Below are positions 1 to 47,400 of a stretch of 47,400 nt of DNA, piece by piece; positions within the stretch are counted from its first letter, which is position 1, and the number at the start of each line of letters is the position of its first letter. Both the position numbers and the translations under genes were made by a program. The notes beneath the pieces were generated by a model. That model ran no database searches, was not told where the DNA came from, and saw nothing but the letters and a program-made list of their open reading frames with translations. Source of the DNA: Methanomicrobiales archaeon (GTDB lineage Archaea; Halobacteriota; Methanomicrobia; Methanomicrobiales; JACTUA01); NCBI GenBank assembly GCA_030019205.1, contig JASEFH010000020.1, forward strand, positions 1 to 47,400, written 5' to 3'.

Positions 1-777
1 ATAGATCCAGGAATTAATCGCAATTCGATTTTAGTATGGTTTGTGGAGGGGGTTACAGAACTATATTATAATTACTATAAAATTTGAACAATTATTAATA
101 TCAGCCGGATACATCGGGAGATGCACCGGGGCCTGCGTGGCAGGAGAGGGGCTCGTTCACGCGCCTTTTGATCCCATGCTGCCGTGTGGCACGCAGATAC
201 GGACAGCGGCACCCGAACAGGGCATGACCCGCCGCGTGCGGCGGGTCTCTCGCGGTGATGATGCAGGTTATCTTCTGCATACAGCGCCATGAGGCGCAGG
301 ATACTCTCCCTGAACGCGGGAGAGGTCGCATTCAACGATTCCCGATATTCCTGAAAGGCCCGGTCGCACCTCGTTTGCCCGTCCGCCCCACCCCCGTTGC
401 TCCCGCCTCTGCCGTGCGATGCCCGGGGCAGAAGAACCGGTGCGATACTTCCTGTTGCTCCCGCCACCAAGGTGCGATAGGGAACGCGTGGGAGAATATG
501 ACGGCGGCATTCTGTATCGTAATCCTCATGCCAGCCTTCTCTTCAGGACATCCGGGCGCGGTTGTTGCATGGGGAGACCCGTGAGAATCCCTGCAATCCC
601 AACTTCCGTATTGCGATAGACCCTGCTACAGGATGCAACGGGGATGGTCGTCTCCTTGAGGTGAAACTTTATAGAATCCGTATGCTGCGCCATCCTGGAG
701 CATCCCGTCACCGGCGCGGTCTCCGTTCCTACCGATCCTCGCCCGATTCCGCCACCACGGGGCGGCGGATTCGCGAT
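1..777. other. gene-free leading region
   Basis: No convincing coding region is seen. Bases 1-110 are AT-rich and the rest is GC-rich. Open frames here have random composition and no ribosome binding sites. Around 405-480 a short unit is loosely repeated: GTTGCTCCCGCC followed within about 20 bases by TGCGAT occurs twice (near 397-416 and 454-477), with a further TGCGAT near 441. The same TGCGAT core recurs in other gene-free stretches of the window. Confidence 0.5.
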
Positions 778-790
778 ACTTATTTATATC
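778..790 (+). promoter_or_regulatory. TATA box before the beta-helix gene
   Basis: ACTTATTTATATC is an AT-rich island in GC-rich DNA and matches an archaeal TATA element. It lies about 80 nt before the chosen TTG start at 865, so the mRNA would have a leader containing the GGGGAGG ribosome binding site. Confidence 0.5.
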
Positions 791-864
791 CCTCTGAAGA
801 AAGGTCAGCAAAGCGGCCCACTCACGGGTGCTCTCCATCCGAAGATACGGCGGGGAGGATTACT

Positions 865-2466
865 TTGAAACCATACCGGCGTCTCTTTCCCACCTCACTA
901 TTGGCGGCAGCCATCGCCATGCTCATGCTGGCAACAGCGATCCCCGTGCACGGGAGTAGCGGAGATAATGCGGGTGCCCCGCTCCTCTCGCTCGTGCCGG
1001 GTGAAAACGCATGGATCTACAGCTCCCTCCGCGTCCTGGGAGTGAGCCTCCCGGATTTCTTTCGGCTCTTCGGCATCGACGACTCCGGAGGACCGAAGAT
1101 CGCGAGCAGACAGACCACGTTCGTCCACTGGCCCCCCCCGCCCAGGGCCCTCTACCCGGACGGCACCCCCACCCCTCCTCACGTCGTCGCTCCTCTCGAG
1201 CAGGACATTCCCGTAGCCATCACTTCCATCGAAACGGTCTATCCTCCCTTCCCGATTCTCCGACACCTCCAGGCCGTAAAGGTGACCTGCACCAACCGGG
1301 GAGACGCCGATATCGAGGCGAATGTACTCCTGACGATCAACGGGAGGGATGCCAGCTACATACCCGTCCGCCTTTCCCCGGGAGGGAGTGTGGAAGCGAT
1401 CTTCGTCATCCTCTTCGATGCGCCGAACGGCGACGTGATCTCTGCCCTTATCGTCGATAAAGACGCGATCGAGATTTTCGGAGCCGAGCTCAATCCCACC
1501 GGCAGCCCGATCGGCGGCGGCGAGGGATACGCGGACATCATCGCCCGTGACGATCCCCGGGTCCGCGCCGTGGTTTCCGACAGGGAGGGGCTGCTGCAGG
1601 CCCTCTCCCAGGCGAAGAGCGGGGATGTGGTATACATCGAGGAGAACGCCGCTATCGATCTTACGGGGCTGGAGAGCGGCATCGGCATTCCCGAGGGGGT
1701 GACACTCGCCAGCAATCGCGGGGAGAAGGGCTCCCCCGGCGGACGGATCTTCTACACCTCGAGCGACGGCGACGATCCGAACTTTATATTCAGTGCCCTT
1801 CATGCCGAAGGGAGGGACGTGCGCATAACAGGCCTGCGTCTGGAGGGCCCGTTCAAGGAGACGCGGAGGTACAATCTCGCGATCGGGATTCACTCCACCT
1901 GGCCCGGCCTGGAAGTCGACAACTGCGAGATCTTCGGATGGAGCTATGCGGGTATCGCCCTGCAGAAGACCGGACCGGAGAACGGCGGCTACTTCCACCA
2001 CAACCACATCCACCACTGCCGCACGAACGGCTATGGCTACGGCATTCTCATCGGGGATCAGGCATTCGCGCAGATCGAGGCGAACGCTTTCGATTACACG
2101 CGGCACTGCATATCGGGCTCCGGTATGGCCGGAGACGGTTACGAGGCGCGCTACAACATGATCTCGGATACGCAGACCAGCGCCGCCTTCGACATGCACG
2201 GGGATCCCAGAGGCTCCGGAACAGCCGGCGCCTACATCCACATACACCACAACACCTTCCTCACGAGGACCTCCTACGCGATCGCCATACGCGGCGTCCC
2301 GTCCGAAGGGGCGCGGATCCACAACAACTGGTTCTCCACGCCCAATCCCGTCGGACAGAAGGACACGTTCGGCAACATCGTCATGCAGAACAATATCTTC
2401 GGGCAGGAACGGACCCTCGTAAACGAGGGGCCCGTACAGCAGTATACGTCGCGGCTCCTCGACTGA
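865..2466 (+). CDS. exported right-handed beta-helix protein
   Basis: 533-residue protein. The start is TTG at 865, chosen because GGGGAGG lies a few bases upstream and the product then begins with a classic signal peptide (KPYRR, then a hydrophobic stretch of about 20 residues ending near VHGSS). Residues about 110-200 resemble a CARDB/Ig-like adhesive module (valine-rich, with NRGDADIEANV). Residues about 230-510 look like a pectate-lyase-type parallel beta-helix: periodic asparagine/histidine turns such as VDNCEIFG, HHNHIHHCR, IHHNTF and IHNNWF. Such proteins bind, cleave or epimerise polysaccharides outside the cell. It precedes the glycan genes on the same strand, so a role in the same surface polymer is plausible but inferred. 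No sorting motif is seen at the C-terminus. Substrate unknown. Confidence 0.8.
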   Translation: MKPYRRLFPTSLLAAAIAMLMLATAIPVHGSSGDNAGAPLLSLVPGENAWIYSSLRVLGVSLPDFFRLFGIDDSGGPKIASRQTTFVHWPPPPRALYPDGTPTPPHVVAPLEQDIPVAITSIETVYPPFPILRHLQAVKVTCTNRGDADIEANVLLTINGRDASYIPVRLSPGGSVEAIFVILFDAPNGDVISALIVDKDAIEIFGAELNPTGSPIGGGEGYADIIARDDPRVRAVVSDREGLLQALSQAKSGDVVYIEENAAIDLTGLESGIGIPEGVTLASNRGEKGSPGGRIFYTSSDGDDPNFIFSALHAEGRDVRITGLRLEGPFKETRRYNLAIGIHSTWPGLEVDNCEIFGWSYAGIALQKTGPENGGYFHHNHIHHCRTNGYGYGILIGDQAFAQIEANAFDYTRHCISGSGMAGDGYEARYNMISDTQTSAAFDMHGDPRGSGTAGAYIHIHHNTFLTRTSYAIAIRGVPSEGARIHNNWFSTPNPVGQKDTFGNIVMQNNIFGQERTLVNEGPVQQYTSRLLD

Positions 2467-2575
2467 TCCATAAGCATCCGGAAACCACTCCTTCGGGGAG
2501 GCAACCGGGGTGATGCCATGCAGGAGGTCGTACTCCGCCCCACCTTCCATTCCGGTGGATCAGAGGCCCGCAATA

Positions 2576-2590
2576 ACAATTATATCCTAT
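2576..2590 (+). promoter_or_regulatory. TATA box before first deacetylase
   Basis: CAATTATATCCTATG is an AT-rich TATA-like element located 54 nt before an ATG at 2636 and about 100 nt before the GTG at 2687, in the gap after the beta-helix gene. Confidence 0.45.
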
Positions 2591-2686
2591 GAATGCACTG
2601 TAGCACCTGATTGATCCGTTCCTGAAGCGGTTTTCATGGATGGACCGTTCGCACCGCTATCGAACTGGCCGGACGGGGGAAGAGAC

Positions 2687-3730
2687 GTGCACTCGATGAC
2701 CGATAGAGAGATCCTGCGGGAGACGCTCGGGCGCGACGGGGAGCTCTGGGACGTGTTCACGAGCCGAGAGGAGTACGACCCGCTTCGACAGGAGGCAAAG
2801 GGGAGGTTCACCGCGAAGTGCAGCCAGCGGAAGAATCTGCAGCATCCCGTCGTATCGGCCTTTCTCGTGCGGGAGGGGCTCGATATAGAGTACCCCGAAG
2901 ATCACCCGTTCGCCATCTGCCTCACGCACGACGTCGATGACATCCACCCCACGCTGCTCCACCGCCTCTCGCACGCAGTGAACTCCATGCGAGGGCGGGA
3001 TCTCGAAAATCGCTTCGTTCCCTGCGTTTACCGGAACTTTCGGGAGATCATGCGGCTGGAGCAGGAGTACGGGGCAACATCCTCGTTCTTCTTCCTCGCC
3101 GCAGACCGCGACTTCCGCCGGTTCCGGTACCGTCTCGAGGATCTCGAGGCGGACATCGGCTGTATCTGTGACCAGAACCACGAGGTGGGTCTCCACGGGG
3201 GCTGCGGCACGTATTGCGACCACGCGGCCATGACCCTGGAGAAGGCGAGGTTGGAGAGAGTGGTGAACCACGAGATCATCGGTTACAGGAGTCACTATCT
3301 CCAGTTCCGGGTGCCGCAGACCTGGCTCCTCCTGCATGAGAGCGGCTTCAAGTACGACAGCACGTTCGGGTATCCGGACGCGATGGGGTTCCGCAACGGC
3401 ATGTGCCATCCCTACTGGCCGTTCGACCTAAAAAGCGGGCGATACATCGACGTGCTGGAGATCCCGCTCGGCATCATGGACGTGCACCTTCCGGCCGGAG
3501 GTTCAGCAGAGGCCTGGAGTGCGGTTGCGGGGATGGTGGATGTGGTGGCCGCGTGCCGCGGGATCCTGACGCTCAACTTCCACAACGACACCTTCAGCAA
3601 CGCGGGGAAACGGGGGCGATCGAGAGTGTTCAGAAAGATACTGGATCTCGGCAGGCAGAATAATGCCTGGATGACGAGCGGAGAGGAGATCTACCGCTGG
3701 TGGGTGCGCCATGGGTATCGAGCCGATTGA
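2687..3730 (+). CDS. polysaccharide deacetylase-like protein (CE4/NodB superfamily)
   Basis: Protein of about 347 residues. GTG at 2687 is preferred because GGGGGA sits 6 nt upstream; in-frame ATGs at 2636 and 2696 are alternatives (2636 has no visible ribosome binding site). CE4 features: LTHDVDD near residue 82 (metal/catalytic Asp), FFFLA near 140, EVGLHGG near 165, GYRSHYL near 200 and LNFHNDTF near 290. The second metal histidine of the usual H-x3-H is not at its standard spacing, so this is a divergent subfamily and activity is uncertain. It would remove N-acetyl groups from a hexosamine polymer. The 3' end overlaps the FemAB-like gene by 20 bases, implying coupled translation. The same deacetylase-then-FemAB order recurs at 12326-14271. 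Confidence 0.8.
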   Translation: MHSMTDREILRETLGRDGELWDVFTSREEYDPLRQEAKGRFTAKCSQRKNLQHPVVSAFLVREGLDIEYPEDHPFAICLTHDVDDIHPTLLHRLSHAVNSMRGRDLENRFVPCVYRNFREIMRLEQEYGATSSFFFLAADRDFRRFRYRLEDLEADIGCICDQNHEVGLHGGCGTYCDHAAMTLEKARLERVVNHEIIGYRSHYLQFRVPQTWLLLHESGFKYDSTFGYPDAMGFRNGMCHPYWPFDLKSGRYIDVLEIPLGIMDVHLPAGGSAEAWSAVAGMVDVVAACRGILTLNFHNDTFSNAGKRGRSRVFRKILDLGRQNNAWMTSGEEIYRWWVRHGYRAD

Positions 3731-4691
3731 CGACAAGGCACGATGGGACTCGTTTGTGCAGAAGAGCCCTTATGGACAGCTCTTTCATCACTGGGACTTT
3801 TTGAAGATCGTCGAACGGCATACCGGCTTCCGGTTCATGCCGTATGCCATCACGAAGGGAGAGCAGATCGTCGGTATCCTCCCCCTCTTCTACAGGAACA
3901 CGATGGGGGTGAGGAGCGTGATGTCCCCGCCGCCCAAGACCGGTATCCCGTACCTGGGTCTACTGCTGGATGCCACGTACGCGGACCTGAAGCAGTACAA
4001 ACGCGAGCACATCCTGCGCATCATCGCGGAGGATCTCAGGGCCGAGATGGACGCTTATGCTCCCAACCTCCTGTCCATCTCCAGCCCGCCCTCCCTGTTG
4101 GACATCCGCAGTTTCGTATGGAGCGGCTTCTCCGTCGAACCGCTCTATACGTACGTCTTCGATCTCCGGCAGGGCCAGGAGAGACTCTGGAAGGGGTTCT
4201 CCGTGAGGAGGCGGCAGCAGATTCGGGATGCAGAGAAGAAAGGGCTGGAGATTGCCGTGAGCGATGACGTCTCCCGCCTGTACGGCATGGTCTCGGAGAG
4301 GTACAGCGAGCAGGGGCTCTCGAGCCCGTTCCGTAGCGTGGACTACCTGCGGGACGTCTGCAGCGCATTTCCGGACAACCTGAAGACATTCAGCGTCCTG
4401 GATGAGGGGCAGGTGACAAGTGCCGTCCTCGTCGTCCAGTACCGGGACGTCAAGCTCTGGGTCGGAGGGGCCCGCTCCGACAACAACAGCAACGAGTTCC
4501 TGATCTGGGAGGTGATCAAGGAGGCGCAGAGGCAGGGGTATGAATCCTGCGAGTTCATCGGGGCGAACACCCAGAATCTCTGCCAGTTCAAGAGCCAGTT
4601 CAACCCATCCCTGGAGCTGTACTTCCGCATCAGCAGCAAGGACATCCGGGGAAAGCTGGCCGAAACGGCCTACATGAAGATAATCCGCTGA
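3711..4691 (+). CDS. FemAB/GNAT-fold acyltransferase
   Basis: 326-residue protein with the layout of the FemAB-like/BioF2-like acetyltransferase group: an N-terminal half with YGQLFHHWDFLKIVE and an IVGILPLFY strand, and a second GNAT-like half with SVRRRQQIRDAEKKG, VLVVQYRDVKLWVGG, NEFLIWEVIKEAQRQGYESCEFIGAN and a final substrate-loop segment FKSQFNPSLELYF. Family members move aminoacyl or acyl groups from CoA or tRNA to cell-surface sugars or peptides. No peptidoglycan exists in this lineage, so the target is probably an amino sugar in an archaeal surface glycan, perhaps one exposed by the overlapping deacetylase. The start at 3711 lies inside the previous gene. Confidence 0.75.
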   Translation: MGIEPIDDKARWDSFVQKSPYGQLFHHWDFLKIVERHTGFRFMPYAITKGEQIVGILPLFYRNTMGVRSVMSPPPKTGIPYLGLLLDATYADLKQYKREHILRIIAEDLRAEMDAYAPNLLSISSPPSLLDIRSFVWSGFSVEPLYTYVFDLRQGQERLWKGFSVRRRQQIRDAEKKGLEIAVSDDVSRLYGMVSERYSEQGLSSPFRSVDYLRDVCSAFPDNLKTFSVLDEGQVTSAVLVVQYRDVKLWVGGARSDNNSNEFLIWEVIKEAQRQGYESCEFIGANTQNLCQFKSQFNPSLELYFRISSKDIRGKLAETAYMKIIR

Positions 4692-4804
4692 TCGTCGTAC
4701 TGCCGCACGGGTGCGTGGCGCCGGAGAGGGGGCCCTGAATGGGGCGGGGATACCGGCTGGTTTTGAAAAAAGACTCCCATGGATACGCCGATTTTCCGAA
4801 CGGG

Positions 4805-4820
4805 CAAAAATTATATATAG
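4805..4820 (+). promoter_or_regulatory. TATA box before the aminotransferase
   Basis: AAAAATTATATATAGA is a strong archaeal TATA-type element, the most AT-rich segment in this 200-nt gap. Transcription would begin near 4838 and give a short leader before the ATG at 4871. Confidence 0.65.
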
Positions 4821-4870
4821 ATTGCGCGGACACATAGCGGACTGCCTGAGAACGTTTGCGAGAATAGATT

Positions 4871-6259
4871 ATGTTGCCGCGATCAAGACCCCATATCGAT
4901 CTGGACACCTTGGTGGACGCCATCTGCTCTGCGGACCTCTCGCACGAGGGGCATACGCAGGCCTTCGAGGATGCATTCGCCCGGTATCTCGGGGCGTACC
5001 GCTGTATCGCCATGCACCAGGCGCGATCCGGGCTGTATCTCTCCCTGAAGGCATTGAAGGTGCAGAAGGGGGACGAAGTGATCGTCCAGAGCTTCACCTA
5101 CCGGGGGGTGATGAATGCCATCATGGAAGCGGGGGCGACTCCCGTTCTCGTCGACAGCTCGATCCGGGATCTCCTCGCATCCCCCGAAGCGATAGGGGAC
5201 GCCATCACGGATCGGACGAAGGCGATCGTTGCCACGCACCTCTTCGGCATTCCGGCTGACATCGAGGAGATCGTGGCGATCGCCCGCGAGCGGGGAATCC
5301 CCGTTCTGGAGGACTGCGCCCAGTGCCTGGGGGCGAGGTGCGGGGGGAGGATGATCGGGACGTTCGGGGATGCGGCTTTCGTCAGCTTCAACTTCGAGAA
5401 GCACATGTCGACCGGTGAAGGGGGAATGCTGATCCTGAATAACCGCGGTCTCGCCCCCGCGATCGAGGCGGTCGCCGCCGGTTACGAGAGAGTTCCTCTG
5501 CTGCGGGAGAAGCACCATGTCTACGGGCTTATCCTCCTCTACCTGGCGACCCGGAGCGACCTTTACAGGACCCGCCTCACCGCCTATTTCGGGCAGGATC
5601 TCATGCGCGCGGACAGGCGGCTCTTTGCCCTGGTGGACGGGATGCTGCAGGGGGGCACGACGGGTGCGGAGCTGGAGGAGGCGATCCTCGGCTACCTGCG
5701 CAGGAACCGGGTGATCGAGAAGGCGATCCGCCGCAGTCGCCCGCCGTTCAGTACGATCGATGCCTTGCGGAATCTGCTCGCCTCGGACCGGCTGCGGATC
5801 GACGACGGCTATCTCCGCATGAACGCGCTCCGGGCGCTCGTCGGGAGCCTCAACCTTCAGCATCTCGACCGCGTGAACCGGATCCGGAACGAGAATGCGC
5901 AGGTGTATGCCGACGAGCTGGACGGAGGCTCCGCTTCCTACGTGCTCCCGATCGTCGGGGGGAGGAGATCGGCGGCGTTCCTGAAGTACAACGTCCTCAA
6001 TACCGCAGGCGTTCCCCTTCCGCAGATTACGGCGCGGGCGCTGAAAGAGGGTCTGGAGCTGGGCAACTTCCAGTGGCACTGCCCGGTCCACCGGGTGCCT
6101 CTACTCGGGCGGAGGATTCCCCACGACCGGGAGAAGCTCAGGAACAGCGAGTACATCTCCGCGAATATCATCAACCTCCCCGTCCATCCCTCGGTCGGGG
6201 AGGAGGATATCTCCAGAGTCGTTCAGTTCCTGAAAAGTGTCCCGCGGTCGGCGGGCTGA
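4871..6259 (+). CDS. DegT/DnrJ/EryC1-family PLP aminotransferase
   Basis: 462 residues; makes amino sugars (typically 3- or 4-amino-deoxyhexoses on NDP-sugars) by transamination. The family signature is clear: HQARSGLYLSLKAL near residue 50 (phosphate binding), PVLVDSS near 92, VATHLFGIPADIEEI near 120, EDCAQCLGA with the pyridine-N aspartate at about D148, and SFNFEKHMSTGEGG with the Schiff-base lysine at about K177. It is longer than typical members (about 370-400): residues about 215-300 carry an extra helical insertion. It has its own TATA box and no obvious ribosome binding site. Placed among glycosyltransferases and deacetylases, it probably supplies an amino-sugar donor for the surface glycan; exact sugar unknown. 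Confidence 0.85.
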   Translation: MLPRSRPHIDLDTLVDAICSADLSHEGHTQAFEDAFARYLGAYRCIAMHQARSGLYLSLKALKVQKGDEVIVQSFTYRGVMNAIMEAGATPVLVDSSIRDLLASPEAIGDAITDRTKAIVATHLFGIPADIEEIVAIARERGIPVLEDCAQCLGARCGGRMIGTFGDAAFVSFNFEKHMSTGEGGMLILNNRGLAPAIEAVAAGYERVPLLREKHHVYGLILLYLATRSDLYRTRLTAYFGQDLMRADRRLFALVDGMLQGGTTGAELEEAILGYLRRNRVIEKAIRRSRPPFSTIDALRNLLASDRLRIDDGYLRMNALRALVGSLNLQHLDRVNRIRNENAQVYADELDGGSASYVLPIVGGRRSAAFLKYNVLNTAGVPLPQITARALKEGLELGNFQWHCPVHRVPLLGRRIPHDREKLRNSEYISANIINLPVHPSVGEEDISRVVQFLKSVPRSAG

Positions 6260-7288
6260 ACGGGATCGGCCGTATCTCATGCCATGCATCAACGATTTTC
6301 ACTCACCCGGAACCCTGTCCGCAGCCCTGCCCTCATCGGGGCAGTCCGGTGCGTGGGAAGGCGGATTCCCCGCTCTATCGAGGCAGAGCGGTGCGAATCC
6401 GCTTTGCCAGTATGCGGAGAGATCCCGCGGCGGATCCGATCCGCGCTCGAATCAGTCCAGATTCCTGCATGGGGAAGCCGGGACAAATCCTGTCGGATCC
6501 CAGGAGCGGTTCTGGGGGATGAGTGCCCGGGCGCGATAGCGCTGCACCCGGGACGGATCAGTGCCGGCACCGTGCATAACCGATCCGTTCCTGTCGCACG
6601 CTTGGTGGTTGGGGGAGGGAGGCGCCCCGTGCTGTCCCCCGCAGTTGGAATATCCTGCGGGAGATCCAGGGCCGATCCCGACTGCTCATTGCGGGTTTCG
6701 GGGAGGAGGAGACGGGAGGGGCGGGGTCTCCCCCGGTCCATCCCTGCGATGCCGCGGCAGGGGCGTTCGAGATCTCCACGGGCATTCCGGAGAGCGGGGC
6801 GGGAATCGGACGGGTGAACACGACTCGCCATCCGAACCGAGCCCTGCCGCAGTAGCGGGAGAGAGGGGTTGTGCATCCTCCCTCCCCCATCCCCGCCGTG
6901 CGATCGTTGCCGCCACGAAGCCGTGGATCCGGTTCGATCGGAGTGTTTTCAGGAGGGGATCCGATGCCGTGCGCAGGTGCAGCGGTCGCAGGGCGGATCT
7001 CCCCGGTTCCCCCCTCCAAGACTGCCGCACAGAGGAGAAGGAAATGGCACTCTCTCTCCGCGCGAGCCCGCCTCATGCAGTGCGACAGCGGGCAGAGCGG
7101 AGGGATCGCTGGTATCGGCACGGCCCGCAAAGAGGATGATGCGCGGAATCCGTTACGCAGCATCCCGCGATCCTGTCGATCCGCCACCATCGCACGCTGG
7201 AGGATGGAACGCACCCCCGCGGGAGTGATGGCTGGCGAGAAAGCCCACCAACCTCCCGCAGGTCGGAAGATACCCCCATAAGCCCCCT
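6260..7288. other. gene-free spacer between convergent glycan genes
   Basis: About 1 kb between the 3' ends of the aminotransferase (+) and the GT4 gene (-). Open frames exist on both strands, but they have random composition, no domains and no ribosome binding sites. Small palindromes such as GGCGGATCCGATCCGC (near 6430) occur. I see no RNA gene, promoter or mobile element. Confidence 0.5.
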
Positions 7289-8572
7289 TCACGAGAGGCA
7301 CTTTCTGTAGATAGTTGCTGTTTTCCTGGCGATACTCTTCCAGGTGAACTGCCGGGCGTACTGCAGGATCTCCTCCGTATTCCACCTCTTATCCAGCGCT
7401 TTCAGGATTACGGCGGCCATCTGCTCGGAATTTTTGGGCTCCATCAGCATGCCGTGGTCCTCCGACTGGATCACCTCGGGGATTCCGCCCACGGCCGATC
7501 CGATGAACGGTTTGCCGCAGCCCATCGTCTCGAACAGCACCATCGGGTTACCCTCCGAGAGGCTGGGCAGGACGAAGAGGTCGCATGCGTTCATCCAGAT
7601 CGGGATACGGTGGTGCGGCTGCCGCCCGGCGAGGAATACGTGATCCTCCAGGCGCTTCTCCTGGATGAGCGCCCGCAGATGATCCCGCAGGAGTCCGTCA
7701 CCCACGATGACGCACAGCACATCGCTCCGCTCCCGCACTACCCTCTCCATCGCCTCGATCAGGTAGGCATGCCCTTTCACCTCGACCAGATTGCCGGCCG
7801 TGAAGACGATCTTTTTATCCTGCGGCAGATCGAGCATCCTGCGGCACTTCACCGGATCCATGGGGTAGAACTTGGATTCGCTGAAACCGTTCGGGATGAC
7901 CGCAACGGGGGTGTCCACGTCCAGATGCTCGATGCAGCCGAGATTGCGGCGGCTGACCGTGATGATGTAGTCGGCCGCATTCAGGACCCGGGTGATACTC
8001 TCCCTCCAGGCGTCGTCCTGGAACGGCAGCTCGTAGATGTCGAATCCATGGGCCGTCAGCACCAGGGGAACGCCGTAGTCCTCCTTCAGCCGCAACCCCG
8101 TATACCCCTGCGGCCAGGTGAAGTGCGCATGCATCAGGTCGAACCGGATCCCATCGGACTGAACTTGCCTCTTCACCCGCCGATAGTGCTTCTCCCCGAG
8201 CTTCCGGAAATAGTCGCAGACAGGGATATAGTGGACTCCGACAGGGTGCAGATGGACGTTATCGGGTTTGCCCGACGGATCGATGAGGCGATCCTTCTGG
8301 AACCGGTCCAGGTGGTTCTTTATGGGGGACAGGGGGATGTACTTCGATAGATCCGACAACGGATTGTAGCGGATGTAGATATGGTACTGGTCGACATAGA
8401 GCGCGATCTCGTTTATCAGATCCTTCCAGGATATGGCATACGCGTTGTTCAGCCCCAGCAGGGTACAATCGTGCAGGAACGCCTCCAGTCCGTTGTCCGA
8501 CGGTATGCGGTCTGTTCTGCCGATATTCGGGAAGGCTTCCTCCGCACGCCCCGCGGACTCACTCGTAGCCAT
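7289..8572 (-). CDS. GT4-family glycosyltransferase
   Basis: 427-residue GT-B glycosyltransferase. The start at 8572 is chosen because GGGGGTG lies about 8 nt upstream and it overlaps the preceding GT2 gene by 14 bases; upstream in-frame codons encode low-complexity Ser/Arg-rich sequence. N-terminal domain: FDLMHAHFTWPQGYTG. C-terminal donor domain: VIPNGFSESKFYP, FTAGNLVEVKGHAYLIEAM, CVIVGDG, VFLAGRQPHHRIPIWM and the E-x7-E region LPSLSEGNPMVLFETMGCGKPFI. Retaining transferases of this type add hexoses from NDP-sugars on the cytoplasmic face of the membrane. The first ~100 residues are longer than usual before the first Rossmann strand. Acceptor unknown; context is surface glycan synthesis. 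Confidence 0.87.
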   Translation of the reverse strand: MATSESAGRAEEAFPNIGRTDRIPSDNGLEAFLHDCTLLGLNNAYAISWKDLINEIALYVDQYHIYIRYNPLSDLSKYIPLSPIKNHLDRFQKDRLIDPSGKPDNVHLHPVGVHYIPVCDYFRKLGEKHYRRVKRQVQSDGIRFDLMHAHFTWPQGYTGLRLKEDYGVPLVLTAHGFDIYELPFQDDAWRESITRVLNAADYIITVSRRNLGCIEHLDVDTPVAVIPNGFSESKFYPMDPVKCRRMLDLPQDKKIVFTAGNLVEVKGHAYLIEAMERVVRERSDVLCVIVGDGLLRDHLRALIQEKRLEDHVFLAGRQPHHRIPIWMNACDLFVLPSLSEGNPMVLFETMGCGKPFIGSAVGGIPEVIQSEDHGMLMEPKNSEQMAAVILKALDKRWNTEEILQYARQFTWKSIARKTATIYRKCLS

Positions 8573-9587
8573 CGTCGGCACCCCCGTGGCGGGATGCGGT
8601 CGACCTCCGCATCGAATGCACGCGCTCCCGCGGATTGATCGTACTCTCCCATCGTGACTTCTGCTGGTTGTCCAGCAGGATCGCAAGGAAGAGGAACTGA
8701 AGCCCGATAAAGAAGCCGATGAGCGCCAGTCCACCGCTGATGACGAAATCGCCGTTTCGGGCGAACGTCTGATACAGCGCATAGACCGCTCCGCCCGCAC
8801 CGCCGAGGGTGAGGACGATGCCGGAGGCGTAGACGAACGGGATCGAGTAGAGGCCGCGAGATGCATACTTGGTCTTCATGCGCCAGAGGAAATCGGATGC
8901 CAGAAGGCGGGAGACTCGAACGATGTAGCTTCCATACCGGATCTTCGACTTCTCCCGCCCGTAGCGCGCCGGGTGCACCACATCCATGACACGAAAGTCG
9001 TGGGCGTTCAGTTTCACGAGGATGTCGTTGCAGTAGCCGTAGCCCGTGTACAGCGAATCCAGGTCCAGGGTGCGTAGCGCCTTCCAGGATATCGCGGTAT
9101 AGCCGTTCTGCGGATCCATGATGTCCCAGTATCCGGATGCCACTTTGGTGAGGAAGGTGAGCACGGAGTTGCCGAAGGAGCGCCATGCCGACATTCCTTT
9201 CCTGTACTCGGCGCTGAACAGCCTGTTTCCCTTGGTGTAATCGGCCTTCCGCCAGACGATCGGATCGAACAGATGGGGCAGGAATCTGGGATCCATCTGG
9301 TTGTCGCCTGCCATCACCGCCACGATGTCCATGTTCTCCTGAAGAGCCTTCTTGTAGCCGGTGTAGATGGCGGAGCCCACGCCGCCGTTCCTCCGGTGCT
9401 GAACGCACACGATACGGGGATCTTCCGAAGCACACTTCTGCACGATTTCAGCCGTCCGATCTGTAGAACCATCATCGACGACGTAGATCCGGTCCACATA
9501 CTCCGGTATGGAACGCAGTGTGTCTTCGATCAGCAGCTCCTCGTTGTAGGCCGGAACCGCGACGGCGACCCTATGCTTTGCGTACGT
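8559..9587 (-). CDS. GT2-family glycosyltransferase with C-terminal membrane segments, apparent ACG start
   Basis: Inverting GT-A transferase of about 342 residues, dolichyl-phosphate-mannose-synthase-like. VYVVDDGSTD, MAGDNQMDP (DxD-type metal site) and NGYTAISWKALR are visible, followed by two or three hydrophobic helices near residues 245-310. The canonical first strand, VAVAVPAYNEE, is encoded upstream of the first possible GTG (9497), so translation must begin earlier. That upstream frame is open back to a TAG but contains no ATG, GTG or TTG. A perfect ribosome binding site (9594-9602) points 6 nt away to an ACG at 9585-9587. Either ACG is the start or a start codon has been mutated or misread. 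The gene likely pairs with the overlapping GT4 gene in assembling a lipid-linked glycan. Confidence 0.8.
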   Translation of the reverse strand, partial: TYAKHRVAVAVPAYNEELLIEDTLRSIPEYVDRIYVVDDGSTDRTAEIVQKCASEDPRIVCVQHRRNGGVGSAIYTGYKKALQENMDIVAVMAGDNQMDPRFLPHLFDPIVWRKADYTKGNRLFSAEYRKGMSAWRSFGNSVLTFLTKVASGYWDIMDPQNGYTAISWKALRTLDLDSLYTGYGYCNDILVKLNAHDFRVMDVVHPARYGREKSKIRYGSYIVRVSRLLASDFLWRMKTKYASRGLYSIPFVYASGIVLTLGGAGGAVYALYQTFARNGDFVISGGLALIGFFIGLQFLFLAILLDNQQKSRWESTINPRERVHSMRRSTASRHGGADDGYE

Positions 9588-9593
9588 GCTTCT

Positions 9594-9602
9594 CCCTCCT
9601 CC
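9594..9602 (-). promoter_or_regulatory. strong Shine-Dalgarno before a non-canonical start
   Basis: On the minus strand this reads GGAGGAGGG, one of the strongest ribosome binding sites in the window. It is followed after 6 nt by ACG, and no ATG/GTG/TTG occurs in the GT2 frame within reach. It decides the start of the GT2 glycosyltransferase. Confidence 0.65.
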
Positions 9603-9987
9603 TGTGATACAATCTGCCCGGAAGTTCGTTGCGTTGGTTACCTATCCAGAACATCCTGCTGCCTGCACGCCCACCGGCATTGTATCCAGACAGCGATCGG
9701 GGAATAGACGACGGGCGAATATTTATTCTTTTCCTGCACGGCAGCGGAGCAGGCTCTGGCTGACCGCGCCGCCAGCATGCAAAATCAGGGATCCTCCGGC
9801 TGGGGCAAGATCGCAGGAAGGGATGCCATGCCGTCCTGGATGCCGGACTGTCGCCTGCAATTCTCAACTTTCTAAAACTCTGCTATCAGCTTTTATTTCT
9901 TGAAAAGACGGGATATTGATGCTGCCTTCCTCGGCTGACGGGACCTTCGATACTCTTATTAGTTCCCAGCACGAAGTAGATCTGCAC
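9603..9987. other. intergenic region with divergent promoters
   Basis: No gene is seen. On the minus strand AATAAATATT (9717-9728) is a TATA-like element for the GT2/GT4 pair. On the plus strand TACTCTTATTAG (9951-9962) lies about 30 nt before tRNA-Gly and fits its promoter. Confidence 0.5.
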
Positions 9988-10059
9988 GCGCCGATAGTGT
10001 AGTGGTTATCACTAGGCGTTGCCAACGCCTAAACCCGGGTTCGAATCCCGGTCGGCGCA
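9988..10059 (+). tRNA. tRNA-Gly (anticodon GCC)
   Basis: 72-nt cloverleaf: acceptor GCGCCGA pairs with TCGGCGC, the anticodon stem AGGCG/CGCCT closes loop TTGCCAA with anticodon GCC, and the T arm is CCGGG-TTCGAAT-CCCGG. The discriminator is A and CCA is not encoded, normal for archaea. No intron is seen. A T-rich stretch (TCTCTTTTCC) just downstream may terminate transcription. Confidence 0.97.
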
Positions 10060-10230
10060 TGAATCTCTTTTCCCACGGTATGCCCGTGACCATCATCGCA
10101 TCCGTGAGAGCGGACAAACGAGCGTCTCTCCGCCGGACCGGTGCCGTTGTCGGATACACCGGTCAGCTGCTTCCCCGCGTCGCGGGGATGCAGGAAATGT
10201 TTTTACCCAGTGCGGAGGAGGTGTAGGCGG

Positions 10231-10884
10231 ATGGAACTCGACCTGCACGTGCATTCATGCTACTCGTACGACTCTCTCCTGCGGCCAGAAACGATCCTGA
10301 GAAGGGCGAAAGCGATGGGTCTCACCGGGGTTGCGATCACGGATCACGGCACCATTCAGGGTGCACTGCGGGCGCACAGGGTAAATCGGGACGAGGAATT
10401 CACCGTGATCGTCGGCTGCGAGATCCTGACGGATATCGGCGATATCCTGGGGCTCTTTCTGCACGACGAGATCCGCTCTACCTCCTTTCCCGAAGTGATC
10501 GACGAGATCCGCTCGCAGGACGGCCTTGTCGTCCTGCCTCACCCGTTCAGGGGTCATACTCTGTCGGACGTTGTGATCCGGTCAATCGATGCCGTCGAGG
10601 TGTTCAATGCCCGGGCATCGGAGACGCAGAACGTTCAGTCGCAGGAGATGGCAAGGCGATACAGTCTGCCCGCATCCGCCGGAAGCGATGCCCATACCGC
10701 CGCCGAGATAGGTCTGGGGCGGATTGTCCTGCACGACGACCCGGATATCCGAAAGGCTCTTATGGATGGAAAGGGATGGGGGACGGGGAGTCGATCGCCT
10801 CGGTATGCGCATTATGCGAGCAGGTTGATAAAGGCGGTAAAATTGCGGCGACTCCCGGTGTCACAAGCAGCGGGTACCGTATGA
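10231..10884 (+). CDS. PHP-domain phosphoesterase
   Basis: 217 residues. The start at 10231 follows GGAGGAGGTG by a good distance; the in-frame upstream extension is arginine/cysteine-rich and non-coding in character. Metal-binding motifs of the polymerase/histidinol-phosphatase fold are in order: LHVHSCYSYDS (residues 4-14), AITDHGT (about 35), IVGCEI (about 65), LPHPFRG (about 107) and GSDAHT (about 152). PHP proteins hydrolyse phosphomonoesters with a trinuclear metal centre. The stop overlaps the start of the next gene (ATGA), so PHP and the ATP-grasp ligase are translationally coupled and probably act in one pathway. Substrate not inferable. Confidence 0.87.
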   Translation: MELDLHVHSCYSYDSLLRPETILRRAKAMGLTGVAITDHGTIQGALRAHRVNRDEEFTVIVGCEILTDIGDILGLFLHDEIRSTSFPEVIDEIRSQDGLVVLPHPFRGHTLSDVVIRSIDAVEVFNARASETQNVQSQEMARRYSLPASAGSDAHTAAEIGLGRIVLHDDPDIRKALMDGKGWGTGSRSPRYAHYASRLIKAVKLRRLPVSQAAGTV

Positions 10885-12020
10885 ATGCTATCGTCTGCGA
10901 TGCAAACCTGAGAACTGCCCTTTACGCCATACGCTCTCTGGGAAGGAGAAACATCGACGTGACGGCGGTCGAGGAGCACAGCCGCTCCGTGATCCCGATC
11001 GGATTCCGGTCCGTATACTGCAAAAAGCGTTTGTGGAGTCCGAGGGTCAGCAGCGAAGAGGATTATATCGCATTCCTGCTGGATCTGGCGGATGCACACG
11101 ACGCGATCCTGCCCGCCGGCATCAGTTCGATGGTGAGCATCGCGAAACATCTGGATCTGTTCGATCGGCGTACCAGAATCCCGATTCCACCCTACAATAA
11201 GCTGATGATCGCGATCGACAAAGAACAGACGTTTCGGTTTGCACTGGACAATGACATCCCCTGCCCGGCAACCTATTTTCCCGCGGACAGCGCGGACATC
11301 GTTCGGATCTCCAGAGAGATCGAGTATCCTGCGGTGATCAAGGTCAGAAGAGGATCGACGGCGCGGGGCGTGGAGTATGCCGCATCCCCGCAGGAGCTGA
11401 TCGACAGATACGAGCGTCTAGCTGGGATCCAAGAGCGGCCCATCATCCAGGAGTATATCCGTGGCCAGGGATACGGCGCGTTTGCGATCTACAATCGGGA
11501 CAGCAAACCCCGTGCGGTCTTCGTGCACAGGAGGCTGCGCGAGTATCCCATCAGCGGCGGACCCTGCACGTACTGCGAAAGCGTGGAGAATGGTGAGATA
11601 TTGCAGTACGGGTTGAAGTTGCTGGATGCCCTGAAATGGTACGGCATTGCGATGGTCGAGTTCAAACTCGATCAGAAAGATGGCGTGCCGAAGCTGATCG
11701 AGGTCAATCCGCGCTTCTGGGGTTCAATGTCGCTGGCGATCCATGCGGGTGTGGACTTCCCGTATCTCCTCTACCGACTGGCCGTCGACGGGGATATCGA
11801 GCCCGCCGGAGAGTATGCAGCCGGCATCAGGACCCGGTTTGTCCTCCAGGATATCATCGCCTGCATGCACTACTTCAGGAAAACCCGCGATGTACGGTAT
11901 CTGAAAGAGATAGTCGGACCATTCTTCGATAGGGACGTGAAATTCGGCATATTTTCGGCAGACGATCCCATGCCTGCGTTCCACTACGGAGTTCAGGGGT
12001 TGAGCAGGTACCTCCGATAA
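10881..12020 (+). CDS. ATP-grasp carboxylate-amine/thiol ligase family protein
   Basis: 379 residues, beginning in an ATGA overlap with the PHP gene. Layout is N-terminal preATP domain (NAIVCDANLRTALYAIRSLG; ILPAGISSMVSIAKH), ATP-grasp domain (YPAVIKVRRGSTARGVEYA, PIIQEYIRGQGYGAFAI) and metal/phosphate residues in VEFKLDQ...LIEVNPRFWGS. It resembles carbamoyl-phosphate-synthase-large-chain-like ligases seen in surface polysaccharide loci. It probably activates a carboxylate by acyl phosphate and joins it to an amine, for example decorating an amino sugar, which would fit the neighbouring aminotransferase and deacetylases. That role is inference. Confidence 0.83.
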   Translation: MNAIVCDANLRTALYAIRSLGRRNIDVTAVEEHSRSVIPIGFRSVYCKKRLWSPRVSSEEDYIAFLLDLADAHDAILPAGISSMVSIAKHLDLFDRRTRIPIPPYNKLMIAIDKEQTFRFALDNDIPCPATYFPADSADIVRISREIEYPAVIKVRRGSTARGVEYAASPQELIDRYERLAGIQERPIIQEYIRGQGYGAFAIYNRDSKPRAVFVHRRLREYPISGGPCTYCESVENGEILQYGLKLLDALKWYGIAMVEFKLDQKDGVPKLIEVNPRFWGSMSLAIHAGVDFPYLLYRLAVDGDIEPAGEYAAGIRTRFVLQDIIACMHYFRKTRDVRYLKEIVGPFFDRDVKFGIFSADDPMPAFHYGVQGLSRYLR

Positions 12021-12267
12021 CGCACGGCAGGTCCTGCAGGCGGAGATGGAAACTGAGAACGCTCCCCCGGTACCGTCCCGGAAGTCGGGAGATCGCTGGG
12101 CGGCTGCCAGGACGGCGTCCCGGCCTGTCCGGATACCGGATTGAAGGAGATTCCATGAATTTAAAAATTTCTCCGATACCTTCTCTTTCCAACCTCAGCG
12201 CAATCCTTAAAGCCCGACAATGCACACCCCGAGCCCGAAACCGACCGGAAGACAGCCGCACCGGGAA

Positions 12268-12281
12268 AACAATTTTATAGG
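12268..12281 (+). promoter_or_regulatory. TATA box in the 305-nt gap before the second deacetylase
   Basis: AACAATTTTATAGG lies about 50 nt before the ATG at 12326. A second AT-rich block (GAATTTAAAAATTTC, near 12157-12171) lies further upstream. No gene is seen in 12021-12325. Confidence 0.5.
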
Positions 12282-12325
12282 AATACAGAAAATCAGAGTC
12301 CAGACATGGCAGACCAGGCGATCGC

Positions 12326-13252
12326 ATGAGCACAGGATTCAACGGAAATTCGCTTGCCGTAACCGTCGATATCGAAGACTGGTACCACATTCCGTCGGTG
12401 ACCGGTTCGCCTTTCTCTCAGTTCCGGGACGCATCGGAGTTCTATCAGAAGTGGAACGGACGATACGACTACCTCACCGATTCGGTCCGGAAGGTGCTGG
12501 GAATCCTCGATACCTGCAACGTCACTGCCACCTTCTTCGTTGTGGCCGACGTCGTGCGCCACTATCCGGGCCTGATCGAATGCATCTGCGAACAGGGGCA
12601 CGAGATTGCCGTGCACGGACTCTCGCATGCCTGCAAGATCGATCCGCAGACGAAGTCGCCCCTGATGAGCGCGGCGGAGTTCGAGGCGAGGACAAAAGAC
12701 GCCAAACATCTCATCGAGACGGCGATCGGGGAGCAGGTATACGGTTACCGCGCTCCCAACGCCCTCGTGAGCGGCTGGATGGTCGATTCCCTCGAGAAAC
12801 TGGGGTTCCGGTACGACGCATCGGTATCAGTCAACTCCCTCTACAACAAGACCGACTCCCGCCTGATCGGGGTCACGTCCTGCCCCTACACACCCCGTCC
12901 CCATTCCCTGGACCGGGGGGGAGACAGAGATTTCATCGAGTTTCCGTTTGCCTACTGGGATGTGGGGGGCGTGAAGATACCTGCGTCGGGGGGGCCCGTA
13001 CTCCGCTTTCTCGGGAGCCGGATGATCCTGGAAGGGCTGCGGCAGAGCCTGAAGCGAGGGCATACCGTGTTTTACTTCCACCCGCTGGACATATCACGGG
13101 AGAAGTTTCCGAGAGTCGGCAGGGGCCGGCCGCTCTACTGGGCGATCAAGGGGGATCTCGTGGAGAGGCGCCTCATGCAGATTCTGAGAGGCACCAACGG
13201 CGTGAAGAAGAAGCCCCTGTTCGAGCTGTGCGGGGAAGCCGTATGCGAGTAG
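12326..13252 (+). CDS. polysaccharide deacetylase resembling XrtA/exosortase-associated CE4 enzymes
   Basis: 308 residues. CE4 motifs: TVDIEDWYH (D15 and D18), TATFFVVADVV, HEIAVHGLSH (metal H97 and H101), GYRAPN near 148, and HPLDI near 270. The N-terminal (I/V)D(I/V)EDW pattern and the C-terminal block FPFAYWDVGGVKIPASGG...VFYFHPLDI match, from memory, the DUF3473-containing deacetylases found with exosortase-A EPS clusters in bacteria. It overlaps the downstream FemAB-like gene by 10 bases, the same order as in those bacterial loci. Expected role: de-N-acetylation of a surface polysaccharide. No signal peptide is seen, so action on a lipid-linked precursor in the cytoplasm is possible. Confidence 0.85.
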   Translation: MSTGFNGNSLAVTVDIEDWYHIPSVTGSPFSQFRDASEFYQKWNGRYDYLTDSVRKVLGILDTCNVTATFFVVADVVRHYPGLIECICEQGHEIAVHGLSHACKIDPQTKSPLMSAAEFEARTKDAKHLIETAIGEQVYGYRAPNALVSGWMVDSLEKLGFRYDASVSVNSLYNKTDSRLIGVTSCPYTPRPHSLDRGGDRDFIEFPFAYWDVGGVKIPASGGPVLRFLGSRMILEGLRQSLKRGHTVFYFHPLDISREKFPRVGRGRPLYWAIKGDLVERRLMQILRGTNGVKKKPLFELCGEAVCE

Positions 13253-14271
13253 GGATACGCCCCCTCGAGCCGGGGCGGGAGGAGGAGTGGGAGCGGTTCG
13301 TCCGCTCCCATGAGGAGACGACGTTCTTCACGCAGATCGGCTGGAGAAATGTCGTGGAGGGGGTCTACCGCCACCAACCTCTCTACCTCTACGCGGAGGA
13401 CGGGAGCGGGGAGATGATCGGGATCCTCCCCCTCTTCCAGGTTCGATCGCCCTTCTCCGGCCCGAGACTGGTGTCGCTCCCATACGCCCCCTACGGTGGC
13501 ATATACTGCCGGAATGCAGCCGTATCCGACGCCTTCCTGGAAGAACTGAAGAGAATGGCCTCTCGGGGCATGTCGATCGAGCTGCGGCACGTCGGAGACG
13601 GCGCCCCGCCGGAGGGTTTCGGGAGCCGGAACGGCTACTGCACCTCCATCCTGGATCTCTCGCCCGGCCCGGATCGGATCCTCGGCGCGATGGACAAGAC
13701 ATGCCGCACCGCCATCCGGAAGGGGGAGAGAGCAGACTATGCCGCAAAGTTCTCGTCCGACTCCGCCGGCGTGGCCAGGTTCTACGACATCTACCTCGAG
13801 ACCATGCAGCGTCTGGGGACCCCGCCCCATCCGCCCGCACTCTTCTCCGCCCTCCTGCAGGAGTTCGGGGACGGGATCCTGATCGCGGAGGCGTGGAAGG
13901 GCGACACGCCCGTTGCCGCTCTCTTCCTCCTCGGCATGCGGAAGACCCTCGTCTCGGGATGGGCGGTGAGCCGCTGGGAGTACCGCACGTCCGCTCCGAA
14001 CAACTTCATCTACTGGCACGCAATCCAGGAGGCGATCGAGAGGGGATACCGCTCCTTCGATTTCGGGCGGAGCTTGCAGGGCTCCGGGATCCACGCCTTC
14101 AAGACGCGGTGGGGTGCCCGGGACGTGCCCCTCCGTCACTGGGTCTACCCGGCGGGCGCAGGTGGAGGGATGCCGCAGGCGGAGTATGGGCGTCTGGCAA
14201 AGGTCTGGAGCCGGGTTCCCCTGGTGGCCGCACGAATCCTGGGGCCGGAGCTGCGGCGATGGATCGTGTAA
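13243..14271 (+). CDS. FemAB-family acyltransferase (exosortase/EPS-associated type)
   Basis: 342 residues with start ATG 13243 inside the end of the deacetylase gene (GGGGAAG upstream). Double-GNAT FemAB architecture: EEEWERFVRSHEETTFFTQIGW, MIGILPLFQV, VSLPYAPYGGIYC, TCRTAIRKGE, then second-half motifs VAALFLLGMRKTLVSGWAVS, NNFIYWHAIQEAIERGYRSFDFGRS and FKTRWGARDVPL. The last three match the pattern of FemAB proteins linked to PEP-CTERM/exosortase systems. It would acylate or aminoacylate a deacetylated amino sugar. It is paralogous in position to 3711-4691 but clearly divergent in sequence, so the duplication is old. Confidence 0.82.
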   Translation: MRVGIRPLEPGREEEWERFVRSHEETTFFTQIGWRNVVEGVYRHQPLYLYAEDGSGEMIGILPLFQVRSPFSGPRLVSLPYAPYGGIYCRNAAVSDAFLEELKRMASRGMSIELRHVGDGAPPEGFGSRNGYCTSILDLSPGPDRILGAMDKTCRTAIRKGERADYAAKFSSDSAGVARFYDIYLETMQRLGTPPHPPALFSALLQEFGDGILIAEAWKGDTPVAALFLLGMRKTLVSGWAVSRWEYRTSAPNNFIYWHAIQEAIERGYRSFDFGRSLQGSGIHAFKTRWGARDVPLRHWVYPAGAGGGMPQAEYGRLAKVWSRVPLVAARILGPELRRWIV

Positions 14272-14323
14272 GGGGCATGCGCGGATCGGAATCGCCGCAG
14301 GGATCTGCCGGTGAGGGGAACGG

Positions 14324-15409
14324 ATGAGGATCGCGCTGCAGGTGTACACGCCCGGCCAGGTGCATTTCATGAGAAACTTCATCCTCCAGATGCAGGCGCG
14401 GGGCCACGACCTGATCCTGACAGCGCTCAACAAGGACATCTCGCTGCACCTGCTGGATCGCTTCGGGATCTCCTACACGGATCTGGGCTTCTACGGCAAT
14501 ACACCGCTACAGAAGCTGCTCCATCTGCCGCTGATCGACCTGCGTCTCTATCGGGAGGTGAAGAGGTTCGATCCCGACATCTTATATGGGTTTGCGATGA
14601 TCGAAGGCGCCCATGTAGCGAGGGTGCTCCGAAAACCCTGCGTCCAGTTCACGGATACGGAACTGGCCCGTGAGCAGCAGCTCCTCTTCGTGCCCTTCAG
14701 CGATGCCGTCGTGACGCCCGCCTGCTTCCGCGGCGACTACGGAGATAAGCACATCCGCGTGGAGAGCTACAAGGAGCTCGCCTACCTGCACCCCCGCTAC
14801 TTCCGCCCCGATCCGGCCGTGCTGGAGATGGAAGGGCTGGAGAGGGGCGAACCGTTCTGCGTGGTGCGGTTCGTCTCCTGGACGGCGACGCACGATATCG
14901 GGCAGAGGGGGATCCGGGACAGGACGAAGCTGCTGGAGAGGCTCGAGCGGCAGGGGCGGGTCATCGTCACGTCGGAGACTCCACTTCCGAAGAGCCTGGG
15001 GAGGTTCCGCTCGAGATCGCCTCCGGAGCGGCTGCACGACCTCCTCGCCCATGCCGACCTCTACATCGGGGAAGGGGCGACGACTGCGACCGAGGCGGCG
15101 GTCCTCGGGACACCTGCCATCTACGTCTCCTCGGTGGCGGGAAACCTGGGCAACCACCAGGAGCTGGAGGAGCGGTACGGGCTGGTCTACCGCCACGTCT
15201 CCGAAGAGGCGGCACTGGATACGGCTCTCCGACTCCTGGAGCGGGAAGATCTCCGGCGGGAGTGTGCGGAGAAGCGGAGGAGGCTGCTCGCCGAGAAGAT
15301 CGATATCACGGCATTCATGGTCTGGTTCATCGAGAACTACCCCGAGTCCTTCGGGATCATGCGGGACCATCCCGGTCGCCAGTTTGCCGTCGCCCCCTGC
15401 ATGCGATGA
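14324..15409 (+). CDS. DUF354 family protein (GT-B-like fold)
   Basis: 361 residues; start ATG 14324 preceded by GAGGGGAA. Matches the archaeal DUF354/COG1817 group, which resembles UDP-GlcNAc 2-epimerase/MurG-type GT-B proteins: N-terminal VYTPGQVHFMRNFILQMQARGHD, ILYGFAMIEGAHVARVL, FTDTELAREQQLL; C-terminal donor-like part LLAHADLYIGEGATTATEAAVLGTPAIYVSS and GNHQELEERYGLVY. The exact reaction is not known for this family. It is the last gene of the glycan region and follows the FemAB-like gene by 52 nt, probably in the same transcript. Confidence 0.85.
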   Translation: MRIALQVYTPGQVHFMRNFILQMQARGHDLILTALNKDISLHLLDRFGISYTDLGFYGNTPLQKLLHLPLIDLRLYREVKRFDPDILYGFAMIEGAHVARVLRKPCVQFTDTELAREQQLLFVPFSDAVVTPACFRGDYGDKHIRVESYKELAYLHPRYFRPDPAVLEMEGLERGEPFCVVRFVSWTATHDIGQRGIRDRTKLLERLERQGRVIVTSETPLPKSLGRFRSRSPPERLHDLLAHADLYIGEGATTATEAAVLGTPAIYVSSVAGNLGNHQELEERYGLVYRHVSEEAALDTALRLLEREDLRRECAEKRRRLLAEKIDITAFMVWFIENYPESFGIMRDHPGRQFAVAPCMR

Positions 15410-15615
15410 GGGACAGCCCCGGATCGGGATCCTGCAGCCACGGAACGGCTATCAGGGAGAGCAGGGCAATCCCGTTTGCCGCCCGCACAGGATTCAGGAT
15501 CGACCCATGGAGAGGCTCCCGGTCAGCGGCAGATTGCGACGGGGGTCCGGAATGCGGCGATGCCGGAGAGGGCGCAGCAACCGTAATGCGGCGGGCGGGC
15601 GATACCTGATCCGGC

Positions 15616-16065
15616 ATGGTGAAGATGCTCATGGGTATCGGCAATCCCCTGCGGGGAGACGACGGAGCGGGCACGTTCGTGGCGGACATACTGCAGGCGC
15701 CCGGCTGGGTGGCCGTCAACTGCGGCACGGTCCCGGAGAACTGTACCCCGGTGGTGCGCAGGCTGCACCCGGAGGTGCTGCTGCTGGTGGACGCGGCGGA
15801 GATGGGCGTCCCGCCGGGGGAGTTCCGAAGGATCGGGATGGATCGGGTGGAACGCGTCGCTTTCAGCACGCACCACATGCCCCTCTCCCTCCTGATGGAG
15901 TTCCTGGCGGATGCCGCCGGCGAGATCGTCTTTGTGGGCATCCAGCCCGCCGCGATCGGCTGTGCGGGCGGGCTGTCGCCCGAGGTCCGGGCGGGGGTGC
16001 GGAGGCTCGTTGATGTCATCTCGAGCGGGGATCTGGATGCGATCCCCGCTCTAGAGACCGCATGA
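15616..16065 (+). CDS. hycI: hydrogenase maturation endopeptidase (HycI/HybD family)
   Basis: 149 residues. GNPLRGDDGAG at residues 9-19 is the hallmark of [NiFe]-hydrogenase maturation proteases, which read the nickel site and cut the C-terminal tail of the large subunit. Further Ni-ligand candidates are LLLVDAAEMG (about 55-64) and STHHMPLS (about 90). IQPAAIG and LSPEVRAGVRRLVD are typical of the HycI branch. The hydrogenase large subunit with a C-terminal tail is encoded 3 kb away on the opposite strand (19329-20573) and is the obvious substrate, although other hydrogenases of the cell could be. The 206 nt before the gene contain no clear feature. Confidence 0.9.
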   Translation: MVKMLMGIGNPLRGDDGAGTFVADILQAPGWVAVNCGTVPENCTPVVRRLHPEVLLLVDAAEMGVPPGEFRRIGMDRVERVAFSTHHMPLSLLMEFLADAAGEIVFVGIQPAAIGCAGGLSPEVRAGVRRLVDVISSGDLDAIPALETA

Positions 16066-16296
16066 ACCCTTCTATCCGAACGATGCGGCTCTGCCGCAAT
16101 CCGCGAGGCCGTCCCTGCTCCGTAGCGGCGGGCTTGCCCTCAGAGGGGGTTTGGCTCCGCCTGCGGACAGGCTGGCCGCCCGAAATGAACGGCGCACGAC
16201 TCCCTCTCTCCTTTGGATTCCCCTTCCGCGGGAATCTCTCTGCAGAAGTGCCGGGTATTGGGAAACATTTATGCCTTAACAGGGCCTAAAGCAGCC

Positions 16297-16306
16297 CTTT
16301 ATAGTA
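16297..16306 (+). promoter_or_regulatory. TATA box before TPR gene
   Basis: CTTTATAGTA in the 322-nt gap after the maturation protease; the leader of about 60 nt carries GGAGGGGGG just before the ATG at 16388. Nothing else is seen in 16066-16387. Confidence 0.5.
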
Positions 16307-16387
16307 TTCCATCTGCCATGCAGAATGCCATTGTGATCCCGAGAGAGGACCTGATGTGAGTCTGCAGTTGCTATCGGAGGGGGGTGC

Positions 16388-17089
16388 ATGTCCGATCTGA
16401 TAGATGGCATTTTCGCATCGGTCTCAAGAAGGCTGCGGAAGAGCGCCTGCCTTCACGCGCCAATCCGGGGGGCCCCCGGCGGAAGTGCGGGAGGTGCGGC
16501 GGAGAAGGCAGGCAATGAATGCCGCAGCCTCCTCAACCGCGGAAAACGGCTGATGAACGCGGGGCGATACCCGGAGGCGATCGCGTGCTGCGACGATCTC
16601 CTCACCGCATGCGACAGCTTCCCGCTGGCCTGGTTCATCAAGGGTACGTGCTATGCACGGACAGGCAGCTACTCGGACGCCATCGCATGCTACGCGAAAG
16701 CTACCGGCATCGATCCCGGGTACACGGGTGCCTGGAACCGGTGGGGTGTGTGCCTCATGCACCTGGAGAGGTTCGGAGAAGCCGTCCGATGCTTCGAGCA
16801 TGCGCTCGAGGTAAATGCAAGATATACGGCCGCCTGGTGCAACAGAGGGATCGCGCTGGAGAAGCTGGGCAGGTACAGAGAGGCATCCTCCAGTTTCGAT
16901 CGGGCGATCGAGGCAGATCCCGATTACGCCGAAGCCTGGATCCGGAAAGGCTCCTGCCTGAAGGAGCTGGGCGAGAGAGATGAGGGAGAACGCTGCAGTG
17001 CGAGGGGCGAAGCCCTCCGGAGGCGCAGGAGGAGGGCGCAGGAATCTGCCGGTATTCCTCCCGGGCGGCTCACCCTGGGAGATAAATAA
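16388..17089 (+). CDS. tetratricopeptide repeat protein
   Basis: 233 residues with a strong ribosome binding site (GGAGGGGGG, 7 nt before ATG). After a basic/Gly-rich N-terminus of about 45 residues come four TPR units: NRGKRLMNAGRYPEAIACCD (about 50-83), FIKGTCYARTGSYSDAIACY (84-117), NRWGVCLMHLERFGEAVRCF (118-151) and NRGIALEKLGRYREASSSFD (152-185), followed by a capping helix and a very basic tail (GEALRRRRRRAQ). No signal peptide or catalytic domain. TPRs mediate protein-protein contact; partners unknown. Confidence 0.85.
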   Translation: MSDLIDGIFASVSRRLRKSACLHAPIRGAPGGSAGGAAEKAGNECRSLLNRGKRLMNAGRYPEAIACCDDLLTACDSFPLAWFIKGTCYARTGSYSDAIACYAKATGIDPGYTGAWNRWGVCLMHLERFGEAVRCFEHALEVNARYTAAWCNRGIALEKLGRYREASSSFDRAIEADPDYAEAWIRKGSCLKELGERDEGERCSARGEALRRRRRRAQESAGIPPGRLTLGDK

Positions 17090-17938
17090 ATTTCGTCTTC
17101 CGAAAGGGCGGGGGCAGAACCATCAGCCCTCTCTTCGGGGAGCCCGAGCCTGCGGCATGTTGCTTGGATTTTCGTCCTGTGGCAGATCCCGCTGCAGGCC
17201 GTCGGGTTTCTCCATTTTCCTGCTGATTTCTGCCTGATTTCACCCCATCGGGGGGCTGAAGGGAATTGCGGCCATCCCTTCGGTTCGCGGCTGCGTTGCG
17301 AAAGAGGCAGGGATACTGATTCCCCCGATCTGTCTCTGCGCTCCGATGCTCGATCGAAGCCTGATGCGCAGGAACATCCGCCGCCCTGATCCAGGCCTCT
17401 CGCACCCAAGAGCGGGGGCAAGGAGGGAGGGGGTCCCGCTGCTGCGAGATCCGGGGAAGATGTCCGGTACAGGCCACGACTCCCTCCCCTTCCCCGCTGT
17501 ACAATCGTCGCCGGGAGATCCATGCGAATCCGACAGATGCCCCTTCCCTGTGCTGACCATCTATCTTCAGCGATCTCGGCACGCGGTGTCCTGGCAGAGC
17601 CCGGTGCGTCAGACTCCTTGCCGCGGGAGACCGGCCCAATCGCACGGGGGCTGAAGGGTCTCGAGAATCTCCGCCCTCTCTATCATACCCCGCGGAGGTG
17701 GCATGCCGCCGCCCTGCGCCAGGGGAGTTGAGCAGCGTCGCTCCGCCCTCTCGCATCCTTGCTTCCCCCTGCAGTGCGATGGGCGGAATCCGTGCATCTA
17801 TCCCGATCGGAAGTCGATGCAACGGCACCGCTCCGCGGAAGAAGGTGGGGAATACGGGGGGTGGACAGCCCCGGTATCCTGCTGCACATTCCGGAGGGAA
17901 TAGGAAGACCCCCGCCCGACAGCGGGAGGGGATAGGCT
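17090..17938. other. gene-free spacer before the mbh cluster 3' end
   Basis: About 850 nt between the convergent TPR gene and mbhN. Apparent open frames have arginine/serine/proline-rich random composition and no ribosome binding sites. A short unit, ATCG followed by (G)GGGGCTGAAGGG, occurs twice (near 17247 and 17640), and TGCGATGGG occurs near 17777, echoing the TGCGAT motif of other spacers. No RNA gene or terminator could be assigned. Confidence 0.45.
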
Positions 17939-18340
17939 CTATTCCACGACAAGATTCGCGGAGTAGCGGTCGGTGTCGGCGAGGAGGAAGATCTCGCTCA
18001 TCGCGAGGCCGCCCTTGGGGCAGATCTCGGTGCACTGCCCGCAGAAGACGCAAGAAGGTATGTAGATCCGGATCTGCTTGGTCTCCGGGACGAGCTCGAT
18101 CGCGTTGCCCGGACAGATCCGCACGCAGAGACCGCAGCCCGTGCACTCCTCGCCCACCTTCGCCAGCTTCCCGCGATACTGCGGCGGGACTTCCACCGGC
18201 GGGTGGATCGCCGCCTCCCCCCGGGACGCCTTCTGCAGGAACTGGGTCATCGACGGCGGCAGGTACTTCGCCGGGAACGGATTCGTGGCCGGCTTCCGGA
18301 AGAGCTGCCTCAGAAGCTCGGCGACCATCGGAAATCTCAC
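17939..18340 (-). CDS. mbhN: Mbh hydrogenase ferredoxin-like subunit (NuoI-like)
   Basis: 133 residues. GTG at 18340 is chosen because it overlaps the stop of mbhM as GTGA and follows GGGGGTG; an internal ATG at 18328 is possible. Two [4Fe-4S] motifs: CTGCGLCVRICP (C66, C69, C72, C76) and CVFCGQCTEICP (C97, C100, C103, C107). It passes electrons from ferredoxin to the proximal cluster in MbhJ on the cytoplasmic arm of the complex. Last gene of the 14-gene cluster. Confidence 0.92.
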   Translation of the reverse strand: MRFPMVAELLRQLFRKPATNPFPAKYLPPSMTQFLQKASRGEAAIHPPVEVPPQYRGKLAKVGEECTGCGLCVRICPGNAIELVPETKQIRIYIPSCVFCGQCTEICPKGGLAMSEIFLLADTDRYSANLVVE

Positions 18341-19341
18341 AGCAGCACCCCCGCATCCAGCACGATGAGGGCGAGACCCAGGATGCCGAGCCCGCCGAGG
18401 TAGGTCCAGTAAAACGAGACCACCTGGGTAATCCGCAGACGGGCTGCCGCCACCCGGATCAGACTGATGGAGACGAACATCACGGCAAAGAGCTTCGCGA
18501 GGAAGAAGAGGGTGTCCGCGATCCCGGCGGCGATGCCGCCGATACCGAGCACCGGCGCGATCGCATACGGGAAGAAGAGCGCCACCACCAGGGCGGAGAT
18601 GGCGATCGTCCTCACCCCGTGGGCGATCTGGAAGAGTGCGAGGTTCCGCCCGGAGTACTCGACGAGAAGCCCGCCCGCCAGCTCCGTCTCCGCCTCCGGG
18701 GTGTCGAAGGGGATGCGGGATACTTCGGCCGGCGTCACAAGCAGGAGCACCAGCAGGAGGATCGCAAAGCCGACGATGCCGAGCGGCCCGAGCACCCCCC
18801 AGAGGGGGTTGGCGGCGATCGTGGTGAGCGCAAACGGGAGCGCAACACCCGCAACGGCGAGCCGCCATGCGATCGCGATGACGATGATGGCGATGGGCAG
18901 CTCGTAGGCCATCATCGTCACCATCTCCCTCTGCGCCCCTACCGTCGCGTAGGGGGAGCCGGAAGCGAACCCGCCTGCGACCATCGCGAGCGCCGGCACC
19001 GTGAGCAGGTACATGACGAGGACCAGATCCCCGCTCCCCCCGAGCAGCGGAGGAAAGCCCCCGATGGGCAGGTAGAACAGAATCGCGATCCCCCCGGCGA
19101 GGGCGATCAGCGGGGCCATGTTGAAGAGGAGCGGTATGGAGTCCCCCGGCACGATGCTCTCCTTCGTGAGCAGTTTCGCCACGTCCGTGAAGGGCTGGGT
19201 GACGGGCGGGCCGATGCGGGCCTGCATGTGGGCGGTGATCTTTCGGTCGATCCCAAGGTAGAGGAGCCCGACGACGATGGCAAAGACCGTGACGGCGAGG
19301 ATGCCCCCCACGGTCAGCACGATCTCGGTCACGAGCGGCAT
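18337..19341 (-). CDS. mbhM: Mbh hydrogenase membrane anchor subunit (NuoH-like)
   Basis: 334 residues, about eight hydrophobic helices. Family motifs: DRKITAHMQARIGP near residue 30, QPFTDVAKLLTKE, and RIPFDTPEAETELAGGLLVEYSG near 205-228, the acidic loop that contacts the hydrogenase module. It anchors the peripheral arm and links redox chemistry to ion movement. The start overlaps mbhL by 13 bases. Confidence 0.93.
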   Translation of the reverse strand: MPLVTEIVLTVGGILAVTVFAIVVGLLYLGIDRKITAHMQARIGPPVTQPFTDVAKLLTKESIVPGDSIPLLFNMAPLIALAGGIAILFYLPIGGFPPLLGGSGDLVLVMYLLTVPALAMVAGGFASGSPYATVGAQREMVTMMAYELPIAIIVIAIAWRLAVAGVALPFALTTIAANPLWGVLGPLGIVGFAILLLVLLLVTPAEVSRIPFDTPEAETELAGGLLVEYSGRNLALFQIAHGVRTIAISALVVALFFPYAIAPVLGIGGIAAGIADTLFFLAKLFAVMFVSISLIRVAAARLRITQVVSFYWTYLGGLGILGLALIVLDAGVLL

Positions 19342-20573
19342 CGTTCCAGCCTCCGCGTCTTCTCGACCGAGAGACGGTGCAGGTCGTCCCGCGTGAGGAT
19401 CTCTTTCCTGCCGTCCTGCACGATCGCGACCCGATCCGTGCAGGATAGGCAGGGATCGATCGAGGCGACGACGATCGGGATATCCGCGATCTGCTCCCCT
19501 TCCAGCATCGGCACCCAGGACATGATGTTGCTGTAGGTGGACGCCTTCACCTTCCAGATATCGAGCGGTTCCTTGCCGGCCATCCGCACGTAGTGCATGT
19601 CCTCGCCCCGCGGCGCTTCCACGCGCCCGATCGCCTCGCCCTTCGCTTTCCGCAGGGTTGCCAGAAGCTTCGGAATCTTCCGCTCCGCCAGGATCTCTCC
19701 CTCCGGCATGTCCTTCAGACACTGATCGATGATCTCAACCGACTGGGCGACCTCCAGGAGCCGCACCACGATGCGGTCGTACACGTCCCCCCGCACCTCG
19801 CCCGTCAGTTCGTCCGGCGTGATCGCGTGGACGTCCAGATCCGCGTACGCCGCGTAGGGGAAGTCCTGCCGCACGTCCTTCTTGACCCCGGAGGCGCGGG
19901 TGCTCGGGCCCACGGCGCAGAGCCGGAGCGCGTCCTCCTTTGTCAGGATGCCGGTGTCCCGCGTGCGGAGCTGGATCGTCGTGTCCTTCAGGAACAGCGT
20001 CGCCAGGTGGTCGAAGATACTGCGGTAGTGCTCGAGGGACTGCCTCACCCGCGGGTACTGCTCAGGCGTGATGTCCCGCCGCACGCCGCCGAACTGGTTC
20101 ATCCCGTAGTTCACGCGGTTGCCGGAGATGTACTCCAGCAGATCCATCACGTCCTCCCGCTCCCGCCAGGAGAGGAAGAGGAGCGAGTCGAACCCGAGCT
20201 CGTGGGCGGCGACTCCCGCCCAGAGGAGGTGGGAGTGGATCCGTTCCAGCTCGGCGATGATGGTGCGGATGTACTGCGCCCGCTCCGGCACCTCGATCCC
20301 CGCGATCTTCTCCACCGCCTGGCAGAGGGCGAAGGAGTGGGAGATGCCGCAGATCCCGCAGATGCGCTCGGAGAGGTATAGGGTGCGGATGGGGTTCCTC
20401 CGCATCCCCATCCACTCGATCCCGCGGTGCGCCTGCCCCGGCGCGTAGTCCACCTTCTCGATCCGCTCCCCGTCCATCTGGAAGGTGAACTGGACCGGTT
20501 CCTTGAGTGCGGGGTGCGCCGGCCCGATGGGGACGTTGATTAAGGATTTTTTCTTCCTGTCACTTGCTGCCAT
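19329..20573 (-). CDS. mbhL: Mbh hydrogenase large subunit ([NiFe] site, NuoD-like)
   Basis: 414 residues. Both pairs of nickel-ligand cysteines are present: RICGICGISH (C72, C75) and DPCLSCTDR (C375, C378), so it is a true hydrogenase rather than a Nuo-type subunit. It reduces protons with electrons from ferredoxin, or runs in reverse. Thirty-six residues follow the last cysteine, ending in a basic helix (VEKTRRLERCRS). Such a tail could be removed by the HycI-like protease at 15616, or the protein may be one of the energy-converting hydrogenases that mature without cleavage. The start at 20573 was chosen over an in-frame codon at 20591 because it gives the usual N-terminus; it overlaps mbhK by 14 bases. 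Confidence 0.94.
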   Translation of the reverse strand: MAASDRKKKSLINVPIGPAHPALKEPVQFTFQMDGERIEKVDYAPGQAHRGIEWMGMRRNPIRTLYLSERICGICGISHSFALCQAVEKIAGIEVPERAQYIRTIIAELERIHSHLLWAGVAAHELGFDSLLFLSWREREDVMDLLEYISGNRVNYGMNQFGGVRRDITPEQYPRVRQSLEHYRSIFDHLATLFLKDTTIQLRTRDTGILTKEDALRLCAVGPSTRASGVKKDVRQDFPYAAYADLDVHAITPDELTGEVRGDVYDRIVVRLLEVAQSVEIIDQCLKDMPEGEILAERKIPKLLATLRKAKGEAIGRVEAPRGEDMHYVRMAGKEPLDIWKVKASTYSNIMSWVPMLEGEQIADIPIVVASIDPCLSCTDRVAIVQDGRKEILTRDDLHRLSVEKTRRLERCRS

Positions 20574-21186
20574 GCTCCCCCTCCCCGGCACAGGTCTCGC
20601 AGACCCCGCCGCCCGGCTCCACCACGGGCCTGTGCGCCTCCCGGTAGGCGGGCCTGCCCACCTCCGAGAGGTTTTTCACCATCTCATCGGGGACGCCGCT
20701 CGCGTCCTTTCTCCAGGGGTACACACCGGCGGGAAAATCGTCCGGCAGGAAGAGCCGCCTTGCATCGGGTATCCCTTCCACCGTCACCCCGAGCATCTCC
20801 TGCTTCTCCCGCTCGCTCGTGAGGGCGCCCGGGATGATATCGGTGATTGTCGGGATCGTCAGGTCGGACTTCGGGAGCGAGACCCCGATGTTCACCGCCG
20901 TCTCCCGCAGGTGCTCCCCGTAGTAGATGAAGAGGTGGTAGATGAGCTCCACCTCCTCGCCGTTGTCCGCGCCGGAGATCACCCCGAGGTGAGGGTAGTC
21001 GATCGCAACCAGCGCCGAGATCAGGTCGCGGAAGATCGAGCGATCGACCCGGATCCAGATCTCGCGGTTGGCGTTCTTCTTCCGTCCGTAGCGATACTCC
21101 CGGATCTCGGCGCTGCGGATGCCCGTGCCGAACCGCTTCTGGAAAACCTCAAGGATCTCCTGCGGTTCCTGGACTCTCTCTCTCAT
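20560..21186 (-). CDS. mbhK: Mbh hydrogenase subunit (NuoC-like)
   Basis: 208 residues; ATG at 21186 in an ATGA overlap with mbhJ. The NuoC/30-kDa signature is seen: HLGVISGADNGEEVELIYHLFIYYGEHL, then IPTITDIIPGALTSEREKQEMLGV and RRLFLPDDFPAGVYPWRKD. It is a structural subunit between MbhJ and MbhL. The C-terminal tail contains a CETC motif (GGGVCETCAGEGEHG) that I do not recall from the family; it could bind a metal or be incidental. Confidence 0.92.
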   Translation of the reverse strand: MRERVQEPQEILEVFQKRFGTGIRSAEIREYRYGRKKNANREIWIRVDRSIFRDLISALVAIDYPHLGVISGADNGEEVELIYHLFIYYGEHLRETAVNIGVSLPKSDLTIPTITDIIPGALTSEREKQEMLGVTVEGIPDARRLFLPDDFPAGVYPWRKDASGVPDEMVKNLSEVGRPAYREAHRPVVEPGGGVCETCAGEGEHGSK

Positions 21187-21614
21187 GCCTTCCCCTCCAG
21201 CTGCTCCAGCTTCTCGACCGCCTTCACCACGCCGTAGAGAATCCCTTCCGGCCGCGGCGGGCAGCCCGGCACGTAGACGTCCACGGGAATCACCTGATCC
21301 ACGGGGCCGACAAGGTTGTAGGACTCGTAGAACGGGCTCCCCGATGACCCGCAGACACCCACCACCACCACCATTTTCGGATCGGGCATCTGGGCGTATA
21401 CGCGGCGGAGCCTCGGCTCCATCTTGCGGGTCACGGGTCCGGTGACGAGCATCACGTCGGCGTGCCGCGGGGACCCCACCAGCCGGATCCCGAACCGTTC
21501 GGGATCGTAGCGGGGCGTGATTGCAGCGACGATCTCGATCTCGCATCCATTGCAGGAGCCCGAGTTGAAATGGTAGACCCATAGCGATTTCTTGAACGAT
21601 CGCAGAGATTTCAT
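21183..21614 (-). CDS. mbhJ: Mbh hydrogenase small subunit (NuoB-like)
   Basis: 143 residues. Carries the proximal [4Fe-4S] cluster: SGSCNGCEIE (C21, C24), GVCGSSG (C88) and PGCPPRPEG (C118). It receives electrons from MbhN and delivers them to the NiFe site. The length suits the short energy-converting hydrogenase form with a single cluster. Start overlaps mbhI by 4 bases. Confidence 0.94.
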   Translation of the reverse strand: MKSLRSFKKSLWVYHFNSGSCNGCEIEIVAAITPRYDPERFGIRLVGSPRHADVMLVTGPVTRKMEPRLRRVYAQMPDPKMVVVVGVCGSSGSPFYESYNLVGPVDQVIPVDVYVPGCPPRPEGILYGVVKAVEKLEQLEGKA

Positions 21615-21967
21615 GGCATCAGCCCTATGATCACTATGATGAGTGCCGTGATCCCGAGGAACCAGAGCACGTAGTCGTTCAGCACGCCCGTATGAACGGG
21701 GACAGTCCGCCGGTAGTACTGCGCCAGGGCCTCTAAAAACCCCCAGTAGAGATTTCCCGCCCGGACGTGGATGGCTCCCTTCTCCGGCTGGACGTTCCCG
21801 GAGAGGAATGCCTCGGTCTGGGCGGTTCCCCGCTTGTAGCCCTCCTCCCCTGCCCGCCAGATCAGGTAGGCGACGGCAGCGGCGATCGCGACGGCGAGGA
21901 TCCAGACCAGGGGGTCCCAGAACCCGTAGCCGGTCTCGAGCGCGGTCTCCAGAGCCATCTCACGCAC
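21611..21967 (-). CDS. mbhI: Mbh hydrogenase subunit I (small membrane protein)
   Basis: 118 residues with two hydrophobic helices: about 15-40 (DPLVWILAVAIAAAVAYLIWRA) and about 98-117 (YVLWFLGITALIIVIIGL). Between them lies a soluble loop with the conserved-looking NLYWGFLEALAQYYRR. Identified by position between the MrpD-like subunit and the NuoB-like subunit, as in the Pyrococcus mbh order, and by size. In the known complex, subunit I bridges the antiporter and hydrogenase modules. Overlaps mbhH by 8 bases. Confidence 0.82.
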   Translation of the reverse strand: MREMALETALETGYGFWDPLVWILAVAIAAAVAYLIWRAGEEGYKRGTAQTEAFLSGNVQPEKGAIHVRAGNLYWGFLEALAQYYRRTVPVHTGVLNDYVLWFLGITALIIVIIGLMP

Positions 21968-23534
21968 CTCCCAGCACAGCGGCGATGTAGCCCCCCTGGT
22001 CCACCAGGGCGCGGGCGGCCGGCTCGATCAGCACGTTCACCACCACCTCCGGGAAGATCCCGAAGACGATCACGACCGCCGCCAGGATCCCCATACCGAC
22101 GAGCATGGACAGCGGAACTTCCTCTGCCTCCGTGTACTCTGGGAGCCGCGGCCCCATAAAGATTGAGTGGAACACCTTGACAAACGAGGCCAGGGTAAGT
22201 ACCGACACAACCATCGCGATGATGGAGAGGAGCGGGTTGAAGAGGAAGACCGACTCGTAGATGAGAAGTTTCGAGGCAAACCCGTTGAACGGCGGAATAC
22301 CCGCGATGGCGAGCGCGCCGATGATGAAGAAGACCATGGTGAACGGCATCGTGTGCCCGAGACCGCCCATACGGTTCATGTCCTGGTGGCCGACGCGGTG
22401 GATGATCGCCCCCGCGGTCAGGAAGAGCAGCCCCTTGTACATCGCGTGGTTGAAGATGTGGAAGATCCCGCCCGACATCGCCGTGAAACCGAACGCGGAG
22501 AGCGCTGCCGGATCGTTGAGGACAGCGATCCCCACGCCGACGCCGAGAAGCATGTAGCCGGTCTGGGAGATCGCGTGGTAGGCCATGAGCCGCTTGACGT
22601 CCTTCTGCGGCAGCGCCATCGTCACGCCCACCACCATGGAGAGCACGCCGAGGACGATGATGATCCAGCCGACGGTGGATGCGTTCAGGGTGATGTTGTA
22701 GAGGCTGAAGATGACGCGGAAGAGGCCGTAGAGGCTGGCCTGGCTGGTCACGACCAGCATCGCGGTGACAGAGGAGGGTGCCATGGAGTAGGCGTCCGGC
22801 GTCCAGAAGTGCATCGGGACCGCTCCCGCCTTCATGGCGAGCGCGCCTACCAGCAGCGCCAGGGCGATCTCGTCCAGCAGCGTATACTGCATCCGGGAAG
22901 CGATGGCAGCGATGTTCAGGAAATTGTACTGGCCGTAGAAGATTCCGACCGCCACCAGCACCAGGAGGGCGCCCAGGGTGGAGAGGATGGCGTACTTGAT
23001 CCCCGCCTCGACCGCCCGCCCGTGGTCGATTCTGTAGGCGACGAGCGCCGACGAGGCGAGGGCGGAGATCTCCAGGAAGACGAAGAAGTTGAAGAGGTCG
23101 CCCGTGGAGACCATGCCAAAGACCGCGGTGATCATCAGCAGGAAGAGCGTGTAGTAGCTCTCCAGGCGGGAGCGTCCGCTGTCGCCGGCGAGAGAGTATA
23201 GGATCACGGACAGCCCGACGATCGCGGCGATCAGCTCCATGAGAGCGCCCATCGCGTCCACAGTGAAGACGATCCGCACCGGGATGCCGCCCGAGTCCAG
23301 GGGGATGGCCAGATGCGGGGCTGCCGCCCCGAAGACGTAGATCACGGTCCCCGTCGTGTAGACGGCATACGCGAGCACGGCGGCAAAGAAGGCCGTGAAC
23401 CCCATCGCCAGCACCGCCCAGAGGTTCCGGGCGAAGCGGCTGATTCTCCCGACGAGGGGCATCGAAAACGCCGCCAGGAGCGGCACGGCGATAAGGAGCG
23501 CCGGTGCGTTCTGGACGATCAGATCCCCGTTCAT
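21960..23534 (-). CDS. mbhH: Mbh hydrogenase antiporter-like subunit (MrpD/NuoN-like)
   Basis: 524 residues, about 14 hydrophobic helices. Proton-antiporter family motifs: YTLFLLMITAVFGMVSTGDLFNFFVFLEISALASSALV (near 125-160), GALAMKAGAVPMHFWTPDAYSMAPSSV (about 225-250, with the channel lysine), DVKRLMAYHAISQTGYMLLG (about 305) and FNHAMYKGLLFLTAGAIIH (about 355). It translocates H+ or Na+ as part of the Mrp-like module. The largest membrane subunit of the cluster; starts 4 bases inside mbhG. Confidence 0.94.
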   Translation of the reverse strand: MNGDLIVQNAPALLIAVPLLAAFSMPLVGRISRFARNLWAVLAMGFTAFFAAVLAYAVYTTGTVIYVFGAAAPHLAIPLDSGGIPVRIVFTVDAMGALMELIAAIVGLSVILYSLAGDSGRSRLESYYTLFLLMITAVFGMVSTGDLFNFFVFLEISALASSALVAYRIDHGRAVEAGIKYAILSTLGALLVLVAVGIFYGQYNFLNIAAIASRMQYTLLDEIALALLVGALAMKAGAVPMHFWTPDAYSMAPSSVTAMLVVTSQASLYGLFRVIFSLYNITLNASTVGWIIIVLGVLSMVVGVTMALPQKDVKRLMAYHAISQTGYMLLGVGVGIAVLNDPAALSAFGFTAMSGGIFHIFNHAMYKGLLFLTAGAIIHRVGHQDMNRMGGLGHTMPFTMVFFIIGALAIAGIPPFNGFASKLLIYESVFLFNPLLSIIAMVVSVLTLASFVKVFHSIFMGPRLPEYTEAEEVPLSMLVGMGILAAVVIVFGIFPEVVVNVLIEPAARALVDQGGYIAAVLGGA

Positions 23535-23875
23535 TCGCGCAGCCTCCGTATCTTCTCCGTATCCACGGTTCCATACCTACGGTAGATGACGATCGCAAAA
23601 GAGAGGAGCATCGCGCTCGTGGCCACGCCGATCACGATCGATGTGAGCGTCAGCGCCTGCACCGTGGGCATGACCATGAACGGGGAGGGGGCACCCGTGT
23701 AGATCGGCGCAATGCCGCCTTCCCTGTAGCCGAGGGTGATCAGGAAGAGATTGACCGAGGACTCGAACACGGTGAGCCCGAGCAGGATCTTCACCAGGTT
23801 CCTCCGTGTGAGAATCGTGAAGAGCCCGATCAGGGCGAGCAGCGCCACGGTGATGAGAGGCACGTTGTAAAGCAT
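23531..23875 (-). CDS. mbhG: Mbh hydrogenase subunit G (MrpC/NuoK-like)
   Basis: 114 residues, three hydrophobic helices: about 5-22, 28-50 and 75-98. NuoK/MrpC features: LVKILLGLTVFESSVNLFLI with the membrane glutamate, and PTVQALTLTSIVIGVATSAMLLS. Part of the Na+/H+ antiporter module. Directly abuts mbhF (stop at 23876, start at 23875). Confidence 0.93.
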   Translation of the reverse strand: MLYNVPLITVALLALIGLFTILTRRNLVKILLGLTVFESSVNLFLITLGYREGGIAPIYTGAPSPFMVMPTVQALTLTSIVIGVATSAMLLSFAIVIYRRYGTVDTEKIRRLRE

Positions 23876-24346
23876 TCAGGATTCCCCCCTGGAGACGCTG
23901 GAGAGCATGTAGAGGAGGATCAGGGAGAGTCCTCCCCACACCTCCAGCCCGACGGCAACGTTCATGATGGGCACGACGCCGCCTGTCAGCAGATCACCGG
24001 GATTCGGTCCTGCGGGCACGGGATTGCCGAACAGGAGGATACCGCTGTTCGCAAGCCAGTTCGCGAAGAACGCACCGCCCACGGCGAGCGCGGCGAGGGC
24101 AGATACCAGGAAGAGGAGGAGTCCGAAGGACTCGCGGATGCTCATCCCCTCCTTTGTGATCCGTTTCGATACGGCGCTGTACTCGTGGGCGATGATCACG
24201 AGCACGGTACCGGTGGCAATCACCGCTCCGCCCTGGAACCCGCCCCCGGGAGTCAGGTGGCCGTGGATGATGACGTAGAACCCGAAGGTCAGGACGAAAG
24301 GGTAGAGCAGGTTCGCCGCGGTACGGACGATCTTACTCATCTGCAT
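23876..24346 (-). CDS. mbhF: Mbh hydrogenase subunit F (MrpB-like)
   Basis: 156 residues. ATG 24346 is favoured over ATG 24340 because GGGAGGCG lies about 6 nt upstream. MnhB/MrpB pattern: LYPFVLTFGFYVIIHGHLTPGGGFQGGAVIATG near 12-45, then helices with an asparagine/glycine-rich external loop (NPVPAGPNPGDLLTGG) and GLEVWGGLSLILLYML at the end. The helices probably number four. It belongs to the ion-pumping module. Confidence 0.92.
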   Translation of the reverse strand: MQMSKIVRTAANLLYPFVLTFGFYVIIHGHLTPGGGFQGGAVIATGTVLVIIAHEYSAVSKRITKEGMSIRESFGLLLFLVSALAALAVGGAFFANWLANSGILLFGNPVPAGPNPGDLLTGGVVPIMNVAVGLEVWGGLSLILLYMLSSVSRGES

Positions 24347-24662
24347 GCGGTTCGCCTCCCGTTTCACCTTCTTCAGCATTCTCGCGCTCCTCTCCGGCAA
24401 GCAACCTGCGGAAGAGGATCCCGACGCCGAGCACGCTCGTGAAGAGGACGGTTGCCTCGCCGAGCGTATCGAAGCCACGGTAGTCGAAGACGACCGCCGT
24501 GACGATGTTGTTGGTTGCTGTCTGCTCCTGTCCGTGCTCGATGTAGTAGTCGTCGACGTCCGCTGCAGGCGGATCCCCGAACTCCAGCTGGAGCGCGACT
24601 GAGAAGAACGCGCCCGCCAGGACCAGCATGGTGAGCGCGACCGCCACGGTTCTGGCGGTCAT
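24333..24662 (-). CDS. mbhE: Mbh hydrogenase subunit E
   Basis: 109 residues with a hydrophobic helix at about 5-24 and another near 70-88. TNNIVTAVVFDYRGFDTLGEATVLF is the characteristic sequence that in large MrpA proteins lies in the C-terminal part and in Mbh is a separate small subunit. The C-terminal tail is acidic. Overlaps mbhD by 4 bases and mbhF by 14. Confidence 0.88.
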   Translation of the reverse strand: MTARTVAVALTMLVLAGAFFSVALQLEFGDPPAADVDDYYIEHGQEQTATNNIVTAVVFDYRGFDTLGEATVLFTSVLGVGILFRRLLAGEERENAEEGETGGEPHADE

Positions 24663-24910
24663 GGACTCCCCTCCTCCCGACCGACGGTGCGGATGGTGAC
24701 GATGAAGATTGCGGTGGTGAGGCCGGCCCCGATCGAGGCCTGAGCGATCGCAACGTCCGGCGCCTGAAGGATGTAGAACTCGACCGACACCAGGAAGCTG
24801 AAGAGACCCGCCGCGATGGCGGCGGCCAGAAGGTCCCGGAACCAGTAGATCAGGAGCGCAGAGACGGCGAGTCCGATAAGCACCAGAAGGTGCAGGACGG
24901 TCTCGATCAT
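24659..24910 (-). CDS. mbhD: Mbh hydrogenase subunit D (DUF4040 type)
   Basis: 83 residues, about three hydrophobic helices. LLAAAIAAGLFSFLVSVEFYILQAPDVAIAQASIGAGLTTAIFI carries the family APDVA motif, which corresponds to a segment of MrpA. Its small size matches MbhD. Begins in an ATGA overlap with mbhC. Confidence 0.88.
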   Translation of the reverse strand: MIETVLHLLVLIGLAVSALLIYWFRDLLAAAIAAGLFSFLVSVEFYILQAPDVAIAQASIGAGLTTAIFIVTIRTVGREEGSP

Positions 24911-25266
24911 CGCTTCACCTCCGCAAGGCGGTCCACGACCGCGGGGCTCGGGCGCACCCCGCTGCGGTGGGCGGCGCGGGCGATGGCATGCGCCCCCGTG
25001 GCGTTGGTGATCGCGAGGGCGAAGACCGCCACCAGGGTGTGGAGGGCGAGGGTGAGATACTGCCCGTCTGCCGAGGCAGAGAGGTTGTAGAGCCCGTAGA
25101 CGACCACGGTTAGGGATGTGAAGATCGAACCGAAGGTGGTCGCCTTGGTGGTCGCGTGCAGGCGGGTGTAGACGTCCGGGAACCGCAGGAGCCCGAGCAC
25201 ACCGAGCCCGTTGAAGAAGAGCCCGACGGCCAGCAGGGAGATCAGAAGGATGTCCCGTGGATCCAC
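24907..25266 (-). CDS. mbhC: Mbh hydrogenase subunit C (MrpG-like)
   Basis: 119 residues; GTG start at 25266 overlaps the TAG stop of mbhB by one base. MnhG/PhaG signature: GLFFNGLGVLGLLRFPDVYTRLHATTKATTFG. Three hydrophobic helices. Part of the Na+/H+ antiporter module; the C-terminal 30 residues are hydrophilic. Confidence 0.92.
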   Translation of the reverse strand: MDPRDILLISLLAVGLFFNGLGVLGLLRFPDVYTRLHATTKATTFGSIFTSLTVVVYGLYNLSASADGQYLTLALHTLVAVFALAITNATGAHAIARAAHRSGVRPSPAVVDRLAEVKR

Positions 25267-25523
25267 TACAGCTCGCCTCCCAGGTACTTGGCGATGAAGA
25301 TGGTGGAGACGAACGAGAGCAGTGCGTAGACGATCGCCACATCGACGAAGATGAACTGCTGGAAGGCGACGCCGAGCAGGATCAGGATCGCGACGACGAA
25401 GGTATTGACTGTGTCCAGGGCGACCGCTCGATCGGCTGCCGTCGGCCCCCGGGCGAGGCGGATGGTGGCAAGGGCGATGAACGCGGCGATGACCATCGCC
25501 GCCGAAAACCAGGGGTCGATCAT
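25266..25523 (-). CDS. mbhB: Mbh hydrogenase subunit B (MrpF-like)
   Basis: 85 residues with three hydrophobic helices. MrpF features: IRLARGPTAADRAVALDTVNTFVVAILILLG (the GP-x3-DR-x-ALD motif) near 25-55. Starts in an ATGA overlap with mbhA. Confidence 0.92.
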   Translation of the reverse strand: MIDPWFSAAMVIAAFIALATIRLARGPTAADRAVALDTVNTFVVAILILLGVAFQQFIFVDVAIVYALLSFVSTIFIAKYLGGEL

Positions 25524-26041
25524 TCGGCGATCCTCCGGATCCAGGCCGGGATGTCGGTGAACGTGAAGAGGTCCCCGGCCTCGACGATGTCCTTCCCTTC
25601 CTCGCCCGGCGGGATGTTGATGACGTGGATGAAGAGGTCGTTCGTCTCGTCGATGTCCACCGAGAGCGTCCCCGGGGTGAGTGTGATCGAGTCCGCCAGC
25701 ATGACCGCACCCAGATCCGTCGCAAGACCCGATCTCACCCGCACGATGCCCGGGCGGATGCGGCCGGTGATGACGCGGTAGGCCACGTCCAGATTGGCTT
25801 TTGCCATCTCCAGGAAGAAGGGCACGATGTAGAAGAGAAGCAGAAGCCACCGCAGCGGGTTCGCCATCCGGTAGTCCCCCCTCCCCGCAAAGAAGGTCCG
25901 GGAAGCCGCTGCGACCAGCAGCGCCAGCAGTAGCCCCATCGCCAGTTCCGCCGGGGACCAGACGAGGAGATCGCCGCTGCCGGCCGCCAGCAGCAGGTAG
26001 ATCAGGAATGCAAACAATGCCGTCACGACAAACGGAATCAT
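25520..26041 (-). CDS. mbhA: Mbh hydrogenase subunit A (MrpE-like)
   Basis: 173 residues. Two or three N-terminal hydrophobic helices (about 3-20, 28-45 and 62-80), then the cytoplasmic MrpE domain with SITLTPGTLSVDIDETNDLFIHVINI near residues 118-143. First gene of the cluster; all following genes overlap or abut, so the 14 genes almost certainly form one transcript of about 8.1 kb. Confidence 0.93.
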   Translation of the reverse strand: MIPFVVTALFAFLIYLLLAAGSGDLLVWSPAELAMGLLLALLVAAASRTFFAGRGDYRMANPLRWLLLLFYIVPFFLEMAKANLDVAYRVITGRIRPGIVRVRSGLATDLGAVMLADSITLTPGTLSVDIDETNDLFIHVINIPPGEEGKDIVEAGDLFTFTDIPAWIRRIAE

Positions 26042-26377
26042 GGCTTCACCCTGAATGGTTCACGTATCTCCATAGTTCGAGTTCACATCCATCGGATAGT
26101 AGAGGATGGACCGGCTGAAAGCAAAAGCGTGATTGTTCGAATGCGGCCGGTCCGGTCTATCATGATTAATTATTACATATTCTTCTAATTAAAAACATAT
26201 CATCGCTTCCTGCCAGGTTTGGGAGAGCGGTATCGAGACAGCGGTCCGGTTGCCATCCGGCGCGCCGACCTGTCCCGCGGGCGGATCTCAGGAAAAGCGT
26301 TCGATCCGATCCAGAGACGGGAGTCCGGAACCGCAGGATCAAGGTTATCATCTGTCCGATCCCATATTTACCAAGAG
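26042..26377. other. divergent intergenic region, mbh promoter area
   Basis: 336 nt without a gene. Bases 26160-26205 are very AT-rich (ATTAATTATTACATATTC and neighbours) in otherwise GC-rich DNA, consistent with TATA/BRE elements for the minus-strand mbh operon (leader about 120 nt). For the plus-strand gene, AGGTTATCATC (26342-26352) lies about 30 nt before the ATG at 26378. Confidence 0.5.
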
Positions 26378-27769
26378 ATGCACCGCCCTTTTCTCGGGAA
26401 GAATCACCTGCACTGGTGCGATGCCTGCCATGTGCCGGTTCTCGCGCGGCGCTGCTCCTGCGGGGGCGCAACGCGCGAAGTGCCCCTGACCCCCCCGGGG
26501 GACGTCCGCCCGGCATTTCCCTCGGATGTCGAGACGATCAACCGGATCTATGCCGACTGTTTCGGGGCTCCGCTGATTCCGGAGGGTCACCTTGCGCTGC
26601 TGAACAAGGTGCCGGACGCGGATCGGATGGAGGAGGTGATCGTCGGGGGCGCCGTTGTCGGCGCCGTCCGCTACCTCCCGAAGATCGGACGGTGGGAGGC
26701 GATCCCGAGGGTCTCCGCCCTCGCCCTGATGCAGCCCACGCGGCGGGTGGTGACGGTGGACGACGGCGCCGTCGCTTCCATCCGCGAAGGTGCCAGTCTC
26801 CTTGCTCCCGGGCTCGTTGCCATCGACGACGCCGTTGCCGCCGGTGACGAGGTCTTCCTGATCGGGCGATCGGGTGAGGCGGCCGGCGTCGGGCGCGCCC
26901 GGTTCCCGGCGGCAGAAGCGAGGGAGATGAAACGCGGCGCCATCGTGCGCACGCGGAAGAACACCTCCACACCCTGTATCCCCGGTGCGGCCGGCTGGGA
27001 GAGGGCGGTCGAGGCCAATGCCGCCGTGCTCGCCGGGTACGAACTGAAGGCGATCGAGTTCGTGCGGGAGACGGCAGAACAGCACCCCCTGCCTCCCAGC
27101 GTCTCCTACTCGGGGGGGAAGGACAGCCTCGCCGTGCTGCTGGTGGTCTGCAAAGCGATCGGCAAGGTCCCGCTGATCTTCGCGGACAGCGGTCTCGAGT
27201 TTCCCGAGACCCTCGCCAATGTCGAGGAGGTGGCGGCCCGGTACGGGCTTCCGCTGGAGGTGGCCCGCCACGGCGGGAAGTTCTGGGAGTTCTTCGAGCG
27301 CGAAGGGCCGCCGGCGATCGACGCCCGCTGGTGCTGCGCGGTCTGCAAGCTCACGCCGGTGAACGAGCTGATCGGGGAGCGTTTCGGGGAATGTCTCTCC
27401 TTCATCGGCCAGAGAAGGTACGAGTCCGTGAGAAGGGCCGCTTCACGGAGGATATGGAGAAACCCGAAGATCCCGCGGCAGCTGGCCGCGGCGCCTCTCC
27501 AGCACTGGACCGCCCTGCACGTATGGCTCTATCTCTTCAGTCAGGACGCCCCGTACAACCGCCTCTACGCGGAGGGGCTCGATCGGATCGGCTGCTTCAT
27601 GTGCCCGGCGAGCGACATGGCCGTGATAGAGCGGATCCGGGAGCTGCATCCCGATCTCTGGTCGTCCTGGGAGGAGCGGCTGGAGGCGTACCGTGCGTCC
27701 CGCGGCCTGCCGCCGGAGTGGTCGCGGGAGGGGCTCTGGCGGCAACGCAGAGGGAGTTCCCATGGCTAG
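26378..27769 (+). CDS. PAPS reductase/PP-loop family protein with N-terminal zinc motif and PUA-like domain
   Basis: 463 residues. Domains: (1) a small zinc-binding N-terminus, CDACHVPVLARRCSCG (about 14-30); (2) a PUA-like RNA-binding region, about 130-205 (TRRVVTVDDGAVASIREGASLLAPGLVAID..AAGDEVFLIG split by short loops); (3) an adenine-nucleotide alpha-hydrolase domain with the PP-loop SYSGGKDSLAV (about 245-255), WCCAVCKLTPV (about 324) and GCFMCPASDM (about 410). The four cysteines of CC and CxxC resemble a [4Fe-4S] site as in assimilatory APS/PAPS reductases. A PUA domain suggests an RNA substrate, for example tRNA sulfuration, rather than free sulfate reduction. Overlaps hisH by 8 bases. 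Confidence 0.82.
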   Translation: MHRPFLGKNHLHWCDACHVPVLARRCSCGGATREVPLTPPGDVRPAFPSDVETINRIYADCFGAPLIPEGHLALLNKVPDADRMEEVIVGGAVVGAVRYLPKIGRWEAIPRVSALALMQPTRRVVTVDDGAVASIREGASLLAPGLVAIDDAVAAGDEVFLIGRSGEAAGVGRARFPAAEAREMKRGAIVRTRKNTSTPCIPGAAGWERAVEANAAVLAGYELKAIEFVRETAEQHPLPPSVSYSGGKDSLAVLLVVCKAIGKVPLIFADSGLEFPETLANVEEVAARYGLPLEVARHGGKFWEFFEREGPPAIDARWCCAVCKLTPVNELIGERFGECLSFIGQRRYESVRRAASRRIWRNPKIPRQLAAAPLQHWTALHVWLYLFSQDAPYNRLYAEGLDRIGCFMCPASDMAVIERIRELHPDLWSSWEERLEAYRASRGLPPEWSREGLWRQRRGSSHG

Positions 27770-28364
27770 GGTGGCGATCGTCGACTACGGTCTCGGCAAC
27801 CTGCGGAGCGTGAGGAGGGGGCTGGAGCGGGCCGGGGCAAGAGTCGTTGTCACCGCGGATCGGGACTGCATTGAGGCGGCCGACGGGATTGTCCTCCCCG
27901 GTGTTGGTGCGTTCCGCGAGGGGATGGAGATGCTGGGATGCCTGAAGTCGACGGTTGTGCGGGTATCAAGGGACGTGCCTCTCCTCGGTATCTGCCTGGG
28001 AATGCAGATGCTGATGGACGAGAGCGAGGAGCACGGGCGCAACGCCGGGCTGGGCCTGGTTCCGGGACGCGTGCGGCGGTTTCCGTCGGCAGCCGGGATG
28101 AAGGTGCCGCACATGGGCTGGAACACCATCCACGTAGAGGAGGACGACCCTCTCTTCGAGGGGCTCTCTCGGGACGAGTACGTCTACTTCGTCCACTCCT
28201 ACTACGCGGAGACCGTTCCCGCCCATACCCTCACCACCACCGAGTACATCCTCCCCTTCGCATCCTCTGTCCGCTGTGGGCAGACCTACGGCGTGCAGTT
28301 CCACCCGGAGAAGAGCGGATCCGCGGGGCTGCGGATCCTGGAGAACTTCATCCATCTCCTGTGA
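27762..28364 (+). CDS. hisH: imidazole glycerol phosphate synthase subunit HisH
   Basis: 200 residues, the usual HisH length. Class I glutamine amidotransferase features: IVDYGLGNLRSV at the N-terminus, LLGICLGMQML with nucleophile C78, VPHMGWN near 120, and VQFHPEKSG with H181 and E183 completing the triad. It produces ammonia from glutamine for HisF in histidine synthesis. HisF is not adjacent. The start ATG at 27762 lies within the end of the PAPS-reductase-like gene, so the two are translationally coupled. Confidence 0.95.
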   Translation: MARVAIVDYGLGNLRSVRRGLERAGARVVVTADRDCIEAADGIVLPGVGAFREGMEMLGCLKSTVVRVSRDVPLLGICLGMQMLMDESEEHGRNAGLGLVPGRVRRFPSAAGMKVPHMGWNTIHVEEDDPLFEGLSRDEYVYFVHSYYAETVPAHTLTTTEYILPFASSVRCGQTYGVQFHPEKSGSAGLRILENFIHLL

Positions 28365-28521
28365 TCTGGGCCCGCCTCTTTTCAATCCGGTTTTCTCAAT
28401 TCTAACCCGCAGTATGACAAGCCCTCTTGGGCAGATCGTAAAATCGATAACGAGAAAGCCAGCTGATCCGCGTATTGGCATGAAGTGCGCATCATCTTCG
28501 TGATTACTCCAATCCAGGCCT

Positions 28522-28600
28522 ATCGCACCATTGGGGGGAGGGGGATTTGAAGGGGGAGGGGGGCGCACCCCCCCTGTACCCCCACCCCCGCTGGTGCGAT
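28522..28600. repeat. 79-nt G-run/C-run palindrome with quadruplex potential
   Basis: Outer arms ATCGCACCA (28522-28530) and TGGTGCGAT (28592-28600) are perfectly complementary. Inside, G6-A-G5-ATTTGAA-G5-A-G6 (28533-28563) is followed by CGCA and then C7-TGTA-C5-A-C5 (28568-28589). The whole element can fold as one long hairpin, and the four G-runs can form a quadruplex on the plus strand. It sits between the convergent 3' ends of hisH and the HTH regulator gene. Confidence 0.75.
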
Positions 28601-28909
28601 GCCCTACAAGGGAGGCAGATCCGGGAGCGCTACGTCACCGAACCCCCAACCCGCTAGAACGATAGCCGCCAAGGGAGGTAAGCACTCAGATCGACATTGT
28701 ACACGGCAACACCTCGTCCTATAGACACCGCATACAGGATCTGGCCCTATCGCAATCCTGGGTGGAGCCCGAGGGGAGAGGGTGCGCTCTAGGCACCCTG
28801 CCGCGCCGCAATACAAACGTACGATTGAGGGGAGGATGGCAACCGCTTCAGTGGCATGACCGTATCCCCGCCTGCGATAGGGGACTCTCAAAAATGAAGA
28901 AGCCTGATT
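28601..28909. other. gene-free spacer with TGCGATAGGG inverted repeats
   Basis: No credible gene. CCCTATCGCA (28745-28754) and TGCGATAGGG (28873-28882) form an inverted repeat about 120 nt apart, and the same core is found in the arms of the adjacent 79-nt palindrome. The minus-strand open frame here has random-looking composition. Confidence 0.45.
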
Positions 28910-29527
28910 TCAGACCGATCCAGCCCACCGGATCGCCCGTCTGCGGACCAGAAGCTCGTAGAGGATGAGCGCGATCAGGACCGCCACGCCGCCGACGAAG
29001 AACGACAGGATCAGGGATAGATAGGGATTAGTCGGGGATGCGGCGTCGGGTTCGGAAGCGGCCGCCACGCCCAGGAGCCGGTCCTCTGAAGGCGCAGCCG
29101 TCTTCTCCACGAAGTTCTGCGGCGCGAGATCCGCCCCGGGAATGAGGGAGGCAACGGCAAACGCGACGATGCTCGCCGCCACCAGGCAGCAGAAGAGCGA
29201 CGCGTACTTCAGGAGCAGGGAGCGGATATCCGTTGCCTGCGGCGCCACGATCACAAGCTGGTCGCGCAGCCCGTACACCTTCACCTCCCGCCCCTTGCGG
29301 CTCCATCGCTTCTCGACCACCTCCAGCATCTCCGCATCAAGCAGGTTCTCCATGTGGTACTGGATGGTGGTGATCGGGAGGGAGAGTTTCTCGGCGATCT
29401 GGCTTGAGGTATGCCCCCCCTCCCGCAGAAGCGTCAGGATATCGTTGGCCGTCTTGCTCGAGATCGCCTTGGCGATCTTCTGCGCCCGGTCGTCGCCGGG
29501 CTTTAACACAACCAGATTTTCAGCCAT
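28910..29527 (-). CDS. ArsR-like winged-helix regulator with two membrane helices
   Basis: 205 residues. The N-terminal winged helix (about 15-90) contains ANDILTLLREGGHTSSQIAEKLSLPITTIQYHMENLLDAEMLEVVEKRWSRKG (in parts), an ArsR/HTH_20-type DNA-reading domain with a basic wing. Helix 1 is about 105-128 (LKYASLFCCLVAASIVAFAVASLI). An extracytoplasmic Ala/Pro/Asp-rich linker of about 40 residues follows, then helix 2 about 172-192, ending in RRR. A membrane-tethered one-component regulator. Its start overlaps the stop of alaS by 8 bases, so it is cotranscribed with alaS. What it senses is unknown. Confidence 0.85.
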   Translation of the reverse strand: MAENLVVLKPGDDRAQKIAKAISSKTANDILTLLREGGHTSSQIAEKLSLPITTIQYHMENLLDAEMLEVVEKRWSRKGREVKVYGLRDQLVIVAPQATDIRSLLLKYASLFCCLVAASIVAFAVASLIPGADLAPQNFVEKTAAPSEDRLLGVAAASEPDAASPTNPYLSLILSFFVGGVAVLIALILYELLVRRRAIRWAGSV

Positions 29528-32270
29528 GGAGACGCTCCTCGATCAGGGCCCGCCCCATCTCCCCGGCCCTGCCGACCCCTCCGGCATCCGCACCGCTCCC
29601 CTGCGCGAGCCGCGGGTTGCCTCCTCCCCTGCCTCCGACCGCCTCGCAGACGGGTCGGACGATCTCGGCCGCGTTCACCCGGGGATCTCCCGAAGCCGCG
29701 ACCACGTTCACCCGCTCGTCCACGCCGATGAGGAGGGCCACCCCCCCGCTCTCCGCGATCCGGGTCCCCAGCAGCACCAGGTCCCGCATGGACGACGGTT
29801 CTTCGCCCGTCCGCACGACGACGGGCGTGCCCCCGATGTGCTCGGCCCTGTCGAGCATCTGCTGCACGGTGAGTTCGACCAGCCGCTCCCGCAGACGCTC
29901 GATCTCCTTGCCGCGCTCCTTCCACTCGCTGAAGAACCGCTGGGCCGCCGCCGGCAGGTGCTCCGGCTGGACTGATAGCGCCGCACTCGCGCTTGCCAGC
30001 AGATCGTCCTGCCTCTGCATGTGGTAGATGGCGGCTGTTCCGGCGGCGAACTCCAGCCGCTCCACGCCGTCCTGGACGTGCTCCACCCGGATGATCTTGA
30101 TGGTGCCGACCTCGCCGGAGCTCCTGCAGTGCGTCCCGGCGCAGGCCTGCACCTCGCCGTCCACCTGCACCACCCGGATCAGCTGTCCCGGCGGGACCCC
30201 TCCCTGGTAGAGGTCGAACCCGAACTTCTGCTCGGCCCGCACACGCTCCTCCCAGCGGATGTAGACAGGCAGATCCGCCATCACCAGCTGGTTGGCAACG
30301 ACCTCTATCCGCTTCAGCTCCTCGGGCGTGATATGCCGGAAGTGGCGGATATCCAGGCGCGAACTCTCGCTCCCCTTCTGGGCGCCCGCCTGGTGTATGT
30401 GGCTCCCGAGCACCTCTTTTGCCGCCCGCAGAAGCAGATGGGTTGCCGTGTGGTGGCGCATCAGCGAGCGCCGCCGCTCCTCGTCGATCATCCCCCTGAC
30501 CCGTTCGCCCCGCTGCAGGACGCCCCCCTGCACCTGGTGGAGGACGACATTCCCGAGCTTGATCGCGGACTCCACCCGCACCACGCTGTCGGCCGTGATC
30601 AGGGTGCCGGTGTCGGAGGGCTGTCCCCCCCCTTCGGGATAGAAGAGCGTGGCGTCTAGGACGACGTAGCCGTCGAAGTAGTCCAGCACCACCGCCTCGA
30701 ACTCCATGTCGACCGGCTGCTCGTAGTAGAGCAGCGTCGTCGGCGGGAGATGGGCCACTCGCTCCCGGTACCTCGCCATCGGATCCTCCTCCGCCGCCGC
30801 GGCGGCGGAATGGAGCTCGGCGATGAGGGAGTAGAAGTTGGCGGGCAGATTCACCTCGGCACCCTCCTCCGCCGCGATCTCCTGGACCATCTCCGGCGGG
30901 ATGCCGTGGGAGTCGTAGAGGATCATCAGCTCCTTCGTCGGCACCGCCTCGTCCCGCTTCCGGTACTGCGCGGCCACCTTCTGGACGATGCGCCGCCCCC
31001 GTGCGAGCGTCTCCCTGTAGCGCCCCACCTCGTTTGCCACGATCTCGCGCACCACGTCCAGGTCCTGGTCGAACGATTCGAGGTCCGCCTTCCGCAACTG
31101 CACCTCGATCAGATCCGCCAGGTCCTCCTCGGGCGCCACCTCGTTCATCATCCGCAGGGTGCGGCGGAGCACCAGGCGGGCGAGGTAGCCCTCCCGCACG
31201 TTCGAGGGGACGATACAGTCCCCGAGCATGTAGGCGAGGCAGCGGGTGTGATCGGCGATCGCGTAGATCCGCTCGATCGGTGTGATCAGCGCGTGGAAAG
31301 TCTCGAGATCCAGCCCGGCCGCATCCGCCACCCGCCGGCGGAGCACCTCGATCTTCTCGCCCGATATGTCCATCAGCCCGGCATGCCGGGCATAGAGAGA
31401 GAGGATTCGCTCGTACTCCCGGTCCGTCAGGCGGTCGGCGAGCCCGGACGACCTGCGGAGCCGCCCGACGATCTCCGGAAAGACCGCATCGTATACAGTG
31501 GGGGCGCCGCTCGATGCCCAGACGAACCGCTCCAGCCCGTAGCCGGTGTCCACCACCCGCGTCCGCATCGGGTAGTAGCGCTCGCCGCCGAGATCCAGAG
31601 GTGGATAGTCCGTCGGCGTACGCCCCAGGTACATGAAGACGAGCGTGGCGACCTCGAGGCCCCCGATCAGCACCTCCACGCTCGGGCCGGCATTCCCGCC
31701 ACCGATCCAGGGATGTTCCTTGTAAGTGATCCGCGAAAGGTCCGCCCCGATGGAGGCGAGAAACTCATCGCAGAGCGCGACCGTCTCGTTCTTCCAGTAG
31801 ATCTCCTTCTCGTCGGTATTGAAGGCGTGGTGGGCCATCATCTCGAAGAGTGTCAGGTGCCGCCCGGAGCGCCCGACGGAGTCCAGATCGTTCAGGCGGA
31901 TGCATGGCTGGGAGATGGTGAGCGGGTTGGCCGGAGGCGGCACCTCCCCGCTCGTCACGTAGGGCTGGAAATCGGCGATGGAGGCGATCGTCAGGTAGAT
32001 GTCATCCCGCCAGCGCGCCGCCACGGGGTAGCGCGGGATCCGTACGTGACCATGCCGCTCGAAGAAGGAGAGGAACGCTTCCCGCATCTCGTCCAGCGTA
32101 TGCGGTGCAAAGACCGGATTCCCGATGAAGCGATAGGATTCGCAGGGAGCGTCGCCGCAGATCGCAAGCTCCGGGTTCCGGGTCCAGAAGGCGGCGCCGC
32201 AGGATCGGCAGACCTTCCGCACGAGGCCCTGGTCCCGGAAATAGTCGAGCCGGTATTCTTCTTCGAGCAT
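29520..32270 (-). CDS. alaS: alanyl-tRNA synthetase
   Basis: 916 residues, archaeal-type AlaRS. The start at 32270 gives the typical MLEEEYRLDYF N-terminus; a TATA box 26 nt upstream implies a leaderless mRNA. Features: an N-terminal cysteine pair (VCRSCGAAFWT), catalytic core with RPCIRLND-like QPCIRLNDLDSVGRSGRHLTLFEM, the GGGNAGPSVEVL region, tRNA-recognition domain, the editing domain with HTATHLLLRAAKEVLG (about 610) and the zinc ligands CAGTHC (about 715), and a C-terminal DHHA1-like domain ending in RVNAAEIVRPVCEAVGGRGGGNPRLAQG. It charges tRNA-Ala and clears mischarged Ser/Gly. Confidence 0.97.
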   Translation of the reverse strand: MLEEEYRLDYFRDQGLVRKVCRSCGAAFWTRNPELAICGDAPCESYRFIGNPVFAPHTLDEMREAFLSFFERHGHVRIPRYPVAARWRDDIYLTIASIADFQPYVTSGEVPPPANPLTISQPCIRLNDLDSVGRSGRHLTLFEMMAHHAFNTDEKEIYWKNETVALCDEFLASIGADLSRITYKEHPWIGGGNAGPSVEVLIGGLEVATLVFMYLGRTPTDYPPLDLGGERYYPMRTRVVDTGYGLERFVWASSGAPTVYDAVFPEIVGRLRRSSGLADRLTDREYERILSLYARHAGLMDISGEKIEVLRRRVADAAGLDLETFHALITPIERIYAIADHTRCLAYMLGDCIVPSNVREGYLARLVLRRTLRMMNEVAPEEDLADLIEVQLRKADLESFDQDLDVVREIVANEVGRYRETLARGRRIVQKVAAQYRKRDEAVPTKELMILYDSHGIPPEMVQEIAAEEGAEVNLPANFYSLIAELHSAAAAAEEDPMARYRERVAHLPPTTLLYYEQPVDMEFEAVVLDYFDGYVVLDATLFYPEGGGQPSDTGTLITADSVVRVESAIKLGNVVLHQVQGGVLQRGERVRGMIDEERRRSLMRHHTATHLLLRAAKEVLGSHIHQAGAQKGSESSRLDIRHFRHITPEELKRIEVVANQLVMADLPVYIRWEERVRAEQKFGFDLYQGGVPPGQLIRVVQVDGEVQACAGTHCRSSGEVGTIKIIRVEHVQDGVERLEFAAGTAAIYHMQRQDDLLASASAALSVQPEHLPAAAQRFFSEWKERGKEIERLRERLVELTVQQMLDRAEHIGGTPVVVRTGEEPSSMRDLVLLGTRIAESGGVALLIGVDERVNVVAASGDPRVNAAEIVRPVCEAVGGRGGGNPRLAQGSGADAGGVGRAGEMGRALIEERLHG

Positions 32271-32290
32271 GGAAAATCCCTGATTTACCA

Positions 32291-32300
32291 CCTATATTAA
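32291..32300 (-). promoter_or_regulatory. TATA box of alaS
   Basis: Minus strand TTAATATAGG centred about 26 nt before the alaS ATG (32270), the spacing expected for a leaderless archaeal transcript. Confidence 0.6.
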
Positions 32301-32324
32301 CGTTTGAGTGATAAAAATTGTTTG

Positions 32325-32675
32325 CTACGGCGTCTCCCTGTCCAGGGCATCGACGTACCAGAGGCTGAACGTCTCGTACAGGCCGGTCGCCTCGGCGATC
32401 GCGACGGCGAGGATGTGCGAGCACTCTCTTCCCCGGAAGAGGAAGTCACGGCAGCTGCAGAAGTCCTCCTCCACCACGTACTCGTCGTGATAGCCGACGA
32501 CCACGAAGAAATCGCGGTAGCGCTTCACCCGCCCCTCTTTAACAGCGGCGAGCGCCTTCCTGCCGCGCTCGCCGAACCGTATCCCGATCTCGTCCTCGAC
32601 CTCGGGGGTGAGACCGCTCTCTCCCATGAGGCGCTGCCACAGGTCATTCCTGGTAACGGATACTTGGCGACTCAT
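32325..32675 (-). CDS. SWIM zinc-finger protein
   Basis: 116 residues. The SWIM motif CxC...CxH is present as CSCRDFLFRGRECSHILAVAIAE split over residues about 73-95 (Cys, Cys, Cys, His). The preceding part has a DFFVVVGYHDEYVVEEDF strand pair typical of SWIM domains. Such small archaeal SWIM proteins bind DNA or partner proteins, for example RadA paralogs, in known cases. It overlaps the end of the Nif3-like gene by 32 bases, so the two are coupled. Specific role unknown. Confidence 0.85.
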   Translation of the reverse strand: MSRQVSVTRNDLWQRLMGESGLTPEVEDEIGIRFGERGRKALAAVKEGRVKRYRDFFVVVGYHDEYVVEEDFCSCRDFLFRGRECSHILAVAIAEATGLYETFSLWYVDALDRETP

Positions 32676-33351
32676 CGATGAACTCCCAATTCATGCGGCG
32701 GGCAAGGGCCCGCATCCCGGGGGCCTCCAGGGCGTGGTGCGTGGACTCGATGCAGGGGAGGGGGGATGCGATGGCCACGTGGTGGCGCAGCTCCGCCGAG
32801 AGGAATGCATCCGCGCCACGCTCCGCGGCCTCCTCGAGGAGGACAGGATCGAATCCGCTGCCGCCCGCCACAGCAAGCTTGCGGATCCTGTCAACTTTTC
32901 CCCAGATACGCACCCCGCCCTCCAGCCTTCGCACCATCTCGGCGAGCGGCAGGGTCGCATCGCCGATACAGCCCATCGAGAGGGGCTCCACATTGCGGAG
33001 GCCGAGCAGACCCGCGAGAGTGTCGTTGATCCCGCCCCGGGCTCGGTCGAAGTTAGTGTGCATCACATAGAGGTTGATTCCGCCCGTGAGCAGGGGACGC
33101 ACCGCCCGTGCCAGGAAGCCCCGGACCGAGGTCGTGGGCGTGAAGAGAGGGGTGTGGTGGACAACCAGGAGATCGATAGACGAAAGGACTGCAGACTCCG
33201 CTACGGCGGGCGTGGCATCCAGCGCACAGCCGATCCGCTCGATCTCCTCGCGCCCCTCGATGATAAGGCCGATCCTTCCCTCATCCATCGGATCCGCCAG
33301 GTCCGGAGGAGCGATGCGCTCCAGATCCCGGATGGCTGCCCGAATATTCAT
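32644..33351 (-). CDS. Nif3-like dinuclear metal-center protein
   Basis: 235 residues. Nif3/YbgI/DUF34 family: LEGREEIERIGCALDAT-like N-terminus, LLVVHHTPLF (about 62-71, metal-binding HH), YVMHTNFDRARGGINDTLAGLLGL (about 95-118), KLAVAGGSGFD (about 158) and ESTHHALEAPGM (about 203). The family binds two metals and is often annotated as GTP cyclohydrolase 1 type 2, but its physiological reaction is unsettled. A TATA box 26 nt before the start indicates a leaderless transcript divergent from the homocysteine-synthesis gene. Confidence 0.9.
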   Translation of the reverse strand: MNIRAAIRDLERIAPPDLADPMDEGRIGLIIEGREEIERIGCALDATPAVAESAVLSSIDLLVVHHTPLFTPTTSVRGFLARAVRPLLTGGINLYVMHTNFDRARGGINDTLAGLLGLRNVEPLSMGCIGDATLPLAEMVRRLEGGVRIWGKVDRIRKLAVAGGSGFDPVLLEEAAERGADAFLSAELRHHVAIASPLPCIESTHHALEAPGMRALARRMNWEFIDESPSIRYQE

Positions 33352-33370
33352 AGAATATATACGCCCCGGG

Positions 33371-33384
33371 AGGTTAAATAGATT
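33371..33384 (-). promoter_or_regulatory. TATA box of the Nif3-like gene
   Basis: Minus strand AATCTATTTAACCT centred 26 nt before the start at 33351; one half of a compact divergent promoter region of 89 nt. Confidence 0.55.
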
Positions 33385-33408
33385 GTATTACCTGGCGGGA
33401 TAAACACA

Positions 33409-33418
33409 TCTATAAGTA
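33409..33418 (+). promoter_or_regulatory. TATA box of the homocysteine-synthesis gene
   Basis: TCTATAAGTA centred 27 nt before ATG 33441, giving a leaderless mRNA; no ribosome binding site precedes the ATG. Confidence 0.6.
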
Positions 33419-33440
33419 ATACCGTTCACTACAATACGAT

Positions 33441-34946
33441 ATGGACAAATCCATCGAGCTCATCAATCAGCGAATCCGGGATGGGAGCGCCCGCGTCGTG
33501 ACGGCGGAAGAGATGCCCCTCCTGGTGCGTGAGCTTGGTGAGGAGGAGGCTCTCCGCGAGGTGGACGTGGTAACGACGGGGACCTTCGGGGCGATGTGCT
33601 CGTCTGGTGCATTTTTGAACTTCGGCCATGCTGATCCGCCCATCCGGATGGAGCGGCTGTGGCTGAATGACGTGGAGGCCTACGGAGGGATTGCGGCGGT
33701 CGACGCGTTCCTCGGGGCCACACAGCCCTCGACCACTCGCGAAGACTCCTACGGTGGAGCCCACGTGCTGGAGGAGTTCGTCGCCGGCAACGTGGTGGAA
33801 CTCCGGGCCGTCTCCCGGGGCACGGACTGCTATCCCCGCCGAACGCTGACGACCGAGCTCCAGATCGAGGATCTCAACCAGGCGATCATGTGCAACCCCA
33901 GAAACGCCTATCAGCGCTACAACGCCGCGACCAACTCCACAGACCGCACGCTCTTCACCTACATGGGGATGCTCCTCCCCCACTGCGGCAACATCACCTA
34001 CTCCGGGGCCGGCGTGCTCTCCCCGATCTCCAACGATCCCGCGCTCCGCACCATCGGACGCGGGGTTCCCATCTTCCTGGGCGGAGCCGAGGGGATGATC
34101 GTCGGGGAGGGGACGCAGCACTCCCCCGGCAGCCGCTTCGGAACACTGATGGTGAGCGGCGACATGAAGCAGATGCGCCAGGATTTCATGCGGGCGGCGG
34201 TCCTGCACGGCTACGGCGTCACCCTCTACATCGGCGTGGGCGTTCCCATCCCGGTCCTGGACCTCGATATCGTGCGGAGCACGGCAATAACCGATGCCGA
34301 CATCCAGACGAATATCATCGACTACGGCATTCCCCAGCGGGATCGGCCCTCGCTCCGCACGGTGACATATGCGGAGCTGAAGAGCGGGCGGGTCGATCTG
34401 AACGGCGAGGAGGTGAAGACCTCCTCGCTCTCCAGCTTCCGTAAGGCCCGCGAGGTGGCAGAGGAGCTGAAGCGCTGGATAGAGAGGGGCGATTTTACAC
34501 TTGCCCTCCCCACCCGCCGCATCGACGGGCGGAAGGTCGCGCGCCCGATGCGGGAGACGTCCCGCTCGCCCCGCGTGCGGGAGATCATGGACCGCACAGT
34601 GGTGAGCGTGCTCGAAGACGATGCGATCGCCACCGCCGCCGAGAAGCTCCTCAAGGGCGAGACCAACCACATTCCGGTGGAGGACCGTGAGGGGCGGCTC
34701 GTCGGAATCGTCACCACATACGATGTATCGAAGGCGGTGCTCCGTCCCGGCACGCTGCACAAGGTCAAGGATATCATGACACGGCGGGTAATCAAGACGA
34801 CCCCCGACGAGGCGGTGGATGTGGCGGCCCAGAAACTGAAGAAGAACAACATCAGCGCGTTGCCCGTGGTGGACGCCGGCGACCAGGTGGTCGGGATGCT
34901 GACGGCGCTCGATCTCGGCAAACTCATCAGCCGGAGGGAACCGTAG
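33441..34946 (+). CDS. homocysteine biosynthesis protein (DUF39 domain plus two CBS domains)
   Basis: 501 residues. Residues about 1-370 match the DUF39/HcyS family required in methanogens to make homocysteine from aspartate semialdehyde and sulfide (the Methanosarcina MA1821 type). Two cysteines in conserved settings are visible: GAMCSSGAF (C53) and GTDCYPRR (C130). Other family segments are NAATNSTDRTLFTYMGMLLP and GEGTQHSPGSRFGTLMVSGDMKQM. Residues about 380-500 form two CBS motifs (VREIMDRTVVSVLEDDAIATAAEKLL; VKDIMTRRVIKTTPDEAVDVAAQKL) that probably sense an adenosyl ligand such as SAM or ATP. Stop overlaps the start of the NIL-ferredoxin partner. Confidence 0.92.
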   Translation: MDKSIELINQRIRDGSARVVTAEEMPLLVRELGEEEALREVDVVTTGTFGAMCSSGAFLNFGHADPPIRMERLWLNDVEAYGGIAAVDAFLGATQPSTTREDSYGGAHVLEEFVAGNVVELRAVSRGTDCYPRRTLTTELQIEDLNQAIMCNPRNAYQRYNAATNSTDRTLFTYMGMLLPHCGNITYSGAGVLSPISNDPALRTIGRGVPIFLGGAEGMIVGEGTQHSPGSRFGTLMVSGDMKQMRQDFMRAAVLHGYGVTLYIGVGVPIPVLDLDIVRSTAITDADIQTNIIDYGIPQRDRPSLRTVTYAELKSGRVDLNGEEVKTSSLSSFRKAREVAEELKRWIERGDFTLALPTRRIDGRKVARPMRETSRSPRVREIMDRTVVSVLEDDAIATAAEKLLKGETNHIPVEDREGRLVGIVTTYDVSKAVLRPGTLHKVKDIMTRRVIKTTPDEAVDVAAQKLKKNNISALPVVDAGDQVVGMLTALDLGKLISRREP

Positions 34947-35332
34947 TGAAGCTCCTGGTGAAGTTCTCCAAGCGGCAGATCCGCGAACCGATCATCGCGC
35001 GGCTGGTCCGGGAGACGGGGGTGCTGATCTGCATCGACCGTGCCAATATCGACTCCACCTCCGGCGAGGTGCTGATCGACGTGCCGGACAAACAGGCGGA
35101 CATGCTCCGGGAGAGGATGGAGGCGATGGGCGCAGAGGTGCGGGTGATCGAGGATTCCATCCTCCGGGACGAGGAGGAGTGCATCGACTGCGGGGCCTGC
35201 ATCAGCGTCTGCCCGCGGGACGTCTTCAGCTACGATGCCGAATGGCACGTCCGCCTCCGCGAGGAGCGCTGCGTCCTCTGCGGTAAGTGCATACTCGCCT
35301 GTCCGCACGGTGCGCTCTCGCAGAGAGTATGA
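34946..35332 (+). CDS. NIL-domain ferredoxin (homocysteine synthesis partner)
   Basis: 128 residues. GTG at 34946 overlaps the previous TAG by one base. NIL domain at about 1-75 (substrate-binding fold also found on methionine transporters), then two [4Fe-4S] motifs: CIDCGACISVCP and CVLCGKCILACP. It corresponds to the MA1822-type partner that supplies electrons to, or enhances, the DUF39 enzyme. Overlap and order match the known pair, so function in sulfide assimilation to homocysteine is well supported. Confidence 0.93.
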   Translation: MKLLVKFSKRQIREPIIARLVRETGVLICIDRANIDSTSGEVLIDVPDKQADMLRERMEAMGAEVRVIEDSILRDEEECIDCGACISVCPRDVFSYDAEWHVRLREERCVLCGKCILACPHGALSQRV

Positions 35333-35371
35333 GAGGGGCCGCACCTCCTCTCCGCACGCGGGTAACCGCCC

Positions 35372-36328
35372 ATGACGCTGTTCGCCGACGCGGCAGTCCA
35401 TGCCGCCACGCTCCTCCTGCAGACGGTGCCGGCGGTGATCCTGGGGGTGGTCGCAGCCGAGATTCTGATGGCCCTGCGGTTCACCGAGCGCATCTCCCGG
35501 GCCGCCCGTCCGATCACCGCATTTGCCCATCTCCCGCCGGAGAGCGGCGTCAGCTTCATGACGGCATTCTTCTCCTCACAGGCGGCGGATGCGATGCTCG
35601 TCGATTACCACCACACAGGGCGCCTCGGCGAGCGGGAGCTGAAACTCTCGGCCCTCATGAACTCGTTCCCCGCCATCGTGATGCACTGGCGCTACCTGCT
35701 GCCGGTCTACCTGCCCCTCATGGGAATCTACGGGCTGATCTACTTCCTCATCCTGACCGCGGTCGGCTTTGCAAAGACCGCTATCATCCTGGTCGCCGGG
35801 CACCTGCTCCTTCCGCCCCGCGGCGCCGTTGAGACGGGCACCGAGGAGGGGGCGGGGGTGGTGAGGGCGGTATCCGCGAGGGCGGTCCTCCGCGATGCCC
35901 TCGCAGCCTCCGCACAGACCCTGCGGAGAATTCTCGTTATCATGATCCCGACGCTCGTCCTGGTGGCGCTTCTCATCGAGGGGGGCGTGTTCGAGGCGAT
36001 CGGCGCGTACCTGGGGGGGGTGTCGGGCTACTTCCCCATCCCGGCGGAGGGGATCGGCATCGTTGCCGCAAAACTGGGTTCGTTCGTCGCTGCGGCGAGC
36101 GTGGCCTCCGCACTGCTGGCGGCCGGGGACATCTCCGGCAGGGATGCGGTCCTGGCGCTCCTCGTCGGCAACCTCCTCTCCAGCGTCATCTACTCCTTCC
36201 GCTGGCTCGGATCGTTCTACATCGCCATCTTCGGGGTGCGGCTCGGGACCCAGATCATGATCGTCTCCACGCTGCTCCAGAACGGGCTTGTACTGGCAGC
36301 GATCTTCCTGCTTGCCTGGCTCTGGTAG
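35372..36328 (+). CDS. nucleoside-recognition (Gate) domain membrane protein
   Basis: 318 residues, about eight hydrophobic helices. Gate-type motifs: SFMTAFFSSQAADAMLVDYH near 65-84, and the second copy AAKLGSFVAAASVASALLAAGDISGRDAVLALLVGNLLSS near 230-270, implying an internal duplication. Hydrophilic linker about 148-175. Members resemble concentrative nucleoside transporters and spore maturation proteins but often have unknown cargo. It lies 39 nt after the homocysteine pair on the same strand; a functional link is possible but unproven. Confidence 0.82.
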   Translation: MTLFADAAVHAATLLLQTVPAVILGVVAAEILMALRFTERISRAARPITAFAHLPPESGVSFMTAFFSSQAADAMLVDYHHTGRLGERELKLSALMNSFPAIVMHWRYLLPVYLPLMGIYGLIYFLILTAVGFAKTAIILVAGHLLLPPRGAVETGTEEGAGVVRAVSARAVLRDALAASAQTLRRILVIMIPTLVLVALLIEGGVFEAIGAYLGGVSGYFPIPAEGIGIVAAKLGSFVAAASVASALLAAGDISGRDAVLALLVGNLLSSVIYSFRWLGSFYIAIFGVRLGTQIMIVSTLLQNGLVLAAIFLLAWLW

Positions 36329-36335
36329 CCGTCGG

Positions 36336-36869
36336 TCAGCGGTAACGCTCGTTCAGTTCGGCAGCACGCGCCATGGCCGCATCGGCCTCGACCCCCCGCC
36401 CCAGCTTCCGGTATGCCATGCCCTTCAGGATCCAGATCTCCGCGTTATTCTCGTCGATTTCGAGGGCGCGGTCGTACGCCGGTATCGCCTCCTCGAAGCG
36501 ATTGCTGTTGGCGAGGGCGAGCCCCTTGTTGTACCACGTAAAGACGTTGGAGGCATCCAGTGCGATGCTCCTCTCGTAGCAGGCAAGGGCCTCGTCGTAC
36601 CGCCCCAGGGTTGCAAGCACGATCCCCCGGTTGTTCCAGGCCCGGGCGTGGCCGCTGTCCAGGGAGAGAGTCCGATCGTAGGCGTCCAGCGCATCCTCGT
36701 AGTGCCCCATTGAGAAGAGGGCGTTCCCGCGGCTGAAGTGGGCCCGTGCGTTCTCCGGTTCGAGCTCCGCCGCCCTGGCATAGGCATCCGCCGCATCCTT
36801 GAACTTCTGCTGGGCGTAAAGGGCGTCTCCCCTCTCGATCCAGCCTTCCGCATTCCCGGGATCTGCCAT
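36336..36869 (-). CDS. tetratricopeptide repeat protein
   Basis: 177 residues with a TATA box 27 nt before the ATG at 36869. Almost entirely five TPR units of 34 residues: NAEGWIERGDALYAQQKFKD, NARAHFSRGNALFSMGHYED, HARAWNNRGIVLATLGRYDE, NVFTWYNKGLALANSNRFEE and NAEIWILKGMAYRKLGRGVE. No signal peptide or other domain. Presumably a scaffold; partners unknown. Convergent with the Gate-domain gene, 7 nt apart. Confidence 0.88.
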   Translation of the reverse strand: MADPGNAEGWIERGDALYAQQKFKDAADAYARAAELEPENARAHFSRGNALFSMGHYEDALDAYDRTLSLDSGHARAWNNRGIVLATLGRYDEALACYERSIALDASNVFTWYNKGLALANSNRFEEAIPAYDRALEIDENNAEIWILKGMAYRKLGRGVEADAAMARAAELNERYR

Positions 36870-36890
36870 GGCAGGGGAAGGTGCGGGCGC

Positions 36891-36900
36891 CCATATAAAA
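36891..36900 (-). promoter_or_regulatory. TATA box of the TPR gene
   Basis: Minus strand TTTTATATGG centred about 27 nt before the ATG at 36869, indicating a leaderless transcript. Confidence 0.6.
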
Positions 36901-37085
36901 CATGCGGTACCGGAGGACCCCGCACCCTGCGGCGGGGGGGGTTCGGCACCCCTCACGGCAAAGGCGATTGCCACATCCACGGATGTGTCTCCCCACCATG
37001 CATATCGCACATGTACCGCAGGTGGAATATTCCCTATAATCATATTATCATATATTATAACAATAATAAAAATAGTTAAATCAGT

Positions 37086-37099
37086 AAAATATAAATATG
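37086..37099 (+). promoter_or_regulatory. TATA box of the 91-residue gene
   Basis: AAAATATAAATATG centred about 28 nt before ATG 37120. It sits at the end of an unusually AT-rich run (37030-37110) in this GC-rich genome. Confidence 0.6.
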
Positions 37100-37119
37100 C
37101 GGGTAATTATTTTTCGTCC

Positions 37120-37395
37120 ATGAATATGCCTGCTGAGATACAAAAAAACCTGGTCAATGTAATCATACGGCATTTCGGCCAGAAGGGGGCGGATAGAATC
37201 TGGATTGATGCCCGCGAACTGCGGGAGATCTACGATCTCCCGCTATCCTACGTGCCGATCCTCACCAACTTCCTCAATTACCTCTACCACCAGACCTGGG
37301 GAAAATCGAGGTTCCCCTTCGGCGTGACGGCACGGCGGGAAGTGGAAGGGAACGGGCGTCTTCAGTACATCTGGGAGGTCCAGAAGACAATCTGA
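37120..37395 (+). CDS. small conserved-looking protein of unknown function
   Basis: 91 residues: NMPAEIQKNLVNVIIRHFGQK, then DRIWIDARELREIYDLPLSYVPILTNFL and a C-terminal strand pair (FGVTARREVEGNGRLQYIWEV). The helix-rich first part followed by a beta hairpin with a basic turn resembles a compact winged helix, which suggests a nucleic-acid-binding role, but this is inference. A leaderless promoter and balanced composition support a real gene. I do not recognise the family. Confidence 0.75.
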   Translation: MNMPAEIQKNLVNVIIRHFGQKGADRIWIDARELREIYDLPLSYVPILTNFLNYLYHQTWGKSRFPFGVTARREVEGNGRLQYIWEVQKTI

Positions 37396-37594
37396 AAGCG
37401 CAGGGTGAAACGGGAGGGGATACGGCGGGACATCGGGAGCGGGCGCAGACGGGAATCCGCGATGTCGGCAGGTCCCGAAGGAGATGATCAGCAGGTTTCC
37501 AGGGACGCAGAACCGCATCCCCTCTTCCCCACGGTTCGACTGCGCTGAACGGGATGCTGCACCTTTGTGAGGTATGCCCCGACGGGGGGACAGT

Positions 37595-38341
37595 TCACCC
37601 ACCGAGGGTCACATCCTGCTCTTGGTACCACTGCAGCGCCTGGTAGAGGTGCTCGGGGCGGAAGTCGGGCCAGAGTGCATCCACCACGTAGATATCGGCA
37701 TATACCGACTGTACGGGTAGGAATCCCGATAACCTTCTCCGCCCGCCCCAGCGGATGATCAGGTCGATCCGGGAGACGCCCGCGGATCCGATGGAGGAGA
37801 GCACGTCTCGCTGGGGAGTGCCGCCGGCGGCGGTCAGCTGGTTAATGTCCCACTGCCAGCTGTAGTTGATCAGGTGGTTGACCCGGATCGTGCCCCGCCC
37901 GAAGACCGTCCTCCGGGTATAGGGCAGCAGCTCCTTCGGGAACATCGGGGATGCGGTGTTCCCCACGACCAGCAGTGCGGCATCTTTCTCTTTGAGCTTG
38001 TCAACGGCGAGAACGCAGGCCTTCGAATAGGCTTCCCGCTGGATCGGGGGGCGCTTGGTGTTGTCCTGCGTGAATCCGTAGACGGAGAGCTCCTCGATGC
38101 CGAGTGCGATGCAGAGGTCGAGGAGCTGGAATCCCGGAGCGATTCCTTTCTCATACCCGGCGTGTCTGGGGAGACCCCGCGCTATGGCCCAGCGGCGGTT
38201 GCCGTCCGGAATCACTCCGATGTGGCGGGGCAGGCGGCTGAACTTCGGCACGCCGTCCCGCTCGGGGCACACCGTGCTGCTCTCTCGGAATTCCCCCGTT
38301 CCCGCCTTCCGTCTCCTTTCCCCGAGCGCATCCTCTACCAT
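37595..38341 (-). CDS. uppS: cis-prenyltransferase (polyprenyl diphosphate synthase, UppS family)
   Basis: 248 residues. Signature motifs: HIGVIPDGNRRWAIARGLPRHAGYEKG (catalytic Asp in IPDGNRRWA, about residue 46), LSVYGFTQDNTKRP in place of the usual YAFSTENWKRP, and the C-terminal RIDLIIRWGGRRRLSGFLPVQSVYADIYVVDALWPDF corresponding to the RTSGE-x-RLSNFLLWQ region. It extends an allylic diphosphate with IPP in cis to make the C50-C60 lipid carrier for glycan assembly, so it ties to the surface-glycan genes. RWGGRRRLSG replaces the RTSGE motif, as in some archaeal homologs. A later GTG start near PKFSRLPRHIG is possible. Confidence 0.88.
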   Translation of the reverse strand: MVEDALGERRRKAGTGEFRESSTVCPERDGVPKFSRLPRHIGVIPDGNRRWAIARGLPRHAGYEKGIAPGFQLLDLCIALGIEELSVYGFTQDNTKRPPIQREAYSKACVLAVDKLKEKDAALLVVGNTASPMFPKELLPYTRRTVFGRGTIRVNHLINYSWQWDINQLTAAGGTPQRDVLSSIGSAGVSRIDLIIRWGGRRRLSGFLPVQSVYADIYVVDALWPDFRPEHLYQALQWYQEQDVTLGG

Positions 38342-38430
38342 GGGCCTGCCACCCCGTGCGTCCGCCGCCAATCGGAATCTCTGGACCGTTACAGACAGGT
38401 AAGCTACCTTTTTCGAGCAGACGATGATAC

Positions 38431-38443
38431 TGATAATATAAGA
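38431..38443. promoter_or_regulatory. shared TATA region for uppS (-) and the UPF0280 gene (+)
   Basis: TGATAATATAAGA is AT-rich on both strands and could serve as TATA for either divergent gene (58 nt before 38494; about 95 nt before 38341). Confidence 0.4.
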
Positions 38444-38493
38444 AGCCATCGTACGGGCAGCCCCCACCTGTTGGGGACGGACAGCGGGAGACC

Positions 38494-39243
38494 ATGCTGC
38501 GGGAGCACTTCGAGTTCAAAGAGACGATCACGACGATCCTCGCCGACAGCGAAGAGCATGTCGCCGCGGCAAAAGAGGGGTTGATCGCGGCGCACCAGGA
38601 GGTGGAGCGGTGCATCGCGGCCGACCCCTTCTTTGCTGCCACTCTCGAGGCCTACCGTCCCCGCTGCGAGCTGCGGACCGTGGTGCGGATGGCAGAGGCT
38701 TCCGCTTCGCCCGGCGTGGGTCCGATGGCGGCGGTTGCCGGGGCGATCGCCTGGGCGGGGGTCGAAGCGATGCAGGCGTGCGGCGCTCCATTCGCCGTGA
38801 TCGACAACGGGGGCGATATCGCCCTGGTGAGCGACCGGAGTCTCCGTGTCGGCATCCACGCGGGCGATTCACCGCTCTCGGACCGGATCGCGCTTCTCGT
38901 CCCTCCCCAGGAGCAGATTCTCGGGATCTGCACCTCGTCAGCCACGGTCGGACCCTCCATCAGTTTCGGGATGGCGGACGCCGTTACGGTCCTCTCGCGG
39001 AATGTGGCGAGCGCCGATGCCTGGGCAACCGCGATCTGCAACGAAGTCACGCCGCAGGACCAGCGCTGCCTGGAGCGGCTCGCCGGTACCGACGTGATCG
39101 GGGTCCTTATCGTGATGGGCGACTGCGTGGTACAGTGGGGGGATCTCCCGCCCCTCGTCCCCGCCGCTGTCGGGCGGGATCGAATCACGGCCGGCAGAGC
39201 GCTCTATCAACTCTCCTCGATCCAGCGGAACGCACCCCGGTAG
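38494..39243 (+). CDS. UPF0280 family protein (ApbE-like)
   Basis: 249 residues. Recognised from VVRMAEASASPGVGPMAAVAGAIAWAGVEAM (about 64-94), FAVIDNGGDIAL (about 99-110) and GICTSSATVGPSISFGMADAVTVL (about 148-171). The family is related to the FMN-inserting ApbE thiamine-biosynthesis lipoproteins (GAIAKG..D and NxGGDI motifs), but its reaction is unsettled; it occurs in all methanogens. Its last 37 bases overlap antisense with the convergent gene below. Confidence 0.9.
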   Translation: MLREHFEFKETITTILADSEEHVAAAKEGLIAAHQEVERCIAADPFFAATLEAYRPRCELRTVVRMAEASASPGVGPMAAVAGAIAWAGVEAMQACGAPFAVIDNGGDIALVSDRSLRVGIHAGDSPLSDRIALLVPPQEQILGICTSSATVGPSISFGMADAVTVLSRNVASADAWATAICNEVTPQDQRCLERLAGTDVIGVLIVMGDCVVQWGDLPPLVPAAVGRDRITAGRALYQLSSIQRNAPR

Positions 39244-39593
39244 GCGCTCCCGCCCTCGAACCGGGCCAGAACCGCTTTGCCGTCCGAGACAGCGACGATC
39301 GGAACGGATCCCTCCAGCAGGAAAAGGATCTCGTAGTCGTCGACCTCCTCGACCAGGACCCCGCCCGCGATGAGGGAGGCCGGCGTCAGGATCAGCCGTT
39401 CCTGCCCCAGTTCCGAGGGGTTCTCGCGGAAATGGTAGTAGAAGACCTGATAGGCGTTGAGAAAATCGGAGTGGAGAAGATCCTCCCGCTCGCCCTCGGA
39501 GAGGCGGTCGAGCGCCTCCGCAAGATCTTCAACCGAATCGCCGCCGATCTCCAGCACCCCGTCCGCCAGTTCCGCGAGTTCGTAGTAGTCCAT
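39207..39593 (-). CDS. small acidic protein of unknown function
   Basis: 128 residues; start 39593 follows GGGAGGTG. An acidic N-terminal helical part (MDYYELAELADGVLEIGGDSVEDLAEALDRL, in pieces) is followed by beta-strand-rich sequence (VEEVDDYEILFLLEGSVPIVAVSDGKAVLARF). No cysteines or catalytic motifs stand out and no membrane helix is seen. I do not recognise the family. The ribosome binding site, promoter and codon usage support it as real. Confidence 0.75.
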   Translation of the reverse strand: MDYYELAELADGVLEIGGDSVEDLAEALDRLSEGEREDLLHSDFLNAYQVFYYHFRENPSELGQERLILTPASLIAGGVLVEEVDDYEILFLLEGSVPIVAVSDGKAVLARFEGGSAYRGAFRWIEES

Positions 39594-39642
39594 TCGGAAG
39601 CACCTCCCTGTCAAGCCACCGCCCCTTCCGCGATGGGCAGGA

Positions 39643-39654
39643 TAGTATATCGCT
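39643..39654. promoter_or_regulatory. bidirectional TATA element
   Basis: TAGTATATCGCT reads as TATA on both strands: about 28 nt before the GTG at 39676 (leaderless plus transcript) and about 55 nt before the minus ATG at 39593, which does have a ribosome binding site. Confidence 0.5.
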
Positions 39655-39675
39655 CTCCAGAGTGATAGATTATGT

Positions 39676-39957
39676 GTGCGAGAAGAAGAGCGTGACTGGG
39701 CGGTCTACTGCCTGATCAGCGGAGGCAGGGCAACGACACGGGAGTCGATCGTCGGCATCCTTGACCTGGACCCGGACACCATCGAAGAGTCCCTGCAGCG
39801 GCTGGAGGCGAGCCTTCTCATCGGGCGGGAGGGCGCGGAGCTGAGGGCGCTCTCGATCGGAGAGTCCATCGTGCGCTGCCAGGCCCGGTACAACGACGAC
39901 TTTCCCGTCTACGTGGAGAACGGCGTGATCAAAGTCAGACAGAAGAGGATGCCCTGA
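39676..39957 (+). CDS. small winged-helix-like protein upstream of Trm56
   Basis: 93 residues from [60 protein letters not shown] (in pieces) fits a helix-turn-helix with a following wing, so a DNA- or RNA-binding regulator is likely. TATA 28 nt upstream suggests a leaderless mRNA starting at this GTG. The stop overlaps the Trm56 start (TGATG), so the two are coupled. Family not recognised with certainty. Confidence 0.75.
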
Positions 39958-40487
39958 TGGTGCCGGCCGTCGCGGTTCTCCGCCTTGGCCACCGTCCGGT
40001 CCGGGATCAGCGGGTGACCACGCACGTTGGGCTGGCAGCCCGGGCCTTCGGGGCAGAGGGGATCTACATCGCGGCCGAGGACGCGGGCCTCGTCCAGAGC
40101 CTGCGAGACGTGGTGGAGCGCTGGGGCGGGCAGTTTTTCGTGCAGGACGGGGTGAAATGGCGGCGCTGCATACAGGAATGGAAGGGGGGTGGCGGCACTG
40201 TCGTCCACCTCACCATGTACGGGATGCCCGTCCAGCAGGTCGTGGCGAGAATCCGCGCCTGCGAACGGGTGCTGGTCGTGGTGGGGGCGGAGAAGGTGCC
40301 GGGCGAGGTATACGGGCTCGCCGACTTCAACGTCGCCGTGACGGGTCAGCCGCACTCCGAGATCTCCAGCCTCGCGGTGTTTCTGGACCGCCTCTTTGAG
40401 GGGCGAGAACTAGAGCGGGAGTTCCCCGGCGCCCGCATCCGCGTTGAGCCGAGCGAACACGGGAAGAAGACGCACGAAATATGCTAG
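39957..40487 (+). CDS. trm56: tRNA (cytidine(56)-2'-O)-methyltransferase, archaeal Trm56
   Basis: 176 residues. SPOUT-class methylase: [29 protein letters not shown] at the N-terminus (RxxRDxRxxTHVxLxARA is the aTrm56 hallmark), then [50 protein letters not shown], the SAM-knot region. Methylates C56 in the T-loop of archaeal tRNAs. Overlaps both neighbours (1 base and 7 bases). Confidence 0.95.
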
Positions 40488-41557
40488 GGCGGGTTCTCGT
40501 CGCGGGTTTTGCCACGCGGCACGTGGTGCAGTCGGCTCGCCGCGCCGGCTACGCCGTGTACGCGATCGACCACTTCTGCGATCAGGATCTCGGCTGGTAT
40601 GCGCAGGAGTGCGTGAAATTCCAGGAACTGGACGAGATCGGGGAGAAGGTGGCGGAGATGGCGCGTCTGCACTCTATCGACATCCTGGTCGTCACATCGG
40701 GCGCCGAGGAGATCGCCGCCCCGGTACCCCTCTACGGGACCCCGCCCCGCCAAGTCGAGCGTTACCTCGACAAACTGGAGATCCAGCGGTTCCTGGAGGA
40801 GAACCGTTTCCCCGCACCGCCTCTTGCCGCGGCGGGGGAGTATCCCGCCATGCTGAAGCCCCGCCGGGGGGCGGGGGGATGGCGGAACCAGATGGTGCGC
40901 AACACCGAAGAGGAGGCGCGCTGGCGGGAGGTCTTCGGCGATCACCCCTACATCGCCCAGCGTATGGTCTCTGGAACGGCGGCCAGCGTCTCTTGCCTGG
41001 CGGACGGATCGCGTGCGCGGGCTGTGGCGGCCAACCGCCAGCTGCTGCGGGGGGAGGGGGAGCGGCAGTTTGGATTCTCCGGCTCCCTCACGCCGCTCCC
41101 GAATCATCCGCTCTCCGCACGGATGATCCGCCTTGCCGAGGAGATCGCCGGGGCAAGCGGCTGCATCGGATCCATCGGGGTGGACTTCGTGCTGGGTGAG
41201 GACGCCTTCGCCATCGAGATCAATCCCCGGTTCCAGGCAACGCTGGACACCGTGGAGATGGCGACGGGGCTGAACCTCTTCCGCCTCCATATGGACGCCT
41301 GCCGTGGGCGGCTGCCGGAGCGCATGCCGGCGCCCTCGCGGTTCGCCGTGCGCCGCATCCTGTTCTCGGAGCGCGATCGGACCATCCGTGCGGACCTGGC
41401 CCCGCTCTCCCCCCGGGTGGCGGACATCCCCTGGCCGGGAACGGATGTGGAGGAGGGGCAGGCGATCATATCCCTCTATGGCTGGGGAGAGACCCCCGAA
41501 GCGGCGTTCGGGATGCTCGACAGGACGACTGATCAGGTGCGGAGGCTGCTGCAGTAA
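40481..41557 (+). CDS. ATP-grasp family protein
   Basis: 358 residues. N-terminal Rossmann-like domain ([41 protein letters not shown]), central ATP-grasp ([68 protein letters not shown]) and a C-terminal part with [10 protein letters not shown]-like [20 protein letters not shown]. It resembles the archaeal carboligase-related COG2232 group; substrates are unknown. It starts inside the end of trm56 and ends the winged-helix/trm56/ATP-grasp operon. Confidence 0.83.
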
Positions 41558-42222
41558 CGGCTGAAAGAATCCGCCCACTCAGTCATCCCGCAGCCCATCG
41601 AGAAACCGAGACAGCGGCGGGGTGAGAGGGAGGGATCTCTGGATTCAAGAACGGCACAGCCTGCCCGGTGAGGGGCCATTCTCCCGGCGACGATCGGATG
41701 CGATGCATGCCTTATCGCACACGAGGGCGATGGAGTGCGCTCCCCTCCGCCATTCCGCTCCCACACCCCTGCTCGCGATTCATCCGGGTGAACGACATAT
41801 GCCGTCTCTTCCCGTATCACCGCTCCCTGCGGGATTTTTCTTGGAGACTCACGACCGATCCCGTCCCGCTCACGGTTGGAACGCAGATCTGATCAGCCCT
41901 CAGAGAGGGATCGCGTTCGCAACCCGTTGCAGAGAATCCCATCCTCCCCTATTCGGGCGCGATCTCGCCAATGGTGAGGGGGCTATGCCCCCTGCCGCGA
42001 ACGCTCCCAGCATGCCCTCTCGAGTCGAGCTGGACGGGGTCGCCAGCCCCGCAGAAAATCGCCTGCCCGGGTTTCCTCACGGGAGTGCGGAGGACTCTCG
42101 ATCCCGAGAGAGCGCTCCAGCCGAACGGCAGCAGGCGCAGTCTATTTAAGTGCAGCATCACAATGCATACGTAGCTTTTGGTATCATTTACGATACGGGG
42201 GATAGATCACGGAGAGACGGGC
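41558..42222. other. gene-free spacer upstream of tfe
   Basis: No credible gene in about 660 nt. TGCGAT (near 41699) and ATCGCA (near 41713) occur close together, echoing other spacers. TCTATTTAAG at 42141-42150 is the best TATA candidate for tfe, about 75 nt before its ATG. Confidence 0.45.
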
Positions 42223-42738
42223 ATGGTGAAGAAAGAGGATCTTCTGGAGGACCCAGCCATTCGGATCTACCTGCACCGCCTGGTGGGAGAGGAGGGTCTG
42301 GATCTGCTGAGAAGGTTTCCCGACGAAGGCGAGTACAGCGACGAGGATCTGGCCGCCAAGACCGGTATCAACCTGAACACAGTACGGCACACGCTCTATA
42401 CGCTCTACGAGAGGAGGCTCGCCGAGTACCGCAGGATCAAGAACGCCGAGACCGGCTGGCTCACCTACCTCTGGAAACTGAACCTGAATGCGATCTATGA
42501 CGCCATCCGCGAAGATATGCGGGCGATTCTCGAGAAGCTCGAGGCCCGTGAGCGGTTCGAGGAGGAGAACGACTTCTTCATGTGCGCCGACTGCGGACGG
42601 TTCACCTTTATCGAGGTGGCCGATCTCGGCTTCATATGCCCCCGCTGCGGACAGGAGGTCGCTCACTACGAGAACGAGATGCTGCTCCGTGCCCTGAAAA
42701 AGAGGACGGCAGCCATACGAGAATGTCTGGGGCAGTGA
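42223..42738 (+). CDS. tfe: transcription initiation factor E alpha subunit (TFE)
   Basis: 171 residues; start ATG 42223 preceded by GGAGAG. Winged helix at about 5-85 (LLEDPAIRIYLHRLVGEEGLDLLRRF; DLAAKTGINLNTVRHTLYTLYERRLAEYRR), helical linker about 90-120, C-terminal zinc ribbon with CADC (about 124) and CPRC (about 145). It assists TBP/TFB in opening promoters for the archaeal RNA polymerase. Length matches archaeal TFE. Confidence 0.96.
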   Translation: MVKKEDLLEDPAIRIYLHRLVGEEGLDLLRRFPDEGEYSDEDLAAKTGINLNTVRHTLYTLYERRLAEYRRIKNAETGWLTYLWKLNLNAIYDAIREDMRAILEKLEARERFEEENDFFMCADCGRFTFIEVADLGFICPRCGQEVAHYENEMLLRALKKRTAAIRECLGQ

Positions 42739-43220
42739 TCGGGGACCCCGAGAGGATCCTCATCGAGACAGGTGTCGATGCCGGAGTGCTCGCTCACTGC
42801 CGGGCCGTCGCGGCCGTCGCACGGGCATGGGAGGGCAGCCCCCTGGTCGACCGGAACCTATTGAGAGCGGGCGCGATGCTGCACGACATCGGACGCAGCG
42901 TCACCCATTCGGTCGAGCACGCGCAGATCGGCGCCTCACTCTGCCGCTCGCGGGGTCTGCCGGAGCCGGTCGCACGGATCGTGGAGCGGCACATCGGCGG
43001 CGGACTTACCGCCGACGAATGCAGCCTGCTGGAGATTCCCCCGAAAGACTGCATGCCGCAGACCCTCGAGGAGCGGATCGTCGCCCACGCGGATAATCTG
43101 GTTGAAGGCGATCGGGAGGCTTCCATCTATCGGCTGCTGCAGCAGTCCACATGGCTGAAGAGGCGGTATCGGAAGCGGATCTACCGCCTCTGCCTGGATG
43201 TGGAGCTGTTCAGAGGATGA
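42723..43220 (+). CDS. HD-domain phosphohydrolase (TIGR00295-type)
   Basis: 165 residues from ATG 42723 (GTG 42735 in a GTGA overlap is an alternative). HD motif LLRAGAMLHDIGRSVTHSVEHAQIGASLCRSRGLPEPVARIVERHIGGG: His/Asp metal ligands at HD and H. Later IVAHADNLVEGDRE supplies the final Asp. Short archaeal HD proteins of this type are probably nucleotide or RNA phosphohydrolases; substrate unknown. Overlaps tfe by 16 bases and is convergent with the ACT gene, overlapping it by 11. Confidence 0.88.
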   Translation: MSGAVIGDPERILIETGVDAGVLAHCRAVAAVARAWEGSPLVDRNLLRAGAMLHDIGRSVTHSVEHAQIGASLCRSRGLPEPVARIVERHIGGGLTADECSLLEIPPKDCMPQTLEERIVAHADNLVEGDREASIYRLLQQSTWLKRRYRKRIYRLCLDVELFRG

Positions 43221-43710
43221 TCTTCCGAACCGCAGGGAGGCTCTTCAACTCCTCCAGAACGCCGGAAGGCAGCGGTTCGTCCAGGATGACGACCAGCCGT
43301 GGCTCCTCGCTGAAGTAGGGATCGGTGACGAAGATCTGGCGGAGGTTGAGGTTGTGGCGGGAGAGCACGCCCACCACCGCTCCCACGATACCCCGCTCCT
43401 GGGCGTTGCGCGGGAGCACCGTGATCACCGAGAGCCCGAGGTGTTCGGCGACGCGCGAGAGATCGGGCGTCGCCCGAATGTTCAGGAAGATATCCTTCAG
43501 AAACGGCCGATCCAGGATATGCTGCGCCGTCGCATCCACCACCCGTCTGTCGGCCCCGATCGCCTTTGCTATGTGCGTGGCGGGAATCTCCACGCCGTTG
43601 CAGGCGATCTTCCCGCTTTCGCTGATCCCGAATCCGTTCTCCAGCAGGAACCGCACCACCCGTGCCTGGGAGGGGGAGTCCTGAAACTCCCGCATGATAT
43701 CCGCCCACAT
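43210..43710 (-). CDS. ACT-domain amino-acid metabolism regulator
   Basis: 166 residues; a TATA-like TGTATATCCC 29 nt upstream supports ATG 43710 (leaderless). N-terminal helical, HTH-like part (SPSQARVVRFLLENGFGISESGKIACNGVEIPATHIAKAIGADRRVVDATAQHIL, in pieces) followed by an ACT-like domain (LSVITVLPRNAQERGIVGAVVGVLSRHNLNLRQIFVTDP). Matches the archaeal group annotated as predicted regulators of amino acid metabolism. Likely DNA-binding with amino-acid effector; target unknown. Confidence 0.87.
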   Translation of the reverse strand: MWADIMREFQDSPSQARVVRFLLENGFGISESGKIACNGVEIPATHIAKAIGADRRVVDATAQHILDRPFLKDIFLNIRATPDLSRVAEHLGLSVITVLPRNAQERGIVGAVVGVLSRHNLNLRQIFVTDPYFSEEPRLVVILDEPLPSGVLEELKSLPAVRKIIL

Positions 43711-43866
43711 ACCGGATTACTTAGCATGGCACAGGGATATACATGGATGGTTGCATGCGCCGGAGCGCCGCAAGACCGGATCTTCCCGCGGCAATCTGCC
43801 GGCGTATGGCTGGCGCCTCTCCGAACGCAAGGTATTTGAGATGACAACACGAAGTACTAGAGTCGA

Positions 43867-43951
43867 GCGAGGGTTGCCGAGCCAGGTCAAAGGCGCTGGC
43901 TTGAGGGGCCAGTCTCGAAGGAGTTCTTGGGTTCAAATCCCATCCCTCGCA
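43867..43951 (+). tRNA. tRNA-Leu (anticodon GAG)
   Basis: 85-nt class II tRNA: acceptor GCGAGGG pairs with CCCTCGC, anticodon stem CTGGC/GCCAG closes loop TTGAGGG with anticodon GAG, long variable arm TCTCGAAGGAGTTCTT, T arm GGG-TTCAAAT-CCC. Discriminator A, CCA not encoded. GGTATTTGAG about 32 nt upstream is a likely TATA box. Its 3' end is nearly duplicated at 45984-46005. Confidence 0.96.
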
Positions 43952-43957
43952 TATTCT
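43936..43957 (+). repeat. candidate attachment site, tRNA-Leu copy
   Basis: The last 16 bases of tRNA-Leu plus 6 flanking bases match 45984-46005 at 20 of 22 positions, same orientation. tRNA 3' ends are the classic targets of archaeal tyrosine integrases. Confidence 0.5.
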
Positions 43958-43973
43958 CAGGTGTCTTGCCTCT

Positions 43974-44165
43974 CTATTCCCAAAGATGGACCATCTCAGT
44001 TCCGTCGAATGGCTTTTTCAGGTACCCGGCAAGAATCCTTCGGTGACGATACTCATGCCTGGCTTCAGCACACAGGAAGCATGCCCGGTTCACGGCATTC
44101 TTTGAAAAATCTTTGAGCACTTCCCTCTCTTTGATTCGTTTCAGATATTGCCAATTGTATCCCAT
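43974..44165 (-). CDS. possible small protein next to tRNA-Leu
   Basis: 63 residues: NWQYLKRIKEREVLKDFSKN, then ACFLCAEARHEYRHRRILAGYLKKPFDGTEMVHLWE (in part). Contains CxxC and is basic in the middle, loosely zinc-binding in appearance. It lies in AT-richer DNA just downstream of tRNA-Leu, with a 14-nt palindrome about 20 nt before its ATG. No family recognised; it may be a fragment. Confidence 0.35.
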   Translation of the reverse strand: MGYNWQYLKRIKEREVLKDFSKNAVNRACFLCAEARHEYRHRRILAGYLKKPFDGTEMVHLWE

Positions 44166-44183
44166 CTACGTTTTTCCTCATAT

Positions 44184-44197
44184 TTGAACGCGTTCAA
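44184..44197. promoter_or_regulatory. 14-nt perfect palindrome, possible operator
   Basis: TTGAACGCGTTCAA is a perfect palindrome in the spacer between the small minus-strand gene (start 44165) and the 3' end of the disrupted gene at 44280. A dimeric regulator could bind here. Confidence 0.4.
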
Positions 44198-44279
44198 TAA
44201 TCCCTCTGTCGGTGCGCACTTTTTCATGTGTTAATAGTGCGGAATCTTTTGTTTCTATGACGGAGAGGAACTAAGCTCA

Positions 44280-45050
44280 TCAGAGAGAAAATGGTGGTTC
44301 ACGAGATATCGACCTCATGAGATTGTTCGCGGCTTCTTCCTGTTCTGGTTCGCCACTTACAGCTAACCAGACGCTGCCTTCAGCTCCGCAAACGCCGCCA
44401 CCGGCAACCAGCTCTGCCTTTGCACCAGTCAACAGGACGATGGCGTCGATCTCCGTAAATACCTGACCGGGTACGGGAAGGAGGCGTGGGCCATGCGCTC
44501 CTGGCACATTTAATTTTCCTGCCAGGTCATCAAGATCGCCAGAAATGCGCTTTTCCAACCCGACAGGCACCATCAAACGGACGCGGCGGCCAACTACGGC
44601 CTGATGTGGTTGACGACTTAAAAAAAAAAGGTGATATTATCCTGAAAGGGGCAAATGCTCTCGATCCGAATCGGAAACGGGCGGCTATTTATATAGGTCA
44701 TCCCGAAGGAGGAACGATTGGCGTCGCATTGCAGAAATTGTTTTGCCCTTCTGCCAAACGCCGTCGGTGATTATCACGTCACCGGGGAATTTGCTCTCAT
44801 CGGGCGGCCGTCCGGTGTCGGTTGTGGGATGAGATGGGGGAAGGGCGATGCCACGGAAGAACCGGGTTCGACTGAAGCCCTCCCTTCTTTTCATTGTCGC
44901 AAATATTTCCTCGGCCACGTAACCGTTTGTTGTACCTGCCACGATTCCAAGAGTCCCACAATCAAGTGTCCTTCGCATTTCAGGATGCACTGCCAGTGCT
45001 TTGCCGATAAGTCTCTTCCCCGCGGCCGGTGTGGTGAGGAACTGTCTCAT
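44280..45050 (-). pseudogene. conserved unknown gene disrupted by an internal inversion
   Basis: The minus strand encodes the N-terminal part (45050 to 44735: [38 protein letters not shown]) and the C-terminal part (44600 to 44280: [58 protein letters not shown]). The middle part ([33 protein letters not shown]) is encoded on the plus strand between them (44601-44734). Flipping that segment restores a single frame of 256 codons without stops, joining KGKTIS-DVVDDL and GVALQ-AVVGRR. As it stands the minus frame is broken after about residue 105. The family appears conserved but I cannot name its function. GGGGAG precedes the ATG. Confidence 0.8.
44601..44734. repeat. 134-bp inverted segment bounded by CTG/CAG
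   Basis: Begins with CTG (44601-44603) and ends with CAG (44732-44734), a 3-bp inverted repeat that is ambiguous between the two orientations. The coding sense inside is opposite to both flanks. A run of ten A (44620-44629) lies inside. Confidence 0.75.
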
Positions 45051-45112
45051 GCCATGAATCTCCCCTGTTGATAATCGTATTCAAATCTCAAGATCGCCAT
45101 GCCGCGTCGGAG

Positions 45113-45127
45113 TGTCATGGTATGACA
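45113..45127. promoter_or_regulatory. inverted repeat TGTCAT-GGT-ATGACA
   Basis: Perfect 6-bp arms around a 3-base centre, about 63 nt upstream of the disrupted gene's ATG on the minus strand and downstream of the flavodoxin-fold gene. Possible operator for the disrupted gene. Confidence 0.35.
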
Positions 45128-45224
45128 AAAAGAGGAGTCACTGGTCATTATCGTGACAGAATGCCACTCATGAAAGGGCATGCATTGGTTGTCCTCTCGA
45201 ATCGGATGGTCAATACCCTTCTTT

Positions 45225-45818
45225 TTATAGGTTTTTGCCAAGATTGTAGGCTTTTTTCAGATTTGTCTCCCTTGAGGACCTGTCCTGCGGCATCATCCCT
45301 CCAAGAATTTCCATCGTCGCTTCTTTCACACCCACACCAAGCAATCTATCATTTATCATGACACGTCGCATGCTCTCGGCAATACCCGTCCCTTCGAGGT
45401 GTTCTCCTGTGTGACCTGTCGAACAGATTACTATTGCTCTTCTGATGGAAATCTTCGTCTGCCTTTGTCCATTTTCATCATAATAATAAGCATATCCGTA
45501 TGTCAAAACTCTGTCAAACCAACCTTTGAGCTTTGCAGGGCAGTCACTCCACCATACCGGATAGATAAACGCCAGGGCGTCGGCACGGTTAATCTTTTCC
45601 TGTTCTCTGGCGACATCGTGTGGTATCGGTGCATCGGGATCAAGGCCGACTTCCCGGTGATACTGGTCTGCATCCATTTCTGATTTGAATCCCATCGCGT
45701 ATAAATCGCCAATTTCGTATGTATGCCCCGCTTCTTTGAGACCTCGAGTGAATGCATCGAGAACCTCCCTATTGAAGGATATTTTGCTCGGGTGAGTGAA
45801 GAGAATATAGACATGCAT
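45225..45818 (-). CDS. flavodoxin-fold NAD(P)H oxidoreductase
   Basis: 197 residues. ATG 45818 is chosen because it begins directly with the first strand (MHVYILFTHPSKISFNREVLDAFTRGLKEAGHTYEIGDLY) and a TATA-like TCAATATTTTTAG lies about 30 nt upstream. NQO1/MdaB-type family: DALAFIYPVWWSDCPAKLKGWFDRVLTYGYAY (about 80-112) binds FMN and partner substrate, and RRAIVICSTGHTGEHLEGTGI forms the next loop. It transfers two electrons from NAD(P)H to quinones or similar acceptors. It lies in the AT-richer island and is probably acquired. Confidence 0.87.
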   Translation of the reverse strand: MHVYILFTHPSKISFNREVLDAFTRGLKEAGHTYEIGDLYAMGFKSEMDADQYHREVGLDPDAPIPHDVAREQEKINRADALAFIYPVWWSDCPAKLKGWFDRVLTYGYAYYYDENGQRQTKISIRRAIVICSTGHTGEHLEGTGIAESMRRVMINDRLLGVGVKEATMEILGGMMPQDRSSRETNLKKAYNLGKNL

Positions 45819-46282
45819 ATTGTCTATGTTTCGTCTATCCCTAAAAATATTGATAATGTCAAAATAATCGTCAGCAGGGGTTTTCCTGCCGGGGAAATGC
45901 GGCACGGGTGTTGGGAATATGGTTTGGGCAGGTGGATATTGCGCGCGTCGCCATGAAAAAAAAGCATTGAAGTGGCGTTTGGCAATCCCTTCCCTCGCAT
46001 CTTCTGGATTCACGGGTATTTCGATCCATTCGCAAAGATCACTGGGAAGTTGCCCTCGGCAAACGATCCTCGCATCATCATGCATGGTCGGGGAGAGCGT
46101 ACGTTCCGGAGGGTCCTTCCGAAAGGATTGCCTGCTGTCAAAGTCGGATACCGGTCTTCAACTTGCGGAGAATCTCGCCTCCGCCATGGAACGGAGCCTG
46201 GATGCAGAGGGATGGTGAGGTAGACTTCGGCAGATGCGTGCCGTTCCGCGGGTTAATTTTCCAAAGTGATCAGCGCGAGGTA
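45819..46282. other. spacer with second att-like copy, no clear gene
   Basis: An open minus frame continues upstream of the flavodoxin-fold ATG (for example LCEWIEIPVNPEDAREGIAKRHF) but has no recognisable domain and may be a relic. The att-like sequence lies at 45984-46005. Confidence 0.4.
45984..46005 (+). repeat. candidate attachment site, second copy of tRNA-Leu 3' end
   Basis: AATCCCTTCCCTCGCATCTT and two following bases match the tRNA-Leu 3' end (43936-43957) at 20 of 22 positions. It would mark the far end of a roughly 2-kb insert next to tRNA-Leu. Confidence 0.5.
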
Positions 46283-46672
46283 TCAGCGCGAGGTGTACCA
46301 GCTCCCGAGCAGGGGCTGGTATTCCCGATGCTCGCCGCGGAGCTGCATCCCGATGGCGATGCACTCTTCGGCCCTGGTGCGGTTGCCCGGGGGCTGGTGA
46401 CAGACCGCTTTGTTGTCCCACGCGGCGTCGTAGCGGGGGTTGATCTCGAGTACGAGATCGAAACTTTTGAGCGCTTCGTCGATCAGGCCTAGGTAGACCG
46501 GGCACACCCCCCTTCCGGAAGGCAGCTCCCAGATGCCCTCAAGCTCAAGCACTCTGTTGAAGCAGTTCAGGGGCGGTGCACGGTGGCCCATCTTGATCAG
46601 GCAGGCCCCCTTGCCCATACAGGCATCCAGATCCTTCGTATTTGCAGCGATGGATTGATAGAAACGCTCGAT
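46283..46672 (-). pseudogene. TPR protein remnant
   Basis: The minus strand encodes IERFYQSIAANTKDLDACMGKGACLIKMGH and, further on, GLIDEALKSFDLVLEINPRYDAAWDNKAVC, both recognisable TPR units, then a tail ending YQPLLGSWYTSR. The frame continues upstream of the internal ATG (46618) without a start or ribosome binding site, and the units between are degraded (irregular spacing, prolines in helices). I read it as a 5'-truncated copy of a TPR gene, next to an insertion sequence. Confidence 0.55.
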
Positions 46673-46907
46673 TCCTTTGTCCGTCCTTCCCGCATGTGCC
46701 GATATCCCTGCACGATGTGATATGGCCCTGCCCCAGCATCTTTCGAACAGCGCCCTTGATCATCAGGCGCCTATGCAATAACCGTCGTGATCTACTATTC
46801 CGATATCCTATACTTATAAGAATTCAAAGATTAGAAATTCGAAAAGGAATTTAATTGCATTGCACTGAAAAATTCTGGTAGTGTCCCGATAATTCTGTAA
46901 AATTGAA

Positions 46908-46956
46908 ATTGCCCTGTATCCAACACCAATTGACCAAAGGAGGGACACAGGGCAAT
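46908..46956 (+). promoter_or_regulatory. hairpin that can mask the transposase start
   Basis: ATTGCCCTGTATCC (46908-46921) is complementary, with one mismatch, to GGACACAGGGCAAT (46943-46956). The second arm covers part of the AAAGGAGGG ribosome binding site and the first two bases of the ATG (46955). A second complementary pair, GTGTCCC (46881-46887) and GGGACAC (46942-46948), overlaps it. Read-through mRNA would therefore hide the start. Confidence 0.6.
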
Positions 46957-47400
46957 GGTACCTGAGGACGTCATACGACATTACCTTATCGACAACAAGC
47001 AGGGGATGATCCAGCTTCTCACCGGGTTCCTGAATCAGGTGATGCAGACAGAAGCGGAGGAACAGGCCGGAGCTGCCCGGTACGAGAGGACCGATGGAAG
47101 AAAGGCCCATCGGAACGGATACAAAGATCGGTCGCTGAAGACGCGAGTCGGAGAACTCACCCTCCAGAAACCGCAATTCCGGGAATTCCCCTTTGAGACG
47201 CAGGTCTTCGAGCGCTACTCCCGAGTCGAGAAGGCCCTGGAGAATGCTATCATCGAATCCTACCTCCAGGGCGTATCGACCCGGAAGATTCAGGAGATCG
47301 TCTCTCACCTCGGCGTGGACCGGATCTCGCCCTCAGCTGTCTCCCGGATTGCGCAAGATCTCGATGAGAAGGTTCAGGAGTTCCTGAACCGACCGATTGA
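46955..47400 (+). CDS. IS256-family transposase, N-terminal part (runs off the window)
   Basis: 148 residues visible, no stop before the window end. ATG 46955 follows AAAGGAGGG. The family hallmark is clear: GAARYERTDGRKAHRNGYKDR (in part), LKTRVGELTLQKPQFR, VFERYSRVEKALENAIIESYLQGVSTRKIQEIVSHLG. The first catalytic Asp and the rest of the DDE domain would lie beyond the edge. Whether the full gene is intact cannot be judged. Confidence 0.93.
   Translation, partial: MVPEDVIRHYLIDNKQGMIQLLTGFLNQVMQTEAEEQAGAARYERTDGRKAHRNGYKDRSLKTRVGELTLQKPQFREFPFETQVFERYSRVEKALENAIIESYLQGVSTRKIQEIVSHLGVDRISPSAVSRIAQDLDEKVQEFLNRPI

Follow-up and report, generated by a model that had tools for sequence, protein, structure and literature searches.

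Two Deacetylase/FemAB Gene Pairs, One XrtA-Like and One Vim-Like, in a Glycan Locus of a Methanomicrobiales Archaeon

Introduction

What could two deacetylase genes, each overlapping a gene for a FemAB-type transferase, be doing in a glycan locus of an archaeon, when to our knowledge the archaea concerned have neither peptidoglycan nor a type IX secretion system? Enzymes of both kinds meet in the XrtA/PEP-CTERM exopolysaccharide locus, which holds a TIGR03006 deacetylase, a TIGR03019 FemAB, a TIGR03108 amidotransferase and an exosortase.

A second setting is the Wbp/Vim linking-sugar pathway of Porphyromonas and Tannerella. For P. gingivalis, the proposal is that VimE takes off an acetyl group and VimA attaches Ser or Gly, which yields the sugar through which type IX cargo is joined to lipopolysaccharide; in Porphyromonas carrying the T. 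forsythia VimA the linker amino acid changes from Ser to Gly, and VimE was described as a putative deacetylase (PMC7468200). The same work noted the likeness of VimA to TIGR03019, a family associated with exosortase systems, and suggested, as a speculation, that a comparable compound serves exosortases (PMC7468200). A literature search, to which subscription papers were mostly inaccessible, returned no paper on a FemAB protein with an archaeosortase, and none on one with an exosortase plus a polysaccharide deacetylase.

The DNA analysed here (the window, 47,400 nucleotides) is an entire contig of a genome of 2.73 Mb that is 99.6% complete, and the locus is therefore truncated on its left. Its placement in the Methanomicrobiales was supported by the set of relatives, which includes Methanolinea UBA277 and a "Methanomicrobiales archaeon" of the same family.

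Results and Discussion

A first-pass annotation of the window had described a CE4-type deacetylase gene overlapping a FemAB gene, twice within one glycan locus, and this arrangement was confirmed. Pair 1 consists of DEAC1 (2696..3730, forward strand) and FEM1 (3711..4691, forward), which overlap by 20 nt, and pair 2 of DEAC2 (12326..13252, forward) and FEM2 (13243..14271, forward), which overlap by 10 nt; both pairs are intact. The start of DEAC1 was moved from the GTG at 2687 to the ATG at 2696, the codon favoured by its homologues, a further ATG at 2636 lying in the same frame. No transmembrane or signal segment was found in any of the four proteins, which fits a cytoplasmic aminoacyl-tRNA donor.

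The sugar aminotransferase, GT2, GT4 and PHP/ATP-grasp genes previously noticed between the pairs were all identified by family profiles. They are a DegT/DnrJ-type sugar aminotransferase (4871..6259, forward; PF01041, 245 bits), a GT4 glycosyltransferase (7289..8500, reverse; PF00534, 138.7 bits) and a GT2 of the polyprenyl-phosphate-sugar type (8559..9581, reverse; PF00535, 84 bits), the starts of the last two being uncertain, followed by a PHP-domain metallohydrolase (10231..10884, forward; PF02811 and PF13263 above cut-off) and an ATP-grasp enzyme (10881..12020, forward; PF15632 and PF02655 above cut-off). The best NCBIfam match of the GT2 was AglJ, at 62 bits and under the cut-off, and its hydrophobic segment 278-306 forms a C-terminal membrane segment. 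A tRNA-Gly gene lies at 9988 and could have been a linked source of the glycyl donor; only its position speaks for this, and it was taken as a coincidence.

Upstream of pair 1 lies a gene for a right-handed beta-helix protein (919..2466, forward; N-terminus uncertain), whose Pfam Beta_helix score of 24.1 bits is slightly below the cut-off of 25.9. Its homologue in genome G020 (L165, 9e-86) adjoins a GT2-DEAC2-PHP-ATP-grasp row. Downstream of pair 2 a DUF354 protein, GT-B/epimerase-like, is encoded (14324..15409, forward; PF04007, 53.4 bits, above cut-off); the DUF354 gene adjoins a FemAB gene in most related loci.

The first-pass annotation had likened pair 2 to the bacterial XrtA-linked pair, and every motif that it named was found (VDIEDW at 12365, PASGG at 12980, FYFHPLDI at 13070, FDFGRS at 14056 and FKTRWGA at 14098). 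Profile searches gave E=8.6e-72 for FEM2 against TIGR03019 (242 bits, curated cut-off 260.35) and 4.7e-34 for DEAC2 against TIGR03006 (117.8 bits, curated cut-off 276.2). DEAC2 combines a CE4 domain with a C-terminal DUF3473 domain, both above cut-off (PF01522, 55.7 bits; PF11959, 41.4 bits, E 1.7e-10). Nine Nitrospirota FemABs used as bacterial controls scored 373-444 bits against TIGR03019. More distant DEAC2 relatives, of about 30% identity, occur near FemAB genes in five other loci (L091, L118, L119, L120 and L121).

In a FemAB tree pruned of long rows, FEM2 fell into a clade with support 100/100 together with its counterpart in genome G199, all nine of the above-cut-off bacterial FemABs and a Methanolliviera sequence, the other methanogen FemABs forming a separate clade. 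The grouping of FEM2 with these other methanogen FemABs was rejected (p-AU 2e-6; p 0.025 and 0.0008 in earlier trees). Given this placement and this rejection, FEM2 is, as judged from sequence, an XrtA-type FemAB by descent, though it stands outside the curated families.

The kinship with the XrtA pair thus holds by profile, gene order and tree. The FemAB gene directly follows the deacetylase gene, DUF3473 is present in DEAC2, FEM2 lies within the bacterial clade, and two related loci (in G199 and G185) carry a TIGR03108-like amidotransferase. Strict membership of the XrtA system does not hold, because both proteins are under the curated cut-offs and the genome is without an EpsH-type exosortase; pair 2 also differs in being archaeal and in its neighbours, namely PHP, ATP-grasp, DUF354 and an AglJ-like GT2.

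Pair 2 might be read as the remnant of a laterally gained bacterial XrtA exopolysaccharide locus that has lost its exosortase and now makes no defined product. The clustering of FEM2 with bacterial XrtA FemABs and the exosortase-free genome would agree with such an origin, but neither the reading frames nor the catalytic motifs are disrupted, DEAC2 is conserved at 57-63% identity over five archaeal families, and the pair is present in a second family, so that we hold this reading to be very unlikely.

This conservation was seen in ten other genomes, and DEAC2 recurs in the glycan loci of relatives. These loci usually hold GT2, ATP-grasp and DUF354 genes, often with a PHP gene; of the stretches read, six (L161, L163, L165, L166, L167 and L169) have the GT2 gene immediately beside DEAC2. 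The adjacent DEAC2+FemAB pair recurs in one other genome, G199, of a second family, where DEAC2 is followed by a FemAB of 255 bits; the amidotransferases mentioned above reach 284 bits in G199 and 408 bits in G185 (cut-off 817). Most other DEAC2 loci contain a FemAB of another type or none in the stretch, and DEAC2 is therefore not strictly dependent on FEM2. The presence, in several relatives, of a GT2 with a C-terminal membrane segment beside a CE4-fold enzyme recalls the ArnC/ArnD-type modification of lipid-linked sugars, although the profile scores are weak (36 bits for ArnC and 16 bits for ArnD). In two DEAC2 loci (L164 and L167), acyl-carrier-like and AMP-ligase-like genes were recognised by eye.

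As to the chemistry, the model of FEM2 (pLDDT 93) showed a double GNAT fold whose closest structure was Weissella FemX (1xe4, 5.5e-19), and it was also close to Sbb17/Sba18, aminoacyl-tRNA-dependent synthases crystallised with streptothrisamine. In the alignment, K287 of FEM2 occupies the position of Lys305, the catalytic residue of FemX (PMC12945691). Orf11 of BD-12, a FemX-like enzyme, uses Gly-tRNA to glycylate the streptothrisamine amino sugar (PMC12945691), and thus acts on an amino sugar as is proposed here. FEM2 shares the double GNAT fold and the catalytic lysine position with FemX, Orf11 and Sbb17/Sba18, whereas the identities are 17-18% and neither a peptidoglycan nor a streptothricin substrate is expected in this archaeon. 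The closeness of the model to FemX and the retained lysine make de-N-acetylation followed by aminoacylation of an amino sugar likely. The earlier proposal of deacetylation and then acylation fits the predicted folds of both enzyme types, and may be refined in that the group added is probably an amino acid donated by aminoacyl-tRNA.

The FemAB proteins could instead be GNATs that depend on acetyl- or acyl-CoA and put an acyl group back on the sugar, so that an N-glycan or exopolysaccharide would come in different N-acylated forms and carry no amino acid. The domain is indeed called Acetyltransf_6 in Pfam, and the acyl-carrier-like and AMP-ligase-like genes of some DEAC2 loci (L164, L167) would suit such a reaction. 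It is nevertheless considered improbable, for the users of aminoacyl-tRNA are the closest in both fold and sequence, the catalytic lysine is kept, and re-adding an acetyl group after its removal would be futile.

Pair 1 is VimE/VimA-like rather than XrtA-like. DEAC1 matched the VimE profile NF053580 at 70.2 bits (E 1.3e-19), far under the curated cut-off of 440, and had no match in a Pfam profile search. Its AlphaFold model, of moderate confidence (pLDDT 70), has a CE4 fold (Foldseek 3s6o at 3.1e-10, 3rxz, and ArnD 8t0j). In DEAC1 the classical HxxxH motif of CE4 enzymes is not conserved at its second His. FEM1 is distantly related to TIGR03019 (83 bits, E 1.5e-23) and scores above cut-off for Acetyltransf_6 and FemAB, and a profile made from it matches FemX at 1e-8. 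By these E values, as by those of pair 2, the family matches of both pairs are far beyond chance; since both pairs lie under the equivalog cut-offs, their specificity may differ from that of the curated families. In many genomes FEM1 occurs as multi-copy arrays, with no DEAC1 in the stretch examined.

The correspondence with the Wbp/Vim pathway lies in VimE being the best match of DEAC1, in FEM1, like VimA, being a TIGR03019 relative, and in a candidate set of WbpA/B/D/E-like genes in this genome; it is limited by the VimE score of DEAC1 and by the lack of a type IX secretion or PorU context. The Wbp-like genes form a contiguous row (WbpD-, WbpE-, WbpB- and WbpA-like) on another contig (C14, L139), and a gene nearby looked AglB-like on inspection by eye. 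The WbpA-like protein is above the TIGR03026 cut-off and the WbpB-like one reached 152 bits against a cut-off of 450, while the WbpE- and WbpD-like genes were named by homology to loci only. Because of this row, a diacetamido-uronic sugar is a plausible substrate.

No match to PF09721 was found in the window's genome, but this profile is insensitive to ArtA (that of Haloferax was not detected either), and the search was switched to TIGR04178. This gave a single match, an ArtA (TIGR04125, 286 bits) on another contig (C22), and a search of the genome for PGF-CTERM proteins gave two above cut-off. The archaeosortase that the first-pass annotation had suggested looking for thus exists, together with candidate targets, away from the locus and without an EpsH-type exosortase.

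In some of 61 relatives, a second, divergent archaeosortase is encoded beside FemAB genes. It scored 86.5 bits against Pfam Exosortase_EpsH (cut-off 25.7), and is in this respect like EpsH, but is below the cut-offs of ArtC (47.6 bits versus 100), of exosortase TIGR02602 (51.3 versus 105.6) and of every named exosortase subfamily of NCBIfam 20. A profile made from it detected this EpsH-like archaeosortase in 12 of the 232 genomes of the class, with no match in the genome of the window. FEM1-family genes are present in 11 of the 12 genomes and in 57 of the 220 others (Fisher p 7e-6, uncorrected for relatedness). In seven of the 12, at most 6 kb separates the archaeosortase gene from a pair-1-type FemAB, and in four others it is on contigs shorter than 6 kb; in G084 no FEM1 is listed on its 41-kb contig.

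The fuller archaeosortase loci contain PIG-L, DUF354, ATP-grasp, hexapeptide acyltransferase and flippase genes (homologues of the window's ATP-grasp enzyme being present in L044-L046), and a gene for a long VimE-like deacetylase that overlaps or abuts the FemAB gene. They also encode a candidate substrate, a small protein whose C-terminal end is made up of PEFP, a run of hydrophobic residues and basic residues; PEFP tails were found as well beside the archaeosortase of G084 (L079) and beside FEM1 genes in G026 (L146).

The trees of DEAC1 and FEM1 split alike, the archaeosortase loci being separated from the window and its relatives without this archaeosortase (families f1 and f4). An assignment of the window's pair 1 to the archaeosortase-linked type was rejected, since both trees place it on the other branch. 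Owing to this split, the link of pair-1-type genes to protein sorting is strong for the relatives and weak for the window's own pair.

It may be asked whether the pairs also make, in this organism, an acceptor for C-terminal anchoring of the archaeosortase type, an aminoacyl sugar lipid that would resolve the acyl-enzyme of the sortase, the part played for PorU by the linker sugar with its Ser or Gly. The seven genomes with the EpsH-like archaeosortase near a pair-1-type FemAB and with PEFP-tailed proteins, the association of TIGR03019 with exosortase systems (PMC7468200), and the ArtA with its two PGF-CTERM proteins point in this direction. We consider it unlikely here, as the genome is without the EpsH-like archaeosortase, ArtA is on another contig and the acceptor proposed for ArtA of Haloferax is archaetidylethanolamine (PMC7157517), and DEAC1 and FEM1 of the window lie on the branch without the EpsH-like enzyme.

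The explanation that we favour, and hold to be rather likely, is that the deacetylase/FemAB pairs of the locus serve to produce an amino sugar carrying an amino acid, destined for a glycan of the cell surface. The sequences show the families, the predicted folds, the pairing of the genes, their conservation and the row of Wbp-like genes; the reactions, sugar, amino acid and polymer that we infer from them would be as follows. The substrate would be an N-acetylated amino sugar, probably the diacetamido-uronic sugar supplied by the Wbp-like genes or, alternatively, a hexosamine loaded on dolichyl phosphate by the GT2. One N-acetyl group would be removed by a cytoplasmic CE4 enzyme (DEAC1 or DEAC2), and the freed amine would receive an amino acid from aminoacyl-tRNA through the overlapping FemAB enzyme, after which the sugar would be built into an exported lipid-linked glycan by the GT4 and DUF354 glycosyltransferases. 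In relatives with the EpsH-like archaeosortase beside pair-1-type genes, the product probably supplies the amine to which proteins are anchored by their C-termini. With ArtA as the only archaeosortase found in the present genome, the same chemistry is here more likely to modify an N-glycan or exopolysaccharide.

Conclusions

The genome has no exosortase, and the locus is best read as holding two enzyme pairs, an XrtA-like and a Vim-like one, that would exchange an N-acetyl group for an amino acid on a surface-glycan sugar. The newest point is the archaeosortase of the relatives, which belongs to no subfamily named in NCBIfam 20 and travels with VimE/FemAB-type genes; the literature searched, which included few subscription papers, gave no description of it.

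The work on the Vim proteins suggested an aminoacyl sugar as a possible acceptor for the substrates of exosortases and archaeosortases, and VimE/FemAB-type pairs beside an EpsH-like archaeosortase offer independent support and a test system for it. We tentatively put forward the possibility that the Wbp/Vim-sortase and XrtA systems have a counterpart in the Methanomicrobiales, in which VimE-like deacetylases and FemAB enzymes would produce a lipid-linked amino sugar bearing an amino acid, and the EpsH-like archaeosortase would use the free amine of this lipid as the acceptor for PEFP-tailed proteins, the window representing the same chemistry apart from the archaeosortase. If this is true, the aminoacyl sugar would be a general acceptor for exosortase-type anchoring in two domains of life. 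As the window would hold the same chemistry without such a sortase, aminoacyl sugars may be more widespread in the surface glycans of archaea.

FemAB Loci with an Archaeosortase

FemAB transferase genes were found no more than 6 kb from the gene of an unnamed, divergent EpsH-like archaeosortase in seven related genomes (G041, G051, G056, G016, G036, G133 and G121; loci L044, L045, L046, L039-L040, L042-L043, L077 and L081). A VimE-like deacetylase and a flippase were usually present in these loci, and several of them contained a PEFP-tailed protein.

By eye, the same hydrogenase/Mrp-type operon adjoins the glycan locus in G016 (L040:10539-18370) and in the window (17939-26041), the G016 glycan locus being with the archaeosortase and its window counterpart without it.

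Further FemAB and Deacetylase-like Genes

Beyond the window, the same genome contains a second full gene of the FEM1 (VimA-like FemAB) type (L053:9754-10770, contig C17) and a divergent FemAB-like fragment (L054:969-1553, contig C31). Tandem runs of two to three FEM1 genes occur in L143, L144 and L147 (genomes G038, G043 and G110), with AMP-ligase-like and CapA-like genes nearby, as judged by eye; neither the VimE-like deacetylase DEAC1 nor an archaeosortase lies within these 20-kb stretches.

A third deacetylase-like family, DEAC3, usually precedes the other archaeal FemAB type (L050:15421-16188, L086:9276-9992, L089:9204-10010, L162:9272-10027 and L168:3824-4591). Pfam gave no match for the L162 copy and NCBIfam none for the L050 copy.

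Genes within and beside the Glycan Locus

A tRNA-Gly (GCC) gene (window 9988-10059) lies inside the glycan locus, with GT2 on one side and PHP on the other, a position that is probably coincidental. The GT2, DEAC2 (XrtA-type deacetylase), PHP and ATP-grasp genes are flanked by a beta-helix protein in two families (window 919-2466; L165:319-2331). In L165 this protein has a further match, to a Pfam model related to disaggregatase, so the beta-helix protein may act on the surface polymer.
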